Below, one piece after another: positions 1 to 45,548 of a DNA stretch of 45,548 nucleotides. The stretch is from assembly GCA_024278175.1 (NCBI GenBank), contig JAJRTS010000074.1, positions 1 to 45,548 on the forward strand. Reading direction: 5' to 3'. Position 1 is the first letter of the stretch; each line of letters begins with the position of its first letter. This DNA comes from Gemmatimonadales bacterium (GTDB lineage: Bacteria > Gemmatimonadota > Glassbacteria > GWA2-58-10). The position numbers were made by a program, and so were the translations under genes. The notes beneath the pieces were generated by a model, which had not been told where the DNA came from, ran no database searches, and worked only from the letters and a program-made list of their open reading frames with translations.

Positions 1-305
1 AAACGATAGTTGCCAACTCTTCCAATAGCATACGTATCATTGGCATTGTAGAAACAGCATACTCTGGTTTTAGCCAATAAGGTGGATTTACTTACATCTA
101 TACTTAAACATCTTATGGCCTTATAGGTGTTTTTAGCTATATGAGCAAAAAGCAGAAATATTTCTCTCGCATTATCATACTTGGAGGGGAACTCCCTGTC
201 GAACTTGTTTATGTAAGTTTCCAGCAAATTCTCGAATTTATTGGAAATAAGTTCAAAGTTTAATCTTCTATCTTCTGGTATTAAATCCTCAATTTTTTTA
301 ATCAT
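1..305 (-). CDS. Hypothetical protein, 5' part only (runs off the window)
   Basis: The open frame starts at ATG 305 (complement) behind a near-perfect ribosome site (AAGGAG, 5 nt spacing) and stays open for 101 codons to the left edge, so the C-terminus is missing. The protein begins MIKKIEDLIPEDRR and is rich in Lys, Asn, Ile and Tyr. It looks helical and soluble, with no signal peptide or membrane segment. I do not recognise the family. Its AT-rich codons (AAA, ATA, TTA, AGA) contrast sharply with every other gene in the window. That suggests recent acquisition, for example cargo of a mobile or defence island extending to the left. Confidence 0.7.
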   Translation of the reverse strand, partial: MIKKIEDLIPEDRRLNFELISNKFENLLETYINKFDREFPSKYDNAREIFLLFAHIAKNTYKAIRCLSIDVSKSTLLAKTRVCCFYNANDTYAIGRVGNYR

Positions 306-350
306 TTTTACTCCTTAGGCTCATCCTACAGCCACAATTGGCCAGGATAC

Positions 351-487
351 TTAGAATCCGACCAGGGCTTCGTTGGCCTGGCTGCCGTTGGCGCGGGCGG
401 TTTCAAGCGGCCCGGCAAAACTGTCGATGCCTGGAGCAATACAGCAAATAGCATAACGGTAAAAAGTCTCATCTTCGTTCCCGCCAT
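351..487 (-). pseudogene. Frameshifted 5' stump of a secreted-protein gene
   Basis: From ATG 487 (or in-frame ATG 472) the frame encodes a signal-peptide-like start, MRLFTVMLFAVLLQA. It then continues as a low-complexity Pro/Arg-rich tail to a TAG at 326-328. A second frame of the same strand, from about codon 15 on, reads APGIDSFAGPLETARANG and ends SQANEALVGF at a TAA (351-353). Its composition is much more protein-like. The simplest reading is a signal peptide joined to its mature protein by a frameshift, with the rest of the gene lost where the AT-rich gene begins. It could instead be a 53-residue unrelated ORF. Confidence 0.45.
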
Positions 488-543
488 ATCGTTTCCCACG
501 TGGTTAATCCCTGTTGGTAAAGGTTTGACTACCGGGGGGGCGG

Positions 544-616
544 CGCGCGCATTGAAATGCGCGCGTACGGCGCGGGCTACGCCCGCCAGCCGGTCGCCTG
601 GGCGAATGCCCAGGCG
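544..616. repeat. Three tandem GC-rich hairpins
   Basis: Three perfect stem-loops lie back to back just downstream of the GH28 gene: 544-552/557-565 (9 bp, loop TGAA), 572-577/581-586 (6 bp, loop TAC) and 595-603/608-616 (9 bp, loop GAAT). There is no T-tract on either strand, so they are not ordinary intrinsic terminators. They could be a REP-like repeat cluster or a 3'-end RNA-stabilising structure. No second copy was seen in this window. Confidence 0.55.
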
Positions 617-679
617 CCGCCCGCCACTGCCGAGGCACCTTCAAATCTCAATCAGACCCGCAATTCGCGGGGTAACTCT

Positions 680-2290
680 TTATTTCATCCGGTTGGCGCT
701 CTCGTGCAGCGCCGTACGCTCCACGCCGGCTGCAAACTCGAACTTCTCCCCGGAGACAGGGCTGAGGTCGTTAGCAACAACGCTGACATTTTCCGTCCCT
801 TTTTCCAGGCGGATGAAAGTGCGGCTGTTCCGGTCGGGTCTGCTGCCGCGGACCAGCGCCCGGCGGACTCCGCGCATCACAATCGCAGGGCCGCCGCCGC
901 CGGGCTTTTGCCCGCTGAACCCGTCGATATCCAGCTCCGTCACATCGTCGAACACCAGCGCCGGACGCTGGTCCGCCCGCGCCGACTCGAGATCGATCCC
1001 CTCCATACGGATACCCTCCACGTGGCGAAAATAAATCCCCCAGGCCGGCAGCATGCCGAACATGGTGGCCTCCGGGTATTGTGTCGGATGCTCGGGAACT
1101 TCGCGCACGGCCTGCCCGGCTGTGCCGCCGCCGGGGTAAGTGATCCTGATATCACGCAGAGTGATATTGCGTACCGGATAGCCGGGCAGACCGGTGATCG
1201 AGCAGGCGATACTGTCCACATCACTGGCCACCACGTTACTGATCACGATGTTTTTCATCGTGCCCATCCCGGGCTTCTCTATCCCCTCCGTGTAAGGCCG
1301 GGCGCGGTTGCCCAGCCGGACGAATATGGGCACTTCGACGTTACGAATAGTGAGGTTGGTGATAGTCACGTTCTCGAACACGCCGCCGTCCACCAGCTCC
1401 AGCGCCACTCCGCCAAGCCCCCTTCGGCGATCCAGGTATCCGGGAGGACCCATGGAGTAATCCGAATTGATCGAGCAGTTTGAGATCGTGATGTTGCGGA
1501 ACCCCCCGCTGCTCTCGGTGCCCATCTTGATTGCGTAGCACTGGGAGCGCAGCACACAGTTGGTGATCGACACGTTTTCGGTGATCACTCCGGATGTGCT
1601 CTTGAGCGTAATCGCATCGTCCTCGCTGTCGGCGTAGCAGTCGGAGATCCAGACATTCCGGCAGGAGTCGATGTCGATCATGTCGTTGTTGTGGTTCGCC
1701 TGGCTGATTACAGTCAGGCCACGCACCTGAAGGTAGTCGCAATCGAGGTAGTGCTGGACCCACATCGGCGAGTCGCGCAGGGTTATTCCCTCCACCCGAA
1801 CATTGCGGCACGAAACCATCCGGATCAGGTACGGCCGGCTGATATAATCCAGGACATTCCAGTTCTCGTGCCCCCCCTGCCCATCAATAGTACCGCTGCC
1901 GGTGATCGACACCTCACGCAATCCCTCACCCTGGATCAGCGCGCGGCGGACGTAGTTGTCCGTGTAAGAGCGGAACGAGACGATCACCTCGGGGTAGTCT
2001 TCGATATCCGTACTGCCCAGCAATACAGAACCATGTTCCAGGCGCAGTTCGATCCGGCTTTTAAGAAAAATCGTACCGGTCAGGTAGCGGCCACTGGGCA
2101 CAGAGACTGTCCCGCCGCCGGCCCCGGCAGCGGCATTGATAGCGGCCTGGATAGCGGCCGTGTCCAGCGTCCGGCCGTCGCCGGCAGCGCCGAAATCACG
2201 GATATCATATGTGGCGGCTCCCAGGACACAAACGCTCAGCGCCAGCAAAATCACTGCCGCTGATAAAGCACGGCCTGCTTTGTCCATCAT
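680..2290 (-). CDS. Secreted GH28-like (polygalacturonase-type) right-handed beta-helix enzyme
   Basis: The protein has 536 residues. Residues 1-25 form a Sec signal peptide. Mature residues YDIRDFGAAGDG are the classic start of the pectate-lyase-3/GH28 beta-helix fold, followed by repeated ITN/NVSI/NITI-type rungs. GH28-type acidic motifs are visible: NNDMIDID (201-208) and EDDAITLK (223-230). The canonical catalytic G-H-G motif is not obvious (MGTESSGG near 256-263), so substrate and exact family are uncertain. It probably acts on pectin-like or other acidic polysaccharide outside the cytoplasm. RBS GGAG fits the second ATG (2287) slightly better than 2290. It appears monocistronic, being separated from gpmI by a terminator. 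Confidence 0.8.
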   Translation of the reverse strand: MMDKAGRALSAAVILLALSVCVLGAATYDIRDFGAAGDGRTLDTAAIQAAINAAAGAGGGTVSVPSGRYLTGTIFLKSRIELRLEHGSVLLGSTDIEDYPEVIVSFRSYTDNYVRRALIQGEGLREVSITGSGTIDGQGGHENWNVLDYISRPYLIRMVSCRNVRVEGITLRDSPMWVQHYLDCDYLQVRGLTVISQANHNNDMIDIDSCRNVWISDCYADSEDDAITLKSTSGVITENVSITNCVLRSQCYAIKMGTESSGGFRNITISNCSINSDYSMGPPGYLDRRRGLGGVALELVDGGVFENVTITNLTIRNVEVPIFVRLGNRARPYTEGIEKPGMGTMKNIVISNVVASDVDSIACSITGLPGYPVRNITLRDIRITYPGGGTAGQAVREVPEHPTQYPEATMFGMLPAWGIYFRHVEGIRMEGIDLESARADQRPALVFDDVTELDIDGFSGQKPGGGGPAIVMRGVRRALVRGSRPDRNSRTFIRLEKGTENVSVVANDLSPVSGEKFEFAAGVERTALHESANRMK

Positions 2291-2380
2291 CCGCTCCTCA
2301 TTCTGTTTAATACTTTAACGAGTTTCCGGTAGGGGCGTTCAAACGGAATGAAAATATAGTTCTCGCCGCAGGCGTGGACA

Positions 2381-2418
2381 AGCAAAAAGCCCCGGCTATG
2401 CAGCCGGGGCTTTTTGCT
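2381..2418 (-). terminator. Intrinsic terminator of the CBS-2PGK-gpmI operon
   Basis: A perfect 17-bp inverted repeat (2381-2397 / 2402-2418, 4-nt loop) has a GC core AGCCCCGGCT-type stem flanked by A5/T5 runs. It lies 49 bp past the gpmI stop. The stem is followed by TTTTTGCTT on the minus strand, fitting termination of the leftward operon. Confidence 0.9.
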
Positions 2419-2466
2419 ATTTTTACTGTTTTTGCTGCTTCACCGTGCTTGTTCAGAAACAGCTCT

Positions 2467-4236
2467 TTACTTGCTCTTCTTGCCGTTGGCGAAAATCAGC
2501 TTGCCTTTCATCTCCTTTTTAACCTCCGGCAGTTCCCTGCCGAACAGCAGGGCAAGCAGCGTGGGAGCCACGTCGCTGAGCGTGGCGTCATCGCGCAGAC
2601 GAGCGCTTGGCGGGCCGACAATGAACAGCGGCACCTTGTTGGCCGTGTGGAACGTGTTGGCCTCGCCGTCGGCGGTGATCATCTCCTCGATATTGCCGTG
2701 GTCGGCGGTGATCATCGCGAACCCGCCCTTCTCCCTGAGCGCGCCCACGATCCGCTCCAGGCTCTTGTCGACAGCCATCATGCACTGGATTCCCGCGCTC
2801 ACATCGCCCGTGTGGCCCACCATGTCCGGGTTGCAGAGATTGATCAGCAACACCGTGTTCTCATCCCCGTTCCCGATCAGTTCCAGCACCTTGTCGGTCA
2901 GGTCCTCGATCTCGATCAAGGGATATTTCCGGTAGGGCTCGAACTTGTAACCCGGCTCGCCCTTGTGCTGATCGTACTCCTTGATGTAGCGGCGCACCTC
3001 CGGCGGCGGCGGGATCGTGATCCGCTCCTCGCCCGGCAGCGGATCGCCCACCTTGTTGCCCGAGAGCAGGGTAAGGGCCTTGGCTTTGTCCACCCCGCTC
3101 ACGCGGTACTGGTTGATTTTATGGTTCGCCAGCACCTTGCCCAGGCTGATATCCTGCACAGGCTCGCGAAACGCCACCGGGCAGCGCATGCCGCCGTAGT
3201 ACTCCACCAGGCCGACAATATGCAGGGTGTCGTAGTGAAGGTCGGGGCGATGTTCCCAGCGCTTGAAGCGCTTGAGGCCCTGATAGGTATCGTCGGCGCT
3301 GGTGCGCAATCTCTCGCTCAGATCGGTCACCGGCTCCACCAGCATACGCATCAGGAACTCGCTGCGGTCCTTGCGGAAATTCCAGTGGATCAGCACGTCG
3401 TGGTTGTTGACGCCTTTGTAGCCGCCAAGTACGGCGGGGGTGACATACTGATCGGTAAGCCCCTTGTCGTAGGCTTCCTTGAGCGCGGCCTCCGGCTCGT
3501 CGAGTTTCGGCCCCTGGCCCTCGATAATAACGCGGAACGTGGCCTCGGTCTTGTACCAGCTCTCGGCGCTGCGGTTCATCGTAATATCCCGCCCGCCGAT
3601 AGTGGCGATAGTGAACTTGACGTCCTTATCTCCAATAATCTCGGCGGCCGTGTTGCGCAAATCCTCCAGGAACCGGGGCGCGCTGAACGGCGGCGTACCG
3701 CGGCCATCGGAGAAGTAATGGATCACGATACTGCCCGCTCCCCGCTGGACAATCCGCCTCAGGATGGCGTAGAGGTGCTGAACGTGGCTGTGTTCCCTGT
3801 TGTTGGACACCAGACCCATCAGGTGAACCGCGCTGCCGTGGGCCACGGCGTAGTCGACAGCCTCGTCGATTACAGGGTTGATCATTACGCCATCTTTGAT
3901 AGCATTTTCGATCTGGTACATCGGATGCACGTAATCCACGCCGCTCAGGACCTCGTGGCCCACCGCGGTGCTGCCCTTGGCTCCCTCGGGCATCCCCACC
4001 CTGGGCCCGACCGCGATAAGCTCCGTGTAGCTGGTAACGTTGCTGAAACGCCCGTTATTTCCGTTACCGGGCTTGTCGTATTTGCTGGCCCGCAGATCAT
4101 CCAGAAACGGAGTTCTGGCCAGCGCCGGGCAGTTGTAGGCTTCCTCATCCCTGATCCCGCAGCCATCCATGATAATCAGTGCGCCCGGACCGGTAAACCT
4201 GCGCTTACCGGGCTCTCCCTTGGCAGAACGGCTCAT
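2467..4236 (-). CDS. gpmI: 2,3-bisphosphoglycerate-independent phosphoglycerate mutase (variant, alkaline-phosphatase superfamily)
   Basis: It interconverts 3- and 2-phosphoglycerate in glycolysis/gluconeogenesis; members of this family use two metals (usually Mn). At 589 residues it is longer than the usual ~510. Landmarks: metal Asp24 (IIMDG), HSH 149-151, DGR 177-179, Arg216 and Arg222, NFRKDR 286-291, NPDMVGH 469-475, ADHGN 511-515, His530. The nucleophile loop, normally GNSEVGH, reads GSTAVGH (88-94), so Thr90 sits where the catalytic Ser is expected. Superfamily relatives can use Thr. The start overlaps the upstream 2-phosphoglycerate kinase stop by 4 bp (ATGA), so translation is coupled. 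A side activity on 2,3-bisphosphoglycerate is conceivable given that neighbour, but unproven. Confidence 0.88.
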   Translation of the reverse strand: MSRSAKGEPGKRRFTGPGALIIMDGCGIRDEEAYNCPALARTPFLDDLRASKYDKPGNGNNGRFSNVTSYTELIAVGPRVGMPEGAKGSTAVGHEVLSGVDYVHPMYQIENAIKDGVMINPVIDEAVDYAVAHGSAVHLMGLVSNNREHSHVQHLYAILRRIVQRGAGSIVIHYFSDGRGTPPFSAPRFLEDLRNTAAEIIGDKDVKFTIATIGGRDITMNRSAESWYKTEATFRVIIEGQGPKLDEPEAALKEAYDKGLTDQYVTPAVLGGYKGVNNHDVLIHWNFRKDRSEFLMRMLVEPVTDLSERLRTSADDTYQGLKRFKRWEHRPDLHYDTLHIVGLVEYYGGMRCPVAFREPVQDISLGKVLANHKINQYRVSGVDKAKALTLLSGNKVGDPLPGEERITIPPPPEVRRYIKEYDQHKGEPGYKFEPYRKYPLIEIEDLTDKVLELIGNGDENTVLLINLCNPDMVGHTGDVSAGIQCMMAVDKSLERIVGALREKGGFAMITADHGNIEEMITADGEANTFHTANKVPLFIVGPPSARLRDDATLSDVAPTLLALLFGRELPEVKKEMKGKLIFANGKKSK

Positions 4237-5438
4237 AACCTGGCTTCCTCCTTCGGCAGCTCGTACCGGCTGTAGTCAATCTCCACCCGCTCGGCCATTT
4301 TATCGGTCAGGTAACGGATGATTTTGTATACGGAGTCGTCGAAATCGACATTGTCGATGACGAAAATATCCTGTTCGCTCGAATTCTCAACCAGCGCGTC
4401 CTGGATTGAACGAATGCTCTCGAAATTTTCCAGATATTTGTCCGTACGGCGCTGCGGCGCGTCCTCGCCCCGGTAGACAAAGCGGCTGCGATGTCTCTCC
4501 TCATCCAAAGTACAGATCAGGACCTGAATGATAATCGCATCCTTGTCCAGCTTGCACAACGGCCTGGCGGGCAGAAGATGCACGCCCTCGATAATCATCG
4601 AAAGATTCTCCTTGGCGGCGCGGCGCATGATCGCCTGCACACCCACGTCAACCCTTTGGGACTGCTCCTGGAACGCGCTGAGCACCAGGTCCGCATTGCC
4701 GTCGAACGGCCGCTCCAGCGATTTCCACACGGTATAGCTTGATTCGTGGATCGCGGGCAGCAGTTCCCGGCTGAACATCCCGCGCATGATCTCGCGGATC
4801 GTATCGGTACCGATCACGCGGGTAATACCCAGACGGTGGGCGATCTCGACCGCCAATGAGCTCTTACCCGTTCCAGTGGCCCCGCTAAAGAGCAGGATCA
4901 GCGGCATGTCCGGTCCCTTGAGCGTCCGCCAGAGCAGGTAGTGACGGGCGTATTCCTGCCCGAAATCGTCGCGCAGCCTGCTGAACGTAAGCCGCCGCAA
5001 CTGGTCGCGGCTGATGTTGCGCACGCCCCGCTCGCTCAGGTCGACCGCCATGCGCTCGGCCACTTCGTGGGCGATCTCCGGGTTCAACCCGGCGGCCAGC
5101 AGGCTCTGGGATAAAATTCCCCGGCTGAACGGCTCGTGCTTGTGGCCGTCGACGACATAGATCGCCTCGCCTTGCAGCTTCCATTTCTCATAGCTGTCGG
5201 CCAGCTTCTCGCCCAGTTCCCGCTCGATCAGTTCCAGGGTGCGTTGTTTCAGCTTGCGACGCCGGATCTCGGTCACACCCTCGCCCAACAGCAGGCTCTG
5301 CACGGAACTGGCGACCTGATAAGCCGACTCGCTTCCCAGGCCGGCCCTGATCAGCGAACGGGCCATCAGCCCCCGCGAGTACGGGAAACTGAATCCGTCG
5401 GAGAGTACGATGAAGTTCTGTTCCTGTCGCTCTGGCAT
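4233..5438 (-). CDS. 2-phosphoglycerate kinase with two N-terminal ATP-cone domains
   Basis: 401 residues of the archaeal-type 2-phosphoglycerate kinase family (COG2074-like), which makes 2,3-bisphosphoglycerate from 2-phosphoglycerate and ATP. Two consecutive ATP-cone modules occupy about 9-88 and 92-173, each starting with a VxDG..PFSRG-type hairpin and ending in a YxxW/R helix. The kinase P-loop GATGTGKSS is at 186-194, followed by IGTDTIREIMR (the substrate-side region) and a late VIDN strand. ATP-cones usually sense ATP or dATP, so the enzyme is probably allosterically set by adenylate status. It lies 12 bp after a CBS-pair gene and overlaps gpmI by 4 bp. In methanogens the family feeds cyclic 2,3-diphosphoglycerate synthesis; no cDPG synthetase is seen here. 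Confidence 0.85.
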   Translation of the reverse strand: MPERQEQNFIVLSDGFSFPYSRGLMARSLIRAGLGSESAYQVASSVQSLLLGEGVTEIRRRKLKQRTLELIERELGEKLADSYEKWKLQGEAIYVVDGHKHEPFSRGILSQSLLAAGLNPEIAHEVAERMAVDLSERGVRNISRDQLRRLTFSRLRDDFGQEYARHYLLWRTLKGPDMPLILLFSGATGTGKSSLAVEIAHRLGITRVIGTDTIREIMRGMFSRELLPAIHESSYTVWKSLERPFDGNADLVLSAFQEQSQRVDVGVQAIMRRAAKENLSMIIEGVHLLPARPLCKLDKDAIIIQVLICTLDEERHRSRFVYRGEDAPQRRTDKYLENFESIRSIQDALVENSSEQDIFVIDNVDFDDSVYKIIRYLTDKMAERVEIDYSRYELPKEEARL

Positions 5439-5450
5439 AAAATGGCCCGG

Positions 5451-5873
5451 TTACTTGAGTTCCTTGAGACCGCTGACCAGCTTGCAGGCATCCTGGCTGG
5501 AGATAATCCCCACCGGCTTGCCGCTCTCCACAACCGGCATCCGGTGGATTTTTTTCTCCACCATGGTGCTGAACACTTCGCGAACATCGTCATCCGCCGA
5601 GCAGGTAAACACCTTGGCCGACATGATTCCCTCGACCCAGTTGTACTTGCCCCGGTCCTCCTGCTGCTCGTCGATCGAGATGTGCACGCGGATCAGCTGG
5701 TCGATCGCCTTGACAATGTCGCGGCCGCTGACAATGCCGATCAGCTTGCCGTCGCCGTCCACCACCGGCGCACCCGTGATCCTGTTCTGCTCCAGCACCT
5801 TCACCAACTTGCGGATCGACATGTCGGCGGGAACCGTGAGCACGTCCCGGGTCATCAGTTCATTAACTTTCAT
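5451..5873 (-). CDS. Stand-alone CBS-domain pair (Bateman module) protein
   Basis: 140 residues consisting of two CBS domains only: about 7-60 (MTRDVLTVPADMSI ... GKLIGIVSGRDIVKAI) and 79-138 (MSAKVFTCSADDDV ... KPVGIISSQDA). Such pairs bind adenosyl nucleotides (AMP, ATP, SAM) and modulate partner proteins. It has a good RBS (GGGAG, 6 nt) and is the first gene of the operon with 2-phosphoglycerate kinase and GpmI. Together with the ATP-cones next door this suggests the operon output is tuned by cell energy charge; that is inference from context. Confidence 0.88.
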   Translation of the reverse strand: MKVNELMTRDVLTVPADMSIRKLVKVLEQNRITGAPVVDGDGKLIGIVSGRDIVKAIDQLIRVHISIDEQQEDRGKYNWVEGIMSAKVFTCSADDDVREVFSTMVEKKIHRMPVVESGKPVGIISSQDACKLVSGLKELK

Positions 5874-6020
5874 CTGGACTCCCTGCTTAAGACTGCTTGT
5901 GTGTCGAAGTCACCGGAAAGCCGGAGCTACCATACCCGGCCGGCAGAATATCCCTGCCCGCACACGGCAAAGTCTCACCGGAAGGCTACTGTTGCGCAAC
6001 GCGGCCAAGTGCGGGGTCGC
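5874..6020 (-). promoter_or_regulatory. Long, structured 5' leader of the CBS-2PGK-gpmI operon
   Basis: About 145 nt separate the predicted transcription start (near 6020) from the CBS start codon. On the minus strand the leader can form GGCAG/CTGCC and GCCGG/CCGGC stems. It also contains a 9-bp direct repeat (plus-strand TCACCGGAA at 5910-5918 and 5975-5983). I do not recognise a known riboswitch class. It may be a regulatory leader, or unremarkable UTR. Confidence 0.35.
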
Positions 6021-6026
6021 TTTTTC

Positions 6027-6056
6027 ATTGTACGCCCCGGTTGTACGCTTTGTCAA
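6027..6056 (-). promoter_or_regulatory. Sigma-70-type promoter of the CBS-2PGK-gpmI operon
   Basis: On the minus strand TTGACA (6051-6056) and TACAAT (6027-6032) are separated by 18 bp. Both hexamers are at or one base from consensus. Nothing else in the 266-bp gap between the CBS gene and the oxidoreductase looks like a gene. Confidence 0.75.
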
Positions 6057-6079
6057 GCGCGTCATTAAGGAATTAAAGC

Positions 6080-6110
6080 AAAAAAACAGGGCGGAACAGC
6101 ACCGCCCTGT
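6080..6110 (-). terminator. Intrinsic terminator after the Gfo/Idh/MocA oxidoreductase
   Basis: Stem ACAGGGCGG (6086-6094) pairs with CCGCCCTGT (6102-6110), 7-nt loop. On the minus strand it is followed directly by seven T. It lies 30 bp beyond the stop at 6140. Confidence 0.9.
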
Positions 6111-6139
6111 GGTCGTATCACACTTCCCGAAAAGAAAAA

Positions 6140-7246
6140 TCAAAGCTCGTTCTCACGCCAGCTCCCGGTAACTTCGCGGGGGAGGTTGCGAAAGCGGGCG
6201 TACTCGTGGCCGAATTCTTTACCGCTATACCCGTCCGCCTCTGTCAGTTCCGTGATGGACACCGGCCGGCCAAGCCGACGGCTTTTGCCGGCGGCTATCA
6301 GGATCCGGCAGGCTTCCACCTGCTCGGTTATCGGCCTGGGGGCGCGCCGCGTTGTGATGCTGCGCGCCATGGCGGCGACAATGCCCGGATAGGGGTTGCC
6401 GGTTTCCGGCACGAAGCTGATCAACTCGTTGTCGGTAAGCAGGACCGCTTCGTTATGGTTACGCGCCCAGCCCAGGTTGAGGATCACCGGCGGACGGCCG
6501 TCGTAGCGCACGTGAATAATGTGCTGCTTGCGGTAGAAATCGACATAGTTGACGCTCGTCGCCCCGGGGCCCAGCAGATAACAGGCCAGCTCCGCGCCGT
6601 GGATACCGTAGTAGATCAGGTCCAGCATATCGTAGCGGCTGTGGGAGTTGATATGGCCGTAGACTGTCAGGTTGACCCTGTCCTCGCGTGCCCGGAACTC
6701 CCTGGCGAAAGCGGGCAGATTGGGCGCCCAGCAATAGGTGCTGCCGCCGAAAATGGGCGTGTGGTAGCGGGCGCTCAGTGCAATCAGCGCTCTGGCGTCG
6801 CGCTCGGTGCCCACCACCGGCTTGTCGATAAACACGGGCTTGCCGGAAGCGATAAACGGCTCGGCGTCACGCACGTGGTTCTCCCAGTTGACCGCGATAC
6901 TGAAAGCCACATCCACCAGCGGCGCCATTTCCGCCGGGGTGGAGCATACGGTTTTAACCTTGTGCTCGGCGATGAATTTCTCCGTGCGTTTTTTGCCGTA
7001 AACCATCCCGCTGTTGAGCACCGCCGTAAGCTGCGCGCCAGGTGTTGCGGCGATCCCGCGGGCGAACGTGTCGGCATGGCTTGTATCGAGCTCGATCAGG
7101 CCCACTCTCAGCGGTCCGCCACCGGGGCGGCTGACCGCCGCCGCGCCGGACGGCTGGGCGCTGGCCCGGCCCGTCAGGGTTCCGCCGAGTAAAACCGCTC
7201 CGGCGGCTGCCCCAAGCTGGGCGGCGATAAATTTTCTTCTCTGCAT
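6140..7246 (-). CDS. Tat-exported Gfo/Idh/MocA-family oxidoreductase
   Basis: 368 residues from ATG 7246, chosen because GGAG lies 6 nt upstream and the product then begins MQRRKFIAAQLGAAAG, a twin-arginine-type signal (RRKF). A longer in-frame start at 7291 would bury this signal. After residue ~45 the Rossmann start PLRVGLIELDTSHADTF appears, then the family EKP-like motif as FIDKPVVG near residue 140, where the Lys is the usual catalytic residue. The C-terminal alpha/beta domain contains HGAELACYLLG. Members oxidise or reduce sugars and related polyols with NAD(P); the substrate is unknown. Secreted forms of this type are common in polysaccharide-degrading uncultivated phyla. Monocistronic. 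Confidence 0.85.
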   Translation of the reverse strand: MQRRKFIAAQLGAAAGAVLLGGTLTGRASAQPSGAAAVSRPGGGPLRVGLIELDTSHADTFARGIAATPGAQLTAVLNSGMVYGKKRTEKFIAEHKVKTVCSTPAEMAPLVDVAFSIAVNWENHVRDAEPFIASGKPVFIDKPVVGTERDARALIALSARYHTPIFGGSTYCWAPNLPAFAREFRAREDRVNLTVYGHINSHSRYDMLDLIYYGIHGAELACYLLGPGATSVNYVDFYRKQHIIHVRYDGRPPVILNLGWARNHNEAVLLTDNELISFVPETGNPYPGIVAAMARSITTRRAPRPITEQVEACRILIAAGKSRRLGRPVSITELTEADGYSGKEFGHEYARFRNLPREVTGSWRENEL

Positions 7247-7334
7247 CGGCAACTCCGGTTTAACATTTGTACAATTATCAACCTCGTTCAATTCTATATG
7301 TCATTCCGCATCCGTTCTGGCAAGGTTTGCGCAA

Positions 7335-7365
7335 ATAAAAAGGGCGGGAGATGTCTCCCGCCCTT
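7335..7365 (-). terminator. Intrinsic terminator of lysC
   Basis: A 12-bp perfect stem, AAGGGCGGGAGA (7340-7351) with TCTCCCGCCCTT (7354-7365), has a 2-nt loop in this pairing. On the minus strand it is followed by TTTATTT. It lies 25 bp past the lysC stop. Confidence 0.85.
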
Positions 7366-7390
7366 CGCTTGATCCGCTTTTTAAGGATCT

Positions 7391-8734
7391 CTAGCTGATG
7401 CAGGCGTAATACAGCGCCTTGATCGCCCTGTCCGCGTCCTTGTCGTCGACCAGGAACGTGATATTGATCTCGCTGCCGCCCTGGGTAATCATCTCCACGT
7501 TGACCCCCGCGGTGCCCAGCGTGCTGAATACACGGCCGCTCACCCCCGGGGTGTGACGCATACCCTCGCCCACGATACAGATCACTGTCTGGCCCGGCTC
7601 CAGGGTCACGTTGGCGAACTCCTTGAGCTCCTCGACAGCCTTGTCCAGATTCTTGTTATTGTTGATCGTCATCGAGATCGAGACCTCGGTGGTGGCCATC
7701 ATTTCGATATCGATCCCGTACTTGGCGAAAATGTTGAAAATACGGGCCATGTAGCCGCTGGCGCCCAGCATGCTGGTGGACTCGATACTGAGCATTTCAA
7801 TACCCTTCTTATGGGCGATAGCCTTGATTACCTTGTTTTGCTTGATATGCTCGGCGCGGATAGTGGTACCCTCGTCCCCGGGTCTGAACGAGTTGAGAAT
7901 CACCACCGGGATATTCTTGCGCATTGCCGGCTCGATCGTTTTCGGGTGCAGCACGCGCGCGCCGAAAGCCGCCAGTGCCTTGGCCTCGTCGAAACTGATC
8001 ACGTCCAGGCGCTCGGCGTCCGGGACCAGGCGCGGATCGGCGCTACGCATCCCGCTCACATCGGTCCAGATCTGGATCTCCCCGGCCTCGAGCGCCGCGC
8101 CCACCAGCGCCGCGGTGTAGTCACTGCCGCCGCGGCCCAGGGTGGTCACCCTGCCATCGGCTGTATGCCCGGCGAATCCGGGGACAACAAGAACTTTCTC
8201 CTCCGTGCGGAACCTGCCGAGAATCCTGCCCTCGTTCTCCGGCGTCACGGTGGCGTCCTGGAAGTTCTCATCGGTGATTATGTCCAACTCATCGACATCC
8301 ACGCAAACCGCCGGCGTACCCTTGGCGTTCATCACTTCGGCCACGATATGACTCGAGAGGCGCTCGCCGAAACTGAAGACGTCGTCGAGGTATTCCTCAT
8401 AGGGACGGTCCAGATCGCTCAGGGCGTTCCTGAGTTTGGTCCACACCGGGCCGATCAACTCCCATGACAACCCCAGTTCCTTGAGCACTTTCTCGTGCTT
8501 GACCCGAATCTTGTCCAGGTTTTCCTGGTACGGCTTGTGGGCATGCGCCAACTCGGCCATCGCCTCGAGCTGGTCGGTGATTTTGGCCTCGCCGGGTACG
8601 CTGACACCCACCGCGCTCACCACAACAATCGGCCGGCGCTCGGCACGGGATGCTACAATTGCGGCCACGGCCTCGATCCGCTCGGCGGTTGCCACGCTTG
8701 TCTCGCCAAATTTCATTACTAGGCGTCCCATCAT
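7391..8734 (-). CDS. lysC: Aspartate kinase with tandem ACT domains
   Basis: 447 residues. It phosphorylates L-aspartate, the first step to lysine, threonine, methionine and diaminopimelate. The amino-acid kinase domain spans about 1-300. Its N-terminal motif is KFGETSV rather than the usual KFGGTSV, a Gly-to-Glu change at a normally conserved glycine. Other family motifs are intact: SFGERLSS, TLGRGGSDYTA, WTDVSGMRSADPR. Two ACT regulatory domains follow (about 310-375 and 385-447; CIVGEGMRHTPGV, INITFLVDD), consistent with feedback inhibition by an end product. GGAG lies 5 nt from the second ATG (8731), which may be the true start. Monocistronic, with its own promoter and terminator. Confidence 0.93.
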   Translation of the reverse strand: MMGRLVMKFGETSVATAERIEAVAAIVASRAERRPIVVVSAVGVSVPGEAKITDQLEAMAELAHAHKPYQENLDKIRVKHEKVLKELGLSWELIGPVWTKLRNALSDLDRPYEEYLDDVFSFGERLSSHIVAEVMNAKGTPAVCVDVDELDIITDENFQDATVTPENEGRILGRFRTEEKVLVVPGFAGHTADGRVTTLGRGGSDYTAALVGAALEAGEIQIWTDVSGMRSADPRLVPDAERLDVISFDEAKALAAFGARVLHPKTIEPAMRKNIPVVILNSFRPGDEGTTIRAEHIKQNKVIKAIAHKKGIEMLSIESTSMLGASGYMARIFNIFAKYGIDIEMMATTEVSISMTINNNKNLDKAVEELKEFANVTLEPGQTVICIVGEGMRHTPGVSGRVFSTLGTAGVNVEMITQGGSEINITFLVDDKDADRAIKALYYACIS

Positions 8735-8815
8735 TGCTCCATTAGGGTAACTGACAGGTGGACAGAAATTTATCGTCGAGAGTAAAGTCCGCGTGGAAGC
8801 GGAACTTAATCGGAT

Positions 8816-8844
8816 AACATAAACATTTTGTAAAAAAACTTCAA
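8816..8844 (-). promoter_or_regulatory. Promoter of lysC
   Basis: Minus-strand TTGAAG (8839-8844) and TATGTT (8816-8821) are separated by an A/T-rich 17-bp spacer. It lies about 82 bp upstream of the lysC start, in the short gap after the giant cyclase-like gene. Confidence 0.6.
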
Positions 8845-8876
8845 TGGGTTTGGCAATATTTTTTGCCGTGGGTCCC

Positions 8877-11800
8877 TTACGCGCCCGGTTCGAATCTACC
8901 GGCGAGCGCTTTGCAAAAATCGCCGAACCGGCTGCTGCCCACTTCCGCCGCCGTTTCCCGCAGCTTTTCGTACAGTGGCCGCGCCCCGGCGATATCTTGT
9001 GGTTCGTACTTTATTTTCCACTCCAGCAGGGCGCGCAGGCTGTACATCAGGTTCTCCGGCTGGCCCGCCCGGCGGGCCTCCTCCAGGCTTTCCTCCAGAG
9101 TTCGGCCGCAAAGAACGCGTTCCCGGTCGCTGGACTGCGGGTCGGCCAGCACGTCCAGGGCCACGTTACGCAGCGCCCAGCTACGACCGAACGTGTCATC
9201 CAGTTCGGCGGAAAGCTTCAGTGCGCTGCCGTGGAAAGAACGGGCCCTGGCAAACTCTCCCTGCCGGCGGTAAATCTCGCCCAGCAGGTTGTCGATATCC
9301 ATCCGCTGCATGTTCCAGCCGCCCCGGCGGGCCAGCCTGTCCGCTGGCAGCAGCACCTTGAGCGCCTCCTTGCCGCGGCCCAGGGTATGCAGCAACTCGG
9401 CCAGGTTGTAGCGCGTACCCACCACAAACTCCATGTAGCCGATCCGCCGGCCGATATCGAGCGCCTGAGTGTACCACGGCTCGGCCTGTTCGTACTGCTC
9501 CATGAACATGTAGCACTCGCCGATATTGAATTTCAGCGCGGCCAGTTCGCGCGTGGGACCCACCAGCGTCTCCAGGCGGTCGTGCTCCGCGCTCAGGGTT
9601 TCCAGCGCCCGGCCGTTGCGTCCGCTGTCGTTGTCGACCACGGCCATGTTGATCCGCACCATGATCTCGGTCTTGACGTCGCCGATAGAGGCCGCCAACT
9701 CCAGCGCCTTGCGGAGCCAGACCAGCGCTTCTTCCAGCTTGAATCCCCTCGAGAGCGCCAGCCCCCGCGAGTTGTAGAGTTGCGCCCTGATCCGGCGGAA
9801 GCGCTCCTCGCTCTCGTCGTCCACCATACCCAGGGCGAAATCGTAGGTTTCCACCGCCTCGTCCATCCTGCCCCGGCGCGCCGCCACGCTGCCGCGGTTA
9901 CGCAGCAGGGTCGCCAGGAAAATACGCCCCTCCTCGTCCATCCCGCCTGCGGCCACCTGCCTAAAAACCTGCTCGGCCCGGTCCAGACAGGTTATCGCCT
10001 GAGCGGTGCTGCCCAGTTCCATCAGGGCGCGGGCGTGGGCGTTGAGGATTTCCGCCAGCAGGCGCGAAACCTCCCCGCCCAGTTTTTCCTCCGCCTGAGA
10101 GAACAGTTCCGCCGCGGCGGTATAATCGCCGGGCAGCGCCCGCTGGAACAAGGTCTGCCCCTGAAGGTAAAGCGCCTTGATCGTTTTTTCGCTATCACCG
10201 AGTTTCCCGGCCAGATCGGCCAGTTTAACGAAATCCGCCAGCGCGTCGTCGTAGCGGCCCAGCAGCAGGTTTACCTGGCCGCGTTGCTCGTGGAGCACGG
10301 TCCGCTTGCTGTCCGCACCGGCAACCCGGTACTCGTCCAGCAGCTTCCCGGCTCGCCCGAACAGCATCAGGCTCTTCTCGTTGTCAAAGATGCGGCGGGC
10401 CAGCTTGCCGGCCTCCAGATAGAACGTGGCGGCCTTGCCGGGAATCTCGGCATGCGAGTAATGCAGCGCGGTCAGCAGGGCCTTCTCGAAAGCGTTGGCC
10501 AGCTCGGTGTCCTCGAACGTGGCCGCCACCTGGCCGTGGAGCCGTTTGCGAAGAGTGGGCACCAGCTCCTGATAGAGCTTTTCGCCGATCAGCGCCCGCT
10601 TGAACGTGTAGACCCAGTCCGGGTCCTTTTCGTTCTCCAGCCGGGTGATCTCCTTGCCTGTCAGGTGGGAGAAAAGCTCTTCCAGGTCCCTGCCGGCGAA
10701 CCGGCCGGCCTGGTCGGCCTGGGGCAGGAAACGGCGGATGATAATGTAGCGCAGGATATTGCCCAGCACGCTGGAATAGCGGATAGCCGCGTGCTCGTCG
10801 CTGCTGAGCATCGCGATCCGCTCCTCGATCACCCCCTGGATCCTGTTGGGGATAGTGACCGTGCCGAAATTCTCGGCGTCGAACCGGGTGCAGCGGCCGT
10901 CGACAACGGTGATCAGCTCCTGCTCGAGCAGCTTGCCGCAGAACTCGATAATGAAAAACGGGTTGCGCTCGAGCTCTTCCTCCACCCGGTGGACCAGCTC
11001 CGGGGGCAGCTCTCCGGCGGCACGCTCCTGATCGATTCCCAGCACGAGCGCCGCCAGCGTTTTGACCGCCCGCGGCTTGAGCAGACCCGGGCGGAATTCG
11101 TGGCGCTCCACGGGCAGGGATTTATCTCTGAGCACTCCAAGCTGGGCGCGGCTGCGGGCGTTGAGCGCCACCACCAGCCCCCCACCGGCGCGGCGAAGGA
11201 TAAAACCGAGCAGGTGCAGGCTGTTGCGGTCCGCCCACTGCAGGTCGTCGATACAGAGCAGGGCCGCGCCCCCCCGGCTGCGCGCCTTGTCGGCGGCGGT
11301 GCGAAAGATATCGGCCGCGCACTGGTAAAAAAGATTGCGCCTCTGCTCGGCGTCCAGCGCCCGCGAGAAAGAAGTCTCCGGGATCCGCAGTCCCAGGAAC
11401 GAAGCCATCACCGGAGCCCGCGCCTCCGGGCTTGCGCCAGCGCTATCCAGGGTGGCCAGCACACCGGCGATCCTGTGGCCGATCTCCTGTTCGCCCTCGT
11501 TGCCGCCGAGGCCGAACACCTGTTCCCTGAGGATTTTGATAAACGGGAAGAACGGGTAAGCGCCCTCGTCGCTGTGGCTCTCGGCAACTCCGCTGTCGCG
11601 CTGGATCTCGCCGGTATCGGGCCGGTCTCCCTGGTACCAGCTATAGCACTCGCCGAACCAGACAGGCCAGCCCTTGTCCAGCGCCCAGCCCGCCACCTCG
11701 GCTATCCGGCGGGTCTTGCCCACGCCGCTGGAGGCCACCAGCGAGATCAGCGCGGGCCGCTGGCTCGCGCCGTCGGCTGTACGTTCTAACGCACCCATCA

Positions 11801-13631
11801 TCCGGCGCAGGCGGCTGTCGGCGCGCATGTCGCGCTCGGTGCGGACCACCCGGCCCGCGGATGTGACCAGCGGGTAGCGCCTGAGGCGGGCGATAAACTC
11901 AGCGACACTCTCCAGCTCCCGGCGCCGGTGAAGAGCATAGAGCGCCACCGGCCTGCTGAAACCCTTCAGTTCGGCCTCGCGTACGGGCGGCTCGGGATGG
12001 ACCAGGTGCTCCAGCTTGCGGCGCTGTGAATCGACCGTGAACAGGGTCCCCGGCGGATGAACGAAAGCGCCCCCACGCCCTGTCTCCAGCGCCTCGTTGA
12101 CCAGCCGGGCAGCCAGGTTGCAGTCCGGCCCGATAATGGTTTGCTCGTTATTGACGATATTATCTCCGGCCGGACCCTGCAGCGCCTTGCCCACGCTCAT
12201 CCCACCGCGGATTTCCACGTCGGGGCCGAACTTATGGCCCAGCCGCGCGCCAAGATCGCGCCAGGCGTTCCAGAGGATTTCGGCGTAGTACATCTCGCCG
12301 CCCACGCGCTGGCCGAACTCGGTGCCCAACACACCCATCAGGTTGAAATGCCCCTTGGGAAAAATATTGTACTTGTAGTGGATCCCGAAACGGTCCATCA
12401 CCACGTGGACCTCATCGGCCAGTTCGTTCAGCATAGCAGTGTCCCGCAGGGAGAAATTGCAGAACAGCACTCCGCTGTCACGCACCGATGAACAAGCTTC
12501 ATCGAGCAGGATATTGCGCCGCGCATCTTTGCCCAGCCTGCGCACCAGGTACTCGGTCATGCCGGCGGTGGTAAAATACGGCTCCACCTTGAGCACCTGA
12601 CCGGCCAGCGATTGCACCATCACCGCCAGCCCCCCGGCGTCCATCAAGCGCAGCTCCGCCGGGGCCGCGCCCGGCTCGGGAATTGTTGCCGAGCAGACCT
12701 CGGCCACGAAACCCTCGAGCTTGCGCATCCCACTTGCGCGGATCACCAGCTTGCAGAACCCATCGCGAAGCTCCGACAGGGCCAGGTCCCGTGGCTCAAG
12801 ACCCAGCCAGCCCCCGGCCAGCAGCTCGTCCAGCCTGCCGCGGCAGATGCTGTCGATCCCGATCCCCTTGACCTCCGGCTCACTTGGGAACACCTGCTCG
12901 TCATTGCCGCCCAGTTTCTCGGCGCGGGCCACCCTGGTGCCCGCCGCTCCCCAGGTGATCCGGGCCTTGATCCGGCTGCCGTAGAACCCGCTGCCGGGGT
13001 CCTGCTCGAACACCAGCCCGCCGCTGGCCTTGACCACCAGGTTATCGATAAAGCCGCCGATCTCGTCCTGGCGGGGTTTGCCGGCCAGCTTGCGGCGCAG
13101 TTCCTCGCGCACTTCCAGCGTGACCCGCGGCATACAGGCACGGATGGCGAGGATCACTTTCAGGGCGGCCACGCCACGGTCGCCGCAGTTGTGCTCGTCG
13201 CGGAAATGCTCCAGCACCAGACCCATCTTGTTCAGGCAGAAGCGGTTGAGGATGCCGAGGTTCATGATGTCCCCGGCCTCTTCCTTGCCGAAACGGTCCG
13301 TGAGAAAAGTGAGCAGGGCGGTAAACCCGCTCACATCGGCGAAAAAAAGGTAGCTGCCCCCGGAGCTGTGGTTGCGGAAGTAACCCAGGATGGCGTCGCC
13401 GCCGCGCTCGCTGATCCCGTAGTCGGGGTCGCGGGCGGGTACGAACAGCGAGAGGTTATGCTGAAGGTTGGAAAGATAACTCCACAGCGAGAGCAGGTCC
13501 GCGTGAGCCAGCGAGGCCAACTCGTCCCTGGCGAAACGCTCCGCCCAGGCGGGGTGAAGCTCACCCAACAGAGCGGCCATCCGCTGCAACGCCGGGTCTC
13601 CGCCCGCTTGCCGGGCACGGCGCCTGCTCAT
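8877..13631 (-). CDS. Giant soluble-adenylyl-cyclase-like protein (C1-C2 cyclase-like, NTPase, TPR), copy 1
   Basis: 1584 residues with the same domain order and size as animal soluble adenylyl cyclase (ADCY10). C1-like region ~85-245 starts with FADVSGFT (first metal Asp99). C2-like region ~385-565 carries QTIIGPDCNLAAR, with Thr498, Asn505 and Arg509 in the substrate and transition-state positions. A STAND/AAA-type NTPase follows: Walker A ASSGVGKT 633-640, Walker B LLCIDD 791-796 then LQWAD. About 700 residues of TPR-like helical repeats complete it. C1 appears to lack the GGDxxKFxGD hairpin that supplies the second metal Asp. No signal peptide, so cytoplasmic. RBS GGAG, 6 nt; the start overlaps the upstream paralogue stop by 4 bp. 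Whether it makes cAMP is unknown. Confidence 0.82.
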   Translation of the reverse strand: MSRRRARQAGGDPALQRMAALLGELHPAWAERFARDELASLAHADLLSLWSYLSNLQHNLSLFVPARDPDYGISERGGDAILGYFRNHSSGGSYLFFADVSGFTALLTFLTDRFGKEEAGDIMNLGILNRFCLNKMGLVLEHFRDEHNCGDRGVAALKVILAIRACMPRVTLEVREELRRKLAGKPRQDEIGGFIDNLVVKASGGLVFEQDPGSGFYGSRIKARITWGAAGTRVARAEKLGGNDEQVFPSEPEVKGIGIDSICRGRLDELLAGGWLGLEPRDLALSELRDGFCKLVIRASGMRKLEGFVAEVCSATIPEPGAAPAELRLMDAGGLAVMVQSLAGQVLKVEPYFTTAGMTEYLVRRLGKDARRNILLDEACSSVRDSGVLFCNFSLRDTAMLNELADEVHVVMDRFGIHYKYNIFPKGHFNLMGVLGTEFGQRVGGEMYYAEILWNAWRDLGARLGHKFGPDVEIRGGMSVGKALQGPAGDNIVNNEQTIIGPDCNLAARLVNEALETGRGGAFVHPPGTLFTVDSQRRKLEHLVHPEPPVREAELKGFSRPVALYALHRRRELESVAEFIARLRRYPLVTSAGRVVRTERDMRADSRLRRMMGALERTADGASQRPALISLVASSGVGKTRRIAEVAGWALDKGWPVWFGECYSWYQGDRPDTGEIQRDSGVAESHSDEGAYPFFPFIKILREQVFGLGGNEGEQEIGHRIAGVLATLDSAGASPEARAPVMASFLGLRIPETSFSRALDAEQRRNLFYQCAADIFRTAADKARSRGGAALLCIDDLQWADRNSLHLLGFILRRAGGGLVVALNARSRAQLGVLRDKSLPVERHEFRPGLLKPRAVKTLAALVLGIDQERAAGELPPELVHRVEEELERNPFFIIEFCGKLLEQELITVVDGRCTRFDAENFGTVTIPNRIQGVIEERIAMLSSDEHAAIRYSSVLGNILRYIIIRRFLPQADQAGRFAGRDLEELFSHLTGKEITRLENEKDPDWVYTFKRALIGEKLYQELVPTLRKRLHGQVAATFEDTELANAFEKALLTALHYSHAEIPGKAATFYLEAGKLARRIFDNEKSLMLFGRAGKLLDEYRVAGADSKRTVLHEQRGQVNLLLGRYDDALADFVKLADLAGKLGDSEKTIKALYLQGQTLFQRALPGDYTAAAELFSQAEEKLGGEVSRLLAEILNAHARALMELGSTAQAITCLDRAEQVFRQVAAGGMDEEGRIFLATLLRNRGSVAARRGRMDEAVETYDFALGMVDDESEERFRRIRAQLYNSRGLALSRGFKLEEALVWLRKALELAASIGDVKTEIMVRINMAVVDNDSGRNGRALETLSAEHDRLETLVGPTRELAALKFNIGECYMFMEQYEQAEPWYTQALDIGRRIGYMEFVVGTRYNLAELLHTLGRGKEALKVLLPADRLARRGGWNMQRMDIDNLLGEIYRRQGEFARARSFHGSALKLSAELDDTFGRSWALRNVALDVLADPQSSDRERVLCGRTLEESLEEARRAGQPENLMYSLRALLEWKIKYEPQDIAGARPLYEKLRETAAEVGSSRFGDFCKALAGRFEPGA

Positions 13632-16600
13632 CGTTGCTCCTCGCTCATTTTTCCCTTACTTCCGCCGTGCCTGCGGTAGATTTCGAGATATTTATCGTTG
13701 TTGACCTTGCGGGCCAGCGCGCCCAGCTCCTCCAGCACCCGAGCGCGGAAGTCCGCTTGCAGGCCAAGCTCGTCCCAGTTGTCCAGCAGCGAGATCAGGG
13801 TAACGGCCAGGTTTTCCGGCTGGCCGGCCTTGCGGCAGAATTCCAGCGATTCCTCCAGTAACTTTCCTGCTTCCCGCCGGTTGGCCTCTCCGCTCATTTT
13901 CAGCAGGTCGGCGGCCAGGTTGCGCAGGCTCCAGCCCGTGCCGAAATCGTCGTTTAGCTCGCGGGCGACAGAGATGGCGCTGCGATGGCGCTCGCTGGCA
14001 GCATCCAGGTTGCCGTCGACCATGTCCATCTCGCCCAGAATATTCTCCATGTCCAGCAGTTGCTGACGGTAACCGTGGCGACGGGCCAGGCGGGCACCGG
14101 CCTCCAGCACCCGGCGGGCCTCCTCGTTCTTGTCCTGGTCCCGAAGAGCCTCGCCCAGATTGTACATCACGTTAACCCCGAACTGGCGGCTGCTGATCCG
14201 CTGTGTGATCTCCAGAGCGCTGCGATAGTGCTTCTCCGCCCTGGCGGGATCACCCATGAAGTGGTAGCACTCGCCGATATTGAACTCGAACCCGGCCAGT
14301 GCCCGGCTCTCGCCGGCCAGTTTGTGGATCGTGTCGTAGTTGGAGACCAGCAGATCGAGGGCCTTCGTGTTCTCGCCCGAGTCGTTGAGCGTTACGCTCA
14401 TGTTGTTCAGGATCAGCAGCTGAAGGTTTACATCGCCCACCTTGCGGGCCAGCGAACGGGCCTTGTAGAATGTCTGCAGGGCTTCCGGCAGCTGGAACGC
14501 CATCGAGAGGCAGATCGCTTTCGTGTTGAGCAACTGGGCCCTGACCGGCATGAACTCGGCCCCGTCGCCCGCCGCCGCTATCATCGCCAGCGCCTCGTCG
14601 GCGGCCTGAACGCCCTGCTTGCTGCGCCCCAGCCTCATCCGGACAGTGGCCAGGGTGCGGATCATCCTGGCGCGGAGGATAATTGTGCGCGGGTCGTCCA
14701 TGTCCGCACCCACGGCCTCGAACCCCTCCAGCGCACTCAGCGTCATTTTTTCCGTCTTCTCGATATCGCCGGTCTCCAGCAGCACCCGCGACTGCCCGTT
14801 GCGGGCCTCCAACACCAGCAGCGGGAAACCGGACGCCAGCTTCCCGGCCCGGGCGAAGCTGGCGAGCGCACGGGCGAAATCATCCCGGGTGGCGCGGGTA
14901 AGGTAGGTACTGCCGGCAAGCAACTCGGCCCGCGCCCGTTTTTCGGGCAATTTCAGGCGCACGGCGGTTTTCTTCAGGCCGACGCTGTCGGCCAGGGCCT
15001 GCTCGTAGCTGCCCAGAGCCAGGGCGATCTTGCAGCGGGACTCGTGCATTTGCAGGCGCAGCCGGGCCGCCCCGTCCAGGCGGTGCTCGGCCAGGAAGCG
15101 CTCTACCCGGCTCAGCAGCCCCACAGCCCTCTCGTTTTCGAACAGCTCCCCGGCCATTCGTCCGGCGGCAAGATGGAACTGCGCGCCCTTCTGCGGTAAC
15201 TCGGCCAGCTCGTAGTGCAGCGCGCAGTTGAGGTTTTTCTCCAGGGTTTGCTCGTCCCCGCGCTCCCAGATCCGGCCCGCCACGGCGTGGAGCCGCTTGC
15301 GCTGGGAGGGGGTTATGCCCTGGTAGAGCGACTGGCCGATCAGGGCGCGGCTGAAGTGGTAGACCGAGTCGGCGGCGCTGTCAACCTCGATTTCAAGCAC
15401 CTGTCGGCCGGTCAGGGCATGCAGGCTCTGTTGTGCCTGCTCAGGAGCAAGCGCCGCCGACTCGGCTGAATTTATCTCGGCCACGTCGCGGCAACGCAGT
15501 ACGTTACCCAGCACGGAGCCGTTGCGAATCAGGTCGAATTCCCGTCTCGGCAGGGCGTTGATCAACTCCTCGATAACCGACTGCACCCGGTTGGGCACGC
15601 TCATCGTGGCAAACGCCCGCTGATCGAAGCGCACGAGCTTGCCCTCACGGACGAACACCACCTCGCCGGCCAACAGCTTGCGGCAGAACTCGGTGATAAA
15701 AAGCGGATTGTTTTCCAGCTCGGCCAGGCGGCTTTCCAGCGCGGCGGGAAGGTTCTCGCCTGCCGACAGGCCAAGAGATACCCCGGCAAGGGCGCGCACG
15801 CCCTTGCGCGAGAGCGCTTTGGCCTCGAGCAGCATGAACCCGGTCCGCCCCCCGCCCCCCCCATCGTCCACCAGCGTCTCCAGGCGTTCCCTCTCCCGTG
15901 CGGCAGCGCAGAAGAGCAACCCGCCGCCGATCCGGCTCATCAGGAATCCCAGCAGGCTGATGCTGCCGCTGTCCGCCCACTGGAGGTCATCGATAACCAG
16001 CAGTATTCGTTTGCCGTGAGCGGCAATCAGCGCCTCGAACAGCGCGGCCACCTGCTCGAAAAACACGTTACGCCTCTCCTCGGGCGAGAGCGAATCCAAT
16101 AAGCCGTCATCGCCGCGGTCGATCCCCAGGAAAGAGGCCAGCACGGCCAGCTCCCGCTCCCCGGCTCCCGTACCCCGCAGGCTGCGGGAAACGCTACGCA
16201 GCTTTTCCAGCGCCTCGGCCGGCGAATCGTTGCCCCGGATACCGAACACCTGGCCGTTGAGTACCTTGATAAACGGGTGGAACGGTACAGCCATATCTTC
16301 CGCCCGGCTCTTGCCCCGCCCCTCCTGTGCGCCCTGGTAGTAGCTCATGCACTCCGACCAGAGCACCCGCCAGCCGTCCCCGGCGCAGGTGTACATTATC
16401 TCCGCCAGCCGGCGCGTTTTGCCCAGCCCGGGCCGGCCGTAGAAACCCAGCATCCGGTTGACCTGCCTGCGCCGCCCGCCGAAATCGCTAACAAACGCCC
16501 TGGCCGCGGCCAGCAGCCTGTCTCCCCCGGCGGCGGCGCCACCGCCAAGAATCTCACCCTGATCGGTAACAAGCGGGAAGCGACGCAGGCGCGCGGCAAG

Positions 16601-18277
16601 CTCCACAGCCGACTCCTGCTCCTCGCGGCCGGTGAGAGTATATAACGGAACCGGTTCACGGAAGCCTTTGAGTTCGGCGCGCTCGAACGGCTCCACAGGG
16701 GTGACCAGGTGCTCCACCCGCGCGTAGCTCTCCCGTGCGGCCAGCAACGAACCGGGCGATTCCTTTCGTACCAGCGCCCTGGCCACCAGCCGCGCGGCCA
16801 GGTTGCAGTCCGGCCCGATAATGGTCAACTCGTTGTGCAGCAGGTTGTCGCCCACGGGACCCTGCAGGCACTGGCCCACGCTGAGGCCCGCACGCAACCG
16901 GACACTTTGGCCGAAATTGCGGCCGGTCTCCGCCAGCAAATCCCGCCAGCATTGCCAGAGCACCTCGGTGTAGAACCGCTCGGTCTCCGGCGCACCGGCC
17001 ACCTCCATGCCCAGCGAGGCCATCAGGTTGAAATCGCCCAGCGGAAAGATATTGTACTTATAGACCAGCCCGTAACGGGTCATCACGCGGTGGATTGCAT
17101 CCGCAAGCTCGCCCAGCAGGGCGCCGGAGGAAATGTTGAAATTGGCGAACAGGATGCCGGTCTCGTGCACACGGCTGGAGCGCTCATCAAACAGGTTGGA
17201 CAACTTGGCGCCGGGTCCCAGCCCCCGCACAACCTGCTGGACCAGCTCGCCGCCCTGAAGGTAGGGTGCGCTGCTTTCGATAGCGCGGACGATATCGCCG
17301 ATACCTTTTGCCGCTCCGCCTGGTTCACCGGTTGCTATTGACTTTTCGAAGCGGCCGATTTCATCCCATGTGCGTTCGGCCAGGCGGTCCATGCCGCGAG
17401 GGGTAAGCACGAGCTTGGTGAATTCACCGAAGCGCCGGGTGCGATAGTCGCCCTTCCGGAGCCAGCCGGTGGCGAGCAATTGCTCAACTCCACTGGCCGA
17501 GGCGTCGTCGTACCCCACACCCTTGACCTCGGCCAGGCGCTCGTGGACTTTCTCATCGCTGCCGCCCACTTTCTCGCTGCCCGCCAGGTGGCGGGCGCTA
17601 CGGCCCCAGGTGATCCGCGAGCGCGAGGTGGAACCATAGAATTCGCTGCGGCCATGGCTCTGTCCGGCCACAACCCCGGCGCTGGCCTTGATCTCCAATC
17701 CCTCGATAAACTTGCGGATTTCGTCCTGGTGGGGTTTTCCGGCCAGCTTGCGGGTGAGTTCCCCGCGCACTTCGGCAGTAATCGTGCCCAGGATCGAGCG
17801 GAAAGCGATTGCGCTCTTGAGGGCATCGGCGGCCGGGTCTGTATCCTCGCGCACCCCGGCCTGTCCGTAACAGGCGATCAGCACGCCCATCCGGTTGAGG
17901 CAGTAGCGGTTGAGGATGCTCATGTTCATGATGTCGCCGGCTTCCTGCTTGCCGAAGCGGTCGGTGAGAAAGGTGAGCAGCTTGGTGAATCCGCTCACAT
18001 CAATCATCACGTAGCTGGGCCTGAGTCCGGTGCGGCCCGGACGTTTGAAATAGGCCACCACGGCATCGCCGCCGCGCTCGGTAACGCCGTAGGCGGGGTC
18101 CGAGGCCGGGACGAACAGGCTCAGTCCGCGGCTCACACCGGCCAGATATGTTTTTACTTTACCGAGTTGTTTAGCTGTTAAAGACTTTCCCGGGGCAAGA
18201 GAACGAACCCAGCCCGGGTGGTAAACCGAGAGGATATTCCGGAGCGTTGCGAGGTTGGATTTGTTCAGATCGGGCAT
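13628..18277 (-). CDS. Giant soluble-adenylyl-cyclase-like protein (C1-C2 cyclase-like, NTPase, TPR), copy 2
   Basis: 1549 residues from ATG 18277 (GGGAG, 4 nt upstream); an in-frame TTG at 18307 gives 10 more residues but no RBS. It is a full-length paralogue of the following gene. C1-like region: MIDVSGFT, Asp93, then LTFLTDRFGKQEAGDIMN, almost identical to copy 1. C2-like region: LTIIGPDCNLAAR, with Thr485, Asn492, Arg496. NTPase: GRPGLGKT 614-621 and LLVIDD 759-764. A long TPR tail includes NIGECYHFMGDPARAEKHY-type repeats. The second metal-Asp hairpin of C1 is missing here too. Second gene of an apparent L,D-transpeptidase/cyclase-like/cyclase-like operon. The two products may pair as a heteromeric sensor; that is inference. 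Confidence 0.82.
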   Translation of the reverse strand: MPDLNKSNLATLRNILSVYHPGWVRSLAPGKSLTAKQLGKVKTYLAGVSRGLSLFVPASDPAYGVTERGGDAVVAYFKRPGRTGLRPSYVMIDVSGFTKLLTFLTDRFGKQEAGDIMNMSILNRYCLNRMGVLIACYGQAGVREDTDPAADALKSAIAFRSILGTITAEVRGELTRKLAGKPHQDEIRKFIEGLEIKASAGVVAGQSHGRSEFYGSTSRSRITWGRSARHLAGSEKVGGSDEKVHERLAEVKGVGYDDASASGVEQLLATGWLRKGDYRTRRFGEFTKLVLTPRGMDRLAERTWDEIGRFEKSIATGEPGGAAKGIGDIVRAIESSAPYLQGGELVQQVVRGLGPGAKLSNLFDERSSRVHETGILFANFNISSGALLGELADAIHRVMTRYGLVYKYNIFPLGDFNLMASLGMEVAGAPETERFYTEVLWQCWRDLLAETGRNFGQSVRLRAGLSVGQCLQGPVGDNLLHNELTIIGPDCNLAARLVARALVRKESPGSLLAARESYARVEHLVTPVEPFERAELKGFREPVPLYTLTGREEQESAVELAARLRRFPLVTDQGEILGGGAAAGGDRLLAAARAFVSDFGGRRRQVNRMLGFYGRPGLGKTRRLAEIMYTCAGDGWRVLWSECMSYYQGAQEGRGKSRAEDMAVPFHPFIKVLNGQVFGIRGNDSPAEALEKLRSVSRSLRGTGAGERELAVLASFLGIDRGDDGLLDSLSPEERRNVFFEQVAALFEALIAAHGKRILLVIDDLQWADSGSISLLGFLMSRIGGGLLFCAAARERERLETLVDDGGGGGRTGFMLLEAKALSRKGVRALAGVSLGLSAGENLPAALESRLAELENNPLFITEFCRKLLAGEVVFVREGKLVRFDQRAFATMSVPNRVQSVIEELINALPRREFDLIRNGSVLGNVLRCRDVAEINSAESAALAPEQAQQSLHALTGRQVLEIEVDSAADSVYHFSRALIGQSLYQGITPSQRKRLHAVAGRIWERGDEQTLEKNLNCALHYELAELPQKGAQFHLAAGRMAGELFENERAVGLLSRVERFLAEHRLDGAARLRLQMHESRCKIALALGSYEQALADSVGLKKTAVRLKLPEKRARAELLAGSTYLTRATRDDFARALASFARAGKLASGFPLLVLEARNGQSRVLLETGDIEKTEKMTLSALEGFEAVGADMDDPRTIILRARMIRTLATVRMRLGRSKQGVQAADEALAMIAAAGDGAEFMPVRAQLLNTKAICLSMAFQLPEALQTFYKARSLARKVGDVNLQLLILNNMSVTLNDSGENTKALDLLVSNYDTIHKLAGESRALAGFEFNIGECYHFMGDPARAEKHYRSALEITQRISSRQFGVNVMYNLGEALRDQDKNEEARRVLEAGARLARRHGYRQQLLDMENILGEMDMVDGNLDAASERHRSAISVARELNDDFGTGWSLRNLAADLLKMSGEANRREAGKLLEESLEFCRKAGQPENLAVTLISLLDNWDELGLQADFRARVLEELGALARKVNNDKYLEIYRRHGGSKGKMSEEQR

Positions 18278-18343
18278 CTGACTCCCGGCCAATTGACGTG
18301 GGGGCAAGAGTGCGGAGCTGCAAGCCGATCCCGGGGGGAGCGG

Positions 18344-19252
18344 TTACATCCGGCTGATTCTCTCCGAGAGAATCCGGAAGCCGTCCCCATCGCGGGTAAG
18401 GTAGAGTTTCTTGCGGCCCACCGAATGGTAGCGGTCGGAACGGTACTCTTGGTTGAAACTGACCACCAGGTAGTTGTGAAAAGCGTAAACGTTGATATCG
18501 GTCAGGGTTACTTCGATTTTTTTGTACGCCCTGTTGAGCCTCTGCTTATGGGCGCGGTGCTGGGCCTTGGTGCGACCGTAGCCGGCAAAACGTTCGTCGT
18601 AGCAGGCCATGTAGTCATCGAGCCGTTTCCCCTCCCAGCTCGATTTCCAGGCGGCGATAAACTCCAGCACGCTTGCCCGCGCGGAATCGTACTGATCCCC
18701 GGATTCCATGTGCAGGCTGTCATCGACAATGATCGGCGTGTCCCAGAGGGTGATATAATCGCTGAGCTCCATGATATCCGCGTTGGTAACCACAACACAG
18801 CCCTCCGTGTCGTAGCTTTTCTCCACCCGCTCGTCCTCGTCGACAGCGTGGAGCCAGATTCCGCTGCCGCTCTTGTGGCGCAGACGGTCGAAATCGTTGG
18901 GATAGTCCATCACGAAAGCACGCAGACCGTACTTGGCGGGAAGCTGCTCATCTTCGAGGATACCGCGGAAGAAATAGACGCCGTTGGGGGTCTTGAGGTC
19001 TCCCTCGCGCAGCTTGGTGCCGTTGTTGTTACGGCCCGTGGTGCAGCGGAAGCGTTTGTAAAGGCGGGGGCCGCCCTCGCCGCCGCGGTAGAGATAAAGC
19101 TCCTGCTCCTGCTTATCGACCAGCAGGGCATAGTCGCCGCCATCGCGGCCCATCTCCAGCAGGTACGCCGGTTTGTCCTGCTTCGGCAGCGCAGCGCCCA
19201 CAATGAGCGGAAACAGAAACACAATCGCCACGGCCAGCATCCGAATCCGCAT
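18344..19252 (-). CDS. Secreted YkuD-type L,D-transpeptidase with C-terminal NTF2-like domain
   Basis: 302 residues with an N-terminal signal peptide (cut near residue 20). The YkuD domain is at ~40-175: a basic strand YALLVDKQEQELYLY, the TPNGVYFF motif, His135 (GIWLHAVD) and catalytic Cys152 in DTEGCVVV. The usual S-x-G-C is here T-E-G-C. Residues ~185-302 resemble a SnoaL/NTF2-like fold often fused to such enzymes. Members cross-link peptidoglycan stems or attach proteins to them in the periplasm. A strong promoter lies upstream and only 66 bp separate it from the cyclase-like gene, so it probably leads that operon. Confidence 0.85.
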   Translation of the reverse strand: MRIRMLAVAIVFLFPLIVGAALPKQDKPAYLLEMGRDGGDYALLVDKQEQELYLYRGGEGGPRLYKRFRCTTGRNNNGTKLREGDLKTPNGVYFFRGILEDEQLPAKYGLRAFVMDYPNDFDRLRHKSGSGIWLHAVDEDERVEKSYDTEGCVVVTNADIMELSDYITLWDTPIIVDDSLHMESGDQYDSARASVLEFIAAWKSSWEGKRLDDYMACYDERFAGYGRTKAQHRAHKQRLNRAYKKIEVTLTDINVYAFHNYLVVSFNQEYRSDRYHSVGRKKLYLTRDGDGFRILSERISRM

Positions 19253-19346
19253 AGGCCGAACACTCTCCAGCTAACGTTGAACCGTCCATAAGCGCCGAAA
19301 CATCCCCGCGCCCACGGTCATAATTCCAGAGCAGTAATGACATGGG

Positions 19347-19376
19347 AAAATAACAATCAACCCGGCTCGATGTCAA
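19347..19376 (-). promoter_or_regulatory. Promoter of the L,D-transpeptidase / cyclase-like operon
   Basis: Minus-strand TTGACA (19371-19376) and TATTTT (19347-19352) with an 18-bp spacer. It lies about 95 bp upstream of the L,D-transpeptidase start, just past the stop of the pseudouridine synthase gene. Confidence 0.65.
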
Positions 19377-19389
19377 ACCAAAATCTCAG

Positions 19390-20166
19390 TCACGATTCGT
19401 CCCTGCGGCGCCTGCCCACCTTACCGGCCCCGGCACTGATCAGGCGGCTCAACTCCCTGTCGCTCAGGGTCCGGCACTGCCCGGGGACCAGGCCCTGCAG
19501 GGTAACCGGCCCGATCCGGTGGCGGCAGAGGTAGCGGACCTCGCAGCCCAGGGCCTCGAACATCCTGCGGATCTGGCGTTTTTCGCCCTGGGTCAGGATC
19601 ACCTCGAAAGTACCCTCGCCGTGGCTGAAGCCCAGCTTGCTGACAGACTCGGCGCGCATGTTGCGGCCATCGATCTCCATGCCGCGCTCCATACGCATCA
19701 GGCCCTCGCCGCCGGGGTTACCCCGCACCCGGACGGTGTAGTGCTTGCGGACCTTGAACGACGGGTGAGTGAGCCTCTGGACCAGCTCTCCGGAGTTGGT
19801 GAACAGTACCAGCCCCTCGCTGTTTTTATCCAGCCGTCCGGCGTAGAGCCAGCGTTTTTCGCGCTCTTCGCTCGGGAGCAGGTCGTAGACCGTGCTCTCG
19901 TTGTGCGGATCGTCGGCACTGGTCACATAGCCGATTTTCTTGTAGAGGATCAGGGCGGCGGGCCTGGCGGGAGGCGGGGCCAGCGGCTTGCCGTCCACTT
20001 CCAGTTTATCGGCGGCCGGATCGACCCTGATCGCCGGATCGGTGACAACACTGCCGTTGAGTTTCACCCGACCCTGGGCGATCAGTTTTTCGGCCCCGCG
20101 TCGGGAACTGGCGCCGGCGCGGGCCAGCACTTTCTGGATTTTCTCGCCCTGAGGGGAATCGGTCAT
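19390..20166 (-). CDS. rluB: Pseudouridine synthase, RsuA/RluB/RluE family
   Basis: 258 residues. An N-terminal S4 RNA-binding domain (~8-55, EKIQKVLARAGASSRRGAEKLI) is followed by the pseudouridine synthase domain, with the catalytic Asp in AGRLDKNSEGLVLFTN and the family motifs RKHYTVRV and EKRQIRRMFEALG. It converts uridine to pseudouridine in large-subunit (RluB) or small-subunit (RsuA) rRNA. RluB is commonly linked to scpA-scpB, as here, so the symbol is the best guess rather than certain. It is downstream of scpB, separated by a terminator and about 160 bp in which no clear promoter was found. Confidence 0.85.
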   Translation of the reverse strand: MTDSPQGEKIQKVLARAGASSRRGAEKLIAQGRVKLNGSVVTDPAIRVDPAADKLEVDGKPLAPPPARPAALILYKKIGYVTSADDPHNESTVYDLLPSEEREKRWLYAGRLDKNSEGLVLFTNSGELVQRLTHPSFKVRKHYTVRVRGNPGGEGLMRMERGMEIDGRNMRAESVSKLGFSHGEGTFEVILTQGEKRQIRRMFEALGCEVRYLCRHRIGPVTLQGLVPGQCRTLSDRELSRLISAGAGKVGRRRRDES

Positions 20167-20323
20167 TTTGGCTCTTAACGTTGTGGATTCAGATAAACAT
20201 CACTCCAAAGGGGCGTAACAAAACCTCAACGCCCTCAAAAAACAGACAGAAACGACATAGCTCAATACAGCAAAACTAAATTCAGCAGAATGAAATCATC
20301 GTTTCCGTTCGACGGCAAATTGC

Positions 20324-20349
20324 AAAAATCCCCCTTGCAGTCAAGGGGG
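20324..20349 (-). terminator. Intrinsic terminator after scpB
   Basis: CCCCCTTG (20330-20337) pairs with CAAGGGGG (20342-20349), 4-nt loop. On the minus strand it is followed by ATTTTTG. It is 47 bp downstream of the scpB stop. Confidence 0.75.
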
Positions 20350-20396
20350 AAACAGGGGGTTGTCCGGCTTTTCACGCTTTCAGTTACTATCTTTTG

Positions 20397-20990
20397 TCAG
20401 ACCAGCTCCTGCTGGGTGCCCTCGCTCTCAGCAGCAGAGAGGGCTGAACCATGGGCCTCCTGCTCACTGAGAAGCACTTCGAGCTCGCTCTCACGCGGGA
20501 GGCTTTCCAGGTCCGAGAGGCCGAAATAGCGCAGAAAATCCGGCGTGGTGCCGTAGAGCAGGGGGCGGCCCAGCACCTGGGCCCGGCCGCGGATAGTGAC
20601 CAGCTTCTTTTCCAGCAGGGATTTGAGCACTCCAACGGGGTTGACACCCCTGATCTTCTCCACCTCCGCGCGGCTGATCGGCTGACGGTAGGCCACTATC
20701 GCCAGGGTTTCCAGCGCGGCCGGGCTGAGTTTATGGGAGCCGCTCTGACGGCCCAGGCCACGGACGTACTCGGCCAGTTCGGGCACCGTACGGTACTGGT
20801 AGCCACCGCTGATTTTCATGATCCTGAACGCGCGGGCGCTGGATTGGTAGTGTTCGTTGAGCCCGGCCACCGCCGTGTGGACTTCCTCCTGTTCCATCCC
20901 GGCCAGTTCGGCCAGCCTGAGGGCAGCCACCGGTTCGCTGGAAGCGAACAGCATCGCCTCGACTACAGTCATGTTGTCATAACCACTCAT
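20397..20990 (-). CDS. scpB: Segregation and condensation protein B
   Basis: 197 residues from ATG 20990, chosen because the protein then begins MSGYDNMTVVEAMLFASSEPV, the normal ScpB start. A longer in-frame extension overlapping scpA has no family similarity. Two winged-helix domains are visible: SPAALETLAIVAYRQPISRAEVEKIRGV is the signature of the second. ScpB works as a dimer with ScpA and SMC in chromosome condensation. It follows scpA by 13 bp with only a weak ribosome site, suggesting translational coupling. Confidence 0.92.
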   Translation of the reverse strand: MSGYDNMTVVEAMLFASSEPVAALRLAELAGMEQEEVHTAVAGLNEHYQSSARAFRIMKISGGYQYRTVPELAEYVRGLGRQSGSHKLSPAALETLAIVAYRQPISRAEVEKIRGVNPVGVLKSLLEKKLVTIRGRAQVLGRPLLYGTTPDFLRYFGLSDLESLPRESELEVLLSEQEAHGSALSAAESEGTQQELV

Positions 20991-21003
20991 CTGCAACCCG
21001 TAT

Positions 21004-21852
21004 TTATTGATATTCCTTGTCGTCCACGGCCTCGCCATCGTCCGCGCCGCCCCAGTCCGCATCGCTGCCGCCGTCACGGGGATCGCAATCATTGTCCAGC
21101 GGCTCCCCGACAGGTTTCAGCTTGCGCCTGGCGATCCAGAGCTGGCCGAAAGAACCGGCCTGATCGACCATGATTTCCGAGCGTTTAGCCATCTCCAGCA
21201 GGGCCACCAGTGTGACCACGATAAACATCCGGCTGGAGTCCTCTGGCAGCAGATCGGCAAACAGCACGCGCTCCTTTTCGTTTAACAGCGCGCGGATGGC
21301 GCGGGCGCGTTTTGCCGATGAAACTTTCTCGCGGGCCACCCTGTGGACCGGCGCGGGCGGCGGCTTGCGCAGCATCAGGCGGCCGAAAGCGAGGATCAGC
21401 TCGTTGACAGTCGCGTCGATCTCCGGTTCCAGCTCCTCGCTGCGGCGGAAATACTCCACTTCGCTCCAGCCGCGCTCGGCCCTGCGTGTGCTGTCGTCCT
21501 CCAGGCGGCGCATGTGGCCGGCGATTTCCTTGAACTGCATGTACTCGACAATCTTCTCGACCAGCTCGCGGCGCGGGTCTTCCCAGTCTTCGTCCCCCTC
21601 ATCGCCACGGGGCAGCAGCAGCCTGCTCTTGATCTGCAGCAGCGTGGAGGCCATCAGCACAAAATCACCGGCGCGCTCCAGGTCGAGCTTCTCGATCCGG
21701 GCGACATACTCCAGGTACTGCTCGGCCAACATCGAGATCGGGATGTCGTAGATGTCAATCTCGTGCTTGCGGATCAGATAGACCAGCAGGTCCATCGGAC
21801 CCTCGAAAACATCCAACTGTACCTGATAGTCGTCCATCGGTCCTCGCGCCAT
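21004..21852 (-). CDS. scpA: Segregation and condensation protein A (kleisin)
   Basis: 282 residues. The N-terminal signature YQVQLDVFEGPMDLLVYLIRKHEIDIYDIPI is followed by QYLEY, then DFVLMASTLLQIKSRLLLP. The C-terminal winged helix near 190-240 (MFIVVTLVALLEMAKR) binds SMC. The acidic tail (DPRDGGSDADWGGADDGEAVDD) is variable in the family. It sits between trpS (6 bp upstream) and scpB, forming a trpS-scpA-scpB transcription unit. Confidence 0.93.
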   Translation of the reverse strand: MARGPMDDYQVQLDVFEGPMDLLVYLIRKHEIDIYDIPISMLAEQYLEYVARIEKLDLERAGDFVLMASTLLQIKSRLLLPRGDEGDEDWEDPRRELVEKIVEYMQFKEIAGHMRRLEDDSTRRAERGWSEVEYFRRSEELEPEIDATVNELILAFGRLMLRKPPPAPVHRVAREKVSSAKRARAIRALLNEKERVLFADLLPEDSSRMFIVVTLVALLEMAKRSEIMVDQAGSFGQLWIARRKLKPVGEPLDNDCDPRDGGSDADWGGADDGEAVDDKEYQ

Positions 21853-21858
21853 AGCTGC

Positions 21859-22851
21859 TTAGTACACCATACCCATCGCCTCGCGGACAAGCCGCATGGT
21901 CTCGCCGGCACGCTTGGATGCCGCCGCGCTGCCATCGGAGAGGATCTGGCGAACCTGATCCGGGTTCTTCTCGAATTCGCCGCGGCGCTCGCGGATGGGA
22001 TCAAGCACCTTGCCGAGGGCGCCGGCGAGCTTTGCCTTGCAGTCCACGCAGCCCAGCGCTCCGGTGCGGCAGTTTTCGGCTATCTCGCCGGTTTCTTCTT
22101 TATTAAATATCTGGTGGTAGGCATAGACCGAGCAGACCTCCGGTCGCCCCGGATCGCCACGGCGAACTTTCTGCGGATCGGTGACCATCCGGCGCACTTT
22201 CTGCCTGACGTTCTCATCGTCGTCGGAAATATGGATCGAGTTGCCCAGGCTTTTGCTCATTTTCCTGCCGTCGGTGCCCGGCAGGCGCGAAACCCTGGTC
22301 AGCTTGGCCCTGGGCTCGGGGAACACGCTGCTGTAGAGATGGTTAAAGCGGCGTGCTATCTCGCGCGTCATCTCGATATGGGCCACCTGGTCCTCGCCCA
22401 CGGGCACAAGGTCCGCGCGGTAGAGCAGGATGTCGGCGGCCTGAAGGATCGGGTAGCCCATCAGCCCGTAATGGATTTTCCCGCCCAGGCCCATATCGGC
22501 GATCATATCCTTGATCGTGGGATTACGCTCCACCCACGGCATGGGAGTGATCATGCCCAGTATCAGGTTCAGCTCGCAGTGCTGAATCACCCTGGACTGG
22601 ATCAGAAACTTCGCGCGCTCCGGGTCCAGGCCCACGGCCAGCCAGTCGAGCACCATCTCGTGGATATTGCCGGGTATCTCCGCGCTTTTTTCGAAACCGG
22701 TGGTCAGCACGTGGTAGTCAGCCACCAGGAAATAGCAATCGTAGGTGTCCTGTAACTTGATCCAGTTATCCAAAGCTCCCACCAGGTGCCCCAGGTGGAG
22801 CTTGCCTGTCGGGCGCATTCCACTTAAAATGATGCCCTTGCGCTGCGCCAT
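21859..22851 (-). CDS. trpS: Tryptophanyl-tRNA synthetase
   Basis: 330 residues from ATG 22851, which has AGAGG about 7 nt upstream; ATG 22857 is an in-frame alternative two codons earlier. Class I signatures: the HIGH box as KLHLGH and the KMSKS box in GRKMSKSLGNSI. GMITPMPWVERNPT and YPILQAADILLY are typical of bacterial TrpRS. It charges tRNA-Trp. It heads the trpS-scpA-scpB cluster, an arrangement common in Firmicutes and other phyla. Confidence 0.94.
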   Translation of the reverse strand: MAQRKGIILSGMRPTGKLHLGHLVGALDNWIKLQDTYDCYFLVADYHVLTTGFEKSAEIPGNIHEMVLDWLAVGLDPERAKFLIQSRVIQHCELNLILGMITPMPWVERNPTIKDMIADMGLGGKIHYGLMGYPILQAADILLYRADLVPVGEDQVAHIEMTREIARRFNHLYSSVFPEPRAKLTRVSRLPGTDGRKMSKSLGNSIHISDDDENVRQKVRRMVTDPQKVRRGDPGRPEVCSVYAYHQIFNKEETGEIAENCRTGALGCVDCKAKLAGALGKVLDPIRERRGEFEKNPDQVRQILSDGSAAASKRAGETMRLVREAMGMVY

Positions 22852-22956
22852 TACCATCCCTCTCGTTTGTTAGAATGCCATCGTCCCCCGCGCGCAGGGG
22901 GTACAAAGCAGATCTTGTTTTTACAAAGAAAACTTCCGGGTAATTCCTCCCGGCCC

Positions 22957-23604
22957 CTACATCGCCACAGCCTGCACCAGCGTCATCAGGCCGCGGAACA
23001 TCAGCCTGGCGGGCAGGAAAAAGATACTCAACAGGTTGAAATACATCGCCCCCAGCAACAGGACGAAACCGTAGGGCCGGATAGCCGCGTACTTGCGGGC
23101 CGCCTCGTAGGGCAGCAGGTTTTCCAGGATATGCGACCCGTCGAGCGGGGGGATCGGGATCATGTTGAAAACAGCCAGAATCAGATTGATCCAGATCCCG
23201 TAGTGGAAAACCTGGAAATACGGCCCGCGCCAGAACGAGGCGTCGAGCGGAACCACTTTCACCACCACCATCAGCAGCACGGTAAAACCGAGCGCCAGCA
23301 GGAGGTTGGAGATCGGCCCGGCGATACTGACAATTATATCGTCGCGGCGCGGCTGGTTGAAATTGCGCGGGTTGACCGGCACCGGCTTGGCCCAGGCGAA
23401 AAAGACAGTGCTGCCCGAGATCAGCAGCATGATCGGCACCAGGATCGAGCCGATAGGATCGATATGCGGCACGGGGTTGAGCGTGATCCGGCCCAGCATC
23501 CGGGCGGTGGGGTCGCCGGCGCGCTCGGCGGCAAGCCCGTGGGCGCATTCATGCACGACCACCGAAAAGAGCAGCACCGGCACTACTATCAGCCATTGTT
23601 CCAA
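22957..23604 (-). CDS. Site-2 protease family (M50) membrane metalloprotease
   Basis: 215 residues from TTG 23604, preceded by AAGGA (23616-23620). This start puts the first membrane helix at the N-terminus exactly as in the family (LEQWLIVVPVLLFSVVVHECAHG). An ATG at 23754 would add 50 residues of unlikely sequence across a G10 run. Zinc motif HECAH, then AGDPTARMLGRITLNP, and the third ligand motif NMIPIPPLDGSH. About six hydrophobic segments. Members cut membrane-embedded substrates; the target is unknown. The short gap to trpS has no clear terminator. Confidence 0.85.
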   Translation of the reverse strand: MEQWLIVVPVLLFSVVVHECAHGLAAERAGDPTARMLGRITLNPVPHIDPIGSILVPIMLLISGSTVFFAWAKPVPVNPRNFNQPRRDDIIVSIAGPISNLLLALGFTVLLMVVVKVVPLDASFWRGPYFQVFHYGIWINLILAVFNMIPIPPLDGSHILENLLPYEAARKYAAIRPYGFVLLLGAMYFNLLSIFFLPARLMFRGLMTLVQAVAM

Positions 23605-23783
23605 AGCGGGGTTAGTCCTTTCCGGTTCATCCTGTTGAGCCCAATGCAGATAGCCCCTTCGCTGAGGCAGCAAGCAGAAGAAAGTATAAGGACCCGGAGT
23701 TTTTTTGTCAACGAGGGCGCTGTGGGGGGGGGGTGAAAACCGGAATATTATCAACAGGGCGCCTTACGGGGTGCATTTTGCTA

Positions 23784-23813
23784 TTGACCGGCCCCGGCCG
23801 CCCGGCTTATTAT
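23784..23813 (+). promoter_or_regulatory. Promoter of the sodium/solute symporter gene
   Basis: TTGACC (23784-23789) and TATTAT (23808-23813) with an 18-bp spacer, within the divergent gap between the M50 protease and the symporter. Confidence 0.55.
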
Positions 23814-23907
23814 AGAAATTCCTGATATCCGCAAATTATAGTACCTGCCGTTAACCGGGATACGCGTCCGGCGAACGCCCCTTTATTCAGCCTCCGGAGT
23901 AAAAAGC

Positions 23908-25572
23908 ATGGGATATATCGATTTCAGCATGCTGATAGTGTTCCTGATCGGAATGTTCGCTATCGGCTGGCTACTATCGCGCTGGATCGACACGGCCGAT
24001 GATTTCATGGTAGCCGGACGACATCTGACCCCGTTCATCCTGGCCGCGGCGCTGACCGCCGCCAACGTGAACCTCTACAGCTTTATCGGTCAGAGCGGCA
24101 CCGCCTACCAGCACGGGATCAGTATCGTCTGGCAGACCTGGACCGGTAACATGGGGCTGGTGTTAAGCGGGCTGATAATCATCCCGATTATGAGGAGGTT
24201 ACGGATCCGAACCGTACCCGAGTTCTTGGGTATGCGCTATAACGTGGGCGTGCGTACGCTGATCGGCACTTACTGGGTGTTCCGGCTCAGCTTCTGGCTG
24301 GGAGTCGTGCTGCTGGCCGCGGCCACGGCATTCAAGACAATCGCGTTTGTGGACGGGCTGGCGTTCACTGGAAGTCTGCATTTCTGGCTGTTTATTTTCG
24401 CCGGTATCGCCGTGGCCTACACGTTCCTGGGCGGAATGTGGTCGGTGACTATCACCGATGTGATCCAGTTCATCCTGATGCTGGGCGGGGCGCTGATCAT
24501 GCTGCCGCTGGTGATGCAGCAGGTGGGCTGGTTCCCCGGGCTGGTCGAGGCGGTGGAGGCCGGCCACATGGACCTGGTGCCCCAGTTTGGCAAGTATAAC
24601 TGGATGTTTATCCTGGCGATCTGGATTCTGGGTATCCAGTGGGCCAGCACGGACCAGGGCCTGCTGCAGATGTCGTTCAGCGCCAAGGACGCCAGGAGCG
24701 CCGCGCGGGGGCTGGTGCTGGCCGGGATTATCACCACGCCGTTCGCACTGCTTTGGATTCTGCCCGGCCTGGCAGCCAGTATCCTTCATCCCGGCCTGGA
24801 AGTGATGGACAGCGCGTTCCCCACCCTGATGAGCAGCACACTGCCGCCGATCGTGCTGGGGATAGTGGCCTGCGGCCTGCTCTCGAGCCAAATGAGCACG
24901 ATCAGCACCAATCTGACGGGCGTGGCCACACTCTTTGTTAACGATATCTATAAAACCGTGCTGAATAAAACCGCCAGTCCTAAAAACGTGCTGTGGACTG
25001 TGAAGATCATGACCTTTCTCGCCGGCGCGATGGGGGTCGGGTTCGCCTACCTGATTCCACTGATCGGTGAGAACGTGGTGGAGGCCTATCTTACGGTTGT
25101 AGGCATTTTCGACATGCCGTTTTTCGTGATCACGATCGTATTCGGCTTGCTCTGGAAGCGGGCTAACTGGCAGGGAGCGCTGATCGGCTACCTTTGCGGG
25201 GTGGCGGTGGGCATTATCTCAGCCTCAATCTATGGAACCGAGTCTTTCTTTTTAAGCACGTTTCTCAGCACCACAGCCGTGCTTGTGATCACTCCGGTCG
25301 CAGCCCTTTTATTCCCTAAAGCAAAAGACGAGCAACTCGATCACGTGTGGAAAGCCCGTACGCATAGCGAGGCCGACGAGGGAGCGCCGTTCCATATTGT
25401 CCCCGTATCGACGGGCGGGAAGTTCTTCTTCGTTTTGTTTTTTGTTTCGCTGGCTGTTTACCTCGCGGGGGTGATCAGCGGCTCGATGGGCTGCCCGTGG
25501 GCCGGGGGTCTGGCTCTTACCGGGATGATCGCTTATTTCCTGAGCGGACTGTTCCGCCTGTTTTACGACTGA
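23908..25572 (+). CDS. Sodium:solute symporter (SSS family)
   Basis: 554 residues with about 13-14 hydrophobic helices. The N-terminus (MGYIDFSMLIVFLIGMFAIG ... TADDFMVAGRHL) and the region ALTAANVNLYSFIGQSG match the SSS/SLC5 fold. A helix near 250 (WASTDQGLLQMSFSAKDAR) contains the typical Q-R/Q region of sugar- and inositol-type members. It imports a small solute with Na+; the substrate cannot be told. RBS GGAG lies 9 nt upstream of the ATG. It is followed by a strong terminator, so it is a single-gene unit. Confidence 0.9.
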   Translation: MGYIDFSMLIVFLIGMFAIGWLLSRWIDTADDFMVAGRHLTPFILAAALTAANVNLYSFIGQSGTAYQHGISIVWQTWTGNMGLVLSGLIIIPIMRRLRIRTVPEFLGMRYNVGVRTLIGTYWVFRLSFWLGVVLLAAATAFKTIAFVDGLAFTGSLHFWLFIFAGIAVAYTFLGGMWSVTITDVIQFILMLGGALIMLPLVMQQVGWFPGLVEAVEAGHMDLVPQFGKYNWMFILAIWILGIQWASTDQGLLQMSFSAKDARSAARGLVLAGIITTPFALLWILPGLAASILHPGLEVMDSAFPTLMSSTLPPIVLGIVACGLLSSQMSTISTNLTGVATLFVNDIYKTVLNKTASPKNVLWTVKIMTFLAGAMGVGFAYLIPLIGENVVEAYLTVVGIFDMPFFVITIVFGLLWKRANWQGALIGYLCGVAVGIISASIYGTESFFLSTFLSTTAVLVITPVAALLFPKAKDEQLDHVWKARTHSEADEGAPFHIVPVSTGGKFFFVLFFVSLAVYLAGVISGSMGCPWAGGLALTGMIAYFLSGLFRLFYD

Positions 25573-25638
25573 GGGGCCACGGATTTCCCCATTGCCCAGC
25601 CCCAAATACAATAAGGACTTTCTGATCAAGCATAGCGC

Positions 25639-25667
25639 GGGCGGCCCCGGCCGGGGCCGCCCTTTTT
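25639..25667 (+). terminator. Intrinsic terminator of the symporter gene
   Basis: A perfect GC palindrome at 25639-25662 (arms around GGCC) is followed directly by five T (25663-25667), 67 bp after the stop. Confidence 0.9.
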
Positions 25668-25689
25668 ACTTTGAGCAAACCGTGTGGAA

Positions 25690-25775
25690 GCGGGCAGGCA
25701 CGTTCATTGCTTTTCGCACCCCGTGCGGTTCCAATCCCTCCCGTGCAGGCCCTGGCAATGAACGTGCCTGCCCGC
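25690..25775. repeat. 21-bp perfect inverted repeat with 44-nt structured loop
   Basis: The 21-bp arm at 25690-25710 (GCGGGCAGGCACG...) is exactly repeated in inverse at 25755-25775. The loop holds a further CGCAC/GTGCG hairpin. It lies between the symporter terminator and the uppP promoter and carries no ORF. It may be a REP/MITE-like palindrome or a small structured RNA. No second copy was found in this window. Confidence 0.7.
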
Positions 25776-25821
25776 GCCTGCTCTTTAGAGCACTCAACTC
25801 TCCCTCCCCTGCCCGTGCACG

Positions 25822-25850
25822 TTGACAACCCTGCGGCGCTGGGCTTAGAT
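25822..25850 (+). promoter_or_regulatory. Sigma-70 promoter of uppP
   Basis: Consensus TTGACA (25822-25827), 17-bp spacer, TTAGAT (25845-25850). It lies about 65 bp upstream of the uppP start codon. Confidence 0.75.
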
Positions 25851-25915
25851 TGTTGCCGGTTTCTTTTATTTGGTATCAGCTTGAATCACACTTCTTTTAA
25901 AGTGAGTTACCTAAG

Positions 25916-26749
25916 ATGGGCCTGCTGGACGCGCTGATTCTGGGAGTGCTGCAGGGGCTGACTGAGTTCCTGCCGGTCTCCAGTTCAGGGCACCTGGCAT
26001 TGGGAAAACACCTGCTGGGCCTGACCACTCACGGGCTGATGTTCGAGGTGGCGCTGCATGTGGCCACAGCCCTGGCTGTGGTGCTGGCCTACCGCCGGCG
26101 GCTCTCCGGCCTTGTCGAGGCGCTGCCGCATGCCCTCAGCCTTGCCGCCTGGAGAGTGAGTCCCGGATCAAGCAAGGTCCATCTGGAGCGGGCCGGCAAC
26201 CTGCGGCTGATGTTATTCCTGGTGCTGGCAACCGTGCCGGCGGGCGTGGCCGGACTGCTGCTCAAGGACTCGGTGGAAAGCGCGTTCAACTCGCCCAGGG
26301 TGGTCTGCCTGATGTTGGTCGCCACCGGCGTCGTGCTGTTCGTTTCCCGTTTTGCGCCCGCCGGGAGCAAACGCGGGCTTACCTGGGGCCGCGTGCTGCT
26401 GATCGGGGTGGCCCAGGCGTTCGCCCTGCTGCCCGGGATCAGCCGCTCGGGGACGACTATCACCGCCGGGCTGCTGCTCGGCCTGTCGCCGGGTCTGGCG
26501 GCGGAGTTCAGTTTACTGCTGGCCCTGCCCGCGATTTTCGGGGCGACAGTAGTTGAGATAGCCTCGCAGTTCGCCGTGGCCCCGCCGGACTTTCCCGGCA
26601 CCTGGGCATTGATTGTCGGGCTTGGCGGCGCGTTTTTCTCCGGCCTGATCGCCATCTTTTTCCTGCTGAAGATATTGCAGAAAGGCCGGTTCGACTACTT
26701 CGCCTGGTACTGCTGGGCCATCGCCGCGCTGGGCTTGATTCTGCTCTGA
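25916..26749 (+). CDS. uppP: Undecaprenyl-diphosphatase
   Basis: 277 residues, polytopic. It dephosphorylates undecaprenyl pyrophosphate to recycle the lipid carrier for peptidoglycan and O-antigen synthesis, and confers bacitracin tolerance. Family motifs: LQGLTEFLPVSSSGHL (the catalytic Glu region) near residue 13, and LLPGISRSGTTIT near 173 with the phosphate-binding Arg. About eight membrane segments. It has its own consensus promoter. No clear terminator was found downstream. Confidence 0.95.
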   Translation: MGLLDALILGVLQGLTEFLPVSSSGHLALGKHLLGLTTHGLMFEVALHVATALAVVLAYRRRLSGLVEALPHALSLAAWRVSPGSSKVHLERAGNLRLMLFLVLATVPAGVAGLLLKDSVESAFNSPRVVCLMLVATGVVLFVSRFAPAGSKRGLTWGRVLLIGVAQAFALLPGISRSGTTITAGLLLGLSPGLAAEFSLLLALPAIFGATVVEIASQFAVAPPDFPGTWALIVGLGGAFFSGLIAIFFLLKILQKGRFDYFAWYCWAIAALGLILL

Positions 26750-26799
26750 TTTTGCATTAACTCCCACCTTAAGAAGCGCAAGAAAAACAATCCATTCGC

Positions 26800-26828
26800 T
26801 TGACTTGGTAAATCGTCTGGAGTACAAT
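26800..26828 (+). promoter_or_regulatory. Promoter of the 6S RNA candidate
   Basis: TTGACT (26800-26805), 17-bp spacer, TACAAT (26823-26828). The predicted start near 26835 is immediately before the long closing stem of the RNA. Confidence 0.75.
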
Positions 26829-26834
26829 TAATCA

Positions 26835-27008
26835 GCTACACAAATTGATCCCCATCAGGGCCCGACAGGTGAGCTTGAGTACTCACGGGAGGCCGTGGGG
26901 TCTGTGGCCGCGCCGGCAGCATCCGTTGTAATCCGGCCGGCGGACTCAGTTCCCTGCGGAGCTATCCAAATGCAAGTCTTGGGGCCATACTTGATGGGGA
27001 TTAATTTG
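26835..27008 (+). ncRNA. ssrS: 6S RNA candidate (ssrS)
   Basis: About 174 nt with no ORF. A 16-bp closing stem joins 26842-26857 to 26992-27007 (one G-U pair), then GGCCC/GGGCC (26859-26863/26982-26986) and GAC/GTC. There follows a large asymmetric bubble whose 5' side can form GTGAG/CTCAC (26869-26873/26882-26886). Next come GGGA/TCCC and a 7-bp stem of GGGTCTG with CGGACTC, then an apical GCCGG/CCGGC hairpin. A single rod with a central bubble and CCCTGCGG-like flank is the 6S RNA architecture, which binds sigma-70 holoenzyme as an open-promoter mimic. The length fits the usual ~180 nt. An unrelated structured RNA cannot be excluded. Confidence 0.6.
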
Positions 27009-27167
27009 TCCCCTCCACTTCCCTCCGACCGCTTACTTTAATTCGCATGGCAATATTTTCCTGTCTGCCGCAAAAAAGAATAGCCAATGCGGAAATATTT
27101 ACAACCACCCGTCTTCGCTCACACCCCCAGACCCCTGTTATCCATGAATACCCCCTGACTACGCCGG

Positions 27168-27183
27168 TGGCATAAAGCTTGCC
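27168..27183 (+). promoter_or_regulatory. Sigma-54 promoter of the flagellar gene block
   Basis: TGGCAT-N5-TTGC has the exact -24/-12 GG to GC spacing of RpoN promoters (consensus TGGCAC-N5-TTGC). It lies about 85 bp before flgF, and class-III-type rod/hook genes are often RpoN-dependent. The rest of 27009-27266 shows no gene; an enhancer-binding protein is not encoded in the window. Confidence 0.65.
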
Positions 27184-27266
27184 CTTCCACAGGCAACGGG
27201 CTGCGGGATTGCGCCCTCATGCAAGCTTAAGCCATTATCGGCAACGAATTAGGTTGGAGAGAGGCG

Positions 27267-28052
27267 ATGATCAAGGGACTCTACACCTCGGCCGGCGGGA
27301 TGCTGCCGCTGCAGTTCCGCCAGGACCTGGTGACCAACAACCTGGCCAACTCCAATACGGCGGGCTTCAAGCAGGACCAGGCGTTTGTCCGCGAACTGGT
27401 CACCGCCGATCTCTATCTGAATGAAAACCAGATCGCGTCTACCGGTAAGCGCCCGCCGATGGTAAACGTCTCCCCGCCGGCGTTCCGCGCCGCGGTGGGT
27501 GATGCCAGCCAGGTGGTCCAGCAATACACTGATTTCAGCCAGGGCCCGATGCAGGCTACAGGCAACGCGCTCAACCTGGCGCTCGATGGTGACGGTTTCT
27601 TCACTGTCCAGACTCCCGGCGGGACGCAGTACACCCGCAACGGCTCGTTCAGCATCAACGAGAACGGTGAGCTGGTGACCGCGCAGGGCCACGTTGTGCT
27701 GGGCGATGGCGGCCCGATCAACGTCTCCGGCGGCACGATCAACGTGCTGACCAACGGCAATGTCGCGGTCGAAGGGGTCGTGCGCGGCAACCTTCGCATT
27801 ACCGATTTCCCCAAGCCCTACGAGATGACAAAGATCAGCGACAGCCTCTTTGTGCCCCAGAGCGGTGGAACGGGCCAGGCCGCGGAAAACGTGACCGTTA
27901 ACCAGGGGATGATCGAGGGCAACAACGGCAACCCTCTGGATCAGTTGGTCAAGATGATTGAAATATCGCGAATGTTCGAGTTGGGACAGCGGGCGATCCG
28001 CCTGCAGGACGAAACCCTGCAGCAGGCGGTGACCCAGGCCGGCCGGATCTGA
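27267..28052 (+). CDS. flgF: Flagellar basal-body rod protein FlgF
   Basis: 261 residues. N-terminal rod motif YTSAGGMLPLQFRQDLVTNNLANSNTAGFKQD, a central FlgE/F/G domain (LDGDGFFTVQTPGGTQYTRNGSFSINENGELVTAQG) and the C-terminal rod helix ISRMFELGQRAIRLQDETLQQ. It forms part of the proximal rod in the periplasm, exported by the flagellar type III system without a cleaved signal. Strong purine-rich RBS (GGAGAGAGG). First gene of the block. Confidence 0.93.
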   Translation: MIKGLYTSAGGMLPLQFRQDLVTNNLANSNTAGFKQDQAFVRELVTADLYLNENQIASTGKRPPMVNVSPPAFRAAVGDASQVVQQYTDFSQGPMQATGNALNLALDGDGFFTVQTPGGTQYTRNGSFSINENGELVTAQGHVVLGDGGPINVSGGTINVLTNGNVAVEGVVRGNLRITDFPKPYEMTKISDSLFVPQSGGTGQAAENVTVNQGMIEGNNGNPLDQLVKMIEISRMFELGQRAIRLQDETLQQAVTQAGRI

Positions 28053-28110
28053 TAACGGGCCGGGACACCGTGATCTCTCTACCTTTCAGACTGAAGCACT
28101 GGAGCGAAAA

Positions 28111-28899
28111 ATGATGCGAGCAATCCGTACCGCCGCCACCGGGATGAAAGCTCAGGAAGTGCGGGTGGACATAATCTCCAACAACCTGGCCAACGTCAAC
28201 ACCGCGGGTTTCAAAAAAACCCAGGCCCAGTTCCAGGACCTGCTCTACCAGACCCTCCGCCCGGCGGGCGTGGTGGAGTACGAGGGCCTGGTGGTGCCCA
28301 CCGAGTTGCAGGTCGGCCACGGGGTCAAGCTCTCGAGCACCCAGAAAGTGTTCACCCAGGGCACGATGAACAAGACCGGCAACAATCTCGATCTGGCGGT
28401 TATCGGCGACGGGTTCTTTCAGATCCTGATGCCCGATGGCACCACGGCCTATACCCGTGATGGAAATTTCGAGATCAGCCAGGACGGAATCCTGGTCACC
28501 ACCGAGGGCCTGCCGCTACAGCCGTCAATCACTATTCCGCAGACCGCGATGGATATCTCGGTGGGCGCCGACGGTAACGTGGACGTAATCCAGTCCGGAC
28601 AGGTCCAGCCCCAGAACGTGGGCCGGATCGAACTGGCAAGGTTTATCAACCCCGCCGGGCTGCGCAATATCGGCGACAACCTGTTCACCGAAACCATAGC
28701 CAGCAACACTCCGATCCTGGGCAACCCGGCCGAGAACGAGTACGGCAGTATCGAGAAAGGCTACCTGGAGCTGTCCAACGTCTCGGTGGTCGATGAGCTG
28801 GTGGACCTGATTACCGCCCAGCGCATCTACGAACTGAACTCGCGGGGCATTTCAATAGCGGATACCATGATGCAGGTGGCGACCAGTATCGGCCGCTGA
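28111..28899 (+). CDS. flgG: Flagellar distal rod protein FlgG
   Basis: 262 residues of the usual length. N-terminus MRAIRTAATGMKAQEVRVDIISNNLANVNTAGFKK; middle LAVIGDGFFQILMPDGTTAYTRDGNFEIS; C-terminus LVDLITAQRIYELNSRGISIADTMM, the family signature. It builds the distal rod that crosses the L and P rings. RBS GGAG is 6 nt from ATG 28111; the next codon is also ATG. It follows flgF by 58 bp. Confidence 0.96.
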   Translation: MMRAIRTAATGMKAQEVRVDIISNNLANVNTAGFKKTQAQFQDLLYQTLRPAGVVEYEGLVVPTELQVGHGVKLSSTQKVFTQGTMNKTGNNLDLAVIGDGFFQILMPDGTTAYTRDGNFEISQDGILVTTEGLPLQPSITIPQTAMDISVGADGNVDVIQSGQVQPQNVGRIELARFINPAGLRNIGDNLFTETIASNTPILGNPAENEYGSIEKGYLELSNVSVVDELVDLITAQRIYELNSRGISIADTMMQVATSIGR

Positions 28900-28955
28900 A
28901 CCTGAAAACGTGTTTTTTTTCAACACTCTGATAATGCTTAACGGATAAAGTCAAG

Positions 28956-29939
28956 ATGAGACTCGCACTTATCACATCTTTTGCGGTTCTGCTCGGTACG
29001 TTTACCGCTGTTGCCCAGCAGCCTCCTCCGGACCTGGGAGCCACCCGGGCGTTCGTCTATCTCGACAGCAGCGTCACGGTGTCCGGCGCACAGATCAAGC
29101 TGGCGGACGTGGCCGCGGTCAGCGGGCTCGACGACGAGTTGATCGGCAAGCTGGAAAACATGCCTCTGGGCCAGTCTCCTCTTCCCGGCAAAACGCTCAC
29201 TATCGAACGCAGCGACATCCGCAGGCAGATGGCCAGCTGGCGAATCGACGCCGTGCGGGTGGCGATCACCGGCAGTAACGAAGTTTACGTGCAGCGCAAG
29301 GGACGCAAGGTTGCCGGCGGCGAGATCACCGCGCTGATCGACCGCTGGGTGGCCGATTCCTGGCGCGACCAGGACGTGCGCACCGAGGTGGTCTATACCC
29401 GGATGCCCGACAGGCTGGCGCTGGAACACGAGGAGTTCACCCTGCGCGTACTCGATCCGCTCAGGCGACACGTTACCGGTTCGATAGCGCTCTCCGTGGC
29501 CGCCATGGACGGTGACCGGGTGCTGGCCCGCTTTCCCGTTTCACTCATGGTGCGCGCCTGGCAGGAAGTGGTCGTGGCCGCCGGCGATCTGGGCAGGGGA
29601 GAGATTATCACCAGCGACGACATCGCGTTCGCCGAGCGCGAGTTGAACAACCTGCGCGGCGCATCGATCAATGCGGTCGATGATGTGGTGGGCAAGCGCC
29701 TGCTGCGCCGGATTCGCGCCGGAGCGGTTATCACCGCCGCCCACCTGGAGAACCCGCCGCTGATCGAACGCGGAGACGATGTGTTTCTGATAGTGCAATA
29801 CAACGGCATCACTGTCGGCTGCGCGGGCAAGGCCTCGCAAAAAGGTGTCCGCGGCGACAGAATCCTGGTCCGCAACCAGTATGGCAGAAATCTCACCGGT
29901 GTGATCAAGGACGAGCACACCGTGGTGATTACCCCTTAA
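28956..29939 (+). CDS. flgA: Flagella basal-body P-ring assembly chaperone FlgA
   Basis: 327 residues with a Sec signal peptide (cut after ~AVAQ). The C-terminal SAF/ChapFlgA domain at ~195-325 includes VVVAAGDLGRGEIITSDDIAFAE, VVGKRLLRRIRAGAVITAAHLENPP and the terminal VRNQYGRNLTGVI. It is periplasmic and helps FlgI polymerise into the P ring. The position between flgG and flgH is a common non-enteric order. A weak RBS suggests coupling to flgG expression. Confidence 0.93.
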   Translation: MRLALITSFAVLLGTFTAVAQQPPPDLGATRAFVYLDSSVTVSGAQIKLADVAAVSGLDDELIGKLENMPLGQSPLPGKTLTIERSDIRRQMASWRIDAVRVAITGSNEVYVQRKGRKVAGGEITALIDRWVADSWRDQDVRTEVVYTRMPDRLALEHEEFTLRVLDPLRRHVTGSIALSVAAMDGDRVLARFPVSLMVRAWQEVVVAAGDLGRGEIITSDDIAFAERELNNLRGASINAVDDVVGKRLLRRIRAGAVITAAHLENPPLIERGDDVFLIVQYNGITVGCAGKASQKGVRGDRILVRNQYGRNLTGVIKDEHTVVITP

Positions 29940-29959
29940 TGAAGAAAAGGAACCCAGCG

Positions 29960-30610
29960 ATGAGAACCGCGCAAAGCAAACAGACACAACATCGGCCGCC
30001 CCGCACCGATTGCCGTGCCGCCGGGCAACTGGCCCGCAGCGTGGCCGTGGCCGCCTGCCTGGTGTTGACACTGAGCGCTCAGGCGTTCGCCCAGCTCGAG
30101 TTCAAGGGCAATGTCGCCAGCCTGTTCAGCGATGAGCGCGCTTACAAGGTGGGCGATGTGATCACGGTGGAAATCAATGAGCGGCTCCAGGGCCAGAACA
30201 ACTCCCAGTTCCGCAGCCAGCGCAGCAATGACATCTCGGCCGAGTTCGGCGCGGGCAAGGTATTCGGCTTGTTCAACCCGTTCGCCGGCGACATAAGCAC
30301 CCAGAACGATTTCGACTCGCGTGTGCAGAACAGAAAGCTTACCTCTTTCACCACCCAGGTCAGCACCAGGGTGATCCGCACCGACGATCTTGGCAACCTG
30401 TACCTGGAAGGCAGCAAGGTAATCAACCTGCCCGACGAGCAACAGGTAGTCGTGCTCTCCGGCGTGGCCCGCAGCCGCGATGTCAGCCAGCAGAACAGTA
30501 TTCTCAGCTCACAGATCGCGGACCTTCACGTAACCCTGAAGGGCAAGGGCGAGGCCGAAGACGCGCGCAAGCCCAGCCTGTTCGCCCGTATTTTCCAGTG
30601 GTTCTTCTAA
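29960..30610 (+). CDS. flgH: Flagellar L-ring protein FlgH
   Basis: 216 residues from ATG 29960, preceded by AAGGAA; an upstream ATG at 29939 overlaps the flgA stop (TAATG) and adds 7 residues. The export signal ends around SAQAFAQ. Core motifs: SLFSDERAYKVGDVITVEINERLQGQNNS, SRVQNRKLTSFTTQVSTRVI, LYLEGSKVINLPDEQQVVVLSGVARSRDV. FlgH is normally an outer-membrane lipoprotein. Here the only early Cys (VAAC) sits inside the hydrophobic stretch, so lipidation is doubtful. It forms the outer-membrane bushing around the rod. Confidence 0.92.
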   Translation: MRTAQSKQTQHRPPRTDCRAAGQLARSVAVAACLVLTLSAQAFAQLEFKGNVASLFSDERAYKVGDVITVEINERLQGQNNSQFRSQRSNDISAEFGAGKVFGLFNPFAGDISTQNDFDSRVQNRKLTSFTTQVSTRVIRTDDLGNLYLEGSKVINLPDEQQVVVLSGVARSRDVSQQNSILSSQIADLHVTLKGKGEAEDARKPSLFARIFQWFF

Positions 30611-30659
30611 CGGCCGGGACGCACCTCTTCAGGGTAATCCAGGGAGCGAGTTAAGGAAC

Positions 30660-31799
30660 ATGAACTTTTTCTTCGAAAATAAATCCGCCGTGGTTCTGGC
30701 GCTGGCCACGGCGGCGCTGATGCTGCTCTGCCCCGCCTCCCGCGCTGCGCGGATCAAGGATATCGCCCACGTACAGGGCACCCGCAGCGAACAGCTTATC
30801 GGCTACGGCCTGGTGGTGGGACTCAACGGCACGGGTGATGGCAGGTCGCTCTTTACCAACCAGTCCACTGCCAGCATGCTCAACAAGTTCGGCGTCCAGG
30901 TGGACCCCGGCGACATCAAATCCCAGAACGTGGCCGCCGTGATGGTCACGGCCAGCCTGCAGAGTTTCGACAAGCCCGGCGGCACTCTGGATGTAACTGT
31001 CAGCTCGGTCGGTGAGTCGAGCAGCTTGCAGGGTGGTGTACTGCTGCGCACCCAGTTGTTCGGCTACGACGGCAAAACACTCTACGCCGTGGCCCAGGGG
31101 CCCGTTTCAATCGGCGGGTTCAACGTGGGCGCGCAGTCGGGAGGCGGCGGCGCCGGCGCGTCGATCCAGCGCAACCATCCCGTGGTGGGACGCGTACCCG
31201 GCGGAGCGCAGATCTGGCGCGCGCTGGAAGTGGGCTTTATCGACGACTGGCGGATCATGCTCACTCTGGAGAGCAGCGATTTCACCACCGCCCGCAGGCT
31301 GGACCAGGTGGTGGACAACCATTTCGGCAGTGATATCGCCCTGCCTATCGACGGTCTCTCGGCCTATGTAACCATCCCCGAGGAGTACCGCGACCCGGGG
31401 CGGATAATCGAGTTCATCAGCGAGTTGGAAAACCTTGACGTCACCCCGGCCACCAGCGCGCGCGTGGTGATCAACGAGCGTACCGGTACGATCGCTATCG
31501 GTGAGAACGTTTCAGTCACTCCGGTACAGATCGCCCACGGCGGCCTGACAGTTACTATCGGCACGGGCATGTCTGTCAGCCAGCCCTCCACCCCGCTGGG
31601 TGGAGGCGCGGCTTTGGTAACTCCCACCGCCGCGGCCAGCGTTGTGGAACAGGTGCGCAAGTTTATCGAGATGGGCGGCACCGCCGGCGACCTGGTAACC
31701 GCGCTCAACGTCATGCAGGTCACACCTCGCGACATTATCGCCATTTTTCAGGCGCTCAAGGAAGCCGGAGCGCTTAACGCCAAACTCGTAATTATGTGA
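30660..31799 (+). CDS. flgI: Flagellar P-ring protein FlgI
   Basis: 379 residues, signal peptide ~1-29 (ends ASRAA). It then begins RIKDIAHVQGTRSEQLIGYGLVVGLNGTGD, the FlgI hallmark; QNVAAVMVTASLQSFDKPGGTLDVTVSS, an internal ERTGTIAIGENV motif and a C-terminal TPRDIIAIFQALKEAGAL confirm the family. It assembles the P ring in the peptidoglycan layer. The usual length indicates an intact gene. Confidence 0.97.
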   Translation: MNFFFENKSAVVLALATAALMLLCPASRAARIKDIAHVQGTRSEQLIGYGLVVGLNGTGDGRSLFTNQSTASMLNKFGVQVDPGDIKSQNVAAVMVTASLQSFDKPGGTLDVTVSSVGESSSLQGGVLLRTQLFGYDGKTLYAVAQGPVSIGGFNVGAQSGGGGAGASIQRNHPVVGRVPGGAQIWRALEVGFIDDWRIMLTLESSDFTTARRLDQVVDNHFGSDIALPIDGLSAYVTIPEEYRDPGRIIEFISELENLDVTPATSARVVINERTGTIAIGENVSVTPVQIAHGGLTVTIGTGMSVSQPSTPLGGGAALVTPTAAASVVEQVRKFIEMGGTAGDLVTALNVMQVTPRDIIAIFQALKEAGALNAKLVIM

Positions 31800-31811
31800 T
31801 CGGAGTCCTGC

Positions 31812-32720
31812 GTGAGCAGCGGCATGGACATGCTTTCCTTTCCCGCAAGCGCCAGTATGATGAACGCGGCCAATCAGAACCTGGAGTCCAGCCTGCGCGT
31901 TCTCCAGCAACGCACGGAGAACGCGGACGGCGAGGAGAAGGCCCTGCGCCAGGTGAGCCGGGACATGGAGTCGTTGTTTGTTAAAATGCTGCTCGACTCG
32001 ATGGACAAGACCGTGCCGCGCGGGAAAGATTCCTGGGACAACAGTCAGGCCACGCAGACCTGGCGCGGCATGTTGAACGAAGAACTGGCCGGACAACTGG
32101 GCGAAAACAGTCCTATCGGCCTGGCGGACATGATCTACAAGCAGTTATCCGGGGACATGGCGCGACACATGGAAGTGCCGCCCGCCGCCGCCGCGCCCGT
32201 CCAGGAGGCTACTCCCGGCGAAACCGGCGGCGCGCCGCCGCTGGTGCCCCAGGCTCCCCTGGCGCCTGAGAAACCAGCGGCGCCCCAGCACTCCTCGGCC
32301 ACACAGCGCGTTCGCAGCCTTCGCGGCCTGATTGAGCGCGCCGCGGCCGACGAGGGAGTCGATCCGGCGCTGGTGGCTGCGATGATCGCCCAAGAGAGCG
32401 GCGGCGATCCCGAGGCGGTAAGTCCCGCCGGGGCGCGCGGGCTGATGCAGTTGATGCCCGCCACGGCCAGGATGCTGGGTGTGGAGGATGTTTTCGATCC
32501 GCTGCAGAACGTGAGCGGTGGCGTGCGCTATATCAGCCAGTTGCTGGAACGTTTCGGCGGAGAAGAAAAACTGGCCCTGGCCGCCTATAACGCCGGACCC
32601 GGCACCGTGGATCGCTACGGAGGCGTGCCTCCCTACCGCGAAACCACCGACTATGTTAAACGCGTGGCCCGGCTCAAGACGGATTTCCGCGAGCTGGGCT
32701 TCGGAGGGGACGGAGTGTGA
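31812..32720 (+). CDS. flgJ: FlgJ rod-cap domain fused to SLT-type lytic transglycosylase
   Basis: 302 residues from GTG 31812 (GGAG 8 nt upstream). Residues ~40-115 are the FlgJ rod-binding domain (LRQVSRDMESLFVKMLLDSMDKTVP ... WRGMLNEELA). A Pro/Ala linker follows (~118-165). The goose-lysozyme-like SLT domain at ~170-295 has AAMIAQESGGDPEAVSPAGARGLMQLMPATA, with the catalytic Glu in QES, and LALAAYNAGPGTVDRYGGVPPYRETTDYV. It caps the growing rod and opens peptidoglycan for it. Enteric FlgJ instead carries a GH73 glucosaminidase, so the muramidase module has been swapped. Confidence 0.92.
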   Translation: MSSGMDMLSFPASASMMNAANQNLESSLRVLQQRTENADGEEKALRQVSRDMESLFVKMLLDSMDKTVPRGKDSWDNSQATQTWRGMLNEELAGQLGENSPIGLADMIYKQLSGDMARHMEVPPAAAAPVQEATPGETGGAPPLVPQAPLAPEKPAAPQHSSATQRVRSLRGLIERAAADEGVDPALVAAMIAQESGGDPEAVSPAGARGLMQLMPATARMLGVEDVFDPLQNVSGGVRYISQLLERFGGEEKLALAAYNAGPGTVDRYGGVPPYRETTDYVKRVARLKTDFRELGFGGDGV

Positions 32721-32723
32721 GCA

Positions 32724-33245
32724 ATGGCTGAGCCAGCACGTGGGGACAATGAGCTTGCGGCCGGCAGGATGCATACTCTGCTCGGCGAGATGTGCGACGG
32801 CCTGGACGAGCTCTACAGCTGCCTTCGCCGGCAGCAGAAAGCGCTGGTTCAATGGCGGATGGCCGATTTTCTGGAAACTATCCGGCTTCAGCGCACTCTG
32901 GCCGAGGCAAATATCGACCGCGAGCAGCAGCGCCTTGAACTGGCGGCCATGCTGGTGGGCGAGGGCGACGGCCCGGCAACCAACATCCGCGCTCTGGCCG
33001 AACACCTGGGCGGCCAATGGCCCGCTAAATTCCGCGAGGCGGCCGGACGGATCAGAGTGGCCGGCGCGCGTGTGAACGAGATGAAACGTCAGAACGAAAT
33101 GCTGATCGAGCGCAACCGTACGCTGGTTAACGGCCAGTTGCGCCTGATATTCGAACTGGCCTCTTTAAACCGTAACACTTACGCTCCCAGCGGCCACAAG
33201 GCCGGACGGACCGACATGTACAAGGTGCTGGACCAGCGGGTCTGA
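32724..33245 (+). CDS. flgN: FlgN-type flagellar export chaperone
   Basis: 173 residues, all helical with a long coiled-coil pattern (LLGEMCDGLDELYSCLRRQQKALVQWRMADFLETIRLQRTLAE). The central LNRNTYAPSGH near residue 150 is typical of FlgN C-termini. It escorts FlgK and FlgL to the export gate in the cytoplasm. It begins 3 bp after the flgJ stop and directly precedes flgK. No flgM (anti-sigma-28) gene is found beside it, unlike in many species. Confidence 0.8.
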   Translation: MAEPARGDNELAAGRMHTLLGEMCDGLDELYSCLRRQQKALVQWRMADFLETIRLQRTLAEANIDREQQRLELAAMLVGEGDGPATNIRALAEHLGGQWPAKFREAAGRIRVAGARVNEMKRQNEMLIERNRTLVNGQLRLIFELASLNRNTYAPSGHKAGRTDMYKVLDQRV

Positions 33246-33278
33246 CCACCCGCGGGCCGGACCTGAGAAGGTGTACCG

Positions 33279-34676
33279 ATGGGCTCTTTATCAAATGCTC
33301 TTTCCATAGGCTTGTCCGGACTGAGGGCCAGCCAGCAGGGTCTTAACGTGGCCGGCCACAATATCGCCAACGTTAACACCGAGGGCTACACGCGCCAGAA
33401 AGTGGTGCTGGAGGCCAACGATCCGGTCAGGCTCAACAAGCTGGTACTCGGCACCGGCGTCAACGTAATGAGCATCTCCCGGGTCCGTGACGCCTTTCTC
33501 GACCGGCAGTTCCGCGATTCAAACCAGTTGATGGGCAGTTTCCAGAAGCAGGCCGATGCAATCGAGATGATCGAGACGGTTATCAGCGAGCCGGGCGACA
33601 CCGGCCTTCAGCAGGCCATGGAAAACTATTTCGCCAGCCTCCAGGACCTGGCCACCAATCCGGAGAGCAGCTCGGTGCGCACCACTGTCAGTGAGCAGGG
33701 ACGTTCGCTGGCCAGGTCGTTCAACCAGATGTGGACGCAACTGGAAAATATCCGGAGCAACAAAAATCTGGAGATTATCGACAAGGTCAAAAAAATCAAC
33801 GAGATACTCGACAGCGTGGCCGATCTCAACGTCCAGATTGGCAAGACCGAAGCCCTGGGCAACCAGGCCAACGACCTTCGCGACAACCGTGACCGCCTGC
33901 TCGATGGCCTGAGCCGGATGGTGGACATCACCGCCCAGGAAGACCCGGCCAATAACACCATGACGGTTTCGATCTCCGGCCAGGCGTTCGTGGTGATCGA
34001 CAGCGTGACTCATCTCGAGGCCCGGAGCGTCAATGTTGACGGCAAAGAGGAAATACAGCTCTACAATCCCGAAGCTAATGAAGAAATAAGCTTCAGAGGT
34101 GGAGAGCTGCAGGGCCTGGTACAGATCAGGGACAGGATGATCCCGGATATCCAGCGGCAGCTCGATACGCTGGCCAAGGCCATTATCGACGAGGTCAACA
34201 TGATTCATCGCAACGGCTACGGCCTGCAAGGAAACAGGCTCACTCCGCCTACCGGAATAGACTTCTTTCAGGGCGCGGACGCGAGCACGATGAAGCTCAG
34301 TTCGCTGATCAACAACGACCCGGGCAACATCGCGGCCAGTGGAAGCGGCGCTCCCGGCGACAACGAGAACTCCCTGCAGATGGCGATGCTGCGCAACAAG
34401 GGCGTGCTCAACAACGGGCAGTTCACTTTCGAGGACTACCTGGCCAGCATGGTCAGCACTTTCGGCCTGCAGGGCGAAACGAACCAGAACAGGCTTAACA
34501 ACCAGGAAATCCTGGTCGAAAGCCTCAAAAATTTCCGCGAGAGCGCGATCGGAGTCAACATGGACGAGGAACTGGTTGACCTGGTGCGTTTTCAGAATTC
34601 GTTTGGAGCCAACGCCAGGGTGATCAGCATCACTAACGAAATGCTGGGAGTCGTGGTGCAGCTCGGCAGATACTGA
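33279..34676 (+). CDS. flgK: Flagellar hook-associated protein 1 FlgK
   Basis: 465 residues. N-terminal signature SLSNALSIGLSGLRASQQGLNVAGHNIANVNTEGYTRQ, then the hook-junction helices, and C-terminal LNNQEILVESLKNFRESAIGVNMDEELVDLVRFQNSFGANARVISITNEML. It forms the first hook-filament junction zone. RBS AAGGTG is 6 nt from ATG. Length is normal for FlgK. Confidence 0.96.
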   Translation: MGSLSNALSIGLSGLRASQQGLNVAGHNIANVNTEGYTRQKVVLEANDPVRLNKLVLGTGVNVMSISRVRDAFLDRQFRDSNQLMGSFQKQADAIEMIETVISEPGDTGLQQAMENYFASLQDLATNPESSSVRTTVSEQGRSLARSFNQMWTQLENIRSNKNLEIIDKVKKINEILDSVADLNVQIGKTEALGNQANDLRDNRDRLLDGLSRMVDITAQEDPANNTMTVSISGQAFVVIDSVTHLEARSVNVDGKEEIQLYNPEANEEISFRGGELQGLVQIRDRMIPDIQRQLDTLAKAIIDEVNMIHRNGYGLQGNRLTPPTGIDFFQGADASTMKLSSLINNDPGNIAASGSGAPGDNENSLQMAMLRNKGVLNNGQFTFEDYLASMVSTFGLQGETNQNRLNNQEILVESLKNFRESAIGVNMDEELVDLVRFQNSFGANARVISITNEMLGVVVQLGRY

Positions 34677-34693
34677 TCCAACTCTACGACCGC

Positions 34694-34768
34694 AAGGAGG
34701 AGACAGGGACGCTAAATCTTACGGATATTCTAACTAATAAATCGGGTATTCTCTCAGATCAGGGATGA
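34694..34768 (+). promoter_or_regulatory. Cluster of CsrA-binding-like GGA motifs in the csrA leader
   Basis: The 95-bp flgK-csrA gap holds four ANGGA motifs: AAGGA 34694-34698, ACAGGGACGC 34703-34712 (9 of 10 to ACANGGANGU), ACGGA 34721-34725 and TCAGGGATGA 34759-34768. The last overlaps the ribosome-binding site of csrA. CsrA dimers typically bind two such sites and block translation, so autoregulation is likely; this is prediction from motif only. Confidence 0.6.
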
Positions 34769-34771
34769 TTG

Positions 34772-35026
34772 ATGCTGATACTGACAAGGAAGTTGGGAGA
34801 GAGTATCGCCATCGGCGAAAAGATCAGAGTCTCTCTGCTGGAAGTGCAGGGTAAGCAGGTGAAAATCGGCGTGCTGGCTCCGCCAACGGTGTCGATTCAC
34901 CGCTTGGAAATATACGAAAAGATACAACTTGAAAACCGCCGTGCCGCCGGCACGCGTGAACATGACCTGGACGAGCTTCACCGGATACTGGCAAAGCCCG
35001 CGCAGGGCAGCACTCAGGTACAATAA
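34772..35026 (+). CDS. csrA: Carbon storage / translational regulator CsrA
   Basis: 84 residues from ATG 34772 (MLILTRKLGESIAIGEKIRVSLLEVQGKQVKIGVLAP...), the canonical start; the in-frame TTG one codon earlier is ignored. Conserved Arg of LTRK and the RLEIYEKIQLEN segment form the RNA-binding surface. The C-terminal tail is longer than in E. coli (61 residues), with an acidic helix ending in GSTQVQ. FliW-regulated CsrA proteins often have such extensions. It represses translation of target mRNAs at GGA sites. Lies in flgK-csrA-flgL-fliW. Confidence 0.96.
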   Translation: MLILTRKLGESIAIGEKIRVSLLEVQGKQVKIGVLAPPTVSIHRLEIYEKIQLENRRAAGTREHDLDELHRILAKPAQGSTQVQ

Positions 35027-35068
35027 CCTAATAACCTGCCGAACCTTCCGGTTTGACGGAGTTGAGTA

Positions 35069-38000
35069 ATGACAGTCAGAGTAACCCAAAATATGCTCAG
35101 CAGCAATGTGATGAGCAACCTTAACCGAAAGTCGCAGAACCTGCTCGATATTCAGAGCAAGCTCTCCAGCGGCAAGAGGATCAGTAAGCCCAGCGACGAT
35201 CCGGTGGGTACGGCCAGCGCTATCAGGATGCGCTCGCAGTTGAGCCAGACCACCCAGTTTCTGCGCAATATCCAGTCCGGCGAAACCCAGCTCAATACTT
35301 CGGACGGTGTGTTCGACGACATGAGTGACCTGCTGATGCGCGCCCAGGAGCTGGCAATCAGCCAGGCCAATGTCACGGCCGACGGCTCCACGCGCGCGGC
35401 GGTGGCCGAGGAGATGAACGCCCTGATCAACCAGTATGTCGATCTGCTCAACACCAAAGTGGGCAACCGCTATATTTTCGCCGGTTTCGAGACTACAAAG
35501 GCTCCTTTCGTGCAGACGGACACCGGCATTACGTACATCGGTGACAGCGGCAAAATGAATATCGAAATCGATAACGGCACCACTCTCAGTACCAATGTGG
35601 CCGGCTCGACCCTGGTGCCCAGTGTGGACGACGATCTGGGCGGACACGCCAACCTGTTCGCCTACTCGGAAAAGAACACCCCCATCGAACTGCGCAAACT
35701 GGTCGAACTCAATCAGGGTACCGGTGTCGACCAGGGATTGATCAAAGTGACAAACATGTCCGGCAACACCGCGATAATCGATCTTAGCGGCGCGAAAACC
35801 CTGGAGGAGGCGGCTTTCCTGATCTCCACCGCGCGCGACATCCAAGGACGGCTGCTGAGGGTGGACGCGTCTGTAGACGCGGCCAGCGAGTCGCTGGTGC
35901 TCACCGATGTTACTTCCACCAACGACCGTCTCCCCGGCGAGCGGCTGGAGATCGAGGAAGTCTCCACCGGCAGGGTCGCCCGGCAGCTCGGCATCCTGGG
36001 AAGGGACGCTGACGGCGACGGGGTGCTTAAAGGCCGGGCGCTGGTCCCGATCTCGCTGACCGTTAACTTGGATCAGCTCAACTTCGGCAGCGGAGTGGAG
36101 AAAGGCAAGTTCGAGATAACCGACCGGGCAGGCAACAGTGCCGTGATAGATATCAGCGAAGCGGTGACTATTACCGATGTCCGCGAACTGATCAACCAGG
36201 CGGGACTCAACGTCCGGGCCGAGATCAACACCGGCGGCAGCGGTCTGCTGATCCTGGACCAGACCACCAGCGCGATAACCACTCCGCTGAAAATCACCGA
36301 GTTCGGCGATAACACCCATACGGCCGCCGATCTCGGCATCCTCACTCCTGAAACCGGAACGATGGGGAACCTGATTATCGGCGACGCCCTTTCCCCGGCT
36401 CTCACGCGCGACACCGCTGTCAGCCTGCTCAACCGCGGGCTCGGCATAGACCTCGGCAATATCTTCGTGGATAACGGACCCAACAAGGGCGAGATAGACC
36501 TCTCGCAGGTGGCCACGGTAGGCGGGATAATCGACACGATCAACTCCGCCGGTTTCGACCTTCGCGCGCAAATCAACGAGCTGGGCACCGGCATCTCGGT
36601 AACCAGCACCGTGGGTGGACGGACCCTGAAAATTTCCAACGGTAGCGGCGGGTTTACCGCCACCGGGCTCAATATCGCCGGCAGCCGCAACGTGCTGGTC
36701 GATCCGGTGAAAGCGATCGGCCAGGACAGCCATCTGCTGCCGGCTATCGACGGGCAAACCAGGCTCAACGCCCTCAACGCGGGGGCCGGGGTGGATCCCG
36801 ACGGAGCTTTCAGGATAACGGACTCCGAGGGCAGCGTGGTCTATATCGATATCAGCAACGTCAACACCCTCCAGGGCGTGATCAACAAGATCAACGAACT
36901 GGGCTACAACGGCCAGGGCGTCGTCAATATCGAGGCCAGGATTTCCAACAACCTCAAAAGCATTTCTTTAGTCGATCACTCGGTCCCCAACACCTCACTG
37001 GAACGAGCGACCAACACCGGCGCACTGAAAATCACGCTGAGCAGCCTCTCGGCCGGCGATACCGTGGTGCTCAACACGTTCGATGCCCAGGGGGTGGAGA
37101 CGGCCAGTTATCTCAGCCGGGTGGACAGCCCCAGCCCGGGAGAGCAGGCGCTCAGCGGCATTATCGAGGCTATCAACGAGGATGACAACTCTCTTTCGGT
37201 GCGCACCGCCGACGGGACCCTCTACAAGGTTGACACTGCCCAATCGCTTAACAATCTGTTCGTGGGCCAGCAGTTACAGTTCAACGGCAATATCAAGCCC
37301 ACCGGCGAGTTCGAGGCCCGGACCCTGCGGGTGGTCGACGGCCCCGCTGTAGGCGAACAGCAGTTGATCGGTACGATCCAGTCTGTCGATACGGCCAACG
37401 GCGCGGTTACAGTTGGGCTTGCCGACGGCTCCACGCGCACGGTGGACCTGATCACCCAGCGTGGCCTGATCAAGGTTGTGGACGCCCCCAACAGCACCGC
37501 CGCCGCCGATCTGGGTATCGCCGGCACCAGCGTTGTCGGCAGTGACAGGATCGAAGGCTCGGCGCTCGACCCGCTGATCACCGGCAGCACGAAACTCAGC
37601 CTGCTGGGCGGCGGCACGTTCATCCCCGGGCGGATCAACATCCAGAACGGCGAACGCGACGTGGTGGTGGACCTCAGCAGCGCCCAGACTATCCAGGACG
37701 TGATTATCAGGCTCAACAACTCCACCGCCGGCGTTGTTGCCTCGATCAACCAGGCCGGTACGGGCCTCTCGATTAAAAGCCGGCTGCCCGGCACCACCCT
37801 GGTGGTTAATAAACTGGCCGAGAAAAACCCCGACGGCACAAACCGGAAAAACAAAGACAACACCACGGTGTTCGACTCCACGGCCGATTTACTGGGCCTC
37901 AGTGGCAGCAACGATATTCTGGGAAACCTGTTGTACCTGAAAAATGCTCTGCTGAGCAACAACCAGGAAGACATCCAGCGCACGCTCAATAATTTTCCCG

Positions 38001-38239
38001 ACTCGCTTAACCGTGTGCTCAACCAGCGAACCAAGGTAGGGGCCAGGGCCAATCAGCTCTCCGCCACTTCCTATCGCGGCCAGGACACCAAGCTGCGCAA
38101 CACCGAGATACTATCGGGGATCGAGGACCTCGATGTGATTGAAGCGGTCAATGAACTGGTGGCCGCCGAAAACGCTTTCAACGCGGCGCTCAGCGCCGCC
38201 AGCAAGATCATAACTCCCAGCCTGCTCGATTACCTGTAA
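35069..38239 (+). CDS. flgL: Giant flagellar hook-associated protein 3 FlgL with five Flagellin-IN-like modules
   Basis: 1056 residues against ~300-400 normally. The conserved ends are typical: N-terminus ~1-150 (MTVRVTQNMLSSNVMSNLNR ... NRYIFAGFETTKAPF) and C-terminus ~945-1056 (NNFPDSLNRVLNQRTKVGARANQL ... VNELVAAENAFNAALSAASKI). The insertion holds five related modules at about 207-280, 333-398, 447-515, 562-637 and 840-908. Each is built as a LNxGxGV strand, an ITD..GN..IDIS turn, then DVxxxIN and a GTGLSI strand. Two further related beta-units lie near 695-720 and 768-792 (SVxTADGTxxxV). It joins filament to hook and, so enlarged, probably projects from the cell surface. RBS region contains ACGGA (35056-35060), a possible CsrA site. 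Confidence 0.88.
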   Translation: MTVRVTQNMLSSNVMSNLNRKSQNLLDIQSKLSSGKRISKPSDDPVGTASAIRMRSQLSQTTQFLRNIQSGETQLNTSDGVFDDMSDLLMRAQELAISQANVTADGSTRAAVAEEMNALINQYVDLLNTKVGNRYIFAGFETTKAPFVQTDTGITYIGDSGKMNIEIDNGTTLSTNVAGSTLVPSVDDDLGGHANLFAYSEKNTPIELRKLVELNQGTGVDQGLIKVTNMSGNTAIIDLSGAKTLEEAAFLISTARDIQGRLLRVDASVDAASESLVLTDVTSTNDRLPGERLEIEEVSTGRVARQLGILGRDADGDGVLKGRALVPISLTVNLDQLNFGSGVEKGKFEITDRAGNSAVIDISEAVTITDVRELINQAGLNVRAEINTGGSGLLILDQTTSAITTPLKITEFGDNTHTAADLGILTPETGTMGNLIIGDALSPALTRDTAVSLLNRGLGIDLGNIFVDNGPNKGEIDLSQVATVGGIIDTINSAGFDLRAQINELGTGISVTSTVGGRTLKISNGSGGFTATGLNIAGSRNVLVDPVKAIGQDSHLLPAIDGQTRLNALNAGAGVDPDGAFRITDSEGSVVYIDISNVNTLQGVINKINELGYNGQGVVNIEARISNNLKSISLVDHSVPNTSLERATNTGALKITLSSLSAGDTVVLNTFDAQGVETASYLSRVDSPSPGEQALSGIIEAINEDDNSLSVRTADGTLYKVDTAQSLNNLFVGQQLQFNGNIKPTGEFEARTLRVVDGPAVGEQQLIGTIQSVDTANGAVTVGLADGSTRTVDLITQRGLIKVVDAPNSTAAADLGIAGTSVVGSDRIEGSALDPLITGSTKLSLLGGGTFIPGRINIQNGERDVVVDLSSAQTIQDVIIRLNNSTAGVVASINQAGTGLSIKSRLPGTTLVVNKLAEKNPDGTNRKNKDNTTVFDSTADLLGLSGSNDILGNLLYLKNALLSNNQEDIQRTLNNFPDSLNRVLNQRTKVGARANQLSATSYRGQDTKLRNTEILSGIEDLDVIEAVNELVAAENAFNAALSAASKIITPSLLDYL

Positions 38240-38316
38240 TCGACACCGTAACGGGCGGCTTGAACGAATGGATTAGAGAGGACTGATCCATAATCAACCA
38301 TCAACTGGAGGCAGTT

Positions 38317-38826
38317 TTGAAAGTCAAAACCACACGTTTCGGCACGCTGGACGTTGCCGAACAGGACCTGCTCGTTTTTCCGGAGGGCCTGGTGGGCTTC
38401 TCTGGAAAAAAACGATTCGTGATCTTCAGCAAGGAGAACAACCATCCGTTCTTCTGGCTGCAGTCTGTCGACGATCCCAAGCTGGCCTTCGTTATCTGCG
38501 ACCCGGCCATCTTCTTCCCCAACTACCGGATCAGCGCGCGTAAAACCGAGCTGTCCGCTATCGGCGGCTCCGATCCGGAGGAGTTGATTATCTGCGCGAT
38601 CGTCTCGATCAGCCGCGAACCGTTTACCATGTGCGCCAACCTGCAGGGGCCGCTGGTGATCAATACCGAAAGCCGCAAGGCCAAGCAACTCGTGCTGGTC
38701 GAGGGCAATTACGGTACGCGCCACCCGATCCCGATCAAAGAGGAAACAATGGGCGTGCCCCATCCTCTGCTGGCCCAGCGCGCCAGGAATGCTTCCTCCG
38801 TGGAGAACTGCCTGGTACTGACCTAA
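38317..38826 (+). CDS. fliW: Flagellar assembly factor FliW
   Basis: 169 residues from TTG 38317 with a strong GGAGG 5 nt upstream; no in-frame ATG fits the family N-terminus MKVKTTRFGTLDV. Motifs: FPEGLVGFSGKKRFVIF, FFWLQSVDDPKLAFVICDP, MCANLQGPLVINTESRKAKQLVL. In Bacillus and Campylobacter FliW sequesters CsrA allosterically and is released by flagellin. Adjacency to csrA and the giant flgL fits that partner switch. Confidence 0.95.
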   Translation: MKVKTTRFGTLDVAEQDLLVFPEGLVGFSGKKRFVIFSKENNHPFFWLQSVDDPKLAFVICDPAIFFPNYRISARKTELSAIGGSDPEELIICAIVSISREPFTMCANLQGPLVINTESRKAKQLVLVEGNYGTRHPIPIKEETMGVPHPLLAQRARNASSVENCLVLT

Positions 38827-38977
38827 GAGTCACCGGCAAAACGGAAACGCTGCCGTCCACATGCGCCGGGTGTGCAAACAACCGGGGCCGGGCCGCCGAC
38901 AGCACTCGTGTGCATGTCCGCGCCGGCTCCTCTGCCTCCAGTCCTCTCTCTTTCGGCTCATGGGACGAACCGACCCC

Positions 38978-39008
38978 AGCCGGCAGCTGCTTACCAGCGC
39001 TGCCGGCT
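38978..39008 (+). terminator. Hairpin after fliW, possible weak terminator
   Basis: A 10-bp stem AGCCGGCAGC (38978-38987) / GCTGCCGGCT (38999-39008), 11-nt loop, is followed by only TTCGTCC. It is the one notable structure in the 340-bp gap 38827-39166, which otherwise shows no gene and no convincing promoter. It would end the flagellar transcript if functional. Confidence 0.4.
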
Positions 39009-39166
39009 TTCGTCCTTCCGCTTTACCGGCCCATTGACAAAACCGGCCCATCCTAACCAGTTTAAAAGAGGGCCCTTGAAAAACATCCAACGGCGACCGT
39101 CTTTCAGCATACTTTTTCTCTGGCAGTGGGTAGCCGTATCCTGTTTCACTCCGGGAGCGCCACCAG

Positions 39167-40306
39167 TTGAAAGTAGAATTCTTCAAACACAATATCGGCA
39201 GCCGCGAGCTGGACGATCTCAAGCGCACGCTCGACGGCCTGTTTCTCACCACCGGCAAGGAAGTCGAGCGTTTCGAGCGCGAACTGGCCGCTTTCCTGGA
39301 CCTGCCCCACGCCGTGGGCGTCACCAGTTGCACGGCCGCGATGCAGATCGCGCTCACGGGCCTGGGAGTACAACCGGGCGACGAGGTGATCACCACGCCG
39401 CTCTCGTTCGCGGCCACCGCGCTGGCGGTGATCCAGGCCGGGGCCACTCCGGTGTTCGCCGATGTCGAGCCGGACACGGGCAATCTGGACCCCGCGCAGG
39501 TGGAAAAGGCCGTTACCGGGCGCACCCGGGCGATCCTGCCCGTGCATCTGGGCGGCCTGATGTGCGACATGCGCGCCCTGCGGACAATAGCCGACAACCA
39601 CTCACTGGTGATTGTCGAGGACGCGGCCCACGCCCTGGAGGCCTCCCGTGACGGCGTGCGGGTGGGTGAGCTGGGTGACGCCGCCTGTTTCAGTTTCTAC
39701 CCCACCAAGAGCATCACTTCCGGCGAGGGCGGCGCGGTGGCCACCCGCCATGGGAAACTGGACCGCAAGCTGCGCCTGCTGCGCTACCACGGGATGAGCC
39801 GTTCGGCGCAGGAGCGCTACGGCAAGAACGACGTCAGTTACCTGATCGTGACCATGGGCTGGAAATACAACATGGACAATATCCACGCCGCCCTGCTGCA
39901 CGGCCAGTTGGAGCGCGCGCGGGAGTTCCATTCCCGCCGCCAGGAGCTGGCCGCCCGCTACCGCGCCCTGCTGGCGGACGTGCCCGGCATCTCGCTGCCG
40001 CCCCAGTACCCGGACGCCCGCCACGCGCATCACCTGTTCACTATCGGCGTGCCACCCGGGCAGAGAGCGGCTTTCCTGCGCGCGATGACCCGGCGGGGCG
40101 TGGGAGTTTCGGTAAACTACTCTCCCCCGATCCACCTTCACCCCTTCTTCCGTGAGCGCTACGGCCTGGCCGAGGGCCGCTTCCCAGTGGCCGAATCTAT
40201 CGCCGCCGCCACGGTTACCCTGCCGCTCTACCCCCTGCTCACAAACAGCGAGGCGGACTATGTGGCCGGGTGCGTGGCCGAGCTTGCCGGGTCGTTCCCC
40301 GGCTGA
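39167..40306 (+). CDS. DegT/DnrJ/EryC1/StrS-family sugar aminotransferase
   Basis: 379 residues from TTG 39167 (GGGAG 9 nt upstream; product starts MKVEFFKHNIGSREL). A PLP-dependent type I fold: TSCTAAMQIAL cofactor loop, VEDAAHALEA with the PLP-binding Asp, and the Schiff-base Lys in YPTKSITSGEGGA. The middle DVSYLIVTMGWKYNMDNIHAAL helix and SVNYSPPIHLHPFF are typical of nucleotide-sugar 4-aminotransferases (ArnB/PseC/WecE group). It probably makes an amino sugar for surface polysaccharide, lipid A or flagellar glycosylation; the substrate cannot be assigned. Confidence 0.87.
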   Translation: MKVEFFKHNIGSRELDDLKRTLDGLFLTTGKEVERFERELAAFLDLPHAVGVTSCTAAMQIALTGLGVQPGDEVITTPLSFAATALAVIQAGATPVFADVEPDTGNLDPAQVEKAVTGRTRAILPVHLGGLMCDMRALRTIADNHSLVIVEDAAHALEASRDGVRVGELGDAACFSFYPTKSITSGEGGAVATRHGKLDRKLRLLRYHGMSRSAQERYGKNDVSYLIVTMGWKYNMDNIHAALLHGQLERAREFHSRRQELAARYRALLADVPGISLPPQYPDARHAHHLFTIGVPPGQRAAFLRAMTRRGVGVSVNYSPPIHLHPFFRERYGLAEGRFPVAESIAAATVTLPLYPLLTNSEADYVAGCVAELAGSFPG

Positions 40307-40385
40307 ATGGTCGTCCCTGCCCCACCGCTTCATTGCTTCCCGCCATGCTCCGGGTTAATATAGAACTGTCTCTCTTGTCTCGCAT

Positions 40386-42968
40386 TTGCCCGCAATTGCA
40401 CAGGAGCAGCCAGCCACGTCTTCTTTAGCCGCCATGATCTCCGCCCGCGCCGCCCGCGTGCCGGACGCGCCCGCCGTTATCGAGTACGGCCCAGAGGGCC
40501 GTCAGGCCCTCTGGACCCACGGCGCGCTTAACGTCGCCGCCTGCGCTTTCGCCCGGCGCCTGTTAGACGAGCTGCAGCTCACCCCCGGCAACCGGATCGT
40601 GATCAGCGGCCCCAACAGCGGCCGTTGGATGGCAGCTTGCCTGGGAGCGCACCTGGCCGGCATGACAGTGGTTCCGCTGGATACCGAGTATTCCGCCCAT
40701 GAGCGCAATAACATCGTCTCGTTCGTGGAGCCCTCCGCGGTTGTCTGCTCCGCCGCCCTCAAAGACAAGTTCGGTTCCTCGCTGCCCCTGATCGAGCTGG
40801 AGAGCATCCTTGAGCATGGCGACTGCCCGGCGTTCGAGCCGCGGCCGCTGGGCCAGGGCCAGCCGTTTTCGATAGTGTTCACTTCCGGCTCCACCGATAT
40901 GCCCAAGGGCGTGATGTTGACCGAGGAAAATCTCCTGCACAACGTCAACATGCTGCGCACGTTCGGTAAGCTGATCTCCTCGGCGGACAGACTGCTCAAC
41001 CTGTTGCCGCTCCACCACGTCTACGCCTTCACAACCACCATGCTCCTGCCGCTGACAGTGGGTTGCTGCGTGGTGCTCCCGGCCTCGCTCAAACCGGCCG
41101 ACGTCGGAGCCGCCGCGCGGGGAGAGCAGATCACGCTGATGGCCGTCGTGCCACAGGTTATCACCTCGCTGCACAACCGGGTGATGCAGGAGGTAAAGGC
41201 GAGAAGCTTCCCGGCCAGGGCCGTTTTCCGGCTGATGCTGGCGCTGGGTTCGCTGGGGATTTCACGGGGCTGGCGGCCCGGCAGGCTGCTGTTCGGCCGG
41301 ATTCACGGAAAGTTCGGCAAACTGCGCTGTTTCGCCTGCGGCGGGGCCAGGCTGGACACAGCGGTCCATCGCACCGTGGCCGCGCTGGGTTTCAGGGTGG
41401 TGGAGGCCTATGGCCTGAGCGAAACCGCGCCGATTGTCACGATCAACAACCCGGCCCGGCCCGTGTTCGGCTCGGTGGGCAAGGCCGCGCCGGGAGTGGA
41501 ACTGAAGCTGGCGGACTCCGGGGGCGGGATCGAGAACCGCGAGGTGCTGGTGCGCGGAGCCAACGTGATGGCCGGATACTGGAAGCTGCCCCGGGAAACC
41601 GCCCGCTGTTTCGACGACGGCTGGTTTCGCACCGGCGACCTGGGCCGGTTAGATGGCGAGGGCAACCTGTTTCTCACGGGCCGCAGCAAGGAAGTGCTCG
41701 TGATGCCATCCGGCAAGAACGTTTACCCCGGCGAGCTGGAAAAACTTTACGAACAAAGCGACCTGGTGGAAGAAGTCTGTCTCTGCCTGAGCGAGCAGGG
41801 CGGTCGTGAGCACCTGACGGCGGCGGTTGTCCCCTGCCGTGAGTCAATCCGGCGGCGCAAAATCTCCGCCATCAGCGAGGAGATCAGGTTCGAGTTGGAA
41901 AATATTGGCGCGCGCCTGCCCTCCTATCAGCGCGTGACCCGGATCGTGCTCACCACTGAAGCTCTGCCCCGCACGCGGCTGGGCAAACTGCAACGCTTCA
42001 AGGTACGCCAGCGCCTGGAAGAGGAGCTTGCAGCAGGAGCCGCCGCCCCAACCGGTCCCGGCAGCGACCCCGATGATCCGCTGCTCGATTTCGCCCGCAG
42101 GCAGCTTAAGCTGGAAAAAGTCCCCACCGGCCGGGAGAACCTGGAGACCGGCCTGGGCCTCGACTCGCTGAACAAGCTCGATTTTATCTCCGCCGCGGAA
42201 GGGGTTTTCGATTTTACGCTTACCGACGAGGATGCCGCCTCGCTGGTTGTGCTCGATGATTTTCGCCAGTTTATCCAGCGTGATGAACCCGGCGGGGATA
42301 TCGCGGCGGACACGAGAAAAATACCGCTGGAGGAACTGGTTGATCTGGGCGGCGGCCGATTCTGGAACGCCGTACGCTGGTGGGTGCATTTTAAATTACG
42401 GATCGTGCTGGCCACCTGCTTTCGCGCCAGGGCCACCGGTCTGGAAAACCTGCCCGCAAACGGCGCGTTTCTGCTGGCCCCCAACCACGCGTCCTATATC
42501 GACGCTCTGGTGATACACGGCATGCTCCCCGGCCCCTTAAGCCGCCGCCTGTTTTCCGTGGCCACGGCCGAGATTTTCGACCGCTGGCCGTTCCATCAGA
42601 TAAGTTTCCGCGCCCGGATAATCAAGACCGGCACGCTGGAGACCTCGGCCCGCTCGCTCCGTCACGCCCTGCGGCTGCTGCGCGAGGGGCGCCCGGTGTG
42701 CGTGTTCCCGGAGGGCAGGCGCTCGCTCGACGGGCGGGTGGATACGCCGCGGGCCGGCCTGGGAGTGCTGGCCGGGCAGGCCGGTGTGCCGGTAGTGCCG
42801 GTCTATATCGAGGGGACAAACGCCCTGCTGAGCCGCTCCAATCCCGGAATTCACCGCAGCCGGATCACCGTGCATTTCCTGCCGCCGCTGGAACAGTCAG
42901 GTGATGGGGACAAGCTGCTGGAGCGCTGGCTGGCCGCCATGCGGGAGATGGAGAACGGGCATGAGTGA
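40386..42968 (+). CDS. AMP-ligase / acyl-carrier / PlsC acyltransferase fusion (Aas-like)
   Basis: 860 residues. AMP-binding ligase ~10-545: TSGSTDMPKG 166-175, YGLSETAP 342-349, TGD 416-418, catalytic Lys534 in TRLGKLQRFK. Acyl-carrier-like domain ~560-630 with the phosphopantetheine Ser594 in LGLDSLNKLD. PlsC acyltransferase ~665-850: NHASYID (His701, Asp706) and FPEGRRS 774-780. It probably activates a fatty acid, holds it on its own carrier and transfers it to a lysophospholipid or other glycerol acceptor. E. coli Aas has the reverse order and no carrier domain. Start is uncertain: TTG 40386 or ATG 40434; neither has a good RBS. Confidence 0.85.
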   Translation: MPAIAQEQPATSSLAAMISARAARVPDAPAVIEYGPEGRQALWTHGALNVAACAFARRLLDELQLTPGNRIVISGPNSGRWMAACLGAHLAGMTVVPLDTEYSAHERNNIVSFVEPSAVVCSAALKDKFGSSLPLIELESILEHGDCPAFEPRPLGQGQPFSIVFTSGSTDMPKGVMLTEENLLHNVNMLRTFGKLISSADRLLNLLPLHHVYAFTTTMLLPLTVGCCVVLPASLKPADVGAAARGEQITLMAVVPQVITSLHNRVMQEVKARSFPARAVFRLMLALGSLGISRGWRPGRLLFGRIHGKFGKLRCFACGGARLDTAVHRTVAALGFRVVEAYGLSETAPIVTINNPARPVFGSVGKAAPGVELKLADSGGGIENREVLVRGANVMAGYWKLPRETARCFDDGWFRTGDLGRLDGEGNLFLTGRSKEVLVMPSGKNVYPGELEKLYEQSDLVEEVCLCLSEQGGREHLTAAVVPCRESIRRRKISAISEEIRFELENIGARLPSYQRVTRIVLTTEALPRTRLGKLQRFKVRQRLEEELAAGAAAPTGPGSDPDDPLLDFARRQLKLEKVPTGRENLETGLGLDSLNKLDFISAAEGVFDFTLTDEDAASLVVLDDFRQFIQRDEPGGDIAADTRKIPLEELVDLGGGRFWNAVRWWVHFKLRIVLATCFRARATGLENLPANGAFLLAPNHASYIDALVIHGMLPGPLSRRLFSVATAEIFDRWPFHQISFRARIIKTGTLETSARSLRHALRLLREGRPVCVFPEGRRSLDGRVDTPRAGLGVLAGQAGVPVVPVYIEGTNALLSRSNPGIHRSRITVHFLPPLEQSGDGDKLLERWLAAMREMENGHE

Positions 42969-44280
42969 TCCCGGCAAGCGCCGCGCCATGATCAGTTGGA
43001 CATTCTACGACTGGGCGAATTCGGCGTTCGCCACCACGGTGATGGCCGGGTTCTTCCCGATATTCTTCAAGCAGTACTGGAGCGCGGGAGTCGATGTTAC
43101 GCTCAGCACCGCCCGGCTGGGCCTGGCCAACTCGCTCAGCGGAATCGTGGTGGCGGCTGCTGCGCCGTTGCTGGGCGCAATAGCGGATAAGGGCGGCAAC
43201 AGAAAAAAATTTCTGGTCTTTTTCGCGGCGATGGGAATCGTGATGACCGGCGCCCTGTACATGGTGGCCCAGGGCGACTGGGGCATGGCCGTGGCGCTGT
43301 ACGTTATCGCAGTGGCGGGGTTCTCCGGCGGCAATATTTTCTACGACTCCCTGTTACCGTCGGTAGCCAGCCTTGAGAAGCGCGACTGGGTATCCTCGCT
43401 GGGTTACGGCATGGGCTACCTTGGCGGTGGGCTGCTGTTCGCACTCAATGTCTGGATGACTCTCCGGCCCGCAGCGTTCGGGTTCGCAAGCACCCAGGCC
43501 GCGGTAAAATTCTCGTTCGTCTGCGTGGGGGTCTGGTGGGCCGTGTTCACCGTTCCGCTGCTGCTGTTCGTGCCGGAACCGCGCTACGGCGAACCGGCGC
43601 GTTCAGGACTTGTCCGGGCGGGCTTCCGCCAGCTTATCGACACGCTCCACGAGATCCGTCACCAGCGCACTGTCTTGCTCTTCCTGCTGGCCTACTGGCT
43701 CTATATCGACGGGGTCGATACGGTGGTGCGCATGGCGGTGGACTACGGGATGAGTCTCGGGTTCGACTCCAACAGCCTGATCGTGGCCCTGCTGCTGGTG
43801 CAGTTTATCGGCTTTCCGGCGGCGCTGGCTTTCGGCGCGCTGGGAGAGCGGCTGGGCACCCGCCGGATGATTCTGGTGGCAATAGCGGTTTACCTGGTTA
43901 TCAGTGTCTGGGCCGCGCTGATGAACACCGTGCGCGAGTTTTACATGCTGGCGGCCGCTATCGGACTGGTGCAGGGCGGAGTGCAGGCGCTCAGCCGCAG
44001 TTTTTTCAGCCGGATAATCCCGCCGGACAAGTCGGCGGAGTATTTTGGGTTCTACAACATGCTGGGCAAGTTCGCCACCGTTATCGGCCCGCTGCTGATC
44101 GGCGCAGTGGCGCTGGCCTCGCGCGCCGGCGGGATGAGCGCCACGGCGAGCAGCCGGATGGGAATCGCCTCTGTGTCCGTGCTTTTTCTTGCCGGTGGAA
44201 TCCTGCTCTGGTTTGTCGATGAGGACGCGGGCCGCCGCGAGGCCGAGCGCCTGAGCGGCAGTGGCGCAGCTTCTGATTGA
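42961..44280 (+). CDS. UMF1/Atg22-type major facilitator permease
   Basis: 439 residues from ATG 42961, which overlaps the upstream stop by 8 bp and has a purine-rich GGAG region; an earlier in-frame start within the acyltransferase gene is unlikely. The N-terminal WTFYDWANSAFATTVMAGFFPIFFKQYW is the UMF1/Atg22 signature. About 12 membrane helices follow, with GAIADKGGNRKKFL after helix 2. The yeast homologue exports amino acids from the vacuole; bacterial substrates are unknown. Overlap with the lipid-acylating fusion suggests a common transcript, perhaps as a lysophospholipid or metabolite transporter, which is speculation. Confidence 0.88.
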   Translation: MSDPGKRRAMISWTFYDWANSAFATTVMAGFFPIFFKQYWSAGVDVTLSTARLGLANSLSGIVVAAAAPLLGAIADKGGNRKKFLVFFAAMGIVMTGALYMVAQGDWGMAVALYVIAVAGFSGGNIFYDSLLPSVASLEKRDWVSSLGYGMGYLGGGLLFALNVWMTLRPAAFGFASTQAAVKFSFVCVGVWWAVFTVPLLLFVPEPRYGEPARSGLVRAGFRQLIDTLHEIRHQRTVLLFLLAYWLYIDGVDTVVRMAVDYGMSLGFDSNSLIVALLLVQFIGFPAALAFGALGERLGTRRMILVAIAVYLVISVWAALMNTVREFYMLAAAIGLVQGGVQALSRSFFSRIIPPDKSAEYFGFYNMLGKFATVIGPLLIGAVALASRAGGMSATASSRMGIASVSVLFLAGGILLWFVDEDAGRREAERLSGSGAASD

Positions 44281-44299
44281 TAGTTCCTGCAAAAAACAC

Positions 44300-44328
44300 T
44301 TGATAAAAAAAGGCTTTTGTTCTAGGCT
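44300..44328 (+). promoter_or_regulatory. Possible promoter of the secreted amidohydrolase gene
   Basis: TTGATA (44300-44305), 17-bp spacer, TAGGCT (44323-44328), about 50 bp upstream of the start codon. The region is AT-rich. Moderate match only. Confidence 0.4.
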
Positions 44329-44376
44329 TGTGACCACTATTTATGAATTAACTTTCACTCTCCCCCCGGAGGAACC

Positions 44377-45330
44377 ATGAAATTTTTTTACCTTTGCACT
44401 CTCGCTCTTCTGCTTAGCCTCTCGGTAACCCGGCTGGCGGCCCAGGATTTCATTATCGACGCCCATACCCACGCCGGCCACGACCAGCAGTGGGTGGAAG
44501 ATATGGTGAAAACCTATCGTGAGCACAACGCGATGGCCTGCGTGCTGACCAGGATGGCCGATTTCGAGCTGGTCCGCGACGCCGCCGCAAAGTACCCGGA
44601 CGTGTTTATTCCCTATGGCCACGTGCGCCCCGATGACCCCAACGCCATCCGCGAGATCGAGAAATTTTACCAGGCCGGGTTCGTGGGGATCAAATTCCAC
44701 AGCCCGGAAAAGAACTGGGACGATCCGAAGTACCATCAGATGTACCGCATGTGCGAGTACCTGGGCCTGGTGATGCTGTTCCACACCGGCATCTCCAGCC
44801 GCTCGATCAACAGCACGCCGAACCTGGGCAGCTCCATGAGGATGCGCCCGGGGTACCTGGACCTGATCGCCAGGATGTTCCCCAGGGCGATTGTCCAGGG
44901 CGCGCATTTCGGCAACCCGTGGTACGACGAGGCCGCCGAGATCTGCCGCTGGAGCCCCAACGTCTTTTTCGATATCACCGGCTCCTCGCTGCACAAGCTG
45001 ATCAAGCTTGGCGACCTGGGACGTTTCAGCAAAATCCTGTGGTGGAAATCAGACGAGGGCGAGGCCACGGCCCACACGCTCAAAGGCGGCCCTGACGCGT
45101 TCGAGCATATCGTGTTCGGCACCGATGAGGACCCCAGCGGGATGACCGGCAATATCGATCGCTTCCGGAAATTCCTGGACGCCAACGATGTCTCGGAGGC
45201 GAACCGGCGCAACATGTGGGGCCTCACCATGGCCCGCATCCTGGGGATCGACCCGGCCACCAAAAAGTTTACCTGGCAGCGCCCGGCCCCCCCCGGCAGC
45301 CGTCCAATGTTCGACCCGGACAATTTCTGA
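44377..45330 (+). CDS. Secreted amidohydrolase, family 2 (Amidohydro_2)
   Basis: 317 residues with a signal peptide (1-22, ending RLAA). The TIM-barrel metal motif DAHTH (His30, His32) follows at once; later barrel residues are His in VMLFHTG, His in VQGAHFGNP and Asp in VFGTDED. GFVGIKFHSPEKNW is typical of the ACMSD/resorcylate-decarboxylase/amidohydrolase-2 group. These enzymes hydrolyse or decarboxylate small acids using Zn; the substrate is unknown. Its periplasmic location is unusual for well-studied members but common in uncultivated phyla. Strong RBS GGAGG. Confidence 0.85.
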   Translation: MKFFYLCTLALLLSLSVTRLAAQDFIIDAHTHAGHDQQWVEDMVKTYREHNAMACVLTRMADFELVRDAAAKYPDVFIPYGHVRPDDPNAIREIEKFYQAGFVGIKFHSPEKNWDDPKYHQMYRMCEYLGLVMLFHTGISSRSINSTPNLGSSMRMRPGYLDLIARMFPRAIVQGAHFGNPWYDEAAEICRWSPNVFFDITGSSLHKLIKLGDLGRFSKILWWKSDEGEATAHTLKGGPDAFEHIVFGTDEDPSGMTGNIDRFRKFLDANDVSEANRRNMWGLTMARILGIDPATKKFTWQRPAPPGSRPMFDPDNF

Positions 45331-45414
45331 GCCGGTTCAGCCACGGAACGGTTTATCCGCGGAAAAAGAAAGCGCCGGCGTAATCCGCCACCGGTTGAAT
45401 AATAATCCAGAGAC

Positions 45415-45488
45415 CTTTGATTTAATCAAAGAATTGTGAGGGGGAGAGACAAAACCTTTTTAAAAAGGTTCTTTTCTCTCCCCCTCAC
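45415..45488. terminator. Palindrome plus large hairpin at the right edge, probable terminator
   Basis: An 8-bp palindrome with one central base (45415-45431) precedes a long stem: GTGAGGGGGAGAGA (45436-45449) with TCTCTCCCCCTCAC (45475-45488). Inside it is a second AACCTTTTT/AAAAAGGTT stem (45453-45470). No long T-tract follows the outer stem, but the inner T5 and later T-rich stretch may serve. The sequence from ~45340 to the end is AT-rich with no visible gene. Confidence 0.55.
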
Positions 45489-45548
45489 ACTCCTCCTCTC
45501 TTTTTCTAAAACTTTTTATCAAGTGACATATCTTTAATCAGATCATGT

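Follow-up and report, generated by a model that had tools for sequence, protein, structure and literature searches.

Giant paralogous proteins of Glassbacteria are probably soluble-adenylyl-cyclase-like enzymes with a rewired C1 domain

Introduction

In animals, soluble adenylyl cyclase (sAC, ADCY10) carries two cyclase domains, C1 and C2, in tandem, followed in the same long chain by a P-loop region of the STAND type (PMC12802110). Within the palm of the class III fold, strand beta3 adjoins beta1, and it is on beta1 that the Asp47-type metal ligand sits. The metal ligands of sAC are Asp47 and Asp99, the latter belonging to an AGD loop between strands 2 and 3 of C1; these assignments, and the roles given below to the remaining catalytic residues, follow published work (PMC12867704, PMC12250328). 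A STAND P-loop region is predicted in full-length human sAC, whose specific activity is reported to fall when P-loop-like sequence is included (PMC12802110). Other proteins related to class III cyclases, such as the DUF2652 cyclase-like proteins and PycC of Pycsar, are divergent in the same sense as those reported here; unlike ours, the former are described with the usual strand order (PMC4886424) and PycC has the usual spacing of 44 between its aspartates (PMC11224242).

Here we describe two adjacent genes, A and B, found in a window of 45,548 nucleotides (the whole stretch of DNA analysed, contig JAJRTS010000074.1 of the Gemmatimonadales bacterium assembly GCA_024278175.1). On the evidence of sequence comparison and structure models, their products are probably topologically rewired sAC-like cyclases, and are predicted to be active. 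The new point lies in the rewired C1, in what is a very old enzyme family: the hairpin expected to carry the second metal ligand precedes beta1, an arrangement for which we found no description among class III cyclases in the open-licence literature. An earlier note on this DNA had recognised the paralogous pair, and this hairpin, the most unusual feature of the locus, was absent from it.

Results and Discussion

Two giant paralogues with the layout of sAC

Both genes lie on the minus strand and are transcribed in the order B (13628..18277, 1549 residues from its ATG), then A (8877..13631, 1584 residues); an in-frame TTG at 18307 would extend B to 1559 residues. The stop codon of B and the start codon of A overlap by 4 nt in an ATGA (13628..13631, minus strand), and the two proteins are 42% identical across almost their entire length, so that the pair of overlapping paralogous giants seen in the earlier note is borne out. 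Upstream, 66 nt from the ATG of B, is an L,D-transpeptidase gene (18344..19252, minus strand; YkuD and Cds6_C by Pfam), whose Cds6_C portion is an NTF2-like C-terminus; downstream is an aspartate-kinase-like gene (7391..8734, minus strand; AA_kinase and ACT).

A and B share a single layout, in which a helical cap is followed by C1, C2, an AAA_16/STAND-type NTPase and a TPR region, all encoded on the minus strand. For A, these are C1 at residues 65-300 (12732..13439, delimited by the model and by fold and profile comparison), C2 at residues 376-575 (11907..12506), the NTPase at residues 600-980 (10692..11834, with Walker A ASSGVGKT and the motif IDDLQWAD) and the TPR region at residues 1115-1560 (8952..10289, by Pfam); for B, they are C1 at 17408..18109, C2 at 16583..17230, the NTPase at 15428..16495 (Walker A GRPGLGKT) and the TPR region at 13688..15040 (by Pfam). 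AAA_16 and numerous TPR repeats are matched by Pfam in both proteins, and each chain has, as in sAC, a C1-C2 tandem joined to a STAND P-loop region.

The cyclase domains are less readily recognised, and in this A and B differ from sAC. Searched whole against Pfam, neither has a cyclase match at E <= 0.01; over nine N-termini of the family the Guanylate_cyc cut-off is never reached (best E 0.13), and C2 of B scores 14.3 bits against a cut-off of 21.9. Because the Pfam cyclase matches fall below cut-off, the cyclase call rests on profile-profile comparison, a match to CyaB and fold matching. Compared with a class III profile built from 25 cyclase domains, C2 gave 97% and C1 88%. A profile search of the PDB returned a weak match to CyaB (E 1.4e-4) for C2 only, and C1 alone had no relevant match in that search. 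An AlphaFold2 model of residues 1-599 of A, built from a nine-row alignment (mean pLDDT 72.6, pTM 0.71), was matched against the PDB by fold, and the first 18 matches are all catalytic cores of human sAC (E 2.2e-8, probability 1.00), with TM scores that are modest, at 0.36-0.42 by query and 0.45-0.52 by target. The modelled C1-C2 region thus has a cyclase fold, and the sAC-like architecture that had been proposed from the letters alone, with NTPase and TPR repeats behind the N-terminal domains, is upheld by this structural check. When C1 of B was used alone in a sequential fold search, cyclases took the first places, although with weak scores (E 0.021, TM about 0.35), which fits a rewired topology and also a strongly divergent domain. 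For C1, our claim is that the domain resembles a cyclase and acts like one, and it does not extend to ordinary class III membership.

Membership of Pycsar was considered and dropped: the PADLOC Pycsar models have no match in A or B, where the hits were confined to TPR models and a weak one to mads_8, and PycC keeps the usual aspartate spacing.

A hairpin ahead of beta1 in C1

In both proteins, the beta2-beta3 hairpin of C1, carrier of the second metal-binding aspartate (Asp99 in sAC), is absent from its normal position. The usual slot holds no hairpin and no aspartate conserved across both A and B; most A sequences have a GD there, which in the AlphaFold2 model runs into a helix. What is found instead, in each of the ten sequences of A and B, is a GITERGGDAILGY-like hairpin with an invariant Asp ahead of beta1, of consensus G-[IV]-[ST]-E-R-G-G-D-A-[IV]-[LVI]-[GA]-Y, located 20-22 residues ahead of the first Asp. 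In A, this hairpin spans residues 71-86 (13374..13421, minus strand), with D79 at 13395-13397, and beta1 spans residues 93-101 (13329..13355, minus strand), with the invariant D99 at 13335-13337; in B, the hairpin covers residues 73-88 in the numbering that starts at the TTG of 18307 (18044..18091, minus strand), with invariant Asp 81. The second aspartate is therefore displaced by -20 to -22 relative to the first in A and B, as against +44 in 17 out of 17 ordinary cyclases and +50 or +52 in two other sAC-like giants. The earlier note had placed the first cyclase-like domain at about residues 85-245; the domain stands, but must begin near residue 65, since its own hairpin precedes beta1.

The models agree with this arrangement. 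In that of A, the motif is a two-stranded hairpin with its turn at G78-D79, located before beta1, and the same hairpin appears in the same place in an AlphaFold2 model of C1 of B alone, which is of higher confidence (pLDDT 84.5, pTM 0.86); neither model has hairpin strands in the usual slot. The predicted strand order of C1 is beta2-beta3-beta1-alpha-alpha-alpha-beta4, while C2 has the usual one. Since beta3 lies beside beta1 in the fold, this order could leave the site unchanged in three dimensions and rewire no more than the loops. An assembly artefact was dismissed as an explanation, the hairpin order being identical in both paralogues of several genomes.

Each of the 579 nineteen-residue segments of A (starts 1-579, residues 1-597) was put in turn into the empty beta2-beta3 slot, and the resulting sequences were scored with the class III profile, in a test that was designed after the motif had been noticed, with slot ends (residues 137 and 150) of our own choosing and the native linker removed. 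The top 13 segments all contain the N-terminal hairpin, the best scoring 59.6; segments from elsewhere average 39.7 (sd 2.8) and reach at most 49.4, a value given by the hairpin region of C2 itself, which serves as a positive control. For reference, leaving the order native gives 44.8, and the same construct with nothing inserted gives 37.4. The same hairpin ranks first with A-only and with B-only alignments; the margin is smaller for A alone (53.9 vs 49.4), and for B alone transplantation takes the profile probability from 21% to 91%. Scored as single sequences with a home-made cyclase HMM, the rearranged C1 domains gave weak and uneven scores, the highest being the 10.7 bits of B of G001, with little or no gain for A sequences, and rearranged single sequences still had no cyclase match in Pfam. 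Because these single-sequence scans show no clear effect, support for the relocation comes from profile-profile comparison and the models. We consider it marginally probable that C1 represents a natural class III catalytic domain with a non-circular permutation, in which the metal-binding beta2-beta3 hairpin works ahead of beta1 and catalysis is kept.

Conserved residues and a putative catalytic mechanism

The catalytic residues expected from sAC are D79, D99, K420, T498, N505 and R509 (A numbering), and all six are invariant in the nine rows of the family alignment, which is shallow, and in which 160 of 599 columns (27%) are invariant overall. The last four belong to C2, where the spacing of Thr, Asn and Arg is as in sAC. 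C1 and C2 are also the best conserved parts between A and B, with identities of 49% and 53%, compared with 37% for the NTPase and 38% for the TPR tail (37-40% from NTPase to TPR). Such conservation fits a catalytic core under selection and not in decay, although invariance alone is no proof of catalysis.

We propose, with reasonable confidence, that A and B are paralogous sAC-like signalling cyclases, having a rewired C1 with D79 as a metal ligand and gated by their STAND-TPR portion. Under this proposal, a single intramolecular active site, using the usual chemistry, would arise from the pairing of C1 with C2 within each chain, with C1 supplying the two metal-binding aspartates (in A, D99 and, putatively, D79) and C2 the residues for base recognition and transition-state stabilisation (K420, T498, N505 and R509). 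The beta2-beta3 hairpin of C1 would have moved from after the first helices, where sAC has it, to ahead of beta1. The product may be cAMP or another cyclic nucleotide, and the STAND NTPase and TPR repeats may sense a partner or ligand and so gate the output. One form of sAC regulation appears not to be shared, as the position of the bicarbonate-site Lys95 is an invariant Glu (Glu75) in A and B, so that sAC-like bicarbonate control is not expected; the position of Arg176 is uncertain in the alignment.

The alternative that survives best is that A and B are pseudo-cyclases, in which the second metal ligand has been lost, the GGD hairpin is structural with a chance likeness to the missing one, and C1-C2 serves a STAND signalling protein as a module for binding nucleotides or for scaffolding. 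The sub-threshold Pfam matches, the empty usual slot and the weak fold search with C1 only would all be expected of such a protein; it is set against the superiority of the N-terminal hairpin over every other segment in all registers tested, the invariance of the six residues, and the concentration of A-B conservation in C1 and C2, and we regard it as unlikely. That A and B cyclise a nucleotide other than ATP, such as GTP or a pyrimidine nucleotide, is the least probable reading, for although pyrimidine cyclases take two of the top four places in the fold search with C1 alone, these matches are weak (E 0.021 and 0.16), C2 retains the Lys and Thr used for adenine recognition in sAC, and Pycsar models found no match.

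If our proposal of active, rewired cyclases is correct, a hairpin bearing an essential metal ligand, one that in sAC is under the control of a switch, can change its position in the chain while the enzyme is kept. This would test what the class III topology truly requires, strand order having been treated as a signature of that family, and would show why models of the Pfam type can miss such cyclases. It would also provide a bacterial system in which to study the poorly understood control of sAC-like enzymes by STAND-TPR regions.

Among known proteins, sAC is the closest, sharing the domain order and the six catalytic residue types and being the top fold match of the A N-terminus. By way of the NTPase region, we also found canonical sAC-like giants (L088, L089 and L091) in other families of the same phylum; these have open frames of 1406-1435 residues and the same order of C1, C2 and P-loop NTPase, but unlike A and B they keep the hairpin at its normal place (Asp spacing +50 or +52 where measured), and they are well separated from A and B in the tree, on long branches. 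The TOMM kinase/cyclase fusion proteins (TIGR03903) share the NTPase and the region following it (A residues 694-1075, E 4.3e-19); the match is far under cut-off (67.9 of 705.75 bits) and the C1-C2 region lies outside it.

Distribution of A and B and the relation between them

An N-terminal profile, A1, was run over 395 sampled genomes of one phylum and matched only six, all of a single Glassbacteria family to which the window also belongs; three public records encoding relatives of A are Candidatus Glassbacteria MAGs, and a search of a plasmid collection gave no match. A is present in all six family genomes, and in four of them (G000, G001, G002 and G005) it is adjoined by B, in agreement with the expectation that related genomes would hold the two together. 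The junctions are 4-nt overlaps in G000 and G001, a 5-nt gap in G002 and a 38-nt overlap in G005, where the 5' part of B is on another contig. In G001 (L040:5295-10012), the reading frame of A is broken into two that overlap, possibly by a frameshift or an assembly error.

The earlier note took the coupling of the genes to suggest that the products work together as a heteromeric signalling machine and not as enzymes independent of each other. An obligate heteromer of A and B, with one subunit regulating or completing the other, would agree with the conservation of both paralogues and with genes that overlap or almost touch in four genomes, yet we judge it quite improbable. Each chain has its own C1 and C2 with the full set of expected residues, and so either protein could build a complete active site of the sAC type by itself. 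A and B are on separate contigs in G003, where a group II intron domain (Rfam RF00029, 51.6 bits; L042:6638-6710) occupies the expected junction, just upstream of A where the end of B would be. In G004, which is 99% complete, A is present and B was not found, and the pair is therefore not obligatory. The tree supports a clade of B sequences and does not resolve those of A relative to it, which makes loss of B in G004 likely, not proven. A small ORF (L044:7630-8130) lies between A and the transpeptidase gene of G004, in the place held by B in other genomes.

Matches to cNMP-binding domains number 5-13 per genome in all six genomes; they allow a cAMP response without showing one, as such proteins need not bind cAMP. 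G005 (88% complete) has no Guanylate_cyc match in Pfam.

Wherever the contig permits a view, the gene order is lysC, A, B, L,D-transpeptidase, pseudouridine synthase. The earlier note was correct as to the location of the transpeptidase gene beside the pair; the link looks like general synteny, and a specific partnership was dropped, as the gene keeps its place in G004 in spite of the missing B. Elsewhere in the window is a flagellar cluster encoding hook and rod proteins, FlgA, FlgH, FlgI, FlgN and FlgK (27267-34676), and a 1056-residue ORF within the flagellar genes (35069-38239, plus strand) has a Flagellin_N match at its N-terminal start.
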